Shown here: positions 1 to 64,000 of the stretch, piece after piece
Layout: each line of letters starts with the position of its first letter
How positions within the stretch are numbered: position 1 is the stretch's first letter
Assembly: GCF_002024165.1 (NCBI RefSeq)
Contig: NZ_MWQN01000001.1
Span: 1,860,001-1,924,000, forward strand
Reading direction: 5' to 3'
Length of the DNA: 64,000 nucleotides
From: Embleya scabrispora
Lineage (GTDB): Bacteria; Actinomycetota; Actinomycetes; Streptomycetales; Streptomycetaceae
Program-made: the position numbers and the translations under genes
Notes under the pieces: generated by a model
The model's database searches: none
The model's input: only the letters and a program-made list of their open reading frames with translations
Told to the model about the DNA's origin: nothing

Positions 1-1
1 G

Positions 2-1036
2 ACCCGACGCCGGCCGGCGCTGCCACCCCTGCTCTGTGCGGGCGGGCTGCTGGTCGGCGCGGTCGTCCTCGGGCTGATCGTGGGCGCGGCCGATCTGCCC
101 GTGCGCGGAGTGTGCCTGGCGCTGCTCGACGAGTTGCCGTTCGTACACCTGGACCACGGACTGACCCCGGTGCAGTACGCCGTGCTGATGGACCTGCGGC
201 TGCCGCGCGTGCTGGCCGCGGTGACCGTGGGCGGGCTGCTCGCCCTGGCCGGGGCGGGGTATCAGGGCGTCTTCCGCAATCCGCTGGCCGACCCGTACCT
301 GCTCGGCGCGGCCTCCGGCGCGGGGCTGGGCGCGACGCTGGTGATCGTGTACGCCCACGGGGACAGCGTGGGCGGTGTGCCGGTGGTGCCGCTCGCCTCC
401 TTCGTCGGGGCGATGGGCGGGGTGCTGCTCGCGTATGCCATCGGCGCGACCTCGAACCGCTCCGGCGGCACCGCGAACCTGGTCCTGGCGGGTGTGGCGG
501 TCGCCCAGTTCCTGGCCGCCGCGCAGACCTACGTCCAGTCCGCCAACACCGACGAACTGCGCCGGATCTACTCGTGGCTCTTCGGCCGGCTGTCCGGGAT
601 CGGCTGGGCCGACCTGCGCATGGTCCTGCCGTACGCCCTGCTCAGCACGGTGGTGCTGGTCCTGCACGGCCGCCTCCTGGACGTGATGTCGGTGGGCGAC
701 GAGGAGGCGGCGGGCCTGGGTGTCCGGGCCGGCCGGGTCCGGCTGGTGGTGCTGCTCGCCGCGTCCCTCGCCACCGCGTCGGCGGTCGCGATCAGCGGCC
801 TGATCGGCTTCGTCGGCATCGTCGTGCCGCACCTCGTGCGCCGCTTCGTCGGCGGCAGCTACCGGCGGGTGTTGCCGATGTCGCTGCTGTGCGGGGCCAC
901 GTTCCTGGTCCTGACCGACGTGCTCGCCCGCACCCTGACCGCGCCCGGCGAACTGCCGATCGGCGTGGTCACCGCGTTCGTCGGCGCGCCGTTCTTCGTC
1001 CTCGTGCTGCGCGGCACCCGGAAGGTGGACGTGTGA
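2..1036 (+). CDS. FecCD-family iron(III)-siderophore/haem ABC permease, 5' end cut by window edge
   Basis: Integral membrane permease of the BtuC/FecCD family, which moves iron-siderophore, haem or cobalamin through the inner membrane together with a cytoplasmic ATPase. The frame is open from base 2, and the residues before the first internal GTG at position 80 already form a hydrophobic helix, so the true start lies to the left of the window. About 345 residues are visible with about ten hydrophobic segments; the family motif GNPLADPYLLG-like region appears as FRNPLADPYLLGAASGAGLG, and the C-terminal half carries the conserved ISGLIGFVGIVVPHLVR stretch that contacts the ATPase. The stop overlaps the start of the ATPase gene by four bases (GTGA), so the two are translationally coupled. 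The substrate cannot be told from sequence; the binding protein is presumably upstream, outside the window. Confidence 0.93.
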   Translation, partial: TRRRPALPPLLCAGGLLVGAVVLGLIVGAADLPVRGVCLALLDELPFVHLDHGLTPVQYAVLMDLRLPRVLAAVTVGGLLALAGAGYQGVFRNPLADPYLLGAASGAGLGATLVIVYAHGDSVGGVPVVPLASFVGAMGGVLLAYAIGATSNRSGGTANLVLAGVAVAQFLAAAQTYVQSANTDELRRIYSWLFGRLSGIGWADLRMVLPYALLSTVVLVLHGRLLDVMSVGDEEAAGLGVRAGRVRLVVLLAASLATASAVAISGLIGFVGIVVPHLVRRFVGGSYRRVLPMSLLCGATFLVLTDVLARTLTAPGELPIGVVTAFVGAPFFVLVLRGTRKVDV

Positions 1037-1839
1037 GCGCGCGCCTGTCGCTGCGCGCGGCCGGGGTCGACCGGGACGGGGTCCCCGTGTTGCGCGACGT
1101 GCGCGCCGACGTCGAGCCGGGCGAGTGGGTGGCGGTCATCGGCCCCAACGGCGCCGGCAAGTCCACCCTCCTCAAGGCGGTCGCCGGCCTGCTCCCCCAC
1201 ATGGGCGAGATCACCGTGGCGGGCCGCCCGGTCCGCGGCCTCTCCGCCCGGGAGTCGGCCCGAACCATCGCCTACACGGCCCAGAACCCGGTCGTGCCCG
1301 ACCGGATGCCCGTCCACGAGTACGTCCTCCTCGGCCGCACCCCCCACCTGGGGTACCTGGCCCGCCCGGGTCGCCGGGACCGCGCCATCGCGAGCGAGGT
1401 GATCGACCGCCTCGACCTGGGCCGTTTCGCCGACCGCGACGTGGGCCGGCTCTCCGGCGGCGAACGGCAGCGCGTGGTGCTGGCCCGCGCCCTGGCCCAG
1501 CAGGCGCCGGTGCTGCTCCTGGACGAGCCGACCACCGCCCTCGACCTGGGCCACCAGCAGCAGGTCCTGGAACTGGTCGACACGCTGCGGATCACCGACG
1601 GCCTGACCGTCCTGACCACCCTGCACGACCTGGGCGTGGCCGCCCAGTACGCGGACCGCCTGCTGATGCTGGTAGGCGGCCGAGCGGTGTCCTCCGGCCC
1701 GCCCGCCGACGTACTCACCCCCGACACGATCGCCGAGCACTACCAGGCGAGCGTCACCGTCGACAGGGGCCCGGACGGCCGCCCCCGGGTCCACCCGATC
1801 CGCCCGAGACACGGCAACGGGCGAGACGGCATCGAGTAA
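1033..1839 (+). CDS. ABC transporter ATP-binding protein (FecE/FepC type)
   Basis: Cytoplasmic ATPase that powers the preceding FecCD-type permease. It is 268 residues long, normal for the family. The Walker A motif GPNGAGKST starts near residue 37, the signature LSGGERQR near residue 140, the Walker B segment VLLLDEPTTALD follows about 20 residues later, and the H-loop lies in TTLHDLG. The start is the GTG at 1033, inside the stop of the permease gene. The product is therefore almost certainly an iron-complex or cobalamin importer ATPase; the exact substrate is unknown. A non-coding, repeat-rich stretch of more than 1.2 kb follows. Confidence 0.93.
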   Translation: MSARLSLRAAGVDRDGVPVLRDVRADVEPGEWVAVIGPNGAGKSTLLKAVAGLLPHMGEITVAGRPVRGLSARESARTIAYTAQNPVVPDRMPVHEYVLLGRTPHLGYLARPGRRDRAIASEVIDRLDLGRFADRDVGRLSGGERQRVVLARALAQQAPVLLLDEPTTALDLGHQQQVLELVDTLRITDGLTVLTTLHDLGVAAQYADRLLMLVGGRAVSSGPPADVLTPDTIAEHYQASVTVDRGPDGRPRVHPIRPRHGNGRDGIE

Positions 1840-1928
1840 CGACGCCGGCCGCCCCACGAAGACCGCAGGCACGGAACGGAGGAAGCGACAGGCACGAAGG
1901 AGCGGGGCGAAGTCGTGTGGGCAACGCG

Positions 1929-2072
1929 ACTCCGGACCGTAAACGCATCGCAGGCCAGGCACCGGACCCGGGTCGAGGCCGCAGCCTGACTCCGGACCCG
2001 AAACGCAACGCAACGCAACGCAAGCCAAGCACCAGACCCGAGTCGAAACCGCAGCCTGACTCCGGACCGGAA
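1929..2072 (+). repeat. tandem duplication, about 60-70 bp unit
   Basis: Two head-to-tail copies of a unit that begins GACTCCGGACC and ends GTCGAGGCCGCAGCCT (first copy 1929-1988, second copy about 1989-2058, then a third partial start at 2059). The second copy carries a small internal expansion of the pentamer AACGC (four repeats). It lies in the long non-coding gap after the ABC ATPase gene. No gene is evident in it; the open frames that cross it have no recognisable protein content. Confidence 0.75.
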
Positions 2073-2077
2073 TCGTG

Positions 2078-2646
2078 TCGGCGGCGGCGGCTTTTTATTG
2101 GGCGCTCCGCGCCGGCTCGCGAGGCACCACTTTTCTGCTCCCCCGCTTCGCTCCTCCGCAGAAAAGCGGCCCCTCGCTCGGGGTCGGCTGTCCCTCCGCT
2201 TCGCTCCGGGCCATCCGACCCACAACACCGCGGCTCCGCCGCTCTCCGCGCTTCGCGCGTCGATCGCGTGGGCAGCCCCTCTCGTGGGCGCTGACGCGCC
2301 ACGGGGGACGAGCGGTCGAGACGCCAGGCTCGCGACACGACGCGGACCCCACCCGAACCGGCCACCGCCACGACACGGGCCTTGCCCGGTGACCCGAGTC
2401 GTTGGTGTATCCCGTCGGCGCGTCAGCGCCCACGACCCTGGTCGAGGTGGTGATCGACGCGCGCAGCGCGGAGAGCGGCGGAGCCGCCGCTTGTTTTTTG
2501 GGCTGGGCGACCCGGAGCGAAGCGGAGGGGCGCACAGCCGCGAGCGGGGTGCCGCTTTTCTGCGGAGGAGCGAAGCGGGGGAGCAGAAAAGCGGTGCCTC
2601 GCGAGCCGGCGCGAAGCGCCCAACAAAAAGCCGCCGCCGCCACCAC
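2078..2646. repeat. pair of ~225-bp imperfect inverted repeats with nested hairpins
   Basis: The left arm (about 2078-2304) matches the reverse complement of the right arm (about 2415-2646) nearly base for base over most of its length, with a ~110-bp spacer. Matching blocks include the outer GGCGGCGGCGGCTTTTT, then CGCGCCGGCTCGCGAGGCAC, the segment TTTTCTGCTCCCCCGC followed by TTCGCTCCTCCGCAGAAAAG, and the inner CGTGGGCGCTGACGCG. Each arm also folds on itself: TTTTCTGC pairs with GCAGAAAA about 20 bases away. Long frames run through it only because it is GC-rich; their products are arginine/alanine-rich and unlike known proteins. It could be a transposase-less (MITE-like) element or a decayed insertion. 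It ends about 450 bp before fasR. Confidence 0.85.
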
Positions 2647-3096
2647 GACCCCGGCCCACCCGACGCGCTCACCTCACGACTCTGCTCACGCACGCACCTC
2701 ACCTCACGACTCTGCCCACCCCAACAGCCCACCTCACACCCCCGCCCACCCACGCAGCTCACTTCACAACTCACCTCGCGCCCTGCTCCCCCACCCAACC
2801 CACTTCGCTCCCCGCTCCTTCACTCACCCAACTCACTCGCGACTCCCCCGCCCACGCAGCTCCCTTCAGGCCCCCACCACACAACTCACTCCACAACTCC
2901 GCTCACTCGTTCACGACCCGTCCACCCACACAACCCACCTCACACCCGCGCCCACCCCACACAACTCACGCCCCGCCCCCTCGCCCACCCCATCCCACAC
3001 GCCCCACACCCCTCGCCCACCCCACCCCACACCCCCACACCCCACCCAAACCCAACCCCCGGCGCTCCCGCCTGTCCGGCAGAGGACAATGGCCCC
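2647..3096. other. non-coding, G-poor CA-rich tract upstream of fasR
   Basis: About 400 bases of the plus strand are almost without G and consist of C, A and T, with degenerate direct copies of CTCACCTCACGACTCTGC near 2668-2720 and many CACCCCAC-type runs up to about 3060. Such strand asymmetry is far outside the base composition of the surrounding genes. I see no gene in it. The last 30 bases must contain the fasR ribosome-binding region (AGAGGA at 3081-3086). Confidence 0.7.
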
Positions 3097-4263
3097 GTGA
3101 GCCCCCAACCCGACCTCCGTGCCGCGACCGTCCGCAGGCTCGAGAAATCCGCCGGCGCTCTGGCGGGCGCGGCGCTCGCGAGGATGGACGAGGCGCTTCC
3201 CTGGTACCGGAACATGCCCGCCGACAACCGGTCCTGGATCGGCCTGGTGGCCCAGGCCGGCATCTCCGCGTTCACCGAGTGGTTCCGGCATCCGGAGACC
3301 CCGCAGAAGGTCAGCGCCGACGTGTTCGGCACGGCGCCGCGCGAATTGACCCGCACCATCACGCTGCCGCACACGGTCGAGTTGATCCGCACCACGATCG
3401 AGGTGGTCGAGGCGGAGATCGCCACCCTGGCCGCGCCCGGCTACGAGCAGGAGTTGCGCGAGTCGCTGCTGCTGTACTCCCGGGAGATCGCCTTCGCCAC
3501 CGCGCAGGTGTACGCGCACGCCGCCGAGACGCGCGGCGCGTGGGACGCCCGCCTGGAGGCCCTGGTGGTGCACTCGCTGCTGCGCGGCGAGGCCGACGAG
3601 GGCATCCTGTCCCGGGCCTCGGCGCTCGGCTGGGGCTCGCCGGACTCGGTCATGGTCGTGGTGGGCAACGCCCCGGACGCCGACGCCCAGGAGGTCGTCG
3701 ACGGCATCCACCGGGCGGGCCGACACGCCCGGCTGAACGTGCTCACCGGGGTGCAGGGCGAGCGGCTCGTGGTGATCCTCGGCGGCACCGACGACCCGAT
3801 CCGCGCGACCCGGTCGCTGATCGGCCAGTTCGCCCCCGGTCCGGTGGTGGTCGGCCCCCAGGTGCCCGACCTGTTGGCCGCCGTGCGCTCCGCCCAGGCC
3901 GCGATGTCGGGACACCGCGCGTGCGTGGCCTGGCCCGACGCGCCGCGCCCGGTTTCCGCGGACGATCTCCTGCCCGAGCGCGCGCTCGCGGGAGACGACG
4001 AGGCCCGGGAGCAGTTGGTGGAGGAGATCTACATACCCCTGCACGCGGCCGGCTCCGCGCTCCTGGAGACGCTCTCCGTCTACCTGGAGCAGGCGGCGAG
4101 TCTCGAAGGAGCCGCCCGGATGCTCTTCGTCCACCCCAATACCGTGCGCTACCGGCTGCGACGCGTCGTGGACGTCACCGGCCTCGTACCGACCGAGACC
4201 CGTTCCGCATTCACCCTCCAGGTCTCGCTGATCCTCGGCCGACTGGCCGCGATCGAGAGCTAG
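3097..4263 (+). CDS. fasR: FasR-like PucR-type transcriptional activator of fatty acid synthesis
   Basis: Cytoplasmic DNA-binding regulator of 388 residues. The C-terminal part holds a PucR-type helix-turn-helix (about residues 325-385, with LSVYLEQAASLEGAARMLF and HPNTVRYRLRR), preceded by a regulator-type middle domain. In Streptomyces, FasR of this family lies immediately upstream of the fabD-fabH-acpP-fabF operon and activates it; the gene order here is the same, which is the main reason for the name. The start is the GTG at 3097, with AGAGGA about ten bases upstream; the same frame stays open for another 1 kb upstream, but that sequence is repeat DNA and is not coding. It ends 97 bp before fabD, and that gap contains a likely binding site. 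Confidence 0.88.
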   Translation: MSPQPDLRAATVRRLEKSAGALAGAALARMDEALPWYRNMPADNRSWIGLVAQAGISAFTEWFRHPETPQKVSADVFGTAPRELTRTITLPHTVELIRTTIEVVEAEIATLAAPGYEQELRESLLLYSREIAFATAQVYAHAAETRGAWDARLEALVVHSLLRGEADEGILSRASALGWGSPDSVMVVVGNAPDADAQEVVDGIHRAGRHARLNVLTGVQGERLVVILGGTDDPIRATRSLIGQFAPGPVVVGPQVPDLLAAVRSAQAAMSGHRACVAWPDAPRPVSADDLLPERALAGDDEAREQLVEEIYIPLHAAGSALLETLSVYLEQAASLEGAARMLFVHPNTVRYRLRRVVDVTGLVPTETRSAFTLQVSLILGRLAAIES

Positions 4264-4273
4264 TCCTCCCCTA

Positions 4274-4292
4274 TTTGTACGAACCCAACAAA
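4274..4292. promoter_or_regulatory. candidate FasR operator / fab operon control site
   Basis: An inverted repeat TTTGT-N9-ACAAA lies in the 97-bp gap between fasR and fabD, in an AT-richer patch otherwise unusual here. FasR proteins of Streptomyces are known to bind the fabD upstream region, so this dyad is the best candidate; assignment is by position and symmetry only. Confidence 0.5.
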
Positions 4293-4360
4293 GTCACCAT
4301 CGGATCTTCGTCCCTGCCGATAAGGGGATGCCACCCCCCGCAGGAGAGAGGCTTGACCTC

Positions 4361-5314
4361 GTGCTCGTACTCGTCGCCCCCGGACAGGGCGCTCAGACGC
4401 CCGGATTCCTCGCCCCCTGGCTCGACCTCGACGGCGCGGCCGATCGGCTGCGCTGGTGGTCGGCCGTCACCGGCCTCGACCTGATCCACTACGGCACCAA
4501 GGCCGACGCCGACGAGATCCGGGACACGGCGGTGGCCCAGCCGCTGCTCGTCGCCTCGGGTCTGGCGGCCGCGCTCGCGCTGTTCCCGCAGCCCGACGAC
4601 GTCCCCGACGTGGTCGGCGCCGCCGCCGGCCACAGCGTCGGCGAGCTGACCGCCGCGGCCGCCACCGGGGTGATCACCGCCGAGACGGCGCTGACCCTGG
4701 TACGCGAGCGGGGCCGGGCGATGGCCGCCGCCGCCGCGGTCACGCAGACCGGGATGAGCGCGGTCCTGGGCGGCGACCCCGAGACAGTGCTCGCCAAGAT
4801 CGCCGAGCACGGTCTGACCCCGGCGAACATGAACGGCGCGGGCCAGATCGTCGCCGCCGGCACCCTGGAGCAGTTGGCCGCGTTCGCCGCCGACCCGCCG
4901 GAGAAGGCCCGCCTGCGACCGCTGGCCGTGGCCGGCGCGTTCCACACCGAGCACATGGCACCTGCGGTGAGCCGCCTGGCCGAACTGGTCCCCGGCGTGA
5001 CCGTGCGCGACCCGAGCGTCCCGTTCCTGTCCAACTCCGACGGCACCGTGCTGCGCGACGGCCACGACGTGGTCGCGCGCCTGGTCAGCCAGGTCTCCAA
5101 CCCGGTCCGCTGGGACCTGTGCATGGAGACCATGAAGGCCCTGGGCGTGACCGGCCTGATCGAGGTCGCCCCGGCCGGCACCCTGACCGCTCTGGCCAAG
5201 CGCGCCCTGCCGGGCGTGGAGACGGTCGCGCTGAAGACCCCGGACGACCTCGAGGCCGCCCGGAGGCTGGTCGAGGCACACGGCGGCCCGGCCGCCCCCC
5301 AGAGCCCGTCGTGA
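4361..5314 (+). CDS. fabD: malonyl-CoA:ACP S-malonyltransferase
   Basis: Transfers malonyl from CoA to the phosphopantetheine of acyl carrier protein, supplying extender units for fatty acid (and in this group often polyketide) synthesis. It has 317 residues. The nucleophile motif GHSVGE lies near residues 88-93 and the catalytic histidine in GAFHTEHM near residue 195. I chose the GTG at 4361 (product begins with LVLVAPGQGAQTPG) because AGGAGAGAGG stands 8-18 bases upstream; an ATG at 4328 is in frame but has no binding site and would add eleven non-homologous residues. First gene of the fabD-fabH-acpP-fabF operon. Confidence 0.96.
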   Translation: MLVLVAPGQGAQTPGFLAPWLDLDGAADRLRWWSAVTGLDLIHYGTKADADEIRDTAVAQPLLVASGLAAALALFPQPDDVPDVVGAAAGHSVGELTAAAATGVITAETALTLVRERGRAMAAAAAVTQTGMSAVLGGDPETVLAKIAEHGLTPANMNGAGQIVAAGTLEQLAAFAADPPEKARLRPLAVAGAFHTEHMAPAVSRLAELVPGVTVRDPSVPFLSNSDGTVLRDGHDVVARLVSQVSNPVRWDLCMETMKALGVTGLIEVAPAGTLTALAKRALPGVETVALKTPDDLEAARRLVEAHGGPAAPQSPS

Positions 5315-5387
5315 CCCTCGTCGCGACACCCGCTCTGCACCCGGCCGCGAACCCACCCGGCCTCGAACCCGTACGGGAGGACCACGC

Positions 5388-6398
5388 GTGACCGCAACCA
5401 TCACCCCCCGCGCCGGAGCCGCGCACGCGCGCATCCTCGGCGTCGGCGGTTACCGCCCGGCCCGGATCGTGCCCAACTCCGAGTTGGTGGACCGGATCGA
5501 CTCCTCCGACGAGTGGATCCAGTCCCGTTCCGGGATCCGGACCCGGCGCTGGGCCTCCCCCGAGGAGACCGTCGCCGAGATGTCCGTCGCGGCGGCCGGC
5601 AAGGCCCTCGCACACGCGGGTCTGGACGCCTCGCAGGTCGGCTGCGTGATCGTCTCGACGGTCACCCACCTCAAGCAGACCCCGGCGATCGCCACCGAGA
5701 TCGCCCACCGCCTGGGCGCGGGCGGCGGCCGGGCGGCGGCGTTCGACGTCTCCGCGGCCTGCGCGGGCTTTTGCTACGGCGTCTCGCTGGCCAGTGACAT
5801 GGTCCGCGGCGGCAGCGCCGAGTACGTCCTGGTGATCGGCGTCGAGCGGCTGAGCGACCTGACCAACCTGTCCGACCGGGGCACCGCGTTCATCTTCGGC
5901 GACGGCGCGGGCGCCGTGGTGATCGGCCCCTCGAACACCCCGGGCATCGGCCCCGTGGTGTGGGGTTCGGACGGTTCCCAGTCCGAGGCGATCACCCAGA
6001 CCGTCGACTGGAACGACCTGCGCGACGACCGCGAACAGGAGTTCCCCACGCTCAAGATGGAGGGCCAGAAGGTCTTCCGCTGGGCCGTGTGGGAGATGGC
6101 CAAGGTCTGCGAGCAGGCCCTGGACGCGGCCGGCGTCAAGGCCGAGGACCTGGACGCGTTCATCCCGCACCAGGCCAACATGCGGATCACCGACGCGATG
6201 ATCAAGGCGCTCAAGCTGCCCCCCGAGGTGCCGGTCGCCCGCGACATCGCCGAGAACGGCAACACCTCCGCCGCGTCCATTCCGCTCGCCATGGAGCGCA
6301 TGCTCGAAAGCGGCGAAGCGGTCAGCGGCGGAACCGCGTTGATCATGGGATTCGGGGCCGGCCTCGTGTACGCGGGGCAGGTCATTACGCTTCCGTAG
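5388..6398 (+). CDS. fabH: beta-ketoacyl-ACP synthase III
   Basis: Starts fatty acid chains by condensing an acyl-CoA with malonyl-ACP; in actinomycetes the primer is often branched. The 336-residue protein shows the thiolase-fold triad: Cys125 in SAACAGFCYG, His261 in HQANMR and Asn292 in NGNTSAAS. The GTG start is preceded by GGGAGG. It sits 73 bp after fabD and 84 bp before acpP, in the order known from Streptomyces. Confidence 0.97.
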   Translation: MTATITPRAGAAHARILGVGGYRPARIVPNSELVDRIDSSDEWIQSRSGIRTRRWASPEETVAEMSVAAAGKALAHAGLDASQVGCVIVSTVTHLKQTPAIATEIAHRLGAGGGRAAAFDVSAACAGFCYGVSLASDMVRGGSAEYVLVIGVERLSDLTNLSDRGTAFIFGDGAGAVVIGPSNTPGIGPVVWGSDGSQSEAITQTVDWNDLRDDREQEFPTLKMEGQKVFRWAVWEMAKVCEQALDAAGVKAEDLDAFIPHQANMRITDAMIKALKLPPEVPVARDIAENGNTSAASIPLAMERMLESGEAVSGGTALIMGFGAGLVYAGQVITLP

Positions 6399-6482
6399 TC
6401 CCCCGTCGGTCGCCGTGAGGCACCGATCGGACGCGCAGCACAGCTTTACCGTCACCGCAAGAGATTCCAATCAAGGAGCATC

Positions 6483-6728
6483 ATGGCTAGCCAGGAGCAG
6501 GTCCTCGAGGGCCTCGCCGACATCGTCAACGAGATCGCCGGCGTCCCCCAGGACGAGGTCGAGCTGGACAAGTCCTTCATCGACGACCTGGACGTGGACT
6601 CGCTGTCGATGGTCGAGGTCGTCGTGGCGGCCGAGGAGAAGTTCGAGGTCAAGATCCCGGACGACGACGTCAAGGGCCTCAAGACCGTCCGCGACGCGGT
6701 GGACTACATCGTCAAGGCCGCCGCCTAG
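6483..6728 (+). CDS. acpP: acyl carrier protein
   Basis: Small acidic carrier protein (81 residues) that holds growing acyl chains on a 4'-phosphopantetheine arm. The attachment serine is Ser40 in DDLDVDSLSMVE. The ATG start has AAGGAG nine bases upstream. Located between fabH and fabF, as expected for the primary fatty acid synthase ACP rather than a polyketide one. A strong hairpin lies between it and fabF. Confidence 0.97.
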   Translation: MASQEQVLEGLADIVNEIAGVPQDEVELDKSFIDDLDVDSLSMVEVVVAAEEKFEVKIPDDDVKGLKTVRDAVDYIVKAAA

Positions 6729-6752
6729 GTCGGATGTAGCGCCGGTCGTTCT

Positions 6753-6785
6753 CCGGGCCGGACCGCGTTCGCGCGTCCGGCCCGG
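6753..6785. other. intercistronic hairpin between acpP and fabF
   Basis: A perfect 11-bp stem (CCGGGCCGGAC paired with GTCCGGCCCGG) with an 11-base loop. It has no T-run, so it may act as an attenuator or as an RNA-stabilising structure at the acpP 3' end, allowing more ACP than FabF to be made. Function is inferred from position only. Confidence 0.6.
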
Positions 6786-6873
6786 TCCGTCGCAGTCACA
6801 CCACGGGCCCCGGCATCGCCGCACCCTCGGCGCGCCGGACCGCCCGAACCCCCAGCGTGAGAGTGAGAAGACA

Positions 6874-8175
6874 GTGAAGTCGACCGAGCGCAACGACGCC
6901 ACGCGGGCCGTGGTGGTCACCGGTCTGGGTGCGACCACGCCGGTCGGCGGCGATGTCGCGACCACGTGGTCCGCGCTGCTCGCGGGCACGTCCGGCGCGC
7001 GGGCGCTGACCGAGGAATGGGCCGAGCAACTGCCGGTCACCTTCGCCGCGCGGATCGCGGTCGAACCCCTCGAGGTCATGCCGAAGGTCGAGGCGCGGCG
7101 CCTGGACCGCTCCGGCCAGTTCGCCATGATCGCCGCGCGCGAGGCCTGGCTCGACGCCGGCTACGCCGCGAAGAACACCGCGCCCGAGGACGCCCCGGAC
7201 GCCCTCGTGGTGGACCCGACCCGCCTGGGTGTGGTCATCGCCTCCGGCATCGGCGGCGTCACCACCCTGCTCGACGCGTGGGACACCTTCCACGAGAAGG
7301 GCCCGCGCCGGGTCGGCCCGCTGACCGTGCCGATGCTCATGCCCAACAGCCCGGCGGCCAACGTCGGCATCGAGCTGGGCGCGCGGGCCGGTGTGCACAC
7401 CCCCGTGAGCGCGTGCGCGTCCGGCGCCGAGGCGGTCGCCTACGGCCTGGAGATGATCCGCTCGGGCCGCGCCGACGTGGTGGTCTGCGGCGGCACCGAG
7501 GCCGCGATCCACCCGCTGCCGATGGCCGCGTTCGCGAACATGATGGCGATGTCCAAGCGCAACGACGAGCCGCAGCGCGCGTCCCGCCCGTACGACAAGG
7601 GCCGCGACGGCTTCGTGATGGGCGAGGGCGCCGGCGTCCTGATCCTGGAGAGCGCCGAGCACGCGGCGGCCCGCGGGGCGCGCGTGTACGCCGAGGTCGC
7701 GGGCGCCGGCCTCAGCTCCGACGGCCACCACATCGCCCAGCCCGAGCCCACCGGCCGCGACATCGCCCGTGCGATGGCGCTCGCCCTGGCCGACGGCGGC
7801 CTGGAGCCGCAGGAGATCGTGCACGTCAACGCGCACGGCACCTCGACCCCGGCGGGCGACGTCACCGAGCTCAAGGCGATCCGCGCGACGCTCGGCGACG
7901 CGGCGGCCGACAAGGTCACCGTCACCAGCACCAAGTCGATGACCGGTCACCTGCTCGGCGGCACCGGCGCGGTCGAGTCGGTGGCCACCGTACTCGCCCT
8001 GCACCACCGCCTCGCGCCGCCCACGATCAACGTCGACGACCTCGACGACGAGGTCGACCTGGACATCGTGCGGGGCGAGCCGCGCACGCTGCCCGACGGC
8101 GCGATCGCGGCGCTGAACAACTCGTTCGGCTTCGGCGGACACAACGTCGTGGTCGCCTTCCGCAGCTTCGAGTAA
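6874..8175 (+). CDS. fabF: beta-ketoacyl-ACP synthase II
   Basis: Condensing enzyme that extends acyl-ACP with malonyl-ACP. It has 433 residues with the Cys-His-His catalytic set: Cys181 in VSACASGAEA, His321 in NAHGTSTPAGD and His359 in SMTGHLLGGTGA. The GTG at 6874 is chosen because the product then begins at the conserved VVVTGLG strand with a short leader, and GTGAGAAG precedes it. Last gene of the fab operon; a strong terminator follows at 8197. The presence of the active-site cysteine rules out a chain-length-factor paralogue. Confidence 0.96.
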   Translation: MKSTERNDATRAVVVTGLGATTPVGGDVATTWSALLAGTSGARALTEEWAEQLPVTFAARIAVEPLEVMPKVEARRLDRSGQFAMIAAREAWLDAGYAAKNTAPEDAPDALVVDPTRLGVVIASGIGGVTTLLDAWDTFHEKGPRRVGPLTVPMLMPNSPAANVGIELGARAGVHTPVSACASGAEAVAYGLEMIRSGRADVVVCGGTEAAIHPLPMAAFANMMAMSKRNDEPQRASRPYDKGRDGFVMGEGAGVLILESAEHAAARGARVYAEVAGAGLSSDGHHIAQPEPTGRDIARAMALALADGGLEPQEIVHVNAHGTSTPAGDVTELKAIRATLGDAAADKVTVTSTKSMTGHLLGGTGAVESVATVLALHHRLAPPTINVDDLDDEVDLDIVRGEPRTLPDGAIAALNNSFGFGGHNVVVAFRSFE

Positions 8176-8196
8176 GGCTCCGTCGTCGTACACCCG

Positions 8197-8234
8197 TTCG
8201 TGCCCCCGTCGCGGATCTCGCGGCGGGGGCACGA
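8197..8234 (+). terminator. terminator of the fab operon
   Basis: A 17-base arm TTCGTGCCCCCGTCGCG pairs with CGCGGCGGGGGCACGAA with one G-T wobble and a very short loop, 22 bp after the fabF stop. No U-tract follows, as is usual for actinobacterial terminators. Confidence 0.85.
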
Positions 8235-8436
8235 ATGTTCGCGGCCGAATCCGGCGCGGCGCACCGGGGAGTCGACGTGCCCTCGAGTACTCGGGTACCG
8301 GCGCCGCCCGACCCGGGGCAATCCGCAAAAGGGACGAATTCCCCACGCCGGGGCGATCGTTCGACCCGCCGGAACCCCGGGGCGCATTTGCCGACAGCCC
8401 GCTCCGACGGCCGCTCTCGGCCCCAAGGCGGAGACG
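8235..8436. other. intergenic, nothing recognised
   Basis: About 200 bases between the fab terminator and the next hairpin. I see no conserved protein, RNA gene or repeat here. Confidence 0.5.
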
Positions 8437-8473
8437 CGAGCGACCCTTCCGGATGATTCGGGAGGGCCGCTCG
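8437..8473. terminator. hairpin, probable terminator of the DUF3145 gene
   Basis: CGAGCGACCCTTCC pairs with GGGAGGGCCGCTCG (two wobble pairs, ten-base loop). It lies 50 bp beyond the stop of the minus-strand DUF3145 gene, between it and the convergent fab operon. Confidence 0.65.
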
Positions 8474-8522
8474 TATCGGTATGTCTATACGCATGTCTTC
8501 GTCTCGGGGATCCCCCGCGTGC

Positions 8523-9017
8523 TCAGACCACCTGGTGCAGCCAGCGCACCGGGGTGCCCTCGCCCGCGTAGCGGAAGGGCTCCAACTCGTCGTCCCACGG
8601 CTTGCCGAGCAACTTCTCCACCTCGGAGCGCAGATCGACCTCGCCCCGCGCCGCCCGGGCGAGCACCGCGCGCAGCCGATCCTCCGGGATCAGGATGTCG
8701 CCGTGCGCCCCCGTGACGGCGTGGAAGATGCCGAGCTCGGGGGTGTTGCTGTAGCGCTCCCCCTCGGCATTGGCCGAGGGCTCCTCGGTGGCCTCGAAAC
8801 GCAGCAGGTGCCAGCCGCGCAACGCCGAGGCGAGGCGCGACGCGGTACCGGGCGCGCCCTGCCAGCACAGCTCGGCCCGCAACATCCCGGGCGCCACCGG
8901 TTGGCGGACCCAGTCCAGACTCACGCGCACGCCAAGAACGCCCGCTGCGGCCCACTCGACGTGCGGGCACAGCGCACGCGGCGCGGAGTGCACGTACAGA
9001 ACTCCACGTGTCGTCAC
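8523..9017 (-). CDS. DUF3145 family protein
   Basis: A 164-residue soluble protein matching the actinobacterial DUF3145 family, recognised by its opening (TRGVLYVHSAPRALCPHVEWA), by RAELCWQG, and by the ending RYAGEGTPVRWLHQVV. Members commonly sit next to fabF in Streptomyces, as here, but convergently oriented. No function is established and no catalytic motif is evident. The start is the ATG at 9017; GGAGG lies about six bases upstream on the minus strand (CTGGAGGTCCCGGTG). Confidence 0.88.
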   Translation of the reverse strand: MTTRGVLYVHSAPRALCPHVEWAAAGVLGVRVSLDWVRQPVAPGMLRAELCWQGAPGTASRLASALRGWHLLRFEATEEPSANAEGERYSNTPELGIFHAVTGAHGDILIPEDRLRAVLARAARGEVDLRSEVEKLLGKPWDDELEPFRYAGEGTPVRWLHQVV

Positions 9018-9345
9018 CGGGACCTCCAGGCTTCAAGGACGAGGTTCGCCTTCCCCAGCGGCCTCAAGCCTTGTCTCGGACTGCCTGTTCGAATCCCGGT
9101 CTTCCATTGTGCCCCACAGACCACGGATGTACCACAGGCACCAGTTGCTGTCCGTAATCACATGTGGGCAATTGTCCGATGTGCAGGAACAATTCGTTAC
9201 TCACCGTCTCGGAATGGTGAGCCACTGCACTCAACGTGCCCGGCCGCCGACGACGCCACTCCCGGCATTGTCGGCCTTCACACGAAGGAGTGACATACCG
9301 TCGATGGACATCGTCGTGTCGATGCTAGGGGGCGGAGGGGGCGGC
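9018..9345. other. divergent promoter region of the DUF3145 and SGNH-hydrolase genes
   Basis: About 330 bases, clearly less GC-rich than the flanking genes, holding the promoters of both divergent genes. A short dyad CTCACC-N10-GGTGAG is present near 9204-9225. No gene or RNA family is recognised. Confidence 0.5.
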
Positions 9346-10317
9346 GTGGGTCGGAAACGACGAGTAGGGGCGGCAACCGCGACGGTGGTCGCGGCGTTGT
9401 TGACGTTGTCCTCCTGCATGGATTCGGGCGACGGCGACGAGGCCGGTCCGGCGGCTGCCGGGGATCGGCTTATTGCCGGGCCGAGCGGTGGGCAAACCCC
9501 GAAGCCCGGCAACCCGACCTCGGCCGAACAGCCCAATGGCAAGGTGCTGTCGCCGGCACCCGAGAATCCACCCACCGCGACCGTGCCGCCCCGGCCCCAT
9601 TCGATGGCGGCCCTGGGCGACTCGATCACCCGGGGGTTCGATACCTGTTCACCCCTCCAGGACTGCCCGGAGAAGTCGTGGGCCACGGGCACCTCGGCCG
9701 ATGTGAACAGCCACGCGAAACGGCTCGGCCTGCCGGCCGACGCCGTGTTCAACAACGCGAAGACCGGCGCGAGAATGACCGATCTGGCGGCTCAGGCCCG
9801 ACAGGCGGTCGGCCAGCGGGTCGACTACGTCACGATCCTGATCGGCGCCAACGACGCCTGTCGGCACACCGTGGACGAGATGACCTCGCCGGGCACCTAC
9901 GAGAGCCAGTTCCGCGACGCGCTGGGCATCCTGCGCACCGGCCTGCCGAACACGCGGGTGCTCGTGGTCAGCATCCCGGACCTGGGTCGCATGTGGGAGA
10001 CCGGGCACGACGAGTTCCTGGCCCGCGCGGTGTGGTCGGTGGGCAACGTGTGCCAGTCGATGCTGGACGACCCGCAGTCGACCAAACCCGACGCGCTGGA
10101 CCGCCGACAGCGGGTCCGCGACCGGGTGACCGCGTACAACGCCAAACTGCGCGAGGTGTGTTCGACCTGGGCCAACTGCCGCTACGACGGCGGCGTGGTG
10201 AACACCCAGCGGTTCGGCAAGAACGACGTGAGCCACTGGGACTGGTTCCACCCGAGCGCGTCCGGCCAGCGCACGCTCGCCGAGGTGACGTCCCGCCAGG
10301 GATACACCTGGGGATAG
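9346..10317 (+). CDS. SGNH/GDSL-type hydrolase lipoprotein
   Basis: Predicted exported esterase/lipase-like hydrolase of about 323 residues. From the GTG at 9346 the protein has a short lysine/arginine start, a hydrophobic segment and the lipobox LTLSSC with Cys24 as the lipidated residue, then a proline/glycine/threonine-rich linker to about residue 85. The catalytic domain shows ALGDSITRG (Ser93), IGANDAC, and the C-terminal DWFHPS (Asp299, His302). I prefer 9346 because GGAGGGG lies just upstream; an ATG at 9304 is also in frame, but it would translate that ribosome-binding site into a poly-glycine run. The substrate is unknown. Single gene, followed by a tRNA on the other strand. Confidence 0.87.
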   Translation: MGRKRRVGAATATVVAALLTLSSCMDSGDGDEAGPAAAGDRLIAGPSGGQTPKPGNPTSAEQPNGKVLSPAPENPPTATVPPRPHSMAALGDSITRGFDTCSPLQDCPEKSWATGTSADVNSHAKRLGLPADAVFNNAKTGARMTDLAAQARQAVGQRVDYVTILIGANDACRHTVDEMTSPGTYESQFRDALGILRTGLPNTRVLVVSIPDLGRMWETGHDEFLARAVWSVGNVCQSMLDDPQSTKPDALDRRQRVRDRVTAYNAKLREVCSTWANCRYDGGVVNTQRFGKNDVSHWDWFHPSASGQRTLAEVTSRQGYTWG

Positions 10318-10452
10318 CCCGTTCGAGTGATTTCACTCCCGGAAACCCTCGGGAGCCCGCTAAGCTCTGACTCGACTACGGAAAAGAGTCGCCTGACAAC
10401 ACACAGCAACCAAGGAGTGGTGACGGCACTCGACGGCGCCGAAAAGAACGGG

Positions 10453-10526
10453 TGGGGCGGGTGGGACTCGAACCCACGGCCAGAGGATTATGAGTCCCCT
10501 GCTCTAACCAGCTGAGCTACCGCCCC
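10453..10526 (-). tRNA. tRNA with CAT anticodon (Met elongator or Ile2)
   Basis: A full cloverleaf on the minus strand: acceptor GGGGCGG/CCGCCCC, D-arm GCTCAGCTGGTTAGAGC, anticodon loop CTCATAA, T-loop TTCGAGT. CCA is not encoded. CAT can be methionine or, after lysidine modification, isoleucine; it is not an initiator type, because the first acceptor pair is a normal G-C. I cannot decide between Met and Ile2 by eye. Confidence 0.93.
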
Positions 10527-10771
10527 TTGCCGTCCACTGCCGGACAGCCTGACGCAGCATAACCGGTCAGGCCCGACCAACGCCCGGGGGGATCCTCGCG
10601 GGCGTTGTCTCATCCTGCCCGAAACCGTTCGGATCCCGCCGTCGATCGCGGACGGTCGATCGTCCGTGCCACGCGCGTCCGCCCGGCCGCTTCACCGCCC
10701 CCGGCGCCCGTCGCGGCGCCGGGGGCGGGGGCGGGGGCGAAGCGGGCGCCGGAGGCGGGGCGGGCGAGGCG

Positions 10772-11746
10772 CTATGCCACCAGGGGCGCCAGGCGAGTGC
10801 ACAGCGTGGTCACGTGGGCGCGCACCATGTCCTCGGTCATCCCGCTCAGCGAGGCGAAGAACCACACCGTCTCGATCGGCGTATCGGCTACGTATGCCCG
10901 GATCTCCCGCGCCGCGTCCTCCGGGGTGGTGTGCAGGAAGTGGCCGGGCGCCGCCGACAACCCGCGTGCCCGCCAGCGGTCCGGGTCGATCGGGCGCGGC
11001 GGCTCGGCCCCGGTGCCCTCTACCGCGTACCGGTGGTAGCCGTCCCACTGGTGCGCGAGGTGGCGGGAGACCACCGGCCAGTCCCGCTCCGGGTCCTCGG
11101 TGATCCAGCCGTTGAGCAGCCCGGCCATCCGCGCGGTCGCCGGATCGTGGCCGCCGGCCCGCAGGCCCTCCAGGTACGGCGCGGCCATCGCCGGGTTCGC
11201 GGTGAGCAGCGACTCGCCGAGCAGCCCGGCCCGCCGCGCGCCCTGCGGCCCCTGGTAGCCCAGCCAGATGCGCGGCCGGCGCTGTACGGGCGGCGGGCTG
11301 ATCGTGCCGGTCTCCCACAACCGGCGGATCTCGCGCGCGCTCGCGTCGGTGGCGCCGAATCGGGTCGCGAGCAGGTCGCCCCGGTCGAAGAGGTCGTACT
11401 CGGGCCTGCGGTAGCCGGTGCCGATGCCCAGTTCCAGCCGCCCGCCGCTGACCAGGTCGACGATCGCGGCCTCCTCGGCCAGGTGCGCGGCGTGGCGCAG
11501 CGGCGCGATGGTGACGCCGGTGCCGATCCGGGCCCGCTTCGTGCGCGCGGCGATCGCGGCGGCCAGAGTGAGCGGCTGGCTGAGGTAGCCGTCGTCGAAG
11601 CCGTGGTGCTCGGTGGTCCAGATCGAGTGCACGCCGAGCCGGTCCGCCTCCTCGCACACCTCCAGCGTGAAGGCGTACAGCCGGGACCAGTCCTGCCGCC
11701 ACTCGACGGGATTGCGCAGGTCCAGATAGATGCCGACGTCGACCAT
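10772..11746 (-). CDS. LLM-class (luciferase-like) flavin- or F420-dependent oxidoreductase
   Basis: TIM-barrel oxidoreductase of 324 residues. Family signs are the opening VGIYLDLRNP, WTTEHHGFDDGY (the EHH substrate/cofactor segment), IGTGVTIAPLRHAAHLAEE, and the core VSGGRLELGIGTGYRRPEYD. It may use FMNH2 or coenzyme F420; sequence alone does not settle this. The ATG at 11746 has GGGGAG six bases upstream; a GTG 15 bases earlier overlaps that site and is less likely. It is divergent from a SnoaL-like gene, and the 108-bp gap holds a dyad shared with other accessory genes of this window, so the two are probably co-regulated and act on related compounds. Confidence 0.88.
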   Translation of the reverse strand: MVDVGIYLDLRNPVEWRQDWSRLYAFTLEVCEEADRLGVHSIWTTEHHGFDDGYLSQPLTLAAAIAARTKRARIGTGVTIAPLRHAAHLAEEAAIVDLVSGGRLELGIGTGYRRPEYDLFDRGDLLATRFGATDASAREIRRLWETGTISPPPVQRRPRIWLGYQGPQGARRAGLLGESLLTANPAMAAPYLEGLRAGGHDPATARMAGLLNGWITEDPERDWPVVSRHLAHQWDGYHRYAVEGTGAEPPRPIDPDRWRARGLSAAPGHFLHTTPEDAAREIRAYVADTPIETVWFFASLSGMTEDMVRAHVTTLCTRLAPLVA

Positions 11747-11825
11747 GCGCGCGCTCCCCACGGGTGGGTGTCCCGACGGGCCGACCCGGGGCGGAGTCCG
11801 GAGCGGTCGTCTGACACCGTGATAT

Positions 11826-11840
11826 CTGACTGGTCGTCAG
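11826..11840. promoter_or_regulatory. dyad operator CTGAC-N5-GTCAG between divergent LLM and SnoaL genes
   Basis: Perfect 5-bp arms with a 5-bp spacer, extended by A/T-rich flanks (ATAT on the left, TTTA on the right). Shape and size fit a TetR-family operator. The same dyad occurs at 43962, 44131 and 61974. Confidence 0.7.
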
Positions 11841-11854
11841 TTTACGGAGGCAGC

Positions 11855-12391
11855 ATGTCGGATTCGATTCCCACCCGGCTCGATCGCCTGGAGGCGTACG
11901 AGGAGATTCGCCGCCTGGCCGCCCGCTACGCACTGGCGCTGGACAGCCGGGACGTGCCGGCGCTGGCCGACCTGTTCGTGCCGGACGTGCGCACGGGGGC
12001 GGGCGGTGTGGGTCGGGCCGCGCTCGCCGAGTGGTTCGATCCGGTGTTGCGCCCGTACGGGATCACCTTCCACCTGATCGGGAACCACGTGATCGACCTG
12101 GTCGACGAGGACCACGCGACGGGTGTCGTGTACTGCCGTCCCGAGCACGAGGTGGGCGACCTGTGGGTGGTGATGCCGATGCAGTATTGGGATCGCTACG
12201 AACGGCGGGACGGGCACTGGTACTTCCGCAGCCGCAAGCCCAGGGCCTTCTACGCCGCCGACGTGCTGGAACATCCGCTGGCCGTCCCGGGGCGCTTCCA
12301 CTTCCCCGACAACCCGATGATCACCGATGCGCAGTTGCCCGAGAAGTGGCCGTCCTGGCGGGAGTTCTGGGCGCGGACCGGGAGCGAGTGA
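11855..12391 (+). CDS. SnoaL-like / NTF2-fold protein
   Basis: A 178-residue cytoplasmic protein with the cone-shaped NTF2/SnoaL_4 fold: an N-terminal helix containing IRRLAARYALALDSRDVPALADLF, then strands ending in WVVMPMQYWDRYERRDGHWYFRSRK. Such proteins act as small-molecule isomerases, dehydratases or hydrolases, or only bind ligands; several are found with catabolic oxidoreductases. ACGGAGG stands about seven bases before the ATG. It is divergent from the LLM oxidoreductase, and the dyad at 11826 lies about 15 bp upstream of the start, where a repressor would block it. The substrate is unknown. Confidence 0.85.
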   Translation: MSDSIPTRLDRLEAYEEIRRLAARYALALDSRDVPALADLFVPDVRTGAGGVGRAALAEWFDPVLRPYGITFHLIGNHVIDLVDEDHATGVVYCRPEHEVGDLWVVMPMQYWDRYERRDGHWYFRSRKPRAFYAADVLEHPLAVPGRFHFPDNPMITDAQLPEKWPSWREFWARTGSE

Positions 12392-12412
12392 GCCGGGGCG
12401 GCCCGGATACGC

Positions 12413-12446
12413 GACAGCGCCCGCCGGTGGACCGGCGGGCGCTGTC
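12413..12446. terminator. terminator after the SnoaL-like gene
   Basis: A perfect inverted repeat, GACAGCGCCCGCCGGT with ACCGGCGGGCGCTGTC and a 2-base centre. It lies 22 bp after the stop and just beyond the 3' end of the convergent tRNA-Asn, so it probably serves both. Confidence 0.88.
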
Positions 12447-12451
12447 GGTGG

Positions 12452-12524
12452 CTCCCGCAATTGGACTCGAACCAATAACCTGCCGGTTAACAGCCGGCTG
12501 CTCTGCCAATTGAGCTATGCGGGA
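12452..12524 (-). tRNA. tRNA-Asn (GTT)
   Basis: Complete cloverleaf on the minus strand: acceptor TCCCGCA/TGCGGGA with discriminator G, anticodon loop CTGTTAA between GCCGG and CCGGC, and T-loop TTCGAGT. CCA is not encoded. Confidence 0.97.
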
Positions 12525-12686
12525 TTGCGTCGGACCGTCTGGCGGCCGCTGCGTGGAATACATTAGCGCATTCCGAGGGGTGGCCCGCACCAGGGTTTTT
12601 CCGGTAGGACCTCACAGGTTGCCTACGCACGTCGCCCGGGTAGGCGCTGACGTGCACGGGCGGGACAAACGACCGCGGAGGACACC

Positions 12687-12983
12687 ATGATCAACAAGCT
12701 CACCTTCGTTACCGGCCTCGCCATCGGCTACGTCCTGGGGGCGAAGGCCGGGCGGGAGCGGTACGAGCAGATCCGCAAGCTTTCCGGCACGGTGGCGAGC
12801 AGCCCGCCGGCGCAGAAGGCCGGGCACGCGGCGGCCGGGCTCGGCCGCGAGGCGGGCGTCAAGGCCGGCCGCGCGATCGGCGAACACCTGCCCGAGCGGG
12901 TGGGTCGGCACCTGCCGGACCGCTTCGGCGGACACGGCACGAACGGCACGTCGGTGACATCACGCCGCGGACAGGGCCTGTAG
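12687..12983 (+). CDS. small YtxH-like protein
   Basis: A 98-residue protein with one N-terminal hydrophobic segment, KLTFVTGLAIGYVLGAKAGRERYEQI, typical of short YtxH-like actinobacterial proteins, followed by an amphipathic, charged C-terminal part. It is probably anchored in the membrane by the glycine-rich helix. Function is unknown. GCGGAGG stands seven bases before the ATG. It is a single gene, with a strong hairpin after it. Confidence 0.82.
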   Translation: MINKLTFVTGLAIGYVLGAKAGRERYEQIRKLSGTVASSPPAQKAGHAAAGLGREAGVKAGRAIGEHLPERVGRHLPDRFGGHGTNGTSVTSRRGQGL

Positions 12984-13010
12984 CACCTCGAAGAGCCCGA
13001 CAACACGCCG

Positions 13011-13064
13011 GCCGGCCCCGGGGTGGACCAACGGGAACCCCCGTGGGTCCACCCCGGGGCCGGC
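13011..13064. terminator. strong bidirectional hairpin after the YtxH-like gene
   Basis: A perfect 19-bp stem, GCCGGCCCCGGGGTGGACC with GGTCCACCCCGGGGCCGGC; the inner ACGGG/CCCGT bases can pair further. It lies 28 bp beyond the YtxH-like stop. Confidence 0.85.
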
Positions 13065-13411
13065 GGCGCGTGCGGACCCGAAACGACCCCGGGACCCCAC
13101 CGGGCCGACGCACGCACGTCTGCGGATCCGCGAACACCGTCCACCGCCTCGAACCCGGCGACCGACGCGGAAGCCGGCAGCACGCCGGGCCGGCGGGTCG
13201 CGGGCACCCGAAGCCGGGCATGGACCCGGTGGCCCGCGCAGACCCGGCGGCACGCCCGACCCGCGAGGTCGCGGGGCGCCGGAGGCGGGGCGTGGATGCG
13301 GTGGTCTGCGTGGGCCGGCGGTGTGCGCCGGCGAGCGGGCGTGGGCGCGAAGGCGTGCCTGAGCGGCGGGTGGCGGGTGTTCGCGGGCGGGCCGTGGGTG
13401 GGTCGGGGTGG
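13065..13411. other. intergenic, nothing recognised
   Basis: About 350 bases between the hairpin and the 3' end of the FGGY kinase-like gene. It is very GC-rich and open in several frames, but no product resembles a known protein. Confidence 0.5.
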
Positions 13412-14884
13412 TCAGTCCCTTCTGTGGCGGCCACTTGTTTCGGGGCTTTCTCGGGGTGGGGCCACGGCGCCCGGGTGCAGGCGGTTGCGCACCTCGCGGT
13501 ACTGGGCCCGGACCGCGTCGCCGAGGGCGAGTTCGTCCTCGTCGGCCCGGGCGAACGTGTCGATCTCCGCGGGCCACTCCGGCAGCACCCCGAACAGCGC
13601 CCAGGCCGCCTGCCGGGCCGCGCCCCGTGCCACGAACCGGCCCGCGAGCGCCGCCGGGGGCACCGCGGTCGGCACCCCGAGCAGCGCGGGCGCGATCCCC
13701 GCCACCGCCGCCGAGCGCGCTCCCGGGCCGATCAGGATCAGCCGCTCCACCGCCACGTCCCGGTCCCGCAGCGCGTCCAGCGCGTCGGAGATACCGCACA
13801 ACATCCCCTCCACCCCGGCGCGCGCGAGCGCCGACGGGGTCATGCTCTCCCGGCGCAGCCCGGTGAGGGTGCCCGCCGCGTGCGGCAGGTCGGGGAGGTG
13901 CTCGCCCTCCAGATAGGGGAGCAGGACCAGCCCGCTCGCGCCCGGCGTGCACTCCAGCGCGATGCGATCGAACTCCTCGGCGTCCACGCCCAGCATCGAA
14001 GCGGTGCCGCGCAGCACCCGGGCCGCGTTGAGGGTGCGCACCAGCGGCAGGTAGCGACCGGTGGCGTCGGCGTACGAGCCGACCACGCCGGCGGGGTCGG
14101 CCAGCGGCACGGGGTGGGCCGCGAAGGCGACGCCGGTGGCGCCGAGTGACACCACCACGTCGCCGTCGGCCAGGTCCGCGCCGAGGGCCAGGGCCGCTTC
14201 GGCGCCGGTGCCGGGCGCGACCAGGATCCCCTCCGGCGTCCGCCCGGCGGCGGCGCCCGGCGGCAGCACGATCGGCGTGCGCGGCACCCGGCCGATGGCC
14301 AGGTGCATGAGGTCCTCGCGCCACTCCCCCGTGGTGGCGTAGTAGCCCGTGGTGGAGGCGTCCGCCCGGTCGGTGACCGGGTCCGGCGGGCAGCCGAGCA
14401 GTTGCCAGGTCACCCAGTCGTGCGGCAGCAGCACGGTGGCGATCCGGGTCACCGCCTCGGGCTCGAACCGGGCGAACCGGCGCAGTTGGGCGATCGCGGA
14501 CGAGGAGTCCGGCACCGCGCCCGTGGCGGCCGTCCACGCGGCCGGGCCGCCGAGCGCGTCGACCAGGTCGGCGGCGGCGCCGGAGGCCGAGGGGTCCTCG
14601 TCGGGCAGCGGATGCCCCAGGATCACCCCCTGGGCGTCCAGCGGCACCGCGCCGTGGTTCTGTGCGGCCACCGCGATCGCCGCCACGCCGTCGAGGAGTC
14701 CGCCCGCCGCGGCCTCCCCGAAGGCCCGCAACCACGCGCCCGGCGTGGTCGAGGCGCCCTCCGCGTACGCGGCGCGCCCCTGGCGCAGCGGCGTACCGGT
14801 CGCGGCGTCGCAGACGAGAATGCGCAACTGGTGCGCTGAGCAGTGCACCCCGGCGACGAGGGTGGGTGTCGGGCTTGTCGGCAT
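13412..14884 (-). CDS. FGGY-family carbohydrate kinase-like protein (xylulokinase-related)
   Basis: A 490-residue protein of the two-lobed FGGY sugar kinase fold. Recognisable segments are DRADASTTGYYATTGEWRED, VVSLGATGVAFAA, YLEGEHLPDLPHAAGTLTGL and VERLILIGPGARS. Xylulokinases normally start with a GxDxST-type phosphate loop and contain a QQHG...WND stretch with the catalytic aspartate. Here the first is VAGVHCSAHQLRI (Asp replaced by His) and the second is AAQNHG followed by PLPDEDPS, so the active site is altered. It may be a kinase for another polyol or ketose, or a non-catalytic homologue. The start is the ATG at 14884. It lies 41 bp downstream of hrdA on the same strand. Confidence 0.8.
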   Translation of the reverse strand: MPTSPTPTLVAGVHCSAHQLRILVCDAATGTPLRQGRAAYAEGASTTPGAWLRAFGEAAAGGLLDGVAAIAVAAQNHGAVPLDAQGVILGHPLPDEDPSASGAAADLVDALGGPAAWTAATGAVPDSSSAIAQLRRFARFEPEAVTRIATVLLPHDWVTWQLLGCPPDPVTDRADASTTGYYATTGEWREDLMHLAIGRVPRTPIVLPPGAAAGRTPEGILVAPGTGAEAALALGADLADGDVVVSLGATGVAFAAHPVPLADPAGVVGSYADATGRYLPLVRTLNAARVLRGTASMLGVDAEEFDRIALECTPGASGLVLLPYLEGEHLPDLPHAAGTLTGLRRESMTPSALARAGVEGMLCGISDALDALRDRDVAVERLILIGPGARSAAVAGIAPALLGVPTAVPPAALAGRFVARGAARQAAWALFGVLPEWPAEIDTFARADEDELALGDAVRAQYREVRNRLHPGAVAPPRESPETSGRHRRD

Positions 14885-14925
14885 GGGCGAATTCTGACAG
14901 CAGACGTAAGCCGAAACGCCAGGGA

Positions 14926-16044
<1,119 letters not shown>

Positions 16045-16183
16045 CTTCCCCAGTCTGCTGTACGAGGGGGCCTGTAGCCGAGAGTCCGGGGGCGGAAATC
16101 TCGCCCGACGTGGGCGATTCGCCCGATTCGGTCCGGCCGGGCGCCGGGGAGGGCATCTTTTGGCCGGCCGAACGGGGCGGCGG

Positions 16184-18121
16184 TCAGCCGCCCGGGGCGT
16201 ACAGGGCCTCGGCGCCCCGGTCGATCAGGGCCCGCTTGTACGTCTCCAGGGTGGTCAACTCCTGCCAGACCCACCCGTACTCCTCCGCGTCGCGGCCCGG
16301 GTCCAGGCGCAGCAGGCGGGACTTGGCGTCGGCGATCCGGCGTTCGGCGGAGAACACCCGCAGCCGGACCAGGTTGCCGTCGGCGTACGCCCGGTCCGGG
16401 TCGGTGCTCAACCGCATGTTCTCCACGGCCAGTTCGGTGACCATGTGCCGCACGGCGTCGTCGGGCGCCGCGACGCGCACCTCGCCGACCCAGTTCGCGG
16501 TCTGCGCGAGGTCGCAGCACACGCCGCCGGCGGTCGCGATCGCCGCGCGCACCGCCGCGTACGGCGGGGCGGTGAACTCGTCCGCCTCGTAGTGGTCGAA
16601 CGCGGGCGCGACCAGCGCGGGCGCCTGGAGCGCGAGTTTGAGCACCTCGCGCTGGACCGCCTGGCACATGTCGCGCGGGTCGGGTCGATAGCCCGCGGGC
16701 CGCTGCGGGGGCGCCTGCTGTCGGCCGTTGGCCGGGGCGGCGGGCCCCTGGGTGGGGCCGCCGCGCTCGCCGCGCGCGGCCCGTTCGCGCTGCCAGCGGT
16801 TGACCTGGGCGACTCGGCCGACCACGAACTTCTCGTCCAAAAAGCCCAGCATCGAGTCGAGTCGGACCGCGTAGGTGTGGCGCAGTGCCTGGTCCTTGAT
16901 GCCGGCGATGACCGGCGCGGCGGCGTCGAGGGCGGCGACCCGGCCCTCGGCGGTGGACAGGTCGTGGCCCTCGATCCGGCTGCGGATGGCGAACTCGAAG
17001 AGCGGGACGCGCGCGTCGATCAGGGCGAGCACGGCCTCGTCGCCCTGTTCCAGGCGCAGGTCGCACGGGTCCAGGCCGCCGGGCTCGACCGCGACGAAGG
17101 TGCGGGTGACGAACTTCTGGTCCTCCTCGAACGCGCGCAGCGCGGCCTTGCGGCCGGCGGCGTCGCCGTCGAAGGTGAAGATCACCTCGCCGCGGAACTC
17201 GCCGGAGTCCATCAGCAGTCGGCGCAGCACCTTGATGTGCTCGTCGCCGAAGGAGGTGCCGCAGGTGGCGATCGCGGTGCCGGCGCCGGCGAGGTGGCAG
17301 GCCATCACGTCGGTGTAGCCCTCGACGATGACCGCCCGGCCGGACTTGGCGATCTCCTTCTTGGCCAGGTCGAGGCCGTAGAGCACCTGGGACTTCTTGT
17401 AGATGGGCGTCTCGGGGGTGTTCAGGTACTTGGGGCCGTTGTCGTCGTCGTAGAGCTTGCGCGCGCCGAAGCCGATCACGTCGCCGGTGATGTCGCGGAT
17501 CGGCCACACCAGCCGGCCGCGGAAGCGGTCCTTCGGGCCGTTGCGGCCCTCGCTGGCCAGGCCGCCCTCCAGCATCTCCTGCGGGGTGAAGCCCTTGCCG
17601 CGCAGGAATCGGACCAGGTTCTCCCAGCCCTTGGGCGCGTAGCCGAGCGAGAACCGCTCCGCGGCGTCCTGCGGGAAGCCCCGGTCGGCGAGGAATCGGC
17701 GGGCGGTCTCCGCCTCGGGGGTGCCGAGCTGGTCGGCGAACCACGCGGCGGCGATCCGGTGCGCCTCGACCAGGCGGGTGCGCCGGCCCTGCTGGCGCCC
17801 GGGGGTGTAGCCGCCCTCCTCGTAGTGCAGCTCGATGCCGTACTGCTGGGCCAGCCGCTCCACGGTCTCGGAGAAGGTGGTGTGGTCCAGGCGCATGACG
17901 AAGTCGAGAACGTCGCCGCCTTCGCCGCAGCCGAAGCAGTACCAGAGGTTCTTGGCCGGGCTGACCTGGAAGGAGGGGGACTTCTCGTCGTGGAAGGGGC
18001 AGAGCCCCTTGAAGTTTCCTCCGCCCGCGTTGCGCAGTTGCAGGTGTTGTTCCGCGATCTCCGCGATGCGTGCCGTCTCGCGGACCCGCCTGACGTCTTC
18101 TTCACGGATACGGCCGGCCAC
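16184..18121 (-). CDS. dnaG: DNA primase
   Basis: Makes RNA primers for replication. It has 645 residues. The N-terminal zinc-binding domain has Cys41, His44, Cys62 and Cys65 (CPFH...CFGC). The TOPRIM core shows VEGYTDVMA and, about 50 residues later, [12 protein letters not shown]. The C-terminal helicase-interaction domain ends with [14 protein letters not shown] chose the GTG at 18121, where homology begins (AGRIREEDV); a GTG at 18151 would add ten residues. It lies 58 bp downstream of dgt and 139 bp upstream of hrdA, all on the minus strand. Confidence 0.96.
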
Positions 18122-18179
18122 GATCGTCGAGTCTACGGGTCCGCCCGACACCCGGGGGCGGGGACGGGTCGGCCCGGGT

Positions 18180-19460
18180 TCATCGGGTGGTCAGCGTGGC
18201 GTGCAGGGTCAGGGCGGCGCGGTCGGTCAGGGAGGCGACCTGGTCGATCACCACGCGCAGCCGGGCCGCGTCGGTGTCGGCCTCGATCCAGTCGTCGCGC
18301 AGGGACGCGTCCAGCCGCTCGGGGGCGCCGGCGGCGAGCAGTTCGACCAGTTCGGTCAGGACGGTGCGCTGGAGCTCGCGCAGTTGTTCGGCGCCCTCGC
18401 GGGCCATCACGTAGCGCGCGGTGACCGCCTTGAGCACGGCGCATTCGAGTCGGATCTCGCGCGGGACGATCAGGTCGGCGGCGTAGCGCAGGACCGGCGC
18501 GGTGCCGTACAGCTCCCGGGTGGCGTGCTCGGCGGCCAGGCAGAAGCGGCCGATCAGGCCGCTGGTGGCGTTCTTGAGCCGGGCCTGGGCGCGGCGCGAG
18601 CCGTCGTAGCCCGCCGGCCAGAAGTCGAGCGCGAGCAACCGGTCCAGCGCCTCGCCGAGTTCGTCGGCCACGCAGTCGGGGCGGTAGCGGCGCACGGTGA
18701 GGTCGAGCAGTTCGCGGCGCTCGCCCGCGTCGCGCAGGCGGACCAGGTCGAGGCGGTGCGACTGGACCGCGTCCTCCAGGTCGTGCACGGAGTAGGCGAC
18801 GTCGTCGGACCAGTCCATCACCTGGGCCTCCAGGCAGCGGCGGCCGGGGTCGGCGCCCTCGCGCACCCAGTCGAACACGGCCCGGTCCTCGTCGTACGCG
18901 CCGTAGGCGTGCTTGTCCTCGCGGCGGGGCCACGGGTATTTGAGCACCGCGTCGAGGCCGGCGCGGGTCAGGTTGAGGCCGACGCTGCGGCCGTCGGGGC
19001 CGAACGTCTTGGGCTCGAGCCGGGTGAGCAGGCGCAGGCTCTGCGCGTTGCCCTCGAAGCCGCCGCAACTCTTGGCCGCCTCGTCGAGGGCGCGTTCGCC
19101 GTTGTGCCCGAACGGCGGGTGGCCCAGGTCGTGCGCCAGGCAGGCGGTCTCGACCAGGTCCGGGTCACAGCCGAGCGCCTGGCCCAGCTCACGGCCGATC
19201 TGGGCGCATTCGAGCGAGTGGGTGAGTCTGGTGCGCGGGCTGTCCTGGCCGGCCGGGGTGCTCTCGCCGGGGGTCACCACCTGGGTCTTGCCGGCGAGTC
19301 GGCGCAGCGCGGCCGAGTGCAGCACCCGGGCGCGGTCGCGCTGGAACGCGGTGCGCCCGCGTCGCTTGTTGGGCTCGGGGACCCAGCGGGCGAGGTCGTC
19401 GGGCCCGTATCGCCGGGGTAGGGATCGGGGTGTCGCCGCGTCTGCCGATGTGCTGTCCAC
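18180..19460 (-). CDS. dgt: deoxyguanosinetriphosphate triphosphohydrolase-like protein
   Basis: HD-domain enzyme that splits dNTPs (classically dGTP) to the nucleoside and tripolyphosphate, helping to balance nucleotide pools. The 426-residue product has the metal-binding HD motif: His81 in LTHSLE and His110-Asp111 in [14 protein letters not shown], and the later [13 protein letters not shown]. The GTG at 19460 lies next to two DnaA-box-like sequences. It heads a minus-strand group with dnaG and hrdA. Actinobacterial members are often annotated only as Dgt-like, because substrate range differs between subgroups. Confidence 0.93.
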
Positions 19461-19469
19461 TTGTCCACA
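19451..19469. promoter_or_regulatory. DnaA-box-like pair at the dgt start
   Basis: TTGTCCACA (19461-19469) is identical to the strong DnaA box of high-GC actinomycetes, and CTGTCCAC (19453-19460) directly before it is a near copy. They cover the dgt start codon and its upstream edge, so DnaA could affect transcription of the dgt-dnaG group. Confidence 0.55.
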
Positions 19470-19526
19470 TTAAGGAATCGCTCCGACATTCGACGGAGGC
19501 CGGGCCGCGAACACCGCGCGAAGCCT

Positions 19527-20375
19527 TCACCGCGCGTCGGACAACTTGCCGCGCAGCTGGAGCACGGCCTTGGTGTGGATCTGGCAGGTGCGGCTCTCGG
19601 TCACCCCGAGCACCTGGCCGATCTGGGACAGGGTCAGTCCCTCGAAGTAGTAGAGCGTGACCACGGTCTTCTCCCGTTCCGGCAGCGCGTTGACCGCGCG
19701 GGCGAGCAGGTGGCGCATCTCGCGGCTCTCGGCCACCTCGACGGGGTCGTCGGCGGTGGTGTCCTCCAGCGTGTCGACCAGGCTGAGCCGGTCGCCGCCG
19801 TCCTGGCCGGTGTGCAGGAGTTCGTCGAGGGCCATCACGTTGATCAGCGAGAGCTGGCTGAAGATCGCGTGCAGGTCCTCGAGCGCGATGCCCATCTCGC
19901 GGGCCACCTCGACCTCCGAGGGGGTGCGGTTGAGCTTGGCTTCCAGCCCTGTGTACGCCAGTTCGACCGCGCGGGCCTTCTGTCGGACGGATCGGGGGAT
20001 CCAGTCCAGCGCGCGCAGTTCGTCGATGATCGCGCCACGGATACGACTGATCGCATAGGTTTCGAATTTGATCGCGCGATCAAGATCGAACTTCTCGATC
20101 GCGTCGATCAGGCCGAACATCCCGTACGAGACGAAATCGGCCTGGTCCACATTGGCCGGAAGGCCGACGCCGACCCGCCCGGCGACGTACTTCACGAGCG
20201 GCGAGTAATTCAGGATGAGGCGTTCCCGCAGGGTGGGGTCCCCCGAGCGCTTGAAGTCGCTCCAAAGGTTCTCCAGCGCGCGGTTGGAGGCGCCACCGTC
20301 CTCGACGGTGACGGCCGGTCCGTTCTCGGACGCGGCCGCGGTGGCGCTCTTACGCCCTGGGGTTTGCTTGGGCAT
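19527..20375 (-). CDS. whiG: sporulation sigma factor WhiG
   Basis: Sigma-70 group 3 (FliA-type) factor of 282 residues, needed in streptomycetes to commit aerial hyphae to sporulation. Region 2 is [30 protein letters not shown]-like, region 3 follows, and region 4 contains [27 protein letters not shown]. The usual residue after TESR is V-S; here it is T-C, a small oddity in the recognition helix. The ATG at 20375 lies inside the coding end of a xerC remnant. The frame is open for another 233 codons up to a GTG at 21074 with a good ribosome-binding site, but that extension is low-complexity and unlike WhiG. Confidence 0.93.
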
Positions 20376-20448
20376 ACGTGGCCTTGTGTCGTTCCACGGA
20401 AACGTGCGTGTAGATCTGCGTCCTCGCGAGCGTAGCGTGACCTGACGA
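20350..20448 (-). pseudogene. xerC: C-terminal remnant of tyrosine recombinase XerC
   Basis: The last 32 codons before the stop at 20350 encode [20 protein letters not shown], followed by [11 protein letters not shown], which is the catalytic C-terminus (second active-site His and the nucleophilic Tyr in QIYTHVS) of actinobacterial XerC. No other part of XerC can be found in any frame back to dprA. In Streptomyces, xerC stands between dprA and whiG and its end runs close to or into whiG, so this is an in-place deletion remnant. It was probably retained because it overlaps the whiG start region by 26 bp. Confidence 0.85.
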
Positions 20449-21138
20449 CTCCTGAGCGCTACAACGACGGGGCTCGGCCCCGGTCGCCCGAATTCCGGCA
20501 TCCCACCCGAAGCCGCCCGGTGCGCGTCGAACCACCTCGGACCGATGCGAAGGGGTCGCCCGAAGCCGCCGTTTCGGACCCGCCGGTGCGCGCGGCGACA
20601 TCCCCGCGGCGGGCCGGCGGGCCCGGCCGCCGCCTCCCGCGGCCGCGTGTCGCGCGCCCGTGCGGCCACGCCGAAGCGACGGCCGGCGGCGGGGCCGTGG
20701 GTGGGCCCCGCGGGATGGCCGGGGGTGGGCGCAGGCGTCGGTGCGGGGATCAGGTCGGTGTTCCGGGCTCGTATGCCTGCTTCGGCGAGGAACCGGGCGG
20801 TGGTGGGGCTGTCGGTGCGGCGCGGGGCGTCGTCCGTGCCCGAGCCGGCCTCGGGCGCGGCGGCGGGGGCGGGTGTGAGCCTTCGCCCGCTGCGGGATCC
20901 GTCGGTGCGGCGAGTGGCGGGGGTGGGTCGCGCCGGGGGTTCCTTCGTGGGCCGCGTCGGAGTGTCGTGGGCGGGTCCTGCGGGGCGGTGGCGGGTCGCC
21001 GTCGGGGCGACTGCGGTCGCCGGTGGGGTGATCCTGTCCGGGGCGGCGTTCTCGGGCGCGCGCTCGTCGGTCACGGGTGTGGCACACCTCCTCGGTCGGG
21101 CCTCCTCCCCTCACGGTGATGATCACTGCGGCCCCAGG
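20449..21138. other. gap left by the lost xerC body; no clear gene
   Basis: About 690 bases between dprA and the xerC remnant. On the minus strand a GTG at 21074, preceded by GAGGAGG about ten bases upstream, opens a frame that reads through into whiG. Its first ~230 codons are rich in Pro, Ala, Thr and Arg and match nothing I recognise. It may be decayed xerC replaced by GC-biased drift, or a disordered WhiG extension. Confidence 0.55.
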
Positions 21139-22290
21139 TCAAGCACCGCCACGGCGACGCCACCCCTTCGAGGTGCGATCGACGAGTTCGCGGGCGGCCA
21201 GCACGTCGAGTCGGCGTCGCGTGGCGGCCGGCGCCGATCCCGCCTCGTGCGCGATCGCGGCCGTGGACAGCGCGCCGCGCCACGGCACCACGTCCAGGAT
21301 TCGGCGGATCTCGGGCGGCAGATCGTCCCCCGGGCGACTCGGACCGGCCAGGACCGGCGCGAGGTCGTCGCCGATCACCCCGACCTGCTCGATCACCTCG
21401 GCCGCCCGGGTCACCAGGACCGACCCCGGCTCGCGCAACAGCATGTGTACGCCCGCCGAACTCGGCGAGCCGATCGGACCCGGCACGCCCATCACCTGAC
21501 GGCCGAGCAGCGCGGCCCGGCGAGCACTGACGAGCGCACCGCTGCGCAGCGCCGCCTCGACCACCACGGTGCCCCGGGTCAGTGCCGCGATGACCCGGTT
21601 GCGCTCGATGAAGCGGTAGCGGGTCGGATGTGCGCCCGGGGGCAATTCGGTGACCAGCACGCCCTCCTCGGCGATCCGGGCCAACAACCGCTCGTGCCCG
21701 CGCGGATAGTTCACGTCGATGCCGCACGCCAGCACGGCGACGGTGGGCCCGCGCACGGCGAGCGCCCCCCGGTGCGCGGCCCCGTCCACCCCGTACGCGC
21801 CACCGGAGACGACCGTCCAGCCCGCCTCGGCCAGCTCGGCCGCGAGCGTCCCCGCGACGTGCGCGCCGTACTCGGTGCACGCCCGAGCGCCCACCACCGC
21901 CACCGACCGCAGCGCGGCGAGCCGCAGCGGGGTCGCGCCGCGCGTCCACAGGCCCAGCGGCCGGGCGTCCCCGAGGTCGTCGAGCTGGGTGGGCCACCCC
22001 GGATCACCGGGAACCAGGAAGCTCCCACCCACCTCGGCAAGCCGAGCCAAGTCCTCGTCGGGCTCACGCGCCCCGAGCCGAACCCGATACCCCGCCGGAT
22101 CCCGCCGAGCCAACTCCCCCGGCAACGGCCCATGCCCCCGCAGATCCCGCAACAGCCGAGCCGCCCCATACACCCGCACGGCCCGCCCGAATACCGCATC
22201 CCCGGGCTCCACCAACCGACTCAACACCGCCCGAGCCCCCCGCTCCCCCTCCACATCCCGCCCGGGAAAGTCCCCATCCCCCCAAGGCAT
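21139..22290 (-). CDS. dprA: DNA processing protein DprA (Smf)
   Basis: Rossmann-fold protein that loads RecA onto incoming single-stranded DNA during transformation; it is also widespread in bacteria not known to be competent. The 383-residue product shows the central Rossmann core VAVVGARACTEYGA, VVSGGAYGVDGAAHRGAL, VAVLACGIDVNYPRGHERL, and a C-terminal winged-helix (LSTAAIAHEAGSAPAATRRRLDVLAARELV). I take the ATG at 22290 (MPWGDGD); in-frame GTGs occur further upstream. It lies downstream of a long repeat array, which separates it from yifB, although in Streptomyces the two are neighbours. Confidence 0.92.
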   Translation of the reverse strand: MPWGDGDFPGRDVEGERGARAVLSRLVEPGDAVFGRAVRVYGAARLLRDLRGHGPLPGELARRDPAGYRVRLGAREPDEDLARLAEVGGSFLVPGDPGWPTQLDDLGDARPLGLWTRGATPLRLAALRSVAVVGARACTEYGAHVAGTLAAELAEAGWTVVSGGAYGVDGAAHRGALAVRGPTVAVLACGIDVNYPRGHERLLARIAEEGVLVTELPPGAHPTRYRFIERNRVIAALTRGTVVVEAALRSGALVSARRAALLGRQVMGVPGPIGSPSSAGVHMLLREPGSVLVTRAAEVIEQVGVIGDDLAPVLAGPSRPGDDLPPEIRRILDVVPWRGALSTAAIAHEAGSAPAATRRRLDVLAARELVDRTSKGWRRRGGA

Positions 22291-22647
22291 CGACTCCACC
22301 CCACCCACCCCCACCTTCCATCGCCCCGACGACCCCCGCCGGGCGCCCCGACAAGCCCCGATGCCGACCACACGCGGTCACGGAACAGCGCACTCACCGC
22401 CCGACCGCACTCGACACCAACCGGTCCGGCGCCCCAACCGCGCACGACCCGGTCCGAACCGGTCGTCACGGGCGAGCCCGCTCACGCGCTCGACCCACTC
22501 CGACCGCCACGCGGCCACCCGAAAAGCAATCCGACCGCATCCCACGACGGGCCGATTCGCGGTCGCGACGCCTTGGACGAGCACAGCCGCCCCCGGCAGC
22601 GTGCAGTGACGAACCGGCACAGGCGCCGCCCCCCGGACCACCCCCAT

Positions 22648-23745
22648 CGCAACTCCCACCCGCCCCACGCACCCGCGCCCACGGCAACGAACGCGGACAG
22701 CCACGAGACCGCGCGCGGACGCCCTGGCACCGGCAGGTCGACGTCAGCGCCCGGGACATCCAGCCACGGGGCGGTACAAGCGCCGGCCCTCCTGCCCCAC
22801 ACCAAAGCTGGCGCAACTCCCATCCACCCCGCTTCATCCGCCCTCGCACACCCGCCCGCCCCCACCCCCACGCCGAGACCGCGAGCGGCCGGGCGAGCCA
22901 GGGACGCGAGCCCCTTCGTAAACCGGAGGCGAATGGGACCACAGCGGGCGACGGCGTCCGCAGTGCCGAGTACGTGGGTGACGAAGCAGCGCCGGCGTCG
23001 ACCCGCCCACCCCGAACCACCCCCATCGCAACTCCCACCCACCCCGCTGCGGCCACCCGCGCACCCCGCCGCCCCCGCGCGAGCCGCGTGCGGGCGGGGC
23101 CAGGGCGCGCGACGGCGTCCGCCGTGCCGGGTGTGCGTGGGCAACTGCGCAGCGCGGGCCTTGACCACCCACCCAAAACCCCCGCAACTCCCATCCACCC
23201 CACCCCGTCCGCCCCCGACCGTCCGCCCGCTGCACCCCACCCACCGCGCAAGAAACCGCGAGCGACCGGCCAGGCGGTGGGCGCCGTCCGTCCGGGGGGC
23301 CGCAGGCGGGTGGGCCCATGGCGGGCGGTAGCGGTGCGGGGGCGGCAGCACGGGCGTTGAGCCGCCCGACCCCGATCTGTCCCGGCCGCAACTCCCACCC
23401 ACCCCGCTGCGGCCGCCCCGACTGTCCGCCCCCGGGCAACCCCCACCGCCCCCACCTGTCGCGCGCCGGGCCGCACATTGCCGGGTGAGCGGGGCGACGT
23501 CCGGCGCTGCCGAACGCATGTGGTGGTGGGATGGGGGCGGGCAGTGGTGCGTTCGACCCGGAAGGCACGTCGCAACTCCCACCCCCGCCGGCTCGCCCCC
23601 GGCCTTCCACTCCCCGCACGGCCACCGTCCCCCACCCGCCGCCCGCCCGGCCGCGAGCGGCCGGGCCGAGCGCGGAGGGCAGGCGCGACGGTCCGGGCGG
23701 TGCGGGGCGGTGTTTCGAGTGGTGGGCCCGTATGTGGTGTCAGGC
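22648..23745. repeat. six-copy array of a 156-215-bp repeat with a conserved core
   Basis: The core CGCAACTCCCAYCCACCCC (variants in copies 1 and 6) recurs at 22648, 22812, 23027, 23183, 23387 and 23571. Each copy is followed by a C-rich stretch and then a G-rich stretch that can pair with it; copies 2 and 3 also share GCGACGGCGTCCGC and the copies GTGGGCGC- or GTGCGTGGG-type ends. The minus strand is rich in runs of three to five Gs (GGGGTGGGTGGGAGTTGCG), suggesting G-quadruplex potential. It fills the 1.46-kb gap between dprA and yifB. Long frames cross it, but they encode only Arg/Gly/Ala-rich translations of the repeat. The stretch 22291-22647 before it looks similar in composition but has no clear core copy. 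Confidence 0.85.
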
Positions 23746-23751
23746 GGTCCC

Positions 23752-25359
23752 TCATCTCTCGAACCCGTCGTCGTCCGCCGTGTCGCCCCGGACCACTCCC
23801 GTGCGGAGTTCGAGGGCTGTGTCCACGTCGGAACGGGTGGGGCGGGGGTGGGCGTGCAGGTCGGCCAGGGTCCAGGCGACGCGGAGGACCCGGTCGAGGC
23901 CTCGGGCGGTCAGGAAGCCGCGCTCCATGTCGCGCGCCGCCCGGTCGAGGGCGTCGGCGTCGACCGTCCACCGGGTGCGCAGCTCGCGCCCCGGCACCTC
24001 CGCGTTGACCGTCCACCCCGTGTCGGCCAGCCTCCGCGCGGCCCGCTCCCGGGCCGCGAGCACCCGTGCGGCCACCACCTCCGACCGCTCCCCCGCCCCC
24101 TCCGGGGCGAACAGCTCGGCGCGGGAGACCGTATCCACGGTGACCCGCACATCGATCCGATCCATCAGCGGCCCGGACAGCCGGGCCAGGTACTTGTGCC
24201 GCATCAACGACGAGCACGTGCAGTCCACACCCCGTCCGGAGAACCGCCCGCACGGGCAGGGGTTGGCCGCCATCACGAGCAGGAACCGGGCCGGGAAGCA
24301 CAACATCCCCCCGCTGCGCGCCACGGTCACCGTGCCGGACTCCAGCGGCTGGCGCAGCGCGTCCAGCACCCGCCCGCTGAACTCCGGGCTCTCGTCCAGG
24401 AACAACACGCCCCGGTGGGCCAGCGACACCGCGCCCGGGCGTGGGAGGCCGTTGCCGCCGCCGACGATCGCGGGCATCGTCGCGCTGTGGTGCGGCGCGC
24501 AGAACGGCGGCGTGGTCATCAGCGGCAGGTCGGGGCGCAGCGTGCCCGCGATCGAGTGCACGGCGCTGACTTCGAGCGAGGCCGGTCCGTCCAGTGCCGG
24601 CAGGATCCCGGGCAGCCGCTCGGCGAGCATGGTCTTGCCCGCCCCCGGGCTGCCGAGCAGGAACAGGTGGTGCCCGCCCGCGGCGCACACCTCGAGCGCC
24701 CGGCGGGCCCGGCCCTGACCGGCCACGTCGGCCAGGTCGGCCGGCGCCGACCCGGCCGCCGGGCCCGCCGTCAAGGTGCCGACCACGGCCAACGGGTCGG
24801 GGCCCAAACCGATGTCGCGCACCGCCTCCGGCTCGGCCGGCGCCGGCTCCCCGCGCAGCCTCGCCAGCAGGTGCCGCAGCGAGGTCACCCCCCACACGGC
24901 GACCCCCGGCACCAACTCCGCCTCGCCGGCCGCCACGGAGGGCACCACCACCCGGGCGCACCCGGCCGCCGCGGCGGCCATCACCGCCGGCAACACCCCG
25001 CGCACCGGCCGCAGCCGCCCGTCCAGACCCAGTTCGCCGACCATCACCAGGTCCTCGATGGCGCGCGGATCCAGCACGCCCGACGCCGCCAGCACCGCGG
25101 CCGCGATCGGCAGATCGAAGCCCGATCCGGTCTTGGGCACCGTCGCCGGCGACAACCCCACCGTCAACCTGCGCTGCGGCCACTCCTCGCCGCTGTTGAC
25201 CACCGCCGCCCGGACCCGCTCCTTGGACTCCACCAGGGTCCGGTCCGGCAGGCCCACGAGGGTGAACGTGGTCACCCCCGGCTCCAGGTCGGCCTGTACC
25301 TCGACCACGACGCCGTCCACCCCGACCAGGGTGACCGACCGGGTGCGCGCGAAGCCCAT
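23752..25359 (-). CDS. comM: YifB/ComM-family Mg-chelatase-like AAA+ ATPase
   Basis: AAA+ helicase-like protein of 535 residues; ComM homologues drive branch migration during recombination. The N-terminal Lon-like subdomain starts GFARTRSVTLVGVDGVVVEV, followed by GLSPATVPKTGSGFDLPIA. The Walker A LLGSPGAGKTML and Walker B GVLFLDESPEF belong to the AAA+ core, and a cysteine set C-P-C-G...C-x-C-S (NPCPCGRFSGRGVDCTCSS) follows. The ATG at 25359 is preceded by GGGGAG and lies 2 bp after the yraN stop. yraN, yifB and dprA form a conserved recombination-related group, here split by the repeat array. Confidence 0.92.
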   Translation of the reverse strand: MGFARTRSVTLVGVDGVVVEVQADLEPGVTTFTLVGLPDRTLVESKERVRAAVVNSGEEWPQRRLTVGLSPATVPKTGSGFDLPIAAAVLAASGVLDPRAIEDLVMVGELGLDGRLRPVRGVLPAVMAAAAAGCARVVVPSVAAGEAELVPGVAVWGVTSLRHLLARLRGEPAPAEPEAVRDIGLGPDPLAVVGTLTAGPAAGSAPADLADVAGQGRARRALEVCAAGGHHLFLLGSPGAGKTMLAERLPGILPALDGPASLEVSAVHSIAGTLRPDLPLMTTPPFCAPHHSATMPAIVGGGNGLPRPGAVSLAHRGVLFLDESPEFSGRVLDALRQPLESGTVTVARSGGMLCFPARFLLVMAANPCPCGRFSGRGVDCTCSSLMRHKYLARLSGPLMDRIDVRVTVDTVSRAELFAPEGAGERSEVVAARVLAARERAARRLADTGWTVNAEVPGRELRTRWTVDADALDRAARDMERGFLTARGLDRVLRVAWTLADLHAHPRPTRSDVDTALELRTGVVRGDTADDDGFER

Positions 25360-25361
25360 GC

Positions 25362-25775
25362 TCAGCACGCTCCCCGGACGTGCTCGACCCCGGCCGCCCC
25401 ACGCACCGCCGCGACCACCGCGACCAGGTCGATCCGCACCTCGCGCCCCGGCGGCCCGGCAAGCGGGTTCGCCGCCCGCCAGCGCTCGGCCAGCACCCGC
25501 AGCCGGGCGGCCTTGACCGGGCCGATCGCCTCCAGCGGGTGCTCGAACCCGCCCGCGCGCCGGGTCTTGACCTCGCACACCACCAGGACCGGCCCGTCGC
25601 GCGCGACGATGTCGATCTCGCCGTCCCGACAGCGCCAATTGCGCGCCAGGACGGCCATCCCCGCCTCGGTCAGGTAGCGCGCGGCGACCCGTTCGCCGTA
25701 GCGCCCCACCGCGCCGTTCCGGGACCGCCCGGCCGGGCCGCCCCGGCCCTCCCTGCCACCCGCATCGGTTCGCAC
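25362..25775 (-). CDS. YraN family endonuclease-like protein (UPF0102)
   Basis: A 137-residue protein with a restriction-endonuclease-like fold of the UPF0102 family: [47 protein letters not shown], with the metal-binding pattern E...D-G-E-I-D...E-V-K. The biochemical role is not established. The GTG at 25775 has CCGGAGG about eight bases upstream; a GTG three codons earlier overlaps that site. It is immediately upstream of yifB. Confidence 0.88.
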
Positions 25776-25840
25776 AACGACCACCTCCGGGCTCGACGCT
25801 GCCGGAGCCGGAGGTGGTCGTGTGTCGACCCACCGTGACC

Positions 25841-25849
25841 TGTGGACAA
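25841..25849 (-). promoter_or_regulatory. DnaA-box match
   Basis: TGTGGACAA, the reverse complement of TTGTCCACA, in the 110-bp gap between yraN and the DUF2469 gene. A single box, so its function is uncertain. Confidence 0.4.
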
Positions 25850-25893
25850 ACCGGTCGTTGTGGATGCCGCCCTTGCGGGCGCGCGGGATTCGC

Positions 25894-26220
25894 TCAGCCG
25901 CCGAACCCTTCGTTGCCCGCGGGCATCTCGAATTCGCTCTTCGTCAGTTCCTCGACGTTGACGTCCTTGAACGTAAGAACACGGACATTCTTCACGAATC
26001 GCGCAGGTCGATACATGTCCCACACCCACGCGTCCGCCATGGACAACTCGAAGAAGACCTCCCCGTCGGCCGACCTCACGTGCAGCTCGTACTGGTTGGT
26101 GAGGTAGAAGCGCCTTTCCGTCTCGATGACGTACTTGAAGAGACCCACGACGTCGCGGTACTCGCGGTAGAGCTGCAGCTCCATCTCGGTCTCGTACTTT
26201 TCGAGATCTTCCGCACTCAT
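25894..26220 (-). CDS. DUF2469 family protein
   Basis: A 108-residue protein of a conserved actinobacterial family of unknown function: [42 protein letters not shown], and [17 protein letters not shown]. It is always found near yraN and the signal peptidase/rplS group, as here. The ATG at 26220 is the family start; upstream in-frame codons are not homologous. No catalytic motif is evident. Confidence 0.92.
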
Positions 26221-26365
26221 GCGCGCCCCTCGCTCCTGCGCTTCGCTGACGCCTCCCATTGTGTACCGGCGACCCTCGCGCCCACCGGCGCACCATGGCA
26301 CAACCGTCCGGGACACCCCCGGCGGCCCGGATCGACCGGCCGTCCACCCGCCGGCGCCGCGACGC

Positions 26366-26935
26366 TCAGCCGTTCCACCACTCGAACGGCTCGTCGATCA
26401 GCTCGCCGGCGAGGAACCTCGGCAGCAGCTCGGGCAGCCGGCCCGGGTAGAACCGCGCCGGCGCCGCCCGGATCTCGTCCACCGGCCACCACACCGCCTC
26501 CTGGTACTCGGCCAGCTCGTCCGCGGTCCACAACGAACGGTCCTCGCAGACCGCGGGCGCCCGCTCGGCGACCCGGACCAGGACCACGAACTCGTGTTGC
26601 ACCCGCCGATGCCCCGGCCGCACCCAGGTCACACTCCGCCGCCAGGTCGCCGGCCCCACCTCGGCCGGCTCGATCCGCAGGCCGGTCTCCTCCCGGATCT
26701 CCCGAACGGCCGCGTCCACATAGGTCTCCCCGGGGTCCAGGCCGCCCCCCGGCAGGTCGTACCAGTCGGACGGATCGGATTCGGGGACCCGGGTGCGAAA
26801 CAGCAGCACCCGGTCGTCGGGATCGAGCAGCACCACGCGCACCGCGCGCCGCTCCAGGTCGGGCGCCAGATCGGCGGGATAGTCCGGCACCGGCTCCGGT
26901 ACGTCTCCGGGCCATGACACGGGTTGAGTCGTCAT
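26366..26935 (-). CDS. NUDIX hydrolase
   Basis: Hydrolase of nucleoside diphosphate-linked compounds, 189 residues. The Nudix box is complete: Gly64-x5-Glu70-x7-Arg78-Glu79-Ile80-x-Glu82-Glu83-x-Gly85-Leu86. The C-terminal part has ELAEYQEAVWWPVDEIR, as in Streptomyces homologues at this site. The exact substrate is unknown; cleaning of oxidised nucleotides or cofactors is typical. It lies 85 bp downstream of the signal peptidase group on the same strand. Confidence 0.92.
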   Translation of the reverse strand: MTTQPVSWPGDVPEPVPDYPADLAPDLERRAVRVVLLDPDDRVLLFRTRVPESDPSDWYDLPGGGLDPGETYVDAAVREIREETGLRIEPAEVGPATWRRSVTWVRPGHRRVQHEFVVLVRVAERAPAVCEDRSLWTADELAEYQEAVWWPVDEIRAAPARFYPGRLPELLPRFLAGELIDEPFEWWNG

Positions 26936-27020
26936 CCCCGGATTGTGCCCCGAGCCGCGAACGGCCGGGTCGCGCGGGAGGGGATTCCCGAGCGCCCGGC
27001 CGGATGCGAGAGGTCGGCCG

Positions 27021-28220
27021 TCAGGCCGGCGGCGCCGCCGAGGGCGAGCGCGTGGCCGTACGCTCCTCGGGCCCGCCGCGTCGCCTGCGCCGCCACCACA
27101 CCAGCGGCACCGCCCCGATCAGCCCGGCCGCCATCGGGGTACCGCCGATCACGTCGAGCCCGAGGCCCGGCTGGTCGAAGGTGCCCGGCACGCCGAGGCC
27201 GTGGATCCGGTTCAGCGGCCACACCACGGTGAACGCGCGGCCGATCACCTGGTCCTTGTCCACCGTCCCGTTGAACGGCTGGTCCATGTGATAGCGCGAA
27301 TCGGACGAGTTGTCCCGGTTGTCGCCCATCAGCCAGATCCGGCCCTTGGGCACGGTCACGTCGAACACCTTCGTCGACGGGGCCACGCCCTTCTTCAGGT
27401 ACGAACTCTCGTCCAGCGGCTTGCCGTTGACCATGAGCCGGCCCTGCGCGTCGCAACACTGGACCCGGTCGCCGCCGACCCCGATCACCCGCTTGATCAG
27501 GTCCTTCTCGTCGGCGGACGGCATCAGGCCGACCCAGGACATGCCCTTTTGCAGCCCGCGCACCACCGCGTTGTCGGACTGCTTCGGCGCCTCCTGGAGC
27601 CAGTTGCCCGGATCGTGGAAGACCACCACCTGGCCCCGCTCCGGCTCCGCGCCGAACCACGGCGAGAACTTGTTCACCAGGACCCGGTCGCCGACCTTGA
27701 TGGTGTTCTCCATCGACTCCGACGGAATCGAGAACGCCTGCACGAGGAAGGTCTTGATGAGCAGCGCCAGGACCACCGCGATCACCAGAAGCAGCGGCAG
27801 TTCCTTCCAGAACGACCCCTTCTTCTTGCGCCGTTCGCCCGAGTCCGAGGCGCCCTCGTCGGTGCCCGACGCCTCGGGTCCACCGGTACCCTCCGGCTCG
27901 CCGGAGTCACCGGCTCCGCCGGAGTCGCCCGGACCACCCGGTCCGCCGGGGCCGTCCGCGTCCGGCGGTCCGCCCGCACCCGGACCACCGGTCGCGGGGG
28001 TCGGCGCCACCGGCGGGAAGATCGGCGCCGCGTCGGTGGCGGCCCCGTTCTTCGGATGTTTCACCAGATCGGGCGACTGCCGGGGCCCGTCCCCGCTCGT
28101 TGGTTGGGTCGGTGGCGCTCCGGGATCATGCGGCGCGTCGGTCGGGTGCCGCTCGTGCGGCTCCCGCCCACGATCGTCGTCTCCACCTGCGGATCGCGCT
28201 CCGATCACGACTTCCCCCAC
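27021..28220 (-). CDS. lepB: signal peptidase I (third of three)
   Basis: Membrane serine protease that removes signal peptides from secreted proteins. It has 399 residues: a cytoplasmic Gly/Pro/Asp-rich leader of about 135 residues, a transmembrane helix (LPLLLVIAVVLALLIKTFLV), the nucleophile Ser169 and the general base Lys243 in LIKRVIGVGGD, and a second hydrophobic segment near the C-terminus. The serine box reads PSESM instead of the usual PSGSM. The GTG at 28220 has GAGGAGG five bases upstream and overlaps the end of the preceding signal peptidase gene by 16 bp. Last of three tandem paralogues. Confidence 0.93.
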   Translation of the reverse strand: MGEVVIGARSAGGDDDRGREPHERHPTDAPHDPGAPPTQPTSGDGPRQSPDLVKHPKNGAATDAAPIFPPVAPTPATGGPGAGGPPDADGPGGPGGPGDSGGAGDSGEPEGTGGPEASGTDEGASDSGERRKKKGSFWKELPLLLVIAVVLALLIKTFLVQAFSIPSESMENTIKVGDRVLVNKFSPWFGAEPERGQVVVFHDPGNWLQEAPKQSDNAVVRGLQKGMSWVGLMPSADEKDLIKRVIGVGGDRVQCCDAQGRLMVNGKPLDESSYLKKGVAPSTKVFDVTVPKGRIWLMGDNRDNSSDSRYHMDQPFNGTVDKDQVIGRAFTVVWPLNRIHGLGVPGTFDQPGLGLDVIGGTPMAAGLIGAVPLVWWRRRRRGGPEERTATRSPSAAPPA

Positions 28221-29335
28221 GGCGCCTCCTCGTACCCGTGCAGGCCACACGGCACCCGGTCGGGGCTGTCCACCGGCTGCCCACAGCTCTGTCTTGATGA
28301 TTTCCGACCCGTGCCGCGCACGTCGCCGGGTCGATGTCGACCCCACGGGGCCGGCATGCGCCGGCGCGAGCGTACACGTCGGCGTAGCAGGACCAGCGGA
28401 ACCGCACCCACCATTCCCATAACGACCGGGGTGGGCGGGAGAATCGCAACCGACAGGGCTTTGTTCCCGAACGTGTCCGGAACCGGCAGCCGATGCGCGC
28501 GACCGAACGGCCAGGCCACCAGGACGGCCCGACCGACCACATCGTCCACCGGGATCGTGCCCTGATAGGGCCGATCCATATGTGCCCGCGAGTCGGCCGA
28601 GTCACCGCGATGGTCGCCCATCACCCACAGCCGCCCCTTGGGCACGGTCACACTGAAGCGTTTTTCCGAGGGCGCGTTGCCCTTGTACAGGTAGGGCTCG
28701 TCCAGCGGAACACCGTTCACGGTGATTCGCCCGGACGGGTCGCAGCAGGCCACCGTGTCGCCGCCGACCCCGATCACCCGCTTGATCAGGTCCTGTTCGT
28801 CGTCCGAGGGCAACATGCCCACGAACACGAGTCCCTGCTTGAACTGCTTGAGTCCGGGCGGCGGGTCGTCCGTCTCCTTCTTGCCCAGCCAGCCGCCCGG
28901 GTCCTTGAAGACGACCACCTGGCCGCGCTCGGGGGTCCACCCGAACCACGGCGAGAACTTGTCCACCAAGACCCGGTCGCCGACGTCGATGGTGTGCTCC
29001 ATCGACCCCGAGGGGATGTAGAACGCCTGCACCAGAAACGTCTTGATCAGCAGCGCGAGGGCGAGCGCGATCACCGCGAGCATCGGCAGTTCGCGCCACA
29101 GCGGCACCACCTTGTCCTTGCGCCGCGAACGCCTGCCCCGACGCCGGCGCGCGGGGGCGGGGGTCGGCGCCTCGACCGACGGCGCCGCACGGACGGGCTC
29201 GGCCTCGCCGAGCGCCACCGCGCCCGCGACCTCCGGGGTGGGGAGCGGACCGGCCCCGCCGTCGGGGTGGGGGCCCGGCCGCGCGGGCACCGGATCGGCG
29301 GCCCGGGCGCCCTTGGGCTTGCCGCGTCTACCCAC
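28205..29335 (-). CDS. lepB: signal peptidase I (second of three)
   Basis: 376-residue signal peptidase with an N-terminal basic leader, a transmembrane helix from about residue 84 to 104, Ser111 in PSGSMEHT and Lys185 in DLIKRVIGVGGD; the box GDHRGDSADSR marks the family. A second hydrophobic segment lies at about residues 300-325, followed by an Arg-rich and Cys-containing tail. The GTG at 29335 overlaps the end of the upstream paralogue by 8 bp, and the stop overlaps the downstream paralogue, so all three are translationally coupled. Confidence 0.93.
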   Translation of the reverse strand: MGRRGKPKGARAADPVPARPGPHPDGGAGPLPTPEVAGAVALGEAEPVRAAPSVEAPTPAPARRRRGRRSRRKDKVVPLWRELPMLAVIALALALLIKTFLVQAFYIPSGSMEHTIDVGDRVLVDKFSPWFGWTPERGQVVVFKDPGGWLGKKETDDPPPGLKQFKQGLVFVGMLPSDDEQDLIKRVIGVGGDTVACCDPSGRITVNGVPLDEPYLYKGNAPSEKRFSVTVPKGRLWVMGDHRGDSADSRAHMDRPYQGTIPVDDVVGRAVLVAWPFGRAHRLPVPDTFGNKALSVAILPPTPVVMGMVGAVPLVLLRRRVRSRRRMPAPWGRHRPGDVRGTGRKSSRQSCGQPVDSPDRVPCGLHGYEEAPWGKS

Positions 29336-30578
29336 GGCGGTCGAAGTCCGACCGATCGAAGGTCTTCGGCCGATCCGCGCCCCGGATCCGCCCGAACGGC
29401 CAGATGATCCACTGCGCGCGCCCGATCACCCGGCTCTCCGGCACCATGCCGCCGCCGGGGTCGCCCAGGTGGTCGCGCGAGTCGGCCGAGTTGCTGCGAT
29501 GGTCGCCCATGACCCAGAGCTTTCCCTTGGGCACCGCGGCCTCGAACGGGAAGTCGGAGGGCTTGTCGCCCGGATGCAGGTAGTCGCCCTCGTCCAGCGG
29601 CACCCCGTTGACGGTGACCCGACCCTGCGTGTCGCAACACTTGACCACGTCGCCGCCGATCCCGATCACCCGCTTCACGAAGTCGTTGTCGTCGGGGTTG
29701 GTGAAGCCGAACACCCCACCGAGCTTGCGCAGCGCGCCGGTCACCGGGTCGGGCGAGCCGCTCTCGGGGGTGAACGAGCCGCGCCCGTCGAAGACGATCA
29801 TGTCGCCGCGGTGGATGTCCCCGTACTTGTAGGCGAGTTTGTTCACCAGGACCCGGTCGCCGACCTCGAGCGTGTTCTCCATCGAACCGCTGGGGATCAC
29901 GAACGGCTGGGCGACCCACGAGTTCACCACCAGGACGACGACCATCGCGATCGCGACCAGCAGCGGGAGTTCGACCCACGCGGGCATCCGCCGCCGACGC
30001 GGCGCATCGGGGGCGCCCTCGGTATCGGGGCCCGACTCGGACTCGGAATCGGCCTCGGCGTCACCATCGGGGCCGGCATCGGACTCGGCCCCGGCAACGG
30101 CGTCGGCCTCGCGTGCGGTCGCGGTCCCCGACGCGGTCACGGCCTCCGACGCGGTCCCAGCCTCGGCCGCGGCCTCGGATGCGGTCCCAGCCTCGGCCGC
30201 GGTCCCAGTCCCGATCCCGGATACCGTCCCGATCCCGGGCTCGGATGTCGTCTCGACCGCCGAACCCGCCCCGCCCTCGGGGGTATCGGCCTTCACCGGC
30301 CCCTTCGACGGCACATCGGCACCCGCCTCGGCGGCCGAGCCGACGCCCGCAGCGCCACCCGCGCCCGCGCCCGCCGGCGAATCCTTTGCGAAATCAGGGG
30401 ACTTCGGCACCTCCGGCGCCACCCCGAGCGCCCCGTCGAGCCCGCCCCCGTGACCGTTCCCGCCCGACGCCCGTCCCAGGACACGCGAAGGCCGCGCCTC
30501 CACGACCTCGGTGGACGAGGTACCGGCGGATTCCTCCGCCGTGGAGGCACGGCCTCTGCTCTGCTCTGCGTCGTCCAT
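29328..30578 (-). CDS. lepB: signal peptidase I (first of three) with long acidic repetitive leader
   Basis: About 416 residues. The first ~195 residues are a cytoplasmic, low-complexity leader rich in Ala, Gly, Ser, Glu and Asp with short repeats of the type AEAGTASEA, encoded in part by a 22-base sequence repeated 30 bp apart (30151 and 30181). Then come a transmembrane helix, Ser232 in PSGSMENT, Lys302 in FVKRVIGIGGD and GDHRSNSADSR. No C-terminal membrane segment, unlike the other two. The start is taken as the ATG at 30578; a GTG directly before it is also possible. It is preceded by rplS on the same strand. Confidence 0.92.
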   Translation of the reverse strand: MDDAEQSRGRASTAEESAGTSSTEVVEARPSRVLGRASGGNGHGGGLDGALGVAPEVPKSPDFAKDSPAGAGAGGAAGVGSAAEAGADVPSKGPVKADTPEGGAGSAVETTSEPGIGTVSGIGTGTAAEAGTASEAAAEAGTASEAVTASGTATAREADAVAGAESDAGPDGDAEADSESESGPDTEGAPDAPRRRRMPAWVELPLLVAIAMVVVLVVNSWVAQPFVIPSGSMENTLEVGDRVLVNKLAYKYGDIHRGDMIVFDGRGSFTPESGSPDPVTGALRKLGGVFGFTNPDDNDFVKRVIGIGGDVVKCCDTQGRVTVNGVPLDEGDYLHPGDKPSDFPFEAAVPKGKLWVMGDHRSNSADSRDHLGDPGGGMVPESRVIGRAQWIIWPFGRIRGADRPKTFDRSDFDRRG

Positions 30579-30643
30579 CACGAACGAGCCTAGCGTCCGG
30601 GTCGACTCGCCATGGGCGAGGCACCCCGGGTGTGGCGCACGGG

Positions 30644-31003
30644 TCAGCGCGTCGGACGGTCCGAGCGCTTCTCCTTGATCTTCGCGGCCTTGCCGCGCAG
30701 GTCACGCATGTAGTAGAGCTTCGCGCGACGCACGGCGCCGCGGGTGACCAGCTCGATCTTCTCGATCACCGGGGTGTGCACCGGGAAGGTGCGCTCCACG
30801 CCGACGCCGTAGCTGACCTTGCGGACCGTGAAGGTCTCGCGGACGCCGTCGCCCTGGCGACGCAGCACGAAGCCCTGGAAGACCTGGACGCGGGACTTGT
30901 TGCCTTCGATGACGCGCACGTGCACCTTGAGGGTGTCGCCGGGACGGAAGTCCGGGACGTCGTCCCGCAGGGATGCGGCATCGATGTGGTCGAGCTTGTT
31001 CAT
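30644..31003 (-). CDS. rplS: 50S ribosomal protein L19
   Basis: Ribosomal protein at the interface of the two subunits, 119 residues (usual length about 115). Typical segments are [42 protein letters not shown] and [20 protein letters not shown]. The ATG at 31003 gives the conserved N-terminus ([12 protein letters not shown]). It follows trmD by 155 bp; this gap contains a set of complementary 9-mers that could form alternative structures. Confidence 0.97.
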
Positions 31004-31024
31004 CTCGCGTCGCTTTCTCGGGGG

Positions 31025-31173
31025 TGCCACAGGTCACCCACGGGGATTCGGAGTTACGAAAGGGGGGTCGCCGGTCCCGAATGGCGCTCCCCCTGTGGCA
31101 GGGGTGCCGTCCGGCTCCCGGGGAGACCCGGTCCGGATCGGGACATGGCAACAGCGTCTCAGTCTGCCACAGG
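31025..31173 (-). promoter_or_regulatory. putative RNA switch in the trmD-rplS gap
   Basis: On the transcribed (minus) strand CCTGTGGCA occurs at 31173-31165, its complement TGCCACAGG at 31100-31092, and CCTGTGGCA again at 31033-31025, 22 bases before the rplS ATG. The middle copy can pair with only one of the outer two, and it can also close on itself (CCCCTG-CCA-CAGGGG). The first copy overlaps the last codons of trmD. This looks like an attenuator or translation switch for L19. Confidence 0.45.
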
Positions 31174-31977
31174 TGGGTCGACCCGATGAAACCGGCCGTC
31201 CCGCTCGACCCAGCCCAGCTCGGCGAGCAGCGCCCGGTCCTTCTTGTCCACCGCCGCGGGATCGATCCGGCCGATCAGGTCGGGCCGGTGCGCCGAGGTC
31301 CGGCGCAGCGCCTCGTCCCGCCGCCAACGGGCGATCGCGCCGTGGTTCCCGGACACCGTGATCGGCGGCACCTCGCGCCCGCGCCACTCGGCGGGCTTGG
31401 TGTACACCGGGCCCTCCAGGAGGTTGGCCATCGCGCCCGGCGCGAACGAGTCGTCCCGGTGCGATTCCGCGTTGCCCAGCACTCCCGGCAGCAGCCGGGC
31501 CACCGCCTCGACCATGACCAGCACGGCCACCTCGCCGCCCGCGAGCACGTAGTCGCCGATGGACACCTCGTCCACCCGCATCCGGGTCGCCGCCTCGTCC
31601 AGGACCCGCCGGTCGATGCCCTCGTACCGGGCGGGCGCGAACAGCAGCCACGGCTCCTCGGCCAGTTCGACCGCGAGGTCCTGGGTGAACGGCCGGCCCG
31701 ACGGCGTGGGCACGATCATCCGGGGCACCGGGGCCGCCGCGCTCTCGCCCTGCTCCAGCACGGCGTCCAGCGCGAGGCCCCACGGCTCGGGCTTCATCAC
31801 CATGCCGGGGCCGCCGCCGTACGGGGTGTCGTCGACGGTCTTGTGCACGTCGTACGTCCAGTCCCGGAGCTGGTGCAGGTGCACGTCCAGCAGGCCCTTG
31901 GCGCACGCCTTGCCGACCAGCGAGACGTCCAGCGGGGCCAGGTATTCGGGAAAGATGGTGACGACGTCGATCCTCAC
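31159..31977 (-). CDS. trmD: tRNA (guanine-N1-)-methyltransferase
   Basis: SPOUT-fold enzyme that methylates G37 of tRNAs and prevents +1 frameshifting. It has 272 residues. Motifs are [36 protein letters not shown]-type RYEGIDRRV and the AdoMet-binding trefoil knot [13 protein letters not shown]. Its ATG overlaps the rimM stop by four bases. Member of the conserved rpsP-khpA-rimM-trmD-rplS group. Confidence 0.97.
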
Positions 31978-32543
31978 GACGGGTCCTCGGACGTGTCGCC
32001 CTCCGCCGGGTCCGGCACCGCGAGCACCGCGTCCTCCGCGTCGAGCAGGCCCGGCGGCGGGGTGATCACCGCGCGCTGGTTCTCCAGGTCGATCTCCGGC
32101 ACGATCTGCCGCACGAACGGGATCATCACCTCGCGCCCGTCCGCGCGGCGGACCATGAGCAGGTCCTGCGAGGGCAGGTGGGCCACCTCGGTGATCTCGC
32201 CGACCGCCTCGCCGTCGACCGTGACCACGTCCAGCCCGATCAGCTGGTGGTCGTAGAACTCCTCGGGATCCTCGGGGAGTTCGTCCGGGTCGATCTCGGC
32301 GATCAGCAGCGTGTTGCGCAGCGCCTCGGCGCCGCTGCGGGTGGTCACGCCCTCGATGCTCAGCAGCAGTCGACCGCTGTGCACCCGGCCGTCGGCGATG
32401 GTCAGCGGACCGACTGACGGCGGGTCGGTCATCAGCACCGCTCCGGGCGCGAGCCGCAGTTCGGGCTCGTCGGTACGGACCTCGACGGTCACCTGGCCCT
32501 TGATGCCGTGTGCCTTGCCGATACGGCCGACCACAAGCTGCAC
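31974..32543 (-). CDS. rimM: ribosome maturation factor RimM
   Basis: Assists assembly of the 30S subunit head by binding S19. It has 189 residues with the N-terminal RimM domain ([25 protein letters not shown]), a linker, and the PRC-barrel-like C-terminal part ([31 protein letters not shown]). The start is GTG/ATG at 32543. It overlaps trmD by four bases; a strong hairpin separates it from khpA upstream. Confidence 0.96.
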
Positions 32544-32579
32544 CTGCGACTCCTCAATCTCTGCCGGGAAATGCCAAGA

Positions 32580-32613
32580 AGCTGCCCGGCGGATGGAACT
32601 CCGCCGGGCAGCT
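32580..32613 (-). terminator. hairpin between khpA and rimM
   Basis: A perfect 14-bp stem, AGCTGCCCGGCGGA with TCCGCCGGGCAGCT, six-base loop. It could terminate part of the rpsP-khpA transcripts, or be a processing site separating rpsP-khpA from rimM-trmD. Confidence 0.8.
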
Positions 32614-32640
32614 CCCGGTTGGACGTGATGTCCGGGTACG

Positions 32641-32880
32641 TCAGCGAACCTGGTCGACGTCGACGAGGTCGACGCGGACTCCCCGGCCGCCGAGCGCGGT
32701 CACGACGGTACGCAGCGCACGCGCGGTGCGGCCACCTCGCCCGATGACCTTCCCGAGGTCCTCGGGGTGAACCCGGACCTCGAGAATGCGGCCGCGGCGA
32801 AGATTACGCGCCCGTACCTTGACCTCGTCCGGATGCTCGACGATGCCCTTGACCAAGTGTTCGAGGGCTTCCTCGAGCAC
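32641..32880 (-). CDS. khpA: KH-domain RNA-binding protein KhpA
   Basis: A 79-residue single KH domain protein. The GXXG loop is GRGG in [21 protein letters not shown]. In other bacteria KhpA pairs with KhpB/EloR and binds many RNAs. Start 2 bp after the rpsP stop, so the two are co-translated. It is found at this position in most actinobacteria. Confidence 0.95.
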
Positions 32881-32882
32881 GG

Positions 32883-33350
32883 TCAGCCCTCGTTAGCGGC
32901 GGTCTCGGCGGCGGCTTCGCCCTCGGCGGCCGGAGTCTCGGTCTCGGCGGCGGCCTCGACCTTCTTCTCCTTCTTGGCCTTCGGCGTGGTGGCGCCGTCC
33001 TTGGGCTCGTCCATCGCCTCGCGGGCGGCGGCTTCGAAGAGCGACTTCTTGTCGGCCTTCTCGGCGGCGACCAGGAGCGGGGCCGGGGCCGGCTCGCCCT
33101 TGTACTTCTGCCAGTCGCCGGTCAGCTTGAGGATGTGCGCGACGGGCTCGGTCGGCTGCGCGCCGACACCCAGCCAGTAGAGCGCACGCTCGGAGTCGAC
33201 CTCGATACGCGAGGGGTTCTCCATCGGGTGGTAGATACCGATCTCCTCGATCGCCCGACCGTCACGCTTGGTGCGGGCGTCGGCGACGACGATGCGGTAG
33301 TGGGGCGAACGGATCTTGCCCAGGCGCTTCAGCTTGATCTTGACTGCCAC
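32883..33350 (-). CDS. rpsP: 30S ribosomal protein S16
   Basis: Ribosomal protein of 155 residues; the core ([31 protein letters not shown], then [12 protein letters not shown]) covers the first ~85 residues. The rest is a Lys/Glu/Ala-rich tail longer than in most bacteria but common in streptomycetes. First gene of the rpsP-khpA-rimM-trmD-rplS group, divergent from proS; the 267-bp gap upstream must hold both promoters. Confidence 0.96.
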
Positions 33351-33617
33351 GAGAGTGGTGTCTCCTGCATCTTGACGTGGGTGAACAGCCGGCGTTCACG
33401 TGGGGACATGAGGCTCGGCTGATCGTGGACACGGTAAGCATGCGGAGAGAGGGTCCGGCAATGCCCCGGGTACTCAGCTCGCCATTCTGCCAGACTTCCG
33501 GGCGCCGACCAAAGCCGGGGCGACGGCCGGGGGAAAACCCGGGTGGCCGAGCCTCGCGCGGCTTTTAGAATGCAGGTCGCACGCCCTTCCCCCTAGTCGT
33601 TAGGTCGCCACGGTCTC

Positions 33618-35324
33618 ATGCGTTGGTCCGAACTGTACGTACCCACTCTCCGTCAGGACCCCGCCGACGCCGACGCGGTCAGCCACCGTCTGCTCGTGCG
33701 CGCGGGCTACATCCGGCAGCTGATGGCCGGCCACTACTCGCTGCTGCCGCTCGCGGTGCGGGTGCGCGCGAAGGTCGTGCGGATCATCCGCGAGGAGATG
33801 GACCGGATCGGCGCGCAGGAGATGATCCTGCCGACCATGCATCCGGCCGAGATCTGGCAGAAGAGCGGTCGCTGGGAGGTCATGGGCGACGAGATGTTCC
33901 GGCTCGTGGACCGCAAGGGCACCGACCTGGCGCTCGGCATGACGCACGAGGAAATCTTCACGACCCTCGCGCTCGAACTCAGCTCCTATCGCGACCTGCC
34001 CCAGACCTGGTACCAGTTCCAGACCAAGTTCCGGGACGAGCCCAGGCCCAAGAGCGGCCTGATCCGGGTGCGCGAGTTCACCATGAAGGACTCGTACAGC
34101 TTCGACCTGGACGCCGAGGGGCTGGACCGCTCGTTCGAGGCGCACCGGCAGGCGTACGTCCGCATCTTCCAGCGGCTGAACATCCCGGCGATCGCGGTGC
34201 AGGCGTCCAGCGGCACCATGGGCGGCAGCGGCTCGACCGAGTTCATGTGCCCGTCGGCGGCCGGCGAGGACCTCGTCGTGCACTGTCCGAACTGCGATTA
34301 CGCGGCCAACGTGGAGAAGGCCACGTCCACGCTCGCGCCGATCGAGGACGGCCCGGGGCTCGACGCGCCGGAGCGGTTCGACACCCCCGGCGTCAAGACC
34401 ATCGAGAACCTGACCAAGGCGCACGGCGTCGCGGCCGACCGGCAGATCAAGACGCTGGTCTACATGGTCGGCGGGCAGCTCACACTGGCCCTGCTGCGCG
34501 GGGACCACGCGCTGGTCGAGCAGAAGCTGATCGACACCACCGGCTCCAACGACGTGCGCCCGGCCACGCCCGACGAGATCAAGGCCGCGCTCGGCGCGTA
34601 CCCGGGCAGCCTGGGCGGGGTCGGCGTGAGCGACCTGCCGATCCTGGCCGACGAGGCGCTGCGGGGTCGCCGGGACATGGTCACCGGCGCCAACGTGGAC
34701 AAGACGCACGTGCGCGGCGTGGACGTCGAGCGGGACATCGCGGTGGGCCGCTGGGTGGACCTGCGCGAGGTGGTGGCCGGCGAGCCGTGCCCGAAGTGCG
34801 GCACCGGCCTGGAGGTCGAGCAGACGGTCGAGATCGGCCACATCTTCAAGCTCGGCGACAGGTACACCGACGTGCTCGGGGTGAACGTGCTCGGCGCGGA
34901 CGGCGAGCGGATCACCCCGGTCATGGGCAGCTACGGCATCGGCGTCGAGCGCGCGATGGCCGCGATGGTCGAGACGCACCACGACAAGAACGGCATCGTG
35001 TGGCCGGTCTCGGTGGCGCCGTTCGAGGTCGCGGTCGCGCTGCTCGACGTCGACGACGAGAAGTCGCGCACCACCGCCGAGGAGATCTACGCGGAGCTGG
35101 GGCGGCAGCGGGTGGACACGATCCTGGACGACCGCGCCGAGCGGCCCGGGGTGAAGTTCAAGGACATCGAACTGGTCGGCATCCCGTTCCGGGTGACCGT
35201 CGGCGCCCGCAGCCTGGCCGAGGGCAACGTGGAGATCGTCTCGCGCGCGAGCGGCGAAAAGGCCCTGGTGCCGGTCGCCGAGGCGGTCGAGTACGTGCGC
35301 AGGCTGGTCCTCGACGCGAGCTGA
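33618..35324 (+). CDS. proS: prolyl-tRNA synthetase (bacterial type)
   Basis: Charges tRNA-Pro. It has 568 residues: class II motif 1 (EMILPTMHPAEIWQKSGRW), motif 2 (TWYQFQTKFRDEPRPKSGLIRVREFTMKDSYSFD), an inserted YbaK-like editing domain around residues 225-385, motif 3 (GSYGIGVERAMAAMVE) and the anticodon-binding domain at the end. The start is the ATG at 33618; the upstream TTAGGT is a weak binding site. Its location between rpsP and ffh differs from the S. coelicolor order as I remember it, suggesting a local rearrangement. A clear terminator follows. Confidence 0.96.
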   Translation: MRWSELYVPTLRQDPADADAVSHRLLVRAGYIRQLMAGHYSLLPLAVRVRAKVVRIIREEMDRIGAQEMILPTMHPAEIWQKSGRWEVMGDEMFRLVDRKGTDLALGMTHEEIFTTLALELSSYRDLPQTWYQFQTKFRDEPRPKSGLIRVREFTMKDSYSFDLDAEGLDRSFEAHRQAYVRIFQRLNIPAIAVQASSGTMGGSGSTEFMCPSAAGEDLVVHCPNCDYAANVEKATSTLAPIEDGPGLDAPERFDTPGVKTIENLTKAHGVAADRQIKTLVYMVGGQLTLALLRGDHALVEQKLIDTTGSNDVRPATPDEIKAALGAYPGSLGGVGVSDLPILADEALRGRRDMVTGANVDKTHVRGVDVERDIAVGRWVDLREVVAGEPCPKCGTGLEVEQTVEIGHIFKLGDRYTDVLGVNVLGADGERITPVMGSYGIGVERAMAAMVETHHDKNGIVWPVSVAPFEVAVALLDVDDEKSRTTAEEIYAELGRQRVDTILDDRAERPGVKFKDIELVGIPFRVTVGARSLAEGNVEIVSRASGEKALVPVAEAVEYVRRLVLDAS

Positions 35325-35343
35325 CCCGCGCGAAAGCCCCGAA

Positions 35344-35375
35344 GCGCCCCCGCCGAACACACCCGGCGGGGGCGC
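35344..35375. terminator. terminator after proS
   Basis: A perfect 12-bp stem GCGCCCCCGCCG with CGGCGGGGGCGC and an 8-base loop, 20 bp after the proS stop and 70 bp beyond the end of the convergent alkylsulfatase gene. Confidence 0.88.
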
Positions 35376-35445
35376 TCGAGCAACGATCGACGTCCGCCGC
35401 CGTCGTCGTTCGCCGAGCACCCCCTCCGACGGTGCCGCGAGACGG

Positions 35446-37164
35446 TCAGCGCAGCGTCAACTCGGTGGGCCTGCGCGGCTGGAGCGGGTCGAACAGGTCG
35501 AGCAGGTCCGCCGCGTCCGCCGCGCCGCCCCGGATCGTCCGGGCGTCCCCGCCGGCCAGCGCACCGCGCAGATCGGTCCGGCCCAGATGCAGCGACTCCA
35601 CGGTCTCGCGCGGCAGTTCGAGCACCACGGCGGCGTCCGCCGGGATCTCCCGCAGGAAGCGCGCCACGCCGCGATGGATGTGCAGCGCCACCTCCTCCTC
35701 GCCGTGCACCCCGCCGAGCACCCGCCAGCCGAGCACGGTGTCCACCTCCAACGCCTCCTCCGCGCGCAGCCGGGTGGTGTACAGCTCGATCAGCCACGCC
35801 GCCGGGATCCGGGCGACCAGGTCCCGGGGCGCGAAGACCGCGGCGAAGTTGATCAGCGGCAGGATCGGCTGGATCCGGTCCTCCAACTCGTCCGCGCTGG
35901 TCAGGTACCAGTTGCGCCAGTTGACGTTGAGCTGGGCGTAGCCGAGTCGGCGGAACGCGGCGGCCTTGACCGCCCGCGCGTCCGTGTCCTCGCGGTCGAT
36001 CCGGGTCAGGTGCGTGGCCAACTCGGCCGCCCACTGGTATTCGCCCGCCTCGTACGCCTCGGTCGCCGCGCCGAGCACCCGCTCCCGGCCGCCCATCAGC
36101 GCCACCGTCCGGCGCGCGTGTTCGGCCCGGGGCAGCGGATCCAGGTCCACCGGATCGCCGCCGAACCAGCCGAGGTAGCCGAAGAAGATCTGCCGCACGG
36201 TGTGCTTGACGGTGCCGTAGTACTCCCGCGCGTACGGCGCGTACGAGGCCAGGTGCTCGGGCAGTTCGATCGTCTCGGCCAACTCGTCCGGGGTCAGCCC
36301 CTCGTTCATCCGGCGCACGGTCTGGTCGTGGATGTACTGGATGCAGTCCCGCTCCACGGCCAGCACCTCGGCGACCCGGTCCGCCCCCGACACCGGTTGC
36401 CCGTGGCTGGGGATCAGGTGCGCGGCCCCGTGCGCGCGCAGCGCGTCGATGCTGCGTACCCACTGCATCGGGTCGCGATAGCGACACCCGCGCAGGGTGT
36501 GGATGTTGGGCAGGGTCGGCCCCTGAATCGTGTCGCCGCACAGAAGCACGTCGCTGTCCGGCAGGTACACGCTGATCGCGTCGTCGGTCTCGCCGGGATT
36601 GTGGAACAGCCGCAGCCGCACCCCCGCGACCTCGGTCTCCAGCGCATCGCCCACCAGCACGGTGGGCATCACGAACGACGGTGTACCCACCCCGGCGTGC
36701 GGGCCGACCGCGTCGTTGACGCCCTCGGTGTCCGAGGGGCCGAGGAGGTTGCCGAGCGAGTACACCGAGCGCAGGCCCATGATGTGCAGCGTGGGCCCGG
36801 ACTGGTCGGTGAGCGCGGCCAGGAAGGTCCGGTGCGCGTACACGTCCACGTCGGGCGTCGCGGCCCAGTGGCTCAGCCCGTTCACGTGGTCGGGGTGGTG
36901 GTGGGTGACCACCACGGCCCGCACCGGGGCCTTCGGGTCGCGCAGTTGCGGTCGCAGTTCGGCCTCGATCACCGCGGCCAGGTCCGCCCCGCTGCCGGTG
37001 TCGACCACCACCAGTCCATCGGGGCCCTCGATCACCGCGGCGTTGGCCGAGGACCAGCCCACGGCGACGTGCACGTGTCCCGCCACGGTGTACACGCGCT
37101 TGGCGAAGTGCGCGGTGTGCGCGGCGAGTTCTGGATGAACGGCAGGCTCGACCTCGTACGTCAT
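35446..37164 (-). CDS. metallo-beta-lactamase-fold alkylsulfatase-like hydrolase
   Basis: 572-residue enzyme of the type III linear alkylsulfatase family (SdsA1/YjcS-like), which hydrolyse sulfate esters of fatty alcohols such as dodecyl sulfate. The zinc-binding motif is His88-x-His90-x-Asp92-His93 (THHHPDHVNG), with later ligands in FHNPGETDDA and IPSHGQP. A helical dimerisation domain (about residues 310-450, from QTVRRMNEGLTPDEL) and a C-terminal SCP-2-like domain complete the family layout. No signal peptide is visible, unlike secreted SdsA1, so it may act in the cytoplasm. It is followed by proS (convergent), with a GNAT gene upstream at 26 bp on the same strand. Confidence 0.88.
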   Translation of the reverse strand: MTYEVEPAVHPELAAHTAHFAKRVYTVAGHVHVAVGWSSANAAVIEGPDGLVVVDTGSGADLAAVIEAELRPQLRDPKAPVRAVVVTHHHPDHVNGLSHWAATPDVDVYAHRTFLAALTDQSGPTLHIMGLRSVYSLGNLLGPSDTEGVNDAVGPHAGVGTPSFVMPTVLVGDALETEVAGVRLRLFHNPGETDDAISVYLPDSDVLLCGDTIQGPTLPNIHTLRGCRYRDPMQWVRSIDALRAHGAAHLIPSHGQPVSGADRVAEVLAVERDCIQYIHDQTVRRMNEGLTPDELAETIELPEHLASYAPYAREYYGTVKHTVRQIFFGYLGWFGGDPVDLDPLPRAEHARRTVALMGGRERVLGAATEAYEAGEYQWAAELATHLTRIDREDTDARAVKAAAFRRLGYAQLNVNWRNWYLTSADELEDRIQPILPLINFAAVFAPRDLVARIPAAWLIELYTTRLRAEEALEVDTVLGWRVLGGVHGEEEVALHIHRGVARFLREIPADAAVVLELPRETVESLHLGRTDLRGALAGGDARTIRGGAADAADLLDLFDPLQPRRPTELTLR

Positions 37165-37190
37165 GGGCGGGCAGCCTGCCACGTCCGGCC

Positions 37191-37760
37191 CTATGAGGGA
37201 AGAATGGTCTTCTCCGCGCCCGGCCACTCCTCGGCGGTCAACGCGAAGCGCTCGTGGTCGCGCCAGGCGTCGTTGAGGAACAACATGCGCGGGGTGAAGC
37301 CCTCGTAGCGAAAGCCCATGCGGCGCGCGAGCGCGATCGAGGCGTCGTTGCCCGGCTGCACGTTGATCTCCAGGCGGTGCAGCGCGAGGCCGTCCGCGGC
37401 GAACGCGCGGTCGATCACCAGGGCCAGCGCCTCGGTCATCCGACCGGTGCCCGCGTAGGGCGTGTAGGCGTCGTAGCCGAGCGACGCGTTGCAAAAGCGT
37501 GCCCGCACGATGTTCGAGACGTTGATCCGGCCGGCCAGGGCGCCCTCGGCGATGTCGACCACCAGGAACGTGCGGAAGGTGTCGCCTTGGCGGCGGATCA
37601 GGTCCGGCAGGTCGTTCGGGTCGGCCGGGTTCCAGCGGGAGATGTGTTCGGAGCGGCGGACGGCCTCGGCGGAGGCGGTCGTGTCGGCCTCGGTCGGCGG
37701 TCGCACGCCCACCCGGCAACCGGGCACGGTGTACAGGTCCATGGCCCCCGTCATCTCCAT
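37191..37760 (-). CDS. GNAT-family N-acetyltransferase (RimJ/RimL type)
   Basis: 189-residue acetyl-CoA-dependent transferase. The core includes LVVDIAEGALAGRINVSNIVR, YTPYAGTGRMTEALALVIDRAF (acetyl-CoA pyrophosphate loop) and RLEINVQPGNDASIALARRMGFRYEGF. RimJ/RimL relatives acetylate protein N-termini or small amines; the substrate here is unknown. Start at the ATG 37760 with GAGGCGAGG upstream; in-frame ATGs four and seven codons in are possible. Probably co-transcribed with the alkylsulfatase gene 26 bp downstream. Confidence 0.88.
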   Translation of the reverse strand: MEMTGAMDLYTVPGCRVGVRPPTEADTTASAEAVRRSEHISRWNPADPNDLPDLIRRQGDTFRTFLVVDIAEGALAGRINVSNIVRARFCNASLGYDAYTPYAGTGRMTEALALVIDRAFAADGLALHRLEINVQPGNDASIALARRMGFRYEGFTPRMLFLNDAWRDHERFALTAEEWPGAEKTILPS

Positions 37761-37860
37761 CCTCGCCTCGTCGTCCGAGCAGGTCGGGACCGCACCTCGG
37801 AGGGGTGCCGCGACGCGGTGCCTCTCCGTCGCGGCCCCGCCCGTCGGTGGTATCCCGCCG

Positions 37861-39426
37861 CTACTTCTGCCCCGGCGGCAGGAAGTTCTTGAATTCGTCG
37901 GGCAGTTCGAAGTCGGCCGCGCCGCCCGCGCCGTTGCCCGCCGGCAGTCCGAACGGGTTGGCGGCGCGCTCCTCGCGCCGGGCCGCCTCGGCCGCCGCCT
38001 CCTGCTTGCGCTTCATCGGATTGCCCGACTGGCGCTTGCCCTTGGCCTGCTTGGGCGCCTTGCCCTTCTTCTTGCCGGCGCCGCCCATGCCGGGGATGCC
38101 GGGCATTCCCGGCATGCCGCCGCCCTTGGCCATCTGGCCCATCATCTTGCGGGCCTCGACGAACCGCTCGATCAGGTTGTTGACCGCGTTGACCTCGGTG
38201 CCGGCGCCCTTGGCGATGCGCGCCCGGCGCGAGCCGTTGAGGATCTTCACGTCGGCCCGCTCGGCCGGCGTCATCGACTTGATGATCGCCGCGACCCGGT
38301 CCAGGTCGCGGTCGTCGATGTTGTCGATCTGGTCCTTCATCGCGCCCATGCCGGGCAGCATGCCGAGCAGCTTCGAGATCGAGCCGAGCTTCTTGACCTG
38401 TTCCATCTGCTGGAGGAAGTCCTCCAGGGTGAAGTTGTTGCCGCCGCCGTGCAGCTTCTCCGCGGCCTTGAGCGCGAGGTCCTGGTCGTACTTGGCCTCG
38501 GCGATCTCGATCAGGCTGAGCATGTCGCCCATGCCGAGGATGCGCGAGGCCATCCGGTCGGGGTGGAACGCGTCGAAGTCCTCGAGCTTTTCCCCGCTGG
38601 AGGCGAACATGACCTGGCGGCCGGTCACCGAGGCGACCGACAGGGCCGCGCCACCGCGCGCGTCGCCGTCGAGCTTGGAGAGCACCACGCCGTCGAAGCC
38701 GACACCGTCGAGGAACGCCTGCGCGGTGACCACCGCGTCCTGGCCGATCATCGCGTCGACGACGAACAGGATCTCGTCCGGCTTGACCGCGTCGCGGATG
38801 TCGGCGGCCTGCTGCATCATCTCGGCGTCGATGCCGAGCCGGCCGGCGGTGTCAACCACGACCACGTCGTACTGCTTGGTCTTGGCGAACTCGATCGAGT
38901 CGCGGGCCACCTTGACCGGGTCGCCCACACCGTTGCCGGGCTCGGGCGCGTAGACCGCCACACCGGCGCGCTCGGCGACCACGGAGAGCTGGTTGACCGC
39001 GTTCGGGCGCTGGAGGTCGCAGGCGACCAGGAGCGGCTGGTGCTTCTGCGCCTTGAGCCACTTGCCCAGCTTGCCCGCGAGGGTGGTCTTGCCCGCGCCC
39101 TGGAGGCCGGCGAGCATGATCACCGTGGGGCCGGTCTTGGCGAAGCGCAGCCGGCGGGTCTCGCCGCCGAGGATCCCGACCAGTTCCTCGTTGACAATCT
39201 TGACGATCTGCTGGGCCGGGTTGAGCGCGCCCGACACCTCGGCGCCGCGGGCGCGTTCCTTGACCCGGGCGATGAACTCGCGGACCACCGGGAGCGCCAC
39301 GTCGGCCTCGAGGAGGGCGACCCGGATCTCGCGGGCGGTGGCGTCGATGTCGGCTTCGGAGAGCCGCCCCTTGCCGCGAAGGTTCTTGAAGGTCGCTGCG
39401 AGGCGGTCGGAGAGAGTGTCGAACAC
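37861..39426 (-). CDS. ffh: signal recognition particle protein Ffh (SRP54)
   Basis: GTPase that binds SRP RNA and signal sequences and brings ribosomes to FtsY. It has 521 residues: N domain (MFDTLSDRLAATFKNLRGKGRLSE), G domain with GLQGAGKTTLAGKL, DTAGRLGID and LSKLDGDARGG, and an M domain from about residue 295 (MEQVKKLGSISKLLGMLPGMG). The tail has a Gly/Met/Pro-rich stretch typical of actinobacteria. Its partner ftsY is in this window at 60686. Confidence 0.97.
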   Translation of the reverse strand: MFDTLSDRLAATFKNLRGKGRLSEADIDATAREIRVALLEADVALPVVREFIARVKERARGAEVSGALNPAQQIVKIVNEELVGILGGETRRLRFAKTGPTVIMLAGLQGAGKTTLAGKLGKWLKAQKHQPLLVACDLQRPNAVNQLSVVAERAGVAVYAPEPGNGVGDPVKVARDSIEFAKTKQYDVVVVDTAGRLGIDAEMMQQAADIRDAVKPDEILFVVDAMIGQDAVVTAQAFLDGVGFDGVVLSKLDGDARGGAALSVASVTGRQVMFASSGEKLEDFDAFHPDRMASRILGMGDMLSLIEIAEAKYDQDLALKAAEKLHGGGNNFTLEDFLQQMEQVKKLGSISKLLGMLPGMGAMKDQIDNIDDRDLDRVAAIIKSMTPAERADVKILNGSRRARIAKGAGTEVNAVNNLIERFVEARKMMGQMAKGGGMPGMPGIPGMGGAGKKKGKAPKQAKGKRQSGNPMKRKQEAAAEAARREERAANPFGLPAGNGAGGAADFELPDEFKNFLPPGQK

Positions 39427-39539
39427 GTCGGCAGAGGTCCTTCGTCAGATACGGGTGGTGTCGGGCCCAGCCTAACCGCCCACCGGGTGGTCGTGACGGG
39501 GGCACGCGTCCCGGTTCCGCCGGCGGCGGGCCGAACCGG

Positions 39540-41882
39540 TCACGGCGCCAGCGCCTTCTCCAGGGTCCTGGCCAGGCCGCGGGCCTCGGCGGCGGCCAGC
39601 GGCGCGCCGTCGGGGTCGACCACGTAGAAGGCGTCCACCGCGTCCGCGCCGTGGGTACCCACGCGGGCCTGCCGGACGCTGACGCGCGCGTCGGCGAGGG
39701 CCCGGCCGATGCGGTGCAGCAGGCCGGGGCTGTCGGGCGCGCGTACCTCCAGGACCGTCGCGGTCGCGGACGCGTCGGGGACCACCTCGACCCGGGCGGG
39801 GGCGCGCGGGGCGCCGCGCCGGGGCGGGTAGGCGGCCTCGCGCTTGGCCAGCCGGGCGGCCACGTCGAGCCCGCCGTCCAGGGCCTTGCGCACGTCCTCG
39901 CGCAGCGCCGCCGGGTCGGGCAGCCGGCCGAACTCGGTCTCCACCGTCCACACCGTGACGCCGAGCGCGTCGACCACGTCGATCGCGGCCGAGCGCACGG
40001 TGAGCCGGTGCAGCGCGAGAACGCCCGCCGCCAGCGCCAGCAGGCCGACCCGGTCGGCGGCGGCGATGGTCACCTCGGCGCCGAACGACAGCGGCTCCAG
40101 GCGCACCACCGGCAGGTCGCCGGACACCTCGGCGAGCACGATCCGCTCGGCCGGCAGCGCGAGCGCGGCCGGTGCCGGGCGGCCGGCGAACACCGCCCTG
40201 GTCCGGGCGACGAGGTCCCGGACCAGGGCGTCCCGCCAGTCGCTCCACGCGGCGGGTCCGGTGGCGGCGGCGTCGGCCTCGGTGAGCGCGTGGAGCAGTT
40301 CGAGGGTTTCCACGTTGCCCACCGCCTCGGCGAACGCCGCCACGGTGGTCGGGTCGTCCAGGTCGCGCCGGGTCGCGGTGTCCACCAGGAGCAGATGCCG
40401 GCGCACCAGCGTGCCGATCACGTCCACGTCGTCCTTGGCGAAGCCCATCCGCGTGGCCGCCTCGCGCGCGATCACCTCGCCGCTCACGCTGTGGTCGCCG
40501 GGCCAGCCCTTGCCGATGTCGTGCAGCAGCGCGGCCACCAGGAGCAGGTCGGGCCGGGCCACGCGGCGGGTGTGCGCGGCGGCCTCGACCGCGGTCTCGA
40601 TCAGGTGCCGGTCGACCGTGAAGCGATGCACGGCGTTGCGCTGCGGCCGGCAGCGCACCCGCTCCCAGTCCGGCAACAACCGGGTGATCAGCCGCCTCGA
40701 CTCCAGCGCCTCCCACACCGGCAGCACGTCGCGCCCGGCGCCGATCAGCGCCACGAACGCCTCGCGCGCGTCGGCCGGCCACGGATCGCTCGGCGGCGGG
40801 CACTCGTTCGCCAGCCGCTCCACGGTGTGCCGGGACAGCGGCAACCCGGCCCGGGCCGCGGCGGCCGCGGCGCGCAGCAGCAGCACCGGATCCCGGGCGG
40901 GCCGGGCGGCCTGGGCGAGCACCACCTCGCCGGCGTGCTCGACCACACCCTCGGCCAGCGGCGTGCGCGCGGACACCCCGGAGCGTGCCCGGCGCAACCG
41001 GCGCAGCCCCGCGCCCGCCTGGCGCGCGGCCAGCACCCGGGAGACCTCGCGCCAGGTCACGTCGCCGGCGTAGGCCAGCGCCCGGGCCGCCTCGGAGACC
41101 CGGCGCAGCAGGGTGTCCGCGTCGAGCAGGCCGAGCCGGCGGGCCACCGCGTCCTGTTCCTGGAGCAGCAGCCGGTCCGCGCCGCGCCCGGTGACCAGGT
41201 GCAGCGCGTCGCGCACGTCGAGCAGGGTGGCGCGGGCGGCGTCCACCTCCTCGTGCGGGGCGTCCGCGATCCAGGAGGCGGAGATCGCGCGCAGCGCGGT
41301 GGCGTCGCGCAGCCCGCCGCGGGCCTCCTTGAGGTCGGGTTCGAGCAGGAAGGCGACCTCCCCGTGGCGTTGCGCGCGCTCGCGGCCGGCCCGGTGCAGT
41401 TCGGGCAGCCGCTCGACCGCGGCGGCGCGCCACGCGGTGAACATCGACGTACGCAGCGCGGCGGTCGGTTCGGGGTCGCCGGCGATGTGCCGGATGTCGA
41501 GCAGGCCGGTGTGTACCCGCAGGTCGTCGGCGGCCGCCCGGCGGGCCTCGTCGGGGGTGCGCACCGCATGGTCGAGGGCGATGCCGGTGTCCCAGACCGG
41601 GTACCAGATCGCCTCGGCGAGGTCGGCGACGCCGGCGTGGCCGTGGTGCAGCAGGACCACGTCGAGGTCGCTGCCCGGGGACAACTCCCGGCGGCCGTAG
41701 CCGCCGACGGCGACCAGGGTCACGCCCCGCGACGGGGCGCCGGCGGCGGTGAACAACTCGGTCAGCCAGCGGTCGGTCAGCGCGCAGAGCGCCTGCCGGC
41801 GGGCGGCGCCGGCGGGGCCGGCCGGATCGGCCAGGAGGTCGTCCCGGGCCCGGGTATAGCGCGAGCCGGCGGTCGGTTCCAT
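39540..41882 (-). CDS. glnD: [protein-PII] uridylyltransferase/nucleotidyltransferase GlnD
   Basis: Bifunctional sensor of glutamine, 780 residues. The nucleotidyltransferase motif is VAVGGYGRRELSPGSDLDVVLL, the HD domain has LLHDIGKGWPGDHS, and two C-terminal ACT domains include RVGLLALAAGVLALHRLTV and PGLLHRIGRALADARVSV. In actinobacteria the GlnD homologue adenylylates GlnK. The ATG at 41882 gives a product matching family length; an upstream GTG in frame is possible. Part of the conserved amt-glnK-glnD group, separated from glnK by a hairpin. Confidence 0.95.
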   Translation of the reverse strand: MEPTAGSRYTRARDDLLADPAGPAGAARRQALCALTDRWLTELFTAAGAPSRGVTLVAVGGYGRRELSPGSDLDVVLLHHGHAGVADLAEAIWYPVWDTGIALDHAVRTPDEARRAAADDLRVHTGLLDIRHIAGDPEPTAALRTSMFTAWRAAAVERLPELHRAGRERAQRHGEVAFLLEPDLKEARGGLRDATALRAISASWIADAPHEEVDAARATLLDVRDALHLVTGRGADRLLLQEQDAVARRLGLLDADTLLRRVSEAARALAYAGDVTWREVSRVLAARQAGAGLRRLRRARSGVSARTPLAEGVVEHAGEVVLAQAARPARDPVLLLRAAAAAARAGLPLSRHTVERLANECPPPSDPWPADAREAFVALIGAGRDVLPVWEALESRRLITRLLPDWERVRCRPQRNAVHRFTVDRHLIETAVEAAAHTRRVARPDLLLVAALLHDIGKGWPGDHSVSGEVIAREAATRMGFAKDDVDVIGTLVRRHLLLVDTATRRDLDDPTTVAAFAEAVGNVETLELLHALTEADAAATGPAAWSDWRDALVRDLVARTRAVFAGRPAPAALALPAERIVLAEVSGDLPVVRLEPLSFGAEVTIAAADRVGLLALAAGVLALHRLTVRSAAIDVVDALGVTVWTVETEFGRLPDPAALREDVRKALDGGLDVAARLAKREAAYPPRRGAPRAPARVEVVPDASATATVLEVRAPDSPGLLHRIGRALADARVSVRQARVGTHGADAVDAFYVVDPDGAPLAAAEARGLARTLEKALAP

Positions 41883-41932
41883 GGTGACTGCTCCCTCGTT
41901 CACGGGCTTCGGCGCGCGCTCGACCCGAAAGG

Positions 41933-41986
41933 CCGATGGCCGGACCCGTTCCCGAACACTCGCTTCGGGGCGGGACCGGCCATCGG
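41933..41986 (-). terminator. hairpin between glnK and glnD
   Basis: CCGATGGCCGG pairs with CCGGCCATCGG (11 bp), and the interior can pair further (CCCGTTCCCGA with TCGGGGCGGG). It lies in the 107-bp gap and may reduce glnD expression relative to amt-glnK. Confidence 0.7.
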
Positions 41987-41989
41987 GTC

Positions 41990-43638
<1,649 letters not shown>

Positions 43639-43708
43639 ACTCTGCCTCTCTTCTCCGTGGCCCCGGCCGACCTCCGGGAGCTCATGGGAAGGAGCTTCGG
43701 GGTGTGAG

Positions 43709-43746
43709 GTTTCACGCCGTGGCGCCCGGTGTTTCGCCGGTGTGAC
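43709..43746 (-). promoter_or_regulatory. GlnR box upstream of amt-glnK-glnD
   Basis: On the minus strand GTCAC-N6-GAAAC-N6-CGCCA-N6-GAAAC, the two GAAAC elements exactly 22 bp apart, which is the known layout of streptomycete GlnR sites (gTnAC-N6-GaAAC repeated). The third element is degenerate. It is centred about 90 bp before the amt start, the expected place for nitrogen-limitation activation. Confidence 0.8.
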
Positions 43747-43961
43747 GCTTGCCGCACGAGTGTTTCCGGCGGATGAACGTCCGCTCACGCCCCCGGCCGG
43801 CCGGATCCCGCCGTCACCGGGAGCGTTCGGGGCGGTCACCGGGAGCATCCGGTGCGTCGGCCCGCGGCGGACGAGCCGGTCACCGAGGCCGCCCCGGCCG
43901 GTCGCCGTGAGTGTCCGAGGGGTGTCCTGGAGGGAAGCGGAACACGGCCCGTCGACGACAT

Positions 43962-43976
43962 CTGACGCACCGTCAG
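43962..43976. promoter_or_regulatory. dyad operator CTGAC-N5-GTCAG (distal copy, peptide importer)
   Basis: Perfect 5-bp arms with a 5-bp spacer, flanked by ACAT and TTAG. It is 296 bp upstream of the importer start codon and 155 bp upstream of the second dyad. It could bind a second dimer for looping or control a promoter of its own. Confidence 0.6.
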
Positions 43977-44085
43977 TTAGCTGCTCTCCACACCTTGTTC
44001 CCGCAGGTCGACACGTGCCGACGGCGGGCGGCGCGCAGGCTCGCGAGGGGACGTTTTCGACCCGCTAACGGTTGCGGTGAATCCA

Positions 44086-44116
44086 TTGACATTGATCGCG
44101 CCCACTGCCGTAATTA
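44086..44116 (+). promoter_or_regulatory. candidate promoter of the peptide importer operon
   Basis: TTGACA at 44086-44091 and an AT-rich TAATTA at 44111-44116, or GTAATT one base earlier with an 18-bp spacer. The region is unusually AT-rich for this genome. The dyad at 44131 would lie just downstream of the transcription start. Confidence 0.5.
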
Positions 44117-44130
44117 ATCACCGCGCTTAA

Positions 44131-44145
44131 CTGACGACCCGTCAA
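44131..44145. promoter_or_regulatory. dyad operator CTGAC-N5-GTCAA (proximal copy, peptide importer)
   Basis: One mismatch from the perfect dyad; the left flank is GCTTAA, as in the better copies. It sits about 127 bp before the importer start codon, just after the candidate -10 element: a repressor position. Confidence 0.6.
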
Positions 44146-44271
44146 GGCACGTGTCACCACCGGTGATCCGGCCGACCCGGGCCTCGTCGCCCGGGCGCGG
44201 GTGCACCATCGCACGGAATGCTCAACAGACCTCGTCAACCGACCAGACCAGCGAGAGGGGGTGACACCGTC

Positions 44272-45222
44272 GTGTTGCGCCTGCTCGGTCGCAAGTTGCT
44301 GGCCCTGATTCCGGTGCTGTTCCTGGTCACCTTCGCGACCACGGCCCTGCCCGACCTGGTGGACGGTTCACCGGTCGCCCAGATGCTCGGCCCCGGTTCC
44401 ACGCCGCAGGACCTCAAGGACCTGGAGCACGAGTTCGGGTACGACAAGTCGCTGCCCGTCCGATACGTGACCTGGGTGGGCGATGCGCTCACCGGCGACC
44501 TCGGGGAGTCCCTGAAGACCCGGACCTCCGTCATGGACGGCATCGCCGAACGTTTCCCCGTGACCCTGGAACTCGCCGTCTTCGCCCTGCTCATGGCCCT
44601 GATCGTGGCCGTACCGCTGGGCGTGTGGACGGCCGCCAAGGCCGGCGGCCGGGTGGACCGCGTGATCGGCGGCGTCTCCTCCGGACTGCTGTCCATCCCC
44701 ACCTTCGTGAGCGTGTTCATCCTCGTCTACTTCTTCGCCAACCCGAAGATGATGCTCGCGTTCAAGCCGACCGGATGGGAGTACATCTCGGTCGACTTCG
44801 CCAAGAACATCGAGTTCGCGTTCCTGCCCGCGCTCGCCCTCGCGCTCGCCGAGATCCCGCAGTTCCAGCGCCTGTTGCGCAGCGACATGCTGGCCACGCT
44901 GCAGGAGGACTTCATCCTCACCGCGCGCTCCAAGGGACTGTCCACGCCGTACGTGCTCTTCCGGCACGCGTTGCGGCCCTCGTCGTTCTCGCTGCTGACC
45001 GTCTCCGGGCTGACCCTGGGCCGGTTGATCGGCGGTACCGTCATCGTCGAGTCCTACTTCGCCATCCCCGGACTGGGACAGGGCATGTACCAGGCGATCA
45101 ACGGCAAGGACATCCCCGTGGTCCAGGGCACGGTCGTGGTCATCGCGCTCATCTACGTACTGCTCAACACGCTCGTGGACATCGGCTACTCCCTCATCGA
45201 CCCGAGAGTGAGGGCCCGATGA
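44272..45222 (+). CDS. peptide/nickel-type ABC transporter permease (DppB-like)
   Basis: Inner-membrane permease of the oligopeptide/dipeptide family, 316 residues, with about six helices. Typical parts are the N-terminal LLGRKLLALIPVLFLVTFATT, the GDLGESLKTRTSV region and the EAA loop YVLFRHALRPSSFSLLTVSGLTLG, ending with NTLVDIGYSLIDPRVRAR. I chose the GTG at 44272 because an AGGGGG site lies about ten bases upstream; an ATG at 44218 has none. It overlaps the next permease gene by ATGA. First gene of the importer operon. Confidence 0.93.
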   Translation: MLRLLGRKLLALIPVLFLVTFATTALPDLVDGSPVAQMLGPGSTPQDLKDLEHEFGYDKSLPVRYVTWVGDALTGDLGESLKTRTSVMDGIAERFPVTLELAVFALLMALIVAVPLGVWTAAKAGGRVDRVIGGVSSGLLSIPTFVSVFILVYFFANPKMMLAFKPTGWEYISVDFAKNIEFAFLPALALALAEIPQFQRLLRSDMLATLQEDFILTARSKGLSTPYVLFRHALRPSSFSLLTVSGLTLGRLIGGTVIVESYFAIPGLGQGMYQAINGKDIPVVQGTVVVIALIYVLLNTLVDIGYSLIDPRVRAR

Positions 45223-46121
45223 GCACACTCGAAACCGCCCCCGCCGTCGGCGCGACCCCCGCGACGGTGGCCGCCGCCAAGACCGGCAAGGCGCGCAAGC
45301 GGCCGAGCTTTTTGCTGTGGTTCGCCATCGCGTGGATGGCGATCGTGCTGCTCGGCGCGCTGCTCAGCCTCGTCGCCTCCGGCGTCTTCCCGCACGGGTA
45401 CGACAAGGCGTTCGGCGAGGCCAAGCAGGCACCGTTCGGCAGTTGGCCGGAATTCCTCGGCACCGACGGCCTCGGCCGCAGCCACCTGACCCGGCTCGCC
45501 TTCGGCGCGCGCGTATCGATGATCGTCGCGCTGGTGTCGGTCGTGGTCGGCGTGCTCGTCGGCGGCCTGCTCGGTTTGGTCGCCGCCTACTTCCGCGGCG
45601 TCACCGAGATGGTCATCGACCTGTTCTCCGACGCGCTGCTCGCCTTCCCGCCGCTGATCCTGCTGCTCGCGCTGTCCTCGGTGTACGAGCCGTCGCAGAC
45701 CAGCATCACCGCGGGACTGGCCGTGCTCACCATCCCCGGCTTCACCCGGCTGACCAAGGCGAGCGCGATCGCCCAGTCCAACCGCGAATACGTCACGGTG
45801 GCCAAGGCGATGGGGGCGGGTCCGGGTCGGATCATCTTCAAGGAACTGCTGCCCAACACCTTCCCCGCGGTGATGTCCTACTCGGTGATCGTGATGGCCG
45901 TGCTGATCGTCGCGGAGGGCTCGCTGTCCTTCCTCGGGCTCAGCATCCCGCCGCCGATGCCCAGTTGGGGCGGCATGATCAACTCCGCGAAGGACGATCT
46001 GTCGCTGTATCCGTCCCAGGTGTTCGTGCCCTGCGCCGTGCTGTTCCTGACCGTCTTCTCGCTCAACGTCATCGGCGACCGGCTGCGCGCGAAGTTCGAC
46101 GTCCGCGACACCAAGCTGTAG
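45219..46121 (+). CDS. peptide/nickel-type ABC transporter permease (DppC-like)
   Basis: Second permease subunit, 300 residues. An N-terminal helix follows an Ala-rich cytoplasmic start; then LGTDGLGRSHLTRLAFGARVSMIVAL, as in all DppC proteins, and the EAA loop GAGPGRIIFKELLPNTFPAVMSYSVI. It ends SLNVIGDRLRAKFDVRD. Translationally coupled to the first permease. It pairs with the two ATPases that follow. Confidence 0.94.
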   Translation: MSTLETAPAVGATPATVAAAKTGKARKRPSFLLWFAIAWMAIVLLGALLSLVASGVFPHGYDKAFGEAKQAPFGSWPEFLGTDGLGRSHLTRLAFGARVSMIVALVSVVVGVLVGGLLGLVAAYFRGVTEMVIDLFSDALLAFPPLILLLALSSVYEPSQTSITAGLAVLTIPGFTRLTKASAIAQSNREYVTVAKAMGAGPGRIIFKELLPNTFPAVMSYSVIVMAVLIVAEGSLSFLGLSIPPPMPSWGGMINSAKDDLSLYPSQVFVPCAVLFLTVFSLNVIGDRLRAKFDVRDTKL

Positions 46122-46250
46122 CCGCGGCACCGGCGACGGCCGCCCCCGAACGGCCGTCGCCGGTGCCCTGCTTCGACCCCATCACACAGACGGGACCGCT
46201 CTCATGAATGGGATCCAACGGCCGCGCGGCACGAAGGTGGCGTGGTGACC

Positions 46251-47339
46251 ATGGCGGAGCCAACCACGACCGGCTCGCCCATGCCGGACGAACCCCTGCT
46301 GCGGGCCGAGGACCTGCGGGTGCACCTGGACACCCCGCGCGGCCTGCTCAAGGCCGTGGACGGCGTGTCGTTCGCCATCGAACGCGGCGAAACCCTCGGC
46401 CTGGTCGGCGAGTCCGGCTCGGGCAAGTCGATGCTGGTGCGCTCGCTGATGGGCATCTGCCCCTCGATCGCCAAGATCCAGGGCAGCGTGCGCCTGGACG
46501 GACGCGAACTGGTCGGGGTGCCGCGCAAGGAGGCCCGGAAGATCTGGGGCAACCGGATCGCGATGGTCTTCCAGGACCCGATGACCTCGCTCAACCCGGT
46601 GTTGCGGATCGACCGCCAGCTCACCGAGTCGATGCGGCTGCACCTGGGCCTGGGCAAGAAGGAGGCGGGCGAGCGGGCGATCGAACTGCTCACGCTGGTC
46701 GGCATCCCCGAACCGCTCAAGCGCTCCCGGCAGTACCCGCACCAGCTCTCCGGCGGCATGCGCCAGCGGGTGACCATCGCGATGGCGCTCGCCTGCGACC
46801 CCGACGTGCTGATCGCGGACGAGGCCACCACCGCCCTGGACGTGACCGTGCAGCGGCAGATCCTCGACCTGCTCCAGGAGATCCAGGCGGAGCGCGGCAT
46901 GGGCATGATCCTGGTCAGCCACGACCTGGGCGTGGTGGCCGGACGCACCGACCAGATCGCCGTGATGTACGCCGGTCGCATGGTCGAACACTCGCCCACC
47001 GCCGAGCTGTTCGCGCATCGCCGGCACCGCTACACCGAGGCCCTGCTCGGCGCCGTGCCGCGCCTGGACGTGCCGCGGGACCAGCGGCCGCGCGCGATCC
47101 CGGGCAGCCCGCCCGACCTGATCACGCTGGCCTCCGGGTGCGCGTTCGCGGCCCGCTGCGGCGCGGCCGACGACCTGTGCCGCGCGCAACGCCCCGAGTT
47201 GGGCGAGGACCTGGGCACGCACCGGTTCGCCTGCCACCACCCGGTCGGCACCGACGCGCCGGCCGGCGGCGGCGCCGACGCCGCCTCGGGCACCGGCGCC
47301 GACGAGAAGCCGTCCCTGATGAAGGAGACCCCCGCATGA
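46251..47339 (+). CDS. peptide ABC transporter ATP-binding protein (DppD-like)
   Basis: ATPase of 362 residues. Walker A is GESGSGKSM, the Q-loop is MVFQDPMTSLNPVLRI, the signature is LSGGMRQR, and the Walker B is VLIADEATTALD. The C-terminal oligopeptide-type extension (SPPDLITLASGCAFAARCGAADDLC) contains cysteines typical of this group. AAGGTGG lies ten bases before the ATG at 46251; GTG codons at 46242 and 46245 are alternatives. Its stop overlaps the start of the second ATPase (ATGA). Confidence 0.94.
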   Translation: MAEPTTTGSPMPDEPLLRAEDLRVHLDTPRGLLKAVDGVSFAIERGETLGLVGESGSGKSMLVRSLMGICPSIAKIQGSVRLDGRELVGVPRKEARKIWGNRIAMVFQDPMTSLNPVLRIDRQLTESMRLHLGLGKKEAGERAIELLTLVGIPEPLKRSRQYPHQLSGGMRQRVTIAMALACDPDVLIADEATTALDVTVQRQILDLLQEIQAERGMGMILVSHDLGVVAGRTDQIAVMYAGRMVEHSPTAELFAHRRHRYTEALLGAVPRLDVPRDQRPRAIPGSPPDLITLASGCAFAARCGAADDLCRAQRPELGEDLGTHRFACHHPVGTDAPAGGGADAASGTGADEKPSLMKETPA

Positions 47340-48469
47340 CGGCCGACGACACCGCGCCGGGCGCGCTCGCCCTCGACGACAAGCCCGCGGCCGCCACGGG
47401 TACCGACCCGCTGCTCACGGTCACCGACCTGGTCCAGCGTTTCCGAGTGCCCGGCGGGATGATGAACGCCGTCGCCGGGGTCAGCTTCGAACTCGGCCGC
47501 GGCCGCACCCTCGGCCTGGTCGGCGAGTCCGGCTGCGGCAAATCCACCCTCGCCCGCGCGATCCTGCAGCTGACCAAGCCGTCCGAGGGCTCGGTGCGGT
47601 TCGACGGGCAGGAGTTGACCACGCTGCCCAAGGCGGGCCTGCGCACCATGCGCCGGCGCATCCAGATGGTGTTCCAGGACCCCATCTCGGCGCTGAACCC
47701 GCGCCGCAAGATCTTCGACATCGTCGCCGAGGGCCTGGTCATCTCCGGTCTGCCCGCCGAGCAGATCCGCCCGCGCGTGGAGGCGGTGCTGCGTCAGGTG
47801 GGGCTGGACCCGGAGCTGGTCTCCGATCGCCGGCCGCACCAGTTCTCCGGCGGCCAGTGCCAGCGCATCGCCATCGCCCGGGCCATGGTCGTCGACCCCG
47901 ACCTGCTGATCTGCGACGAGCCGGTGGCCTCGCTCGACGTGTCGGTCCAGGCGCAGGTGCTGGACCTGCTCGACGAGATGAAGCACCGCACCGGCGTATC
48001 GATGATCTTCGTCGCGCACGACCTCGCGGTGGTGCGCAACATCAGCGACGACGTCGCGGTGATGTATCTGGGCACCATCGCCGAGACCGGGGACACCGCG
48101 GCGATCTACGACACGCCCGCGCACCCGTACACCCGGGCCCTGCTGGACGCGGTGCCCGCGCCCGACCCGGCGGCCGCCCCGTCCGGTCCCGCGCTCGGCG
48201 GCGAGATCCCCTCGCCGATGAACCCGCCCAGCGGGTGCCGATTCCGCACCCGCTGCCCGATCGCGCGCGCGGAGTGCGCCGCGCATGTGCCCACGCTGCG
48301 CGAGATCGCGCCGGGACACCGGGTCGCGTGTCACTTCCCGCTGGTGGGCGAGGCGGCGGTGTTCGCCGAAGAGGCGATCGCCGACGCGCCCAAGGCCGAG
48401 GCGGCGCCCGCCGCCGCGGCGGCCGAACCCACTCCGGAAGCCGGGCGCGAGGCCCCGAAGCAGGGCTGA
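47336..48469 (+). CDS. peptide ABC transporter ATP-binding protein (DppF-like)
   Basis: Second ATPase, 377 residues: Walker A GESGCGKST, Q-loop MVFQDPISALNPRRKI, signature FSGGQCQRI (Phe instead of Leu, a usual DppF/OppF variant), Walker B LLICDEPVASLDVS. The C-terminal domain has PPSGCRFRTRCPIARAEC, the Fe-S-like cysteine set of this family, and an Ala/Glu-rich tail. With the preceding three genes it forms a complete transporter core served by five binding proteins downstream. Confidence 0.94.
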   Translation: MTADDTAPGALALDDKPAAATGTDPLLTVTDLVQRFRVPGGMMNAVAGVSFELGRGRTLGLVGESGCGKSTLARAILQLTKPSEGSVRFDGQELTTLPKAGLRTMRRRIQMVFQDPISALNPRRKIFDIVAEGLVISGLPAEQIRPRVEAVLRQVGLDPELVSDRRPHQFSGGQCQRIAIARAMVVDPDLLICDEPVASLDVSVQAQVLDLLDEMKHRTGVSMIFVAHDLAVVRNISDDVAVMYLGTIAETGDTAAIYDTPAHPYTRALLDAVPAPDPAAAPSGPALGGEIPSPMNPPSGCRFRTRCPIARAECAAHVPTLREIAPGHRVACHFPLVGEAAVFAEEAIADAPKAEAAPAAAAAEPTPEAGREAPKQG

Positions 48470-48680
48470 CGCACGGTCGAGCGACGCGGTGCGGCCCACG
48501 ACCGGCCGTACCGCGTCGCTGTGCGTACACGGCCGTGTCCGGGGCGGTCGATCGGGGCCCGAATCGGGCATCCCGCCCTCGGAGCGACACGTGTCGAGCT
48601 ATAGCCTCACGGCGCTGACCGCGCTGTTCGCGCGGCAACCGGCCTCCGGCCGGCCTGCTCCACGCATGAGGACGTTTTCT

Positions 48681-50282
48681 GTGGCACACGCACGACCTTT
48701 CGCCCTTCGGGCCCGCCGCCGCGCCGCCGCCGTCGTCGCGGTGATCGGCCTGCTGGCCGCGGCCGGCTGCGGCTCCGACTCCGGTGAGCCGCCCAGCGCG
48801 GTGGGCACGCCCCGGGCCGGCGGCTCGCTGGACATCCTGGCCACCTCCGACGCGCGCAGCCTCGACCCCTTCCTGCCCTCCTACGCCGCGCAGGCCGACG
48901 GCAACCGGATGGCGGCGCTGTACGACAGCCTGTTGTGGACGAACCCGGTCACCGGCTCCGTACAGCCGCAGTTGGCGGAGAGCCTGAACCCGGTGGAGGG
49001 CAGCGGGAACAAGATCTGGAGCCTGCGCATGCGGCCCAATCTGAGGTTCACCGACGGCACCGTCTTCGACGCCGCGGCGGTCAAGATCAACTGGGACACG
49101 CACGCGGTGCCCACCACCAACTCCCGCCAGCGCGACGCCACCGTCGGGATGAAGAGCCAGATCGGCGCGGACGCGCTGGAGTTGCGGATCATCCTGGACA
49201 AGCCGAACGGCAACTTCGACCGCCTGGTCGCGCGCAGCCTGTCCTTCATCGCCTCGCCCAAGGCGATCGCCGAGGGCGTCGACAAGCTGGCCGAACACCC
49301 GGTCGGCGCCGGTCCGTTCATGCTGGCCCCGGGCGGCTGGGTCAAGGGCGACCATCTGACCCTGGTGAAGAACCAGACCTACTGGCAGGGTCCGACCAAG
49401 CCGTATCTGGACTCCATCACGTTCCGCTACGAGTCGAGCGGCACCGCGGCGGTCGACCGGGTCAAGAAGGGCAAGGCCGACGTCGCCAACGTCAGCGACG
49501 CGTTCACCCTCAAGGCCGCGCGCGCGGCCGGGATCGGTATCGAGTCCCTGGCACTGTCCGGCGGGCAGCTGCTCAGCTTCGACACCTCCGGCGGCCCGAC
49601 CGCCAACCCGGACGTGCGGCGCGCGATCGTACTGGCGCTGAGCAGCGAGGAGATCAACCGGCGCGTGTTCGGCGGCGCCGGCACCCCCGCCCGCGGCATC
49701 TTCAACCAGGCCACCGCGCTGGCCAATCCGCAACTGTCGGCGCCGGAGAACAAGCCGCAGCAGGCGGCCGAGCTGTTCGCCAAGGTGACCGACAAGGGCG
49801 CCAAGCCGATGCGGATCAAGTTCATCGCGCCCAAGAGCGCCGCGATCGACGAACTCGGCCGCTACATGAAGGAGACGCTGGAGAAGTTCCCCGGCGTCAC
49901 TCTCGACGTGGAGACCGCCGACCTCTCCGAGTTCGTCAAACGATCGAATCTGGCCGACGCGTTCGACGTCAAGGTCAGCCAACTCCTCGCGGACGACCCG
50001 GAGCCGGTGGTCTACCAGTACCTGCACCGCGGCAGCCCGGGCAACTGCTGCTTCTACGGCGACGACGCGGTGGACCGCTCGCTCGACGAGGCGCGCAACA
50101 CCACCGACCCCTCCCGCCGGCGCGCCGCCTACACCCAGCTCCAGCTGCAGTTGGACCGCGACATGCCGCTGTGGGTCTACCAGGAGGCGGTGGTCGCGGG
50201 CGTGTTCCACTCCGGGATCACCGGCGTGCAGCTGTGCAACGACGGCATCTTCCTGTTCGACCGGCTCGGCAAAAAGGGCTGA
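48681..50282 (+). CDS. ABC transporter substrate-binding lipoprotein, family 5 (copy 1 of 5)
   Basis: Exported receptor of the peptide importer, SBP_bac_5 family, 533 residues. It has a basic start, a hydrophobic segment and the lipobox LAAAGC (Cys30). The domain begins at GGSLDILATSDARSLDPF, and the family signature is LRFTDGTVFDAAAVKINWDTH. It contains a Cys-Cys pair (GNCCFYGDDAV) absent from the other copies. I chose the GTG at 48681 since GAGGA lies eight bases upstream; an ATG at 48666 has no such site. It follows the second ATPase by 211 bp. Confidence 0.93.
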   Translation: MAHARPFALRARRRAAAVVAVIGLLAAAGCGSDSGEPPSAVGTPRAGGSLDILATSDARSLDPFLPSYAAQADGNRMAALYDSLLWTNPVTGSVQPQLAESLNPVEGSGNKIWSLRMRPNLRFTDGTVFDAAAVKINWDTHAVPTTNSRQRDATVGMKSQIGADALELRIILDKPNGNFDRLVARSLSFIASPKAIAEGVDKLAEHPVGAGPFMLAPGGWVKGDHLTLVKNQTYWQGPTKPYLDSITFRYESSGTAAVDRVKKGKADVANVSDAFTLKAARAAGIGIESLALSGGQLLSFDTSGGPTANPDVRRAIVLALSSEEINRRVFGGAGTPARGIFNQATALANPQLSAPENKPQQAAELFAKVTDKGAKPMRIKFIAPKSAAIDELGRYMKETLEKFPGVTLDVETADLSEFVKRSNLADAFDVKVSQLLADDPEPVVYQYLHRGSPGNCCFYGDDAVDRSLDEARNTTDPSRRRAAYTQLQLQLDRDMPLWVYQEAVVAGVFHSGITGVQLCNDGIFLFDRLGKKG

Positions 50283-50377
50283 CCGGTCATCGGAAGTACA
50301 ACGGTGACCCGATCTTGATGGACCCGTTCGCCGGAAGGCAGTAGAAAGGGACGGCGCCCTTACCAGTCGGTTCGTGG

Positions 50378-50408
50378 AGGCCGGGAATCATTCCTCGATT
50401 CCCGGCCT
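50378..50408 (+). terminator. terminator after binding-protein copy 1
   Basis: A perfect 12-bp stem AGGCCGGGAATC with GATTCCCGGCCT, 7-base loop, 95 bp after the stop. The remaining 50409-50621 is CA-rich leader of the next gene; no other feature is seen in this 340-bp gap. Confidence 0.85.
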
Positions 50409-50621
50409 TCACGCATCTCGTCTCCAGGTCGCAGACAGTCGAGTACTCCCGTACACCCCGTACCACCGCACGACAGCACAACCGCACGGACGCACCACCA
50501 TGCTCCACCCGGGGCACCGTCGCCCTCTCCCCCCGAGTCGGCCGGCGCCCCCGGCACCAAGCACGTCCGCCGCCCGGGCCCGGTTGCCCGGACGGTCCGT
50601 CAGGTGAAGGTTGGCCTTGCA

Positions 50622-52238
50622 GTGACTCGTACTTCCCTGTTGTCCCTTCGATCCTCGTGTCGTACCCGCCGCCGGATAGTCGCGCTGATCGCGGCGACCG
50701 CGCTGGCCGGCGCCCTCGCCGGCTGCGGGAACGACGACGACACCAAACCGTCGGCCGCGGGCACGCCCAAGCAGGGCGGCTCGCTCACGATGAGCCTTCC
50801 GGGCGACTCCACGAGCCTGGACCCCTTCTCCACCTCGTATGTGAACGTCGCCGACGGAAGTCGGATGTCCGCGCTCTACGACTCGCTGGTGTGGACCGAT
50901 CCCACCACCGGCAGCGTGCGCCCGCAGCTCGCCGAGTCGCTGGCCGTCCTCGGCACCAAAGCCGACACGTGGCGACTCAAGCTCCGCCCCAACGTGAAGT
51001 TCAGCGACGGCACGGTGTTGGACGCCGAGGCGGTCCGCTTCAACTGGGACCGGCACAAGGACCCCAAGGTCGGTTCCTTCCAGCGGGGTGCGGCGAGCAA
51101 CATCCTCTCGCTCACCGTCACCGACCCGCTCACCCTCGACGTCAAACTGATCTCCGAGAACGCGAACTTCGACCACCTGGTGACCCGTTCGCTCGCCTTC
51201 ATCGCCTCGCCCACCGCACTGCGGGCCAGCCCGACCGGAATCGCCGACAAGCCGGTCGGCGCGGGCCCCTACAAGCTGGTGACGTGGGAGCGCGGGGTCA
51301 AGCAGACCTTCACCCGCAACCCCGACTACTGGCAGCGCGAGAAGGGGCTGCCGCACCTGGACAACCTGACCATCACCGTGGACACGGACGTCACCCACTC
51401 GGTGGCGGCGGTCGACGACGGCAAGACCGATCTCACCGTCGCGGTGGACCCCCTCGCCGTCGCGCAGGGCGAGGACAAGAAGCTCGGCGTGTTGCGGATC
51501 GGCCTCAACGGCGGCCAGATGGTCGTGTTCAACATGAACGTCGCGCCGTTCAAGGACCTGCGCGCCCGCCGCGCGTTCGTCTTCGCGTTCAGCGGCGCCG
51601 AGATCAACCAGAAGTTCTTCGGCGGCAAGGGCATCCCCGCCAAGGGCATCTTCGCGGCGTCCTCTCCCGTCGCCAACATCCAGCTGGCCGCGTCGGAGAA
51701 CGACAAGCAGCGGGCGAAGGAACTCTTCGACGACGTCACCGCGAACGGCACCAAGCCGATCAAGTTCACGTACTGGGTGCCGCAGGCCCCGGCCTCGATC
51801 CGGGTCGCGGAGTACATGAAGCAGGTGCTCGGCACCTATGCCGGCGTCGAGATGGAGGTCAAGGTCGTCGACATCGCGACCTACGTCAAGACCGTCCGCG
51901 GCGGCGGCAGCACCGAATGGCAGGCCGCCCTAGGGCAGCAGTGGATCGACGACCCGGAGCCGGGCATCTACGATCTCCTGCACGGCAAGAGCATGACGAA
52001 CAACAGCGGTTACGAGAACGCCTCGGTCGACACCGCGCTCGAGGACGCGCGCAGGACGACCGACCCCGCGGCCCGACGTGACGCGTACACGCGTGTACAG
52101 CTGCAGGTGAACAAGGACATGCCGTTCTGGGTGTACCAGGAAGCGGTCACCGCCGCGATCTACGCCCCCAGGATCACCGGCGTCCAGCTGATGAACGACG
52201 GCATCGTCCTGTGGGACCGGATCGGCACCACCGGCTGA
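50622..52238 (+). CDS. ABC transporter substrate-binding lipoprotein, family 5 (copy 2 of 5)
   Basis: Paralogue of copy 1, 538 residues, lipobox ALAGC (Cys35). Conserved blocks: GGSLTMSLPGDSTSLDPF, RMSALYDSLVWTDPTTGSVRPQLAESL, FSDGTVLDAEAVRFNWDRH and WVYQEAVTAAIYAPRITGVQL. Close to copy 3 in the ALYD block. The start is uncertain between GTG 50604 and 50622; I prefer the second because AAGG lies about 11 bases upstream. The preceding 213 bases have their own leader and, with the upstream terminator, suggest independent transcription. Confidence 0.92.
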   Translation: MTRTSLLSLRSSCRTRRRIVALIAATALAGALAGCGNDDDTKPSAAGTPKQGGSLTMSLPGDSTSLDPFSTSYVNVADGSRMSALYDSLVWTDPTTGSVRPQLAESLAVLGTKADTWRLKLRPNVKFSDGTVLDAEAVRFNWDRHKDPKVGSFQRGAASNILSLTVTDPLTLDVKLISENANFDHLVTRSLAFIASPTALRASPTGIADKPVGAGPYKLVTWERGVKQTFTRNPDYWQREKGLPHLDNLTITVDTDVTHSVAAVDDGKTDLTVAVDPLAVAQGEDKKLGVLRIGLNGGQMVVFNMNVAPFKDLRARRAFVFAFSGAEINQKFFGGKGIPAKGIFAASSPVANIQLAASENDKQRAKELFDDVTANGTKPIKFTYWVPQAPASIRVAEYMKQVLGTYAGVEMEVKVVDIATYVKTVRGGGSTEWQAALGQQWIDDPEPGIYDLLHGKSMTNNSGYENASVDTALEDARRTTDPAARRDAYTRVQLQVNKDMPFWVYQEAVTAAIYAPRITGVQLMNDGIVLWDRIGTTG

Positions 52239-52250
52239 TCGTCGCACCCC

Positions 52251-52283
52251 GTCCCGCCCGGAATCCGTGACCCCGGGCGGGAC
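52251..52283 (+). terminator. terminator after binding-protein copy 2
   Basis: A perfect 11-bp stem GTCCCGCCCGG with CCGGGCGGGAC, 11-base loop, 12 bp after the stop. Confidence 0.85.
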
Positions 52284-52453
52284 GCCCCGGGCGCATCCGG
52301 GTCCGTCCCTCCCCCGAACCGCGGACGGGCCCGATCCCTCCGCCGATCCGCGCCCTCGCACCACAGCGCTACCGCACTTTCGGAACGACTGCACGACTGC
52401 ACCGACGCACGACGCACGTTCGAACCCCACAGTGATAGGTAGGTAGGCCGGCA

Positions 52454-54061
52454 GTGGTACCCGTTAAGAAGACACCCTTGCCACCAGGACGCCGCGGCCC
52501 GCGCCGCCGGCTCTCGCTCACCCTCGCGCTCGCGGCGGCGACGGTGCTGGCCGCGGCGGGCTGCGGGCTGGGCTCTCCCGACTCCAAGGGCTCGTCCGGC
52601 GAGCCTCCGCACGGCGGTTCGGTGACGATCCTGATGCCGGGGGAGGAACGCGGGCTCGATCCGTTCACCGCGTCCTACTCCAGCGTCGCCGACTCGAACC
52701 GACTCTCCGCGCTGTACGACGTCCTCGTGTGGACCGATCCCACCACGGGCGGGGTGCGCCCGAAGCTGGCCGAGTCGCTGGTGTCGGACCAGACCTCCCG
52801 GATCTGGACACTGACACTGCGTTCGGACGTGCGCTTCACCGACGGCAGCCTGCTCGACGCCGGCACGGTCAAGGCCAACTGGGAGGCGCATCGCGACCCT
52901 TCGGTGCGTTCGCTGGTCGGCGGGCCGCTGCAGAAGGTGCAGCTGACCGAGGTGTCGGCGCTCCAGTTGAAGATCGAACTGCCGTCACCCAACGCGAACT
53001 TCGACCACACGGTGGCCCGCAACCTGTCGTTCGTGGCCCCCCGCCGGCTGGCCGCGACCCCGGAGGGCCGCTTCGAGCTCAAGCACGCGCCGGTCGGCGC
53101 GGGCCCGTTCAAGCTCAAGAGCTGGGAGCCGGGCAGGGAACTGCGCCTGGAGCGCAACCCCCAGTACTGGCAACGCGATCGCCCCTACCTGGACGAGGTG
53201 GTCTTCCGGGTCGACAAGGACGCGGAGTCGGGCAACAAGACGATCCGCGCGAAGCGGGCCGACCTCACACTGAGCACCGATCCGCAGAGCATCGCCCAGG
53301 CCCGCGCGGACGGGCTCGTCGTCGAGGACGCCCGGCTCAACGGCGGCCTGATGGTCGCCTTCAACGTGCGCAAGGGCCCCTTCCAGGACCCGAACGCCCG
53401 CCGGGCGATGGCGCTCGCGCTGAGCAGTACGGAGATCAACCGGCGCTTCTACGGCGGCCGGGACGACTCGGCGCGGGGCATCTTCGACGCCTCCTCGCCG
53501 CTGGCGAACGTCAACCTGGCCGCGCCGGAGAACCGCCCGGAGGAGGCCAGGGCGCTGTTCGCGCAGATCACCGCGAACGGGAAGAAGCCGTTCGTCTTCC
53601 GCTATCTGGTGCCCGACGCGGGCAAGATGCGGGACACCGCCGAGTACATCCGGCAGACCCTGGAGGGCTATCCGGGCGTAACCGTGATCGTCGAGGTCAC
53701 CGACATGGCCTCGCTGGTGACCCGGCTGGCCGGCAACGACTTCGACGCCACCGTGTGTCAGCTGTGGGCCGACGACGTGGAACCGACGATCTATCAGTTC
53801 CTGTACAGCAAGGCCGGGTTGAGCAATATCACCGGCTACGCCAACGACATCGTGGACGCCGCGCTGGAGGACGGCCGACGCTCCACCGACGCCGCCTCGC
53901 GACGCGACGCCTACACCCGGCTGCAGAACCAGGTCAATCGTGACCTGCCGTTCTGGGTCTACTCGTCGGCGGTGATCGGCGCGGTCCACCGCTCCGACGT
54001 GGTCGGGATCCAGCTGTACAACGACGGGCTGATCCACTTCGACGCCATCGGGCGGCGCTGA
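52454..54061 (+). CDS. ABC transporter substrate-binding lipoprotein, family 5 (copy 3 of 5)
   Basis: Paralogue of 535 residues with a Lys/Arg-rich start, hydrophobic stretch and lipobox LAAAGC (Cys37). Blocks GGSVTILMPGEERGLDPF, LSALYDVLVWTDPTTGGVRPKLAESL and FTDGSLLDAGTVKANWEAH align with copies 1 and 2. GTG start at 52454, with AGGTAGG upstream. The preceding 170 bases again contain a CA-rich leader. Confidence 0.93.
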   Translation: MVPVKKTPLPPGRRGPRRRLSLTLALAAATVLAAAGCGLGSPDSKGSSGEPPHGGSVTILMPGEERGLDPFTASYSSVADSNRLSALYDVLVWTDPTTGGVRPKLAESLVSDQTSRIWTLTLRSDVRFTDGSLLDAGTVKANWEAHRDPSVRSLVGGPLQKVQLTEVSALQLKIELPSPNANFDHTVARNLSFVAPRRLAATPEGRFELKHAPVGAGPFKLKSWEPGRELRLERNPQYWQRDRPYLDEVVFRVDKDAESGNKTIRAKRADLTLSTDPQSIAQARADGLVVEDARLNGGLMVAFNVRKGPFQDPNARRAMALALSSTEINRRFYGGRDDSARGIFDASSPLANVNLAAPENRPEEARALFAQITANGKKPFVFRYLVPDAGKMRDTAEYIRQTLEGYPGVTVIVEVTDMASLVTRLAGNDFDATVCQLWADDVEPTIYQFLYSKAGLSNITGYANDIVDAALEDGRRSTDAASRRDAYTRLQNQVNRDLPFWVYSSAVIGAVHRSDVVGIQLYNDGLIHFDAIGRR

Positions 54062-54083
54062 TGGACGGCTGACCCCACGGATC

Positions 54084-54139
54084 CGGCCGGGTGGCCGCCA
54101 CGACGCCGCGCTTCGGGCGCCGCCGGCACCACCCGGCCG
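54084..54139 (+). terminator. terminator after binding-protein copy 3
   Basis: CGGCCGGGTGG pairs with CCACCCGGCCG (11 bp), with a smaller GC-rich hairpin inside the loop. Confidence 0.7.
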
Positions 54140-54207
54140 TGCACCACCGCACCACCACATCCGGTCCGAACGGGGACCGGTGTGCCTTGTGACAACGGAG
54201 GAGTCAC

Positions 54208-55794
54208 ATGAGCAAGCACCACGGCACCATCGCACGACGGCGTACGGCGGCCCTCGCCGGCGCCTCGGTCCTGGCCCTGACCCTCGCCGCGTGCGGCGGC
54301 GGGGACGACGCCGCGGGCGGAAAGGCGGACCCGAACGCCTCGGCGGGCGCGAAGAAGGGTGGCAACCTCACCCTGCTGACCGTGTCCGACGCCCGCAGCA
54401 TGACGCCGTTCAACGCGTCCTACGCGGCGGTCACCGACCTCAACCGCATGCTCGCGGTCTACGACGCGCTGTTCTACGTCGACAACACGCAGAACAAGGT
54501 CGTCCCGCAGATCGGCGAGAGCCTGAAGAGCGACGACGGCGGCAAGACCTGGGTGCTCAAGGTCAAGCCGAACGTCAAGTTCAGCGACGGCACCCCCCTG
54601 GACGCCGCGGCGGTCAAGTTCAACTGGGAGATGCACGCCAAGCCGGAGGTGCTCAGCCAGCACCGCCCGGCCGCGTCCGGCCTGGGGTTGGAAGTGGCCG
54701 ACCCGCTGACGCTCAGGGTCACCCTGCCGATGCCGAACGCCAACTTCGACCGCACCGTGGCCACGGAGTTGTCCTACATCGAGTCGCCCAAGCAGTACGG
54801 GATCGACCCGAAGGGCGAACGGCCGGTGGGCGCGGGGCCGTTCATCCTCAAGACCTGGAACCGGGACAGCCAGATGGTGTTCGAGAAGAACCCCGACTAC
54901 TGGCAGGGCGCGGACAAACCGTATCTGGACACGCTGACCATCAAGGTGGTCAACGACGTCAAGCAGCAGGTCGACACGATCAAGGCCGGCGGCGCCGACA
55001 TCACCTTCACGATCGACGCGCAAAAGACCAAGGCCGCCCAGGAGGCGGGCCTGGGCGTCACGCCGTTCACCCTCGACGGCGGCCAGATGATCGTGTTCAA
55101 CACCTCGCAGGCGCCGTTCGACGACCCGCGCGCCCGGCGCGCGGTCGCGCTCGCGCTCGACCCGGCCGACCTGAACCAGAAGATGTTCGCGGGCACGGCG
55201 ACCCCGGCCAAGAGCATCTTCCACAGCGGCAAGAACTTCACCGACCCCACCGCCGCGCAGCCGAGCCCGAACAAGGCCGAGGCGCAAAAGCTCTTCGACG
55301 AGTTGGCGGGCGAGGGCAAGCCGGTCAAGTTCAGCTACCTGGTCCCGGAGAACCCGACCTCCAACGCGACCTCCGAATACACCATGACGGCGCTGAACGC
55401 CTTCAAGAACGTCGAGGTCAAGCTCGACAAGGCCGAGGTCGGCAGTTACTACCTGCGACTGACGGTGCAGAAGAACTACACCGCGGCGCTGTACCAGATC
55501 TGGTCCAGCGACCCGGAACCGATCCTGTTCAACAGCCTGTTCTCGCAGACTCCGCTCAACTTCACCGGCTACAAGAGCCCCGAGGCGGACGGGGCGCTGA
55601 TCAAGGGCCGCTCCACCACCGACGAGACGGTGCGCAAGGCCGCCTACGCGGATCTGCAGAAGGCGCTGGTCAAGGATCTGCCGATGCTCGCCTACCAGGA
55701 GGCGGTCACCAACATCATCTCCGGCCCCCGGGCCGTGGGTGTGGTCGGCGTCCAGGACGGTGGCATGCTGATGGACCGGGTCGGGCTGAAGTAG
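54208..55794 (+). CDS. ABC transporter substrate-binding lipoprotein, family 5 (copy 4 of 5)
   Basis: Paralogue of 528 residues, lipobox LTLAAC (Cys29). It and copy 5 form a second subgroup: the ALYD block reads MLAVYDALFYVDNTQNKVVPQIGESL, and both use LFY where copies 1-3 use LLW/LVW. The family signature is FSDGTPLDAAAVKFNWEMH. ACGGAGGAG lies eight bases before the ATG, the best ribosome-binding site among the five, so this may be the most strongly translated copy. Confidence 0.94.
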   Translation: MSKHHGTIARRRTAALAGASVLALTLAACGGGDDAAGGKADPNASAGAKKGGNLTLLTVSDARSMTPFNASYAAVTDLNRMLAVYDALFYVDNTQNKVVPQIGESLKSDDGGKTWVLKVKPNVKFSDGTPLDAAAVKFNWEMHAKPEVLSQHRPAASGLGLEVADPLTLRVTLPMPNANFDRTVATELSYIESPKQYGIDPKGERPVGAGPFILKTWNRDSQMVFEKNPDYWQGADKPYLDTLTIKVVNDVKQQVDTIKAGGADITFTIDAQKTKAAQEAGLGVTPFTLDGGQMIVFNTSQAPFDDPRARRAVALALDPADLNQKMFAGTATPAKSIFHSGKNFTDPTAAQPSPNKAEAQKLFDELAGEGKPVKFSYLVPENPTSNATSEYTMTALNAFKNVEVKLDKAEVGSYYLRLTVQKNYTAALYQIWSSDPEPILFNSLFSQTPLNFTGYKSPEADGALIKGRSTTDETVRKAAYADLQKALVKDLPMLAYQEAVTNIISGPRAVGVVGVQDGGMLMDRVGLK

Positions 55795-56105
55795 CCGATC
55801 CCTCGCGCCGGATCGTTCCCGGCCGGATCCGACGCATCGTCACCGACGGTGTCCGGGAGGCCCGTTCGCACATCGCGGACGGGCTTTCCCGGCCGGTTCC
55901 GCGGGGCCGTGCGGGGCGAGGTTCCGACACGATTCAACGACTGCCTGTAACGATGTAACAGATCGGCGTACAGGTCGTGCATGTTGCGCCGAGTGGATCT
56001 ACGGTGTGCCGCACGCAGTACCGATTCGGCAGTCCCCGCTCCACGCTCCACGCTCAAGGCTCCCGGCACCACTTGTGTTGTTCCCCGGCGGAGGTGGCAA
56101 GAACG
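55795..56105. other. gap between binding-protein copies 4 and 5, with terminator at 55860-55884
   Basis: GCCCGTTCGC pairs with GCGGACGGGC (one wobble) and is followed by TTTCCC, a likely terminator. The remainder is the leader of copy 5; an in-frame ATG at 55977 lies within it, but the residues it would add do not look like a signal peptide. Nothing else is seen. Confidence 0.65.
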
Positions 56106-57692
56106 TTGTCTGCACGACGCACGACCGCACGTCGCACTGCTCTGGTCTCGATGACGCTGGCTCTCGGCATCACGGCCACCGCGTGTGGCGGTTCGGACGA
56201 CTCGAAGTCCTCGGGCGGCAATCAGTCCGCGGTCCAGGGCGAGGCCAAGTCCGGCGGCAGCATGACCATGCTGGCCGTCCAGGACTCCGCCTCGCTCGAC
56301 CCGTTCAAGGCCTCCTCGGTCGCGGTGGCGGACGAGCCGCGCCTGGCGGCGCTGTACGACCCGCTGTTCTACATAGACAAGGACAACTCGGTCAAGCCGC
56401 ACCTGGGCGAGGCGCTGACCACCTCGGACAACGGCAAGACGTGGCTGCTGAAGCTCCGTCCCGGAGTCGTGTTCTCCGACGGAACGCCGCTGAACGCCGA
56501 GGCGATCAAGGTCAACTGGGACATGCACGCCCGGGCCGACGTGCAGTCGCTGCACCGCCAGATCGCCGCCGGGCTGACCACCAAGGTGGTCGACCCGACC
56601 ACCGTCGAGATCACCCCGCTCGGCATGCCCAACGCCAACCTCGACCGGGCGATCGCGATCGACCTGACCTACATCGCCTCGCCCGCCTCGCTGGCCAAGG
56701 GTCCGGACGAATACCGTAACCGGCCCGTGGGCGCGGGCCCGTTCAAGCTGGAGAGCTGGACGCGCGGCAGCCAGCAGGTCTTCGTCAAGAACGACAAGTA
56801 CTGGCAGAAGGACAAGGGTCTGCCCAAGCTGGACAAGCTGACCATCAAGAACGTGCCGGACATCAAGCAGCAGTACAGCACCGTCACCAGCGGTGGCGCC
56901 GACGTGTTCGTCAGCTCCGACAACGCCACCATCGCGCAGGCGGAGAAGGAGATCGGCGTCGTCCAGCGCACGGTCGACGGCGGCCAGATGATCCAGTTCA
57001 ACATGACCCGGCCGCCGTTCGACGACCTGCGGGCGCGCCAGGCGATCACGCTGGCCCTGGACCCGGCGGGCATCCCCAAGACGCTCGCCAACGGCTACGT
57101 GCCGGCGAAGGGCTTCTTCGCCCAGAAGTCGCCGTTCTACGACCCGGCCGCCGTGCAGGCCGCACCGGACAAGGCCAAGGCCAAGCAGCTCTTCGACGAA
57201 CTGGAGCGGGAGGGCAAGAAGGTCGAGTTCACCTACCTGCTGCCGCAGAACCCGTCGTCGGTCAAGGTCGCCGAGTGGATGCAGGCCCAGCTGGCCGACT
57301 ACAAGAACGTGTCGATGAAGCTGGAGTCGCTGGAGATCGGCGCGTACGTCGAGAAGTACGCGTTCCGCAAGGACTTCCAGGCGATGCTCTTCCAGCAGTG
57401 GCTGGCCGACCCCGAACCGGTGACCTTCAACAACTGGTTCTCCAAGAGCCCGACCAACTTCGTCGGCTGGAAGAGTGACGCGGTCGACGCCGCGCTGCTG
57501 GCCGGCCGCAACTCCACCGACCCGGCGGTGCGCAAGAAGGCCGCCTCGGACCTGAGCAAGGCGATGGTCGCCGACCTGCCGGCGTGGACCTACGCGGAGT
57601 CCTCGATCGCGGCGGTCTCCAACAAGAAGGTCACCGGCGTCGTGCAGTTCAACACCGGCGTCTTCTTCATGGACCGGATCGGATTCAAGTAG
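56106..57692 (+). CDS. ABC transporter substrate-binding lipoprotein, family 5 (copy 5 of 5)
   Basis: Paralogue of 528 residues: short Arg-rich start, hydrophobic segment, lipobox ITATAC (Cys27). Blocks GGSMTMLAVQDSASLDPF, LAALYDPLFYIDKDNSVKPHLGEAL, FSDGTPLNAEAIKVNWDMH. The probable start is TTG at 56106, because GGAGG lies about 11 bases upstream and the signal peptide then has normal length; a GTG at 56094 overlaps that site. Starts further upstream would bury the signal peptide behind about 45 residues. Confidence 0.9.
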   Translation: MSARRTTARRTALVSMTLALGITATACGGSDDSKSSGGNQSAVQGEAKSGGSMTMLAVQDSASLDPFKASSVAVADEPRLAALYDPLFYIDKDNSVKPHLGEALTTSDNGKTWLLKLRPGVVFSDGTPLNAEAIKVNWDMHARADVQSLHRQIAAGLTTKVVDPTTVEITPLGMPNANLDRAIAIDLTYIASPASLAKGPDEYRNRPVGAGPFKLESWTRGSQQVFVKNDKYWQKDKGLPKLDKLTIKNVPDIKQQYSTVTSGGADVFVSSDNATIAQAEKEIGVVQRTVDGGQMIQFNMTRPPFDDLRARQAITLALDPAGIPKTLANGYVPAKGFFAQKSPFYDPAAVQAAPDKAKAKQLFDELEREGKKVEFTYLLPQNPSSVKVAEWMQAQLADYKNVSMKLESLEIGAYVEKYAFRKDFQAMLFQQWLADPEPVTFNNWFSKSPTNFVGWKSDAVDAALLAGRNSTDPAVRKKAASDLSKAMVADLPAWTYAESSIAAVSNKKVTGVVQFNTGVFFMDRIGFK

Positions 57693-57706
57693 TCGCACGA
57701 CCCTCG

Positions 57707-57749
57707 CGCGCGCCGGCCCCTTCCGTTCCCCGGGAGGGGCCGACGCGCG
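57707..57749. terminator. bidirectional terminator between copy 5 and the NsdA-like gene
   Basis: An 18-base arm CGCGCGCCGGCCCCTTCC pairs with GGGAGGGGCCGACGCGCG with only wobble or single mismatches, 14 bp after the copy 5 stop and next to the stop of the convergent gene. Confidence 0.85.
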
Positions 57750-59255
57750 TCACGCGGTGGGAAACGGCGCCTCGGGCAGCTCGCGCGCCACCCGGGCGGC
57801 CAGCGCGCGCACCGCCGCGTCCGCCGGGAAGGCGCCCACCAGTGCCTCGACGGTGCGCCGCAACCGCACGATCAGCCGTTCCGAGCGCACCCGGAAGGCG
57901 ATCTCCAGGGCCGCCGCGGCCTGTTCCACCGCGGCCCGCGGGTTCCGCTCGATCAGGAACACGGTGGCCAGCCCCACCCGGGCGAGCGCCAGGCTGCGCA
58001 CGTACTCACCGGTGTCCAGGAGCAGCCGCACCGCCTCGCCCAGCCGCTCCTTCGCCGGGGCCACGAACTCCGGCCTGGTGTAGGCGAGATCGCGGAACGC
58101 GTGACCGCTCTCGGCGAGCATTTCGGCCCGGTCGAAGTAGCGGATCCAGTCCGGCTCGAACTCCGCCCGGGTGTCGGCCAGCGCCTGTTCAGCCAGCCCC
58201 AGCGCGCGCCGACATCGGTCCGCGTCGCCGAGCGCGGCATACGCCCGGCCCTCCAGCGTGGACAACATCGCCTGGAGCGCGGTACTGCCCGTGTCCCGAC
58301 TGCCGTACTGCGCCAGATGGATCAACTCCAGCGCGTCCTCGGACAGTTCGTAGTGGATCATCTGCCGCGACATCACCCCGAGCACATTGGCCCCGAACGG
58401 CGCGTCGTCGCACTCCTTCGCGGCGTGCAGCGCGAGCACCATGTACTTCTGCGCGCCCGGCTGGAGACCGGTGTCGTAGGACATCCACCCGGCCAGCAGC
58501 GCGAGTTCGGCGGTCAGCCCGAGCAGCCGGGCGCGCACGGCGGGCGGATGCTCGTCGCGCAGCAGGTCGGTGAGCCCGTTGAGCTGCCCGATCACCGCCT
58601 TGCGCCGCAGTCCGCCGCCGCCCTGCATGTCCCACCGCCGAAACAGCCGGACCGTCTCGTCCAGATGCCCGGTCGCACCCGCCGGCAGCCGCGCGAAGCG
58701 CCTCGGCCGCGCTCCCGGGACGCCCCCCGGGCGACTCGGGGCCACCGCGGGGGGCGATACCGGCAGCGGCGCCGACCAGCGCTGCAGCGGCTCGACCAGG
58801 TCCCGGCCCGCGGCCAGCCGCAGCGCGGGGCCGACGAACTCCTGGCGGCCGAGCAGCAGATCACCGCGCGTGTACTCGCCGAGGATGTCCACCACCGTCT
58901 CGAAGGTCCACGGCAGGTCCACGCCGAAGTCGCCGTGCGGCTCGTCCGGCTCGCGCAGCCCGAGTTCGTCGATGCTGACCACCCGCCCGAACCGCCGGGT
59001 GAACAGCTCCGCCAGGATCTGCGGTATCGGCTCGCGCGGCTGCTCACCGTCCAGCCAGCGGCGCACCCGCGAGGTGTCGGTGCTGACGTGCGGGGCGGAC
59101 ATCGCCCTCGCGTGGCGGTTCACCTGGCGCGCCAGTTCGCCCTTCGACCAGCCGCTGCGCGCGAACCAGGCCGAGAGCCGATCGTTGGGCTGCCGCCCGC
59201 CGTCCGGCTCGGGTTCGTCGGCGCACCCGCCGTCCCGCGCTCGCGTCGTCGCCAC
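57750..59255 (-). CDS. nsdA: NsdA-like regulator with TPR-type repeats
   Basis: Cytoplasmic regulator of 501 residues. The first ~110 residues look like an XRE-type DNA-binding domain (LSAWFARSGWSKGELARQVNRHARAM, VRRWLDGEQPREPIPQILAELF). The rest is helical and repeat-like, ending in ALEIAFRVRSERLIVRLRRTVEAL. In S. coelicolor the homologous NsdA restrains sporulation and antibiotic production and lies next to the amtB gene; here it is separated from amtB by the 14-kb peptide importer region. Start GTG at 59255. The name rests on overall similarity and synteny. Confidence 0.82.
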   Translation of the reverse strand: MATTRARDGGCADEPEPDGGRQPNDRLSAWFARSGWSKGELARQVNRHARAMSAPHVSTDTSRVRRWLDGEQPREPIPQILAELFTRRFGRVVSIDELGLREPDEPHGDFGVDLPWTFETVVDILGEYTRGDLLLGRQEFVGPALRLAAGRDLVEPLQRWSAPLPVSPPAVAPSRPGGVPGARPRRFARLPAGATGHLDETVRLFRRWDMQGGGGLRRKAVIGQLNGLTDLLRDEHPPAVRARLLGLTAELALLAGWMSYDTGLQPGAQKYMVLALHAAKECDDAPFGANVLGVMSRQMIHYELSEDALELIHLAQYGSRDTGSTALQAMLSTLEGRAYAALGDADRCRRALGLAEQALADTRAEFEPDWIRYFDRAEMLAESGHAFRDLAYTRPEFVAPAKERLGEAVRLLLDTGEYVRSLALARVGLATVFLIERNPRAAVEQAAAALEIAFRVRSERLIVRLRRTVEALVGAFPADAAVRALAARVARELPEAPFPTA

Positions 59256-59546
59256 CGCATCGCCCCCATGCCCTCAGCGGTCCGGCCGGTCAGGCGTCGG
59301 GCCCCGATGGGAAACCGTACGCGCAGGCCCGTTCGCCGAACGTATTCCGACTCGCGCGCAGGTGTCGATCGATACCGCAAACGCCACGCTTCGCCACCCC
59401 GCGCGCCCGGGACGCGCTACGGGGGAGGCCGCGTTTGACTGATCGGCGACGCGGTGTCACCGACGGCTGCCCGTGCCGCCGTTCATATCGCGCGGACACC
59501 AGGCTCGTCGAGGTGACCTGATGCGATCACAGCGTAACCAAAAGTA

Positions 59547-60236
59547 ATGAGTGCCGTTGGGGAGGACATGGACATCATGCTCGGAACGCGCCGGCGCACG
59601 CGGGCCGCACTGTGGCAGGCGGTGGCCGAGTTCGCGGAGGAACGCGGCTGGCCGGTGGCCCAGGGCGCGCATCTGGTCCGCGACGGACGCGGCATCCACT
59701 GTTCGTGCGGCCGCCGTACATGTGCCGCGCCGGGCATGCACCCGGCCGACCCGCGCTGGTCCGAACGGGCGACCGCGTCGCCGGCGGCGGTGCGCTACCT
59801 GTGGTCGCAGTGGCCGGACAGCACGGTGGTGGTCCCCACGGGTCGGGTCTTCGACGCGATCAGCGTGCCGCGCGGGGCGGGCGCGCGGGCGCTGGTGCGC
59901 CTGGAACGCATGGGCACCCCGCTGGGCCCGGTCCTGGCCACCCCGACCGGCCGGCTGGCCTTCCTGGTCGCCCCCGGAGCCGCCGCCGAACTCCCGCACC
60001 TGCTCTACCAAATGGGCTGGGACGACGCCGACCTGGACCTACGCTGCCACGGCACGGGCGACTACGTCTTCGCCCCACCGTCCCCCATGGGCATGCTGGG
60101 CCCGGTCGAATGGATCCGCCCCCCGGCCTCCGGCACCTCCACACTCCCCGAGGCCCGCCTCCTCCTGGGCACCCTGGCCTACACGTGCCACCGCCAGGAG
60201 TCCCCCACAGGCCGAGGCCTATGGCTGGCCTCCTGA
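59547..60236 (+). CDS. bifunctional DNA primase/polymerase-like protein
   Basis: 229-residue protein of the prim-pol-like family common in streptomycetes beside nsdA and ftsY. A cysteine-rich patch CSCGRRTCAAPGMHPADPRW, the segment LWSQWPDSTVVVPTGRVFDAISVP, and LPHLLYQMGWDDADLDLRCHGTGDYVFAPP are family-typical. The catalytic acidic residues of true prim-pol enzymes are not obvious, so a non-replicative role is likely. The start is uncertain: ATG 59547 (taken), 59568 or 59577; GGGGAGG at 59559 favours the last of these. Confidence 0.8.
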   Translation: MSAVGEDMDIMLGTRRRTRAALWQAVAEFAEERGWPVAQGAHLVRDGRGIHCSCGRRTCAAPGMHPADPRWSERATASPAAVRYLWSQWPDSTVVVPTGRVFDAISVPRGAGARALVRLERMGTPLGPVLATPTGRLAFLVAPGAAAELPHLLYQMGWDDADLDLRCHGTGDYVFAPPSPMGMLGPVEWIRPPASGTSTLPEARLLLGTLAYTCHRQESPTGRGLWLAS

Positions 60237-60243
60237 CGAGCCC

Positions 60244-60634
60244 GTCCTCGAACGCCGGACGGGCTGAGTGTCCCTACCGAGGTTTGCGCTTTTCGGCAGC
60301 GTGGGTGCCGGTGCGGGGTTGGTCCGGGTCGTGGGGTGAGCCGCCGTCGCCGGCGTGCGGGGCTCGTCTCGTGTGGCTGATTTCTCGGCGGGGCGTGGTT
60401 GTTGGTCGGCGCCGGGAAACCAGCCACACGAGCCCCGAACGCCGGTAGCGACCCACCTCACGACCCGGACCAACCCCGCACCGGCACCCACGCGACCGCC
60501 CACAGAAACCCCAGTAAGCGCCGGGCCGGCGGATTTCAGCCCGTCCGGCGTTTGAGGACGCTCGCCGCAGGCGCTACGGGCCGCAGATCGGTTACCGAAC
60601 GCAACCAAATTCAGCCCGTCCGGCGTTTGAGGAC
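60244..60634. repeat. large palindromic element with copies of a dispersed 24-mer at its ends
   Basis: A 24-base motif (TCAGCCCGTCCGGCGTTTGA plus GGAC) is present inverted at 60244-60267 and direct at 60536-60559 and 60611-60634. Between the first two lies a long near-palindrome: 60300-60380 pairs with 60421-60493, including GCCGGTGCGGGGTTGGTCCG with CGGACCAACCCCGCACCGGC. The centre is about 40 bases. No gene is present; frames across it are artefacts. It resembles MITE-like or BIME-like intergenic elements of streptomycetes. The rest of the 450-bp gap to ftsY (60635-60685) is featureless. Confidence 0.85.
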
Positions 60635-60685
60635 AACCCGAGCTGCGGACGACCGCCGGACGCAGCTCGAGCAGTCCCGTGCGTT

Positions 60686-61870
60686 CTACTCGCCGATCAG
60701 CGCGTCCACGAACGCCGACGGCTCGAACGGCGCCAGATCGTCCGGCCCCTCCCCGAGCCCGATCAACTTCACCGGCACGCCCAACTCCCGCTGCACCGAA
60801 ACCACGATGCCCCCCTTGGCGGTCCCGTCCAGCTTCGTGAGCACGATGCCGGTGATGTCCACCACCTCCGCGAACACCCGAGCCTGGACCAGCCCGTTCT
60901 GCCCGGTCGTGGCATCCAGCACGAGCAGCACCTCGTCCACCGGCCCGTGCTTCTCCACCACCCGCTTGACCTTGCCCAGCTCGTCCATCAGCCCGGTCTT
61001 GGTGTGCAGCCGCCCGGCGGTGTCCACGAGCACCGTGTCCACACCCTCGGCGATGCCCTCCTTGACCGCGTCGAACGCGACGCTGGCCGGGTCCCCGGCC
61101 TCCGGCCCCCGCACGGTACGGGCGCCCACCCGCTCGCCCCACGTCTGCAACTGGTCGGCCGCCGCGGCCCGGAACGTATCGGCCGCGCCCAGCACCACGC
61201 TGCGCCCGTCGGCCACCAGCACCCGAGCCAGCTTGCCCGTCGTGGTGGTCTTGCCGGTCCCGTTGACGCCCACCACCAGCACCACGGCCGGCCGGTCGCC
61301 CGCCTCTCCCCCGGTGTGCCGGGCGGTCTTCAGCGTACGGTCCAGGTCCGGCCCGACCAGCGTGAGCAGCTCCTCGTGCAGCAGCGCCCGCAGATCGGCC
61401 GGCGTCCGCGTACCGAGCACCTTCACCCGCGTGCGGAGCCGATCCACCAGCTCCTGCGTGGACGCGACGCCGACGTCGGCGGTCAGCAGGGTGTCCTCGA
61501 TCTCCTCCCAGGTGTCCTCGTCCAGGTGCTCGCGCGCGAGCAGGGCCAACAGCCCCTTGCCCAACGAGGTCTGCGAACGGGCCAGCCGGGCCCGCAGCCG
61601 GACCAGCCGACCCGCCGTGGGGTCGGGAATCTCCAGCGGCGCCGGTTCCGGCTCGGCCGGCACCACCACCGTGGTCTCCGGCAGGTCGACCGTGTCGACG
61701 CTGCGCCGCGGCGCCTCGACACTCGGCGCGGCCTCGTCACCGACACCCGGCTCGGCCGGCGTGCGCGGCGGCGCCGGCGGGAGGCCCTTGCGGCGCGAGC
61801 CGACCACGAACCAGCCGGCGGCGCCGAGGACGACAAGGGCAATGACGACGATCAGGATCACAGTCTCCAT
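60686..61870 (-). CDS. ftsY: signal recognition particle receptor FtsY
   Basis: Membrane-associated SRP receptor GTPase, 394 residues. It has an N-terminal transmembrane helix (residues 4-24), an acidic, proline-rich linker, then the NG domain with GVNGTGKTTTTGKLARVL, DTAGRLHTKTGLMDEL and LTKLDGTAKGG. The ATG at 61870 has TGGAGG five bases upstream. Works with Ffh, encoded at 37861. Its neighbour in this group is normally smc, here separated by a luciferase-like gene. Confidence 0.97.
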   Translation of the reverse strand: METVILIVVIALVVLGAAGWFVVGSRRKGLPPAPPRTPAEPGVGDEAAPSVEAPRRSVDTVDLPETTVVVPAEPEPAPLEIPDPTAGRLVRLRARLARSQTSLGKGLLALLAREHLDEDTWEEIEDTLLTADVGVASTQELVDRLRTRVKVLGTRTPADLRALLHEELLTLVGPDLDRTLKTARHTGGEAGDRPAVVLVVGVNGTGKTTTTGKLARVLVADGRSVVLGAADTFRAAAADQLQTWGERVGARTVRGPEAGDPASVAFDAVKEGIAEGVDTVLVDTAGRLHTKTGLMDELGKVKRVVEKHGPVDEVLLVLDATTGQNGLVQARVFAEVVDITGIVLTKLDGTAKGGIVVSVQRELGVPVKLIGLGEGPDDLAPFEPSAFVDALIGE

Positions 61871-61973
61871 AGGACCTCCAGTCTCCCAGACCACCCGGCG
61901 GCGAACCGCGACCGGCCGCCTCCGGCGGGTCCTCGCCCCGCACACGGTGCGATCACCCGAAGACCGTTGAATC

Positions 61974-61988
61974 CTGACACTGCGTCAG
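61974..61988. promoter_or_regulatory. dyad operator CTGAC-N5-GTCAG upstream of the second LLM gene
   Basis: Perfect arms with a 5-bp spacer, right flank ATAGC. It is 84 bp before the start codon of the LLM oxidoreductase and about 100 bp before the divergent ftsY. Same motif as at 11826 and 43962. Confidence 0.65.
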
Positions 61989-62071
61989 ATAGCTTGCCGA
62001 TGCCAAGCACCGTCCGGCCGACGACACGTGTCCGAGACGGCTCGGCTCGACCCGGAAGGTGTTCACGGTCC

Positions 62072-63064
62072 ATGGCTGTCACGAATCTGCGGTTCAACCA
62101 GGTCCTCCCCGGTCTCGACCGGCAGGAGATGTCCGCCCGCTACCGGGCCACCGTCGAGATGGCGGCCTTCGCGGACAAGAACGGGTTCGACATGATCAGC
62201 CTGGAGGAGCACCACGGCGCGGACAACGCCTGGAGCCCGTCACCGCTGAGCACCGCGGGAGCGATATTCGGCGCCACCGAGCGCATCGGCGTGATCGTCT
62301 GCGCGCTGCTCGCCCCGCTCTACGACCCGATCCGGCTCGCCGAGGACATCGCCGTCCTGGACAACATCAGCGGCGGCCGGCTCTCCCTGGTCGCGGGCAT
62401 CGGCTACCGGCCCGAGGAGTACGCGGCGCTCGGCAAGGAGTGGAAGCGGCGCGGGAAGATCCAGGACGAGGTCCTGGAGACCCTGCTCAAGGCCTGGACC
62501 GGCGAGCCGTTCGAATACCGCGGCACCACCGTACGGGTCACCCCGAAGCCGTTCACCGACCCGCACCCGATGGTCATGGTCGGCGGCACCGCGAAGGCCT
62601 CCGTGCGCCGCGCGGTCCGGCTGCGCCTGCCGTTCTACGCGGCGGCGCCGATCCCGGAGCTGGAGCGGTACTACTACGAACTCGCCGCGGAGGAGGGCTT
62701 CGAGGGCGGCTTCGCGATCCTGCCGCCGGTGAAGACCCGGATGATCTTCTGCACCGAGGACCCGGACAAGGCGTGGGCCGAGTACGGCGAATACTTCCTG
62801 CACGAGGCCACCACCTACGCCGGCTGGCAGACTCCCGACATAGCCTCCGTCGTCGAGTCGTCGGCCACCACCGTGGCGGCGCTGCGCGAGGAGGGCATCT
62901 ACTGCTGCCTCACCCCCGACGAGTGTGTCGAGATCGGGCAGGTCGGCGGCCTCACCGACGCGCTGATCCTGCACCCGCTGGTCGGCGGCCTGCCGATCGA
63001 CGCGGGCTGGGCCAGCCTGCAGTTGTTCAACGACAAGGTCATGCCGCGCAACGTCCCGGCGTAA
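62072..63064 (+). CDS. LLM-class (luciferase-like) flavin- or F420-dependent oxidoreductase
   Basis: 330-residue TIM-barrel monooxygenase/reductase. Family segments: RFNQVLPGLDRQEMSARYRA, FDMISLEEHHGADNAWSP, PLYDPIRLAEDIAVLDNISGGRLSLVAGIGYRPEEYAALG and MVMVGGTAKASVRRAVRLRLPFY. The cofactor (FMNH2 or F420) cannot be decided. GGAAGGTG lies 11 bases before the ATG. It sits between ftsY and smc, where streptomycetes usually have no such gene as far as I recall, so it is probably an insertion. The dyad upstream suggests control with the peptide importer and with the LLM gene at 10772. Confidence 0.9.
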   Translation: MAVTNLRFNQVLPGLDRQEMSARYRATVEMAAFADKNGFDMISLEEHHGADNAWSPSPLSTAGAIFGATERIGVIVCALLAPLYDPIRLAEDIAVLDNISGGRLSLVAGIGYRPEEYAALGKEWKRRGKIQDEVLETLLKAWTGEPFEYRGTTVRVTPKPFTDPHPMVMVGGTAKASVRRAVRLRLPFYAAAPIPELERYYYELAAEEGFEGGFAILPPVKTRMIFCTEDPDKAWAEYGEYFLHEATTYAGWQTPDIASVVESSATTVAALREEGIYCCLTPDECVEIGQVGGLTDALILHPLVGGLPIDAGWASLQLFNDKVMPRNVPA

Positions 63065-63072
63065 CACCCGTA

Positions 63073-63109
63073 CCGAGCGCCGCGCCCCCGCCCGGGGCGC
63101 GGCGCTCGG
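63073..63109. terminator. bidirectional terminator between the LLM gene and smc
   Basis: A perfect 16-bp stem CCGAGCGCCGCGCCCC with GGGGCGCGGCGCTCGG and a 5-base loop, 8 bp after the LLM stop and 7 bp beyond the convergent smc stop. Confidence 0.92.
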
Positions 63110-63116
63110 GCATGTC

Positions 63117-64000
63117 TCAGCGCGCCGCCCCGCTCATCGGCTCGGCGTGCTCCGTCGCCTCCCGCCGATCCTCCTGCCGCAACCGCTGGCTGATCACCGT
63201 CGTCACGCCGTCACCACGCATCGAGACGCCGTAGAGCGCGTCGGCGACCTCCATCGTGCGCTTTTGGTGGGTGATCACGATCAGCTGCGAACTCTCCCGC
63301 AGCTCCGCGAAGATCCCGATCAGCCGCTGGAGATTCATGTCGTCCAGCGCCGCCTCGACCTCGTCCATCACATAGAACGGACTGGGCCGGGCCTTGAAGA
63401 TCGCCACGAGCAGGGCCACCGCGGTCAGCGAACGTTCGCCGCCGGACAGCAGCGACAACCGCTTGACCTTCTTGCCCGGCGGCCGGGCCTCGACCTCGAT
63501 GCCCGTGGTCAGCATGTCCTCCGGATCGGTGAGCACCAACCGCCCCTCGCCGCCGGGGAACAGCCGGGCGAACACCCCCACGAACTCCCGCGCGGTGTCG
63601 TGGAAGGCCGCGGTGAAGACCTGCTCGACCCGCTCGTCCACCTCCTTGACCACGGTCATCAGATCGCGGCGGGTCTTCTTCAGATCCTCCAACTGCTCGG
63701 TCAGGAAGTTGTGCCGCTCCTCCAGCGCGGCGAACTCCTCCAACGCCAGCGGATTCACCTTGCCGAGCTGTACATGCGCCTTCTCCGCCGCGCGCAGCCG
63801 CTTCTCCTGCTCGGCCCGGACGTACGGACGCGGCTGCGCCTCGGGCGCGTCCGGGTCGCGCGACTCGCCCTCGGCCGGCAACGACGCGGGCACGAGTCGG
63901 TCCGGGCCGTACTCGGCGACCAGCCCCTCGGCCTCGATCCCGTGCTCCTCCAACGACCGGGCCTCCAACTGCTCGACCCGCAGCCGCTTCTCCGCCCGCA
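63117..64000 (-). CDS. smc: chromosome segregation protein SMC, C-terminal part (cut by window edge)
   Basis: The last ~294 residues of the condensin ATPase. The frame is open to the right edge. Visible parts: end of the second coiled coil ([39 protein letters not shown]), the signature [21 protein letters not shown], Walker [17 protein letters not shown] and the H-like loop [13 protein letters not shown]. The ATP-binding Walker A end lies outside. SMC organises and segregates chromosomes with ScpA/ScpB. Its position beside ftsY is usual in actinobacteria. Confidence 0.96.

Follow-up and report, generated by a model that had tools for sequence, protein, structure and literature searches.

The window, by which we mean the whole stretch of 64 kb analysed here (G000:C1:1860001-1924000, in a genome, G000, of 10,958,352 bases), carries several copies of the inverted repeat CTGAC-N5-GTCAG, hereafter the dyad. 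The copies and their neighbouring genes are given below, with scores from a position weight matrix (PWM); the dyads are unstranded.

10772..11746, minus strand: luciferase-like monooxygenase (LLM; PF00296), 79 bp from the dyad at 11826
11826..11840, unstranded: perfect dyad CTGACTGGTCGTCAG with TAT...TTT flanks, in the divergent promoter of the LLM and SnoaL-like genes; PWM 27.0
11855..12391, plus strand: SnoaL-like protein (PF13577), 14 bp from the dyad at 11826
43962..43976, unstranded: perfect dyad CTGACGCACCGTCAG, 295 bp before a peptide-importer permease gene and 323 bp from amtB; PWM 27.6
44131..44145, unstranded: near-dyad CTGACGACCCGTCAA, 126 bp before the permease start; PWM 16.0
44272..48469, plus strand: four genes for opp/dpp-type permeases and ATPases, all except the first named by eye
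50589..50603, unstranded: weak candidate site CGGACGGTCCGTCAG; the second solute-binding-protein gene starts 18 bp further on, at 50622; PWM 12.4
60686..61870, minus strand: ftsY, a housekeeping neighbour (TIGR00064 above cut-off), its called start 103 bp from the dyad at 61974
61974..61988, unstranded: perfect dyad CTGACACTGCGTCAG, between ftsY and an LLM gene; PWM 23.8
62072..63064, plus strand: second luciferase-like monooxygenase, 83 bp from the dyad at 61974

The first permease of the importer set matches Opp/Nik models below their cut-offs, and from 48741 to 57692 that single importer set is followed by five successive solute-binding-protein genes (named by eye). A preliminary description of this DNA had placed perfect copies at 11826, 43962 and 61974, and all three are there; it had counted a single copy with one mismatch, at 44131, when in fact there are three, at 44131, 32414 and 50589, the one at 32414 lying within a rimM-like gene (named by eye). 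Allowing up to one mismatch, the window holds six matches against a shuffle mean of 2.74, and six were reached in 9 of 100 shuffles. Taken alone, these six matches are unremarkable, and it is the genome-wide count that decides.

Across the 10.96 Mb of the genome the dyad occurs 116 times. All spacings from N0 to N14 together yield 187 copies, with the 14 spacings other than N5 sharing 71, or about 5 each. The reversed pattern at N5 has 0 copies in this genome; because that control is unfair in coding sequence, where its codons are rare, we also used the other spacings and codon-pair expectations. Every copy was classified with our own gene caller, site flanks were fetched, and the background sample included twelve random 20-kb stretches of the same genome: 68 of the 116 copies are noncoding, whereas noncoding DNA makes up 18.7% of the 1.48 Mb sampled. 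The noncoding copies share the form A-n-CTGACG-nnn-CGTCAG-n-T (consensus AnCTGACGnnnCGTCAGnT). Of their 136 half-sites, 66 have A at -2 (or T at +2), and 41 of the 68 copies are A/T at the centre, the overall A+T being 29%. The PWM was trained on these noncoding copies, such that its scores are circular for them but not in other genomes; the window copies (27.0, 27.6 and 23.8, and 16.0 at 44131) score alongside operators with a matrix trained partly on them. Among the 47 noncoding copies scoring at least 21, none lies between convergent genes and 22 lie between divergent ones, where the background of intergenic bases is 16% convergent and 30% divergent. Positions within 300 bp upstream of gene starts account for 55 of the 68 noncoding copies and 40 of the 47 strong ones, against 3356 of 4800 random noncoding positions; because the noncoding copies are only slightly nearer to starts than random, we take upstream placement as weak evidence and give more weight to orientation and flanks. 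The enrichment of the motif, its spacing and its consensus are direct observations.

What kinds of genes lie next to these copies? Ten dyads fall within 65 kb inside the stretch G000:C1:3770001-3850000, in and beside a catabolic cluster, one of them before hemB and nine among catabolic genes. The genes by these nine encode CoA ligases, acyl-CoA dehydrogenases, crotonases, a thiolase, SDRs, a flavin reductase, an amidohydrolase and a CoA-transferase pair, families that were assigned partly by profile models and for the remainder by eye. The CoA-transferase subunits match the solved chains 6co6/6co9/6con, which we take to be IpdAB, at 5e-98 and 2e-84, and a perfect dyad lies 111 bp before the crotonase-ipdAB gene series. 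Genome-wide, the 55 proteins adjoining the stronger noncoding copies include adh_short (5), Bac_luciferase (4), ECH_1 (3) and SnoaL_4 (3), with CoA-transferase III, AMP-binding, thiolase and acyl-CoA dehydrogenase at 2 each, while 55 random proteins gave ECH_1 and Bac_luciferase once each among the families listed, a comparison that covers the 25 of 73 families listed for the dyad set and the 25 of 83 listed for the random set. The 55-protein set is not independent of what suggested it, since the one cluster supplied 15 of its members and the window another 5. The preliminary description had assigned the dyad to accessory genes only, and this does not hold: the copy at 61974 is shared with ftsY at 103 bp, the one at 43962 lies 323 bp from amtB, and noncoding copies also stand upstream of hemB, serA, rpe and a WhiB-like gene (identified by eye from the protein start), with Pfam families of the rpe and serA type occurring among the dyad-adjoining proteins. 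The further suggestion that the regulon serves uptake and oxidation of a compound was too narrow, since the core is beta-oxidation-type and ring catabolism.

Within the catabolic cluster, about 1.9 Mb from the window, lies the gene for a TetR protein of 216 amino acids that we call T1 (G000:C1:3832722-3833369). Its C-terminal domain matches PF19352 (TetR_C_38) at 220.5 bits, with a cut-off of 23.9, and a profile of T1 aligns with solved TetR regulators across the HTH, where the AGTSPATFYQYF region is nearly invariant in 13 homologues; PF00440 stayed below the reporting level in T1, not reaching 1e-5. By eye, T1 is the only transcription factor common to the clusters of G000, G003, G100 and G104, and it is found near dyads in five families. 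The preliminary description had seen no regulator gene beside any copy, but a near-copy spans T1's own start codon, a KstR-like TetR gene (T2) has a perfect copy in its divergent promoter (locus L054), and MarR- and LysR-like genes (by eye) adjoin other copies.

Strict dyads and T1 occur together across genomes. Of 246 genomes in the class, 43 carry T1, 22 of these belonging to the genome's own order, and their strict dyads have a median of 11; in the 203 lacking T1 the median is 0 (p=4e-22). T1 presence here means E<1e-30, a threshold set once the list had been viewed, and the rank tests take no account of shared descent. The association persists with the own order and family f15 left out (p=1e-8), and inside each of two families, f16 (7 genomes with T1 and 5 without, p=0.008) and f20 (6 and 14, p=0.006). 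The own order itself gives no contrast, because T1 is present in 146 of its 147 genomes; G002, which lacks T1, has no strict dyad. There are exceptions in both directions, namely G167 and G176 with T1 and no strict dyad (the T1 match of G176 holds a TGA), and G286 with 10 dyads (68% complete) and G288 with 5 where T1 was not found. Those two aside, genomes without T1 have at most 4 strict copies each, and among large ones G269 (10.7 Mb) has 1 copy, G229 (9.2 Mb) 0 and G367 (8.6 Mb) 0.

The T1 gene also tends to carry a site of its own. Between -420 and +60 of the aligned start, T1 loci across families have a site scoring above 8 in 18 of 21 cases and above 16 in 12 of 21, and random sequence gave 1 match above 16 in 240 kb. 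Most of these near-start sites are imperfect. The loci lacking a near-start site above 8 are those of G017, G176 and G167, and at the G017 locus there is in addition none above 17 within 20 kb. In one genus, g2, a near-dyad lies over the T1 start codon in 29 of 29 loci, 28 of them identical, with the left arm intact and the right arm one base off. The left arm is likewise invariant in 80 named Streptomycetaceae T1 loci (L273-L352, from Streptomyces, Streptacidiphilus and Actinacidiphila), an invariance that is not specific to the site because most of a block of about 55 bp upstream of T1 is invariant as well. In the fetched flanks of these 80 loci, a site above 20 is present in 67, and the sites above 19 are noncoding in 136 cases and coding in 1; in five of the six loci displayed, some 2.5 kb from T1, two sites separate an acyl-CoA dehydrogenase gene from one of thiolase type. 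The nearly invariant T1 leader of the 80 loci, about 55 bp, exceeds the length that an operator needs.

In related genomes, all the strict dyads that we read in G003 (8) and G011 (3) are noncoding; the first loci of G100 and G104 have 11 noncoding out of 16, and G017 has 7 out of 14. Those of G003, G011, G100 and G104, in regions chosen by their dyads and with T1 on the same contig in each, precede LLM, CoA ligase, isochorismatase-like, amidohydrolase, thiolase and DUF35-type genes (by eye), and the same gene types stand behind dyads in loci of families f14 and f16 that were chosen around T1. In both of these families a perfect or near dyad lies between a crotonase gene and an SDR gene next to T1, as it does in G000; it is noncoding in 5 loci and called coding in one more. 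G017 shows no such pattern of catabolic genes, and the other 7 of its 14 dyads are coding. Conservation of the motif in orthologous promoters, proposed earlier as a check on the regulon, is found for the core cluster and not for the LLM at 11826, where 0 of 6 homologues (48-59% identity) have a site and the homologues sit in different gene surroundings. Synteny, co-occurrence and the sites at T1 are, like the enrichment, direct observations.

We consider it probable, judging from sequence comparisons, that the dyad is the operator of T1, which would be an autoregulated TetR-family repressor with a regulon centred on acyl-CoA and steroid-ring genes. We infer that a T1 dimer would occupy A-n-CTGACG-nnn-CGTCAG-n-T in promoters and block transcription there, and that T1 would be freed from its operator by some intermediate of the catabolism, an acyl-CoA or steroid-ring CoA thioester being plausible. 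The core of the regulon would consist of ipdAB, crotonase, acyl-CoA dehydrogenase, CoA ligase, thiolase and SDR genes, with dispersed members among LLM, SnoaL, amidohydrolase and transporter genes, including the three window promoters, and T1 would regulate its own gene too. For the copy at 11826, we infer activity from its form and from the network, because its own conservation is absent before the six LLM homologues. The earlier idea of a scattered regulon with metabolic targets, LLM and SnoaL genes among them, under probably one regulator, probably of the TetR family, is supported.

It is also possible that the dyad serves another regulator that we have not seen, with T1 merely a conserved target gene in the same cluster. 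Co-occurrence and synteny cannot tell a regulator from a constant target, and in G017, which bears T1, half of the dyads read are coding. We nonetheless regard this as unlikely, in view of T1 being the sole shared transcription factor (by eye) in the four clusters, of the near-start site kept at 18 of 21 T1 loci, and of how few dyads there are where T1 is absent within f16 and f20 (with G286 and G288 as exceptions). A separate candidate for the regulator would be T2 (L054:6099-6725), whose perfect dyad lies 119 bp before the gene in a promoter divergent with a CoA-transferase III gene. T2 resembles KstR, in that the NCBIfam KstR model gives it 93 bits (cut-off 280) and KstR structure chains score best, and its neighbours are catabolic (by eye). 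But the 59 other genomes searched contain no protein close to T2 (the best match, at 4.9e-20, is 38% identical over 135 residues), and dyads abound in the order despite this lack; moreover, the KstR operator as given in the accessible portion of its description, TnnAACnnGTTnnA, differs from the dyad (PMC1995591). On the missing homologues in the relatives searched we rejected T2, which we hold to be very unlikely as the regulator. For the T2 homologues of G003 and G011 we set aside an apparent dyad, which lies over an aligned coding region (Leu-Thr-x-Arg-Gln). T2, which also neighbours a P450-like gene (by eye), may add a second tier to this catabolic control.

A different kind of explanation is that the dyad acts mainly in RNA, as a terminator-like hairpin at gene ends, and not as an operator. 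In G000, a stop codon is embedded in 9 of the 68 noncoding copies, and family f15 offers more in this direction, as 8 of its 12 noncoding copies lie between convergent genes and several have stop codons inside, some containing those of both convergent genes. The placement of an intrinsic terminator is not what G000 displays, where none of the 47 high-scoring copies is convergent and 22 are divergent; the preferences at flanks and centre fall outside the stem, and relatives have copies before the same gene types. We find the hairpin highly improbable. Family f15 deserves a separate description: its genomes (G158, G227 and G197; L238-L241 and L258-L272) hold 109-218 strict copies of CTGACGNNNCGTCAG per 4.3-5.5 Mb, with neither a promoter bias nor A/T flanks, 9 copies being coding, and in G158 the copies are evenly spread among those listed over the first 3 Mb. 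These may be another element with the same letters, of gene-end type by its look. One could also speculate that T1 founds a global network: the dyad would be a promoter operator in Streptomycetales, and in f15 the repressor, or its site alone, would have become a chromosome-wide element for termination or nucleoid organisation, with widely spread and often gene-end copies. The T1 profile matches the TetR-family protein SlmA at 1.6e-4; we would call such a network quite unlikely.

The remaining alternative, that chance and codon usage make CTG ACN NNN NGT CAG recur in genes, has a negligible probability in our estimation and is refuted for the noncoding copies by their noncoding bias and the N5-specific excess: it leaves the 68 noncoding copies untouched and accounts for perhaps 11 of the 47 in-frame coding ones, and large genomes without T1 hold few strict copies. 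It does have something to build on, in that 47 of the 48 coding copies (of 116 in all) share one frame, reading Leu-Thr-x-x-Gln, and L-T-x-[RGSC]-Q is about twice as common at the dyad spacing when written with other codons. Such a preference at the protein level explains only about a twofold excess, when the 47 in-frame copies stand against about 6 expected from codon pairs, an eightfold excess or so that appears only at N5 and only with the exact letters. Part of the excess therefore sits at the DNA level, as codon pairs and protein preference fall short and the coding copies likewise lean to an A/T centre (23 of 48). Similar density inside genes and next to unrelated ones had been named beforehand as an outcome that would speak against a regulon, and something of both is seen, in the in-gene excess and in the few housekeeping neighbours.

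How does this network compare with known TetR systems? EthR is the best solved relative of T1 by profile (3.7e-11), sharing the TetR architecture over profile positions 20-192. EthR acts locally, on a monooxygenase gene, and is not known to govern a scattered catabolic regulon. Among the 18 hits of T1 to solved chains at E<=0.01, none is named KstR or KstR2. KstR2 is a TetR repressor whose operator is not known to resemble the dyad. It governs ipdAB and neighbouring HIP genes (PMC5380842), and the cluster described here likewise holds IpdAB-like subunits, by sequence, whereas the proposed T1 network is dispersed and extends to LLM, SnoaL and importer genes. KstR (Rv3574) is an autoregulated TetR regulator with 16 and 31 other motif copies and 74 and 83 predicted lipid-degradation genes in M. 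tuberculosis and M. smegmatis, respectively (PMC1995591); one autoregulated TetR protein, operators scattered over lipid genes and the logic of inference are alike, as far as the accessible portion of that work goes. The KstR operator given there is 14 bp and even, in contrast to the odd 15 bp of CTGACG-nnn-CGTCAG here. T1 is not KstR, because the operators differ and the KstR equivalog model does not match T1, being absent from its two matches at 1e-5. SRTF1 of Nocardioides simplex is a steroid-responsive TetR regulator acting outside KstR and KstR2 (PMC7807495), similar to T1 in its TetR type; we set it beside T1 by its description in the accessible part of that paper. By analogy, the T1 network would work like KstR and KstR2, with one autoregulated TetR repressor and operators over lipid and steroid genes.

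Searching the open-access literature by the letters of the motif, we found no earlier description of the dyad as an operator, a search that could miss an operator worded differently, and we found no papers there on TetR_C_38/PF19352 or on a Streptomyces TetR with cholesterol. The operator and regulator proposed here would belong to a catabolic network found across the order, including a genus that matches Streptomyces. The proposal would also cover steroid-ring genes of the ipdAB type beyond the mycolic-acid actinobacteria, the group in which KstR2 is known as their regulator. If it is right, many uncharacterised LLM, SnoaL and amidohydrolase genes would become testable members of one pathway.
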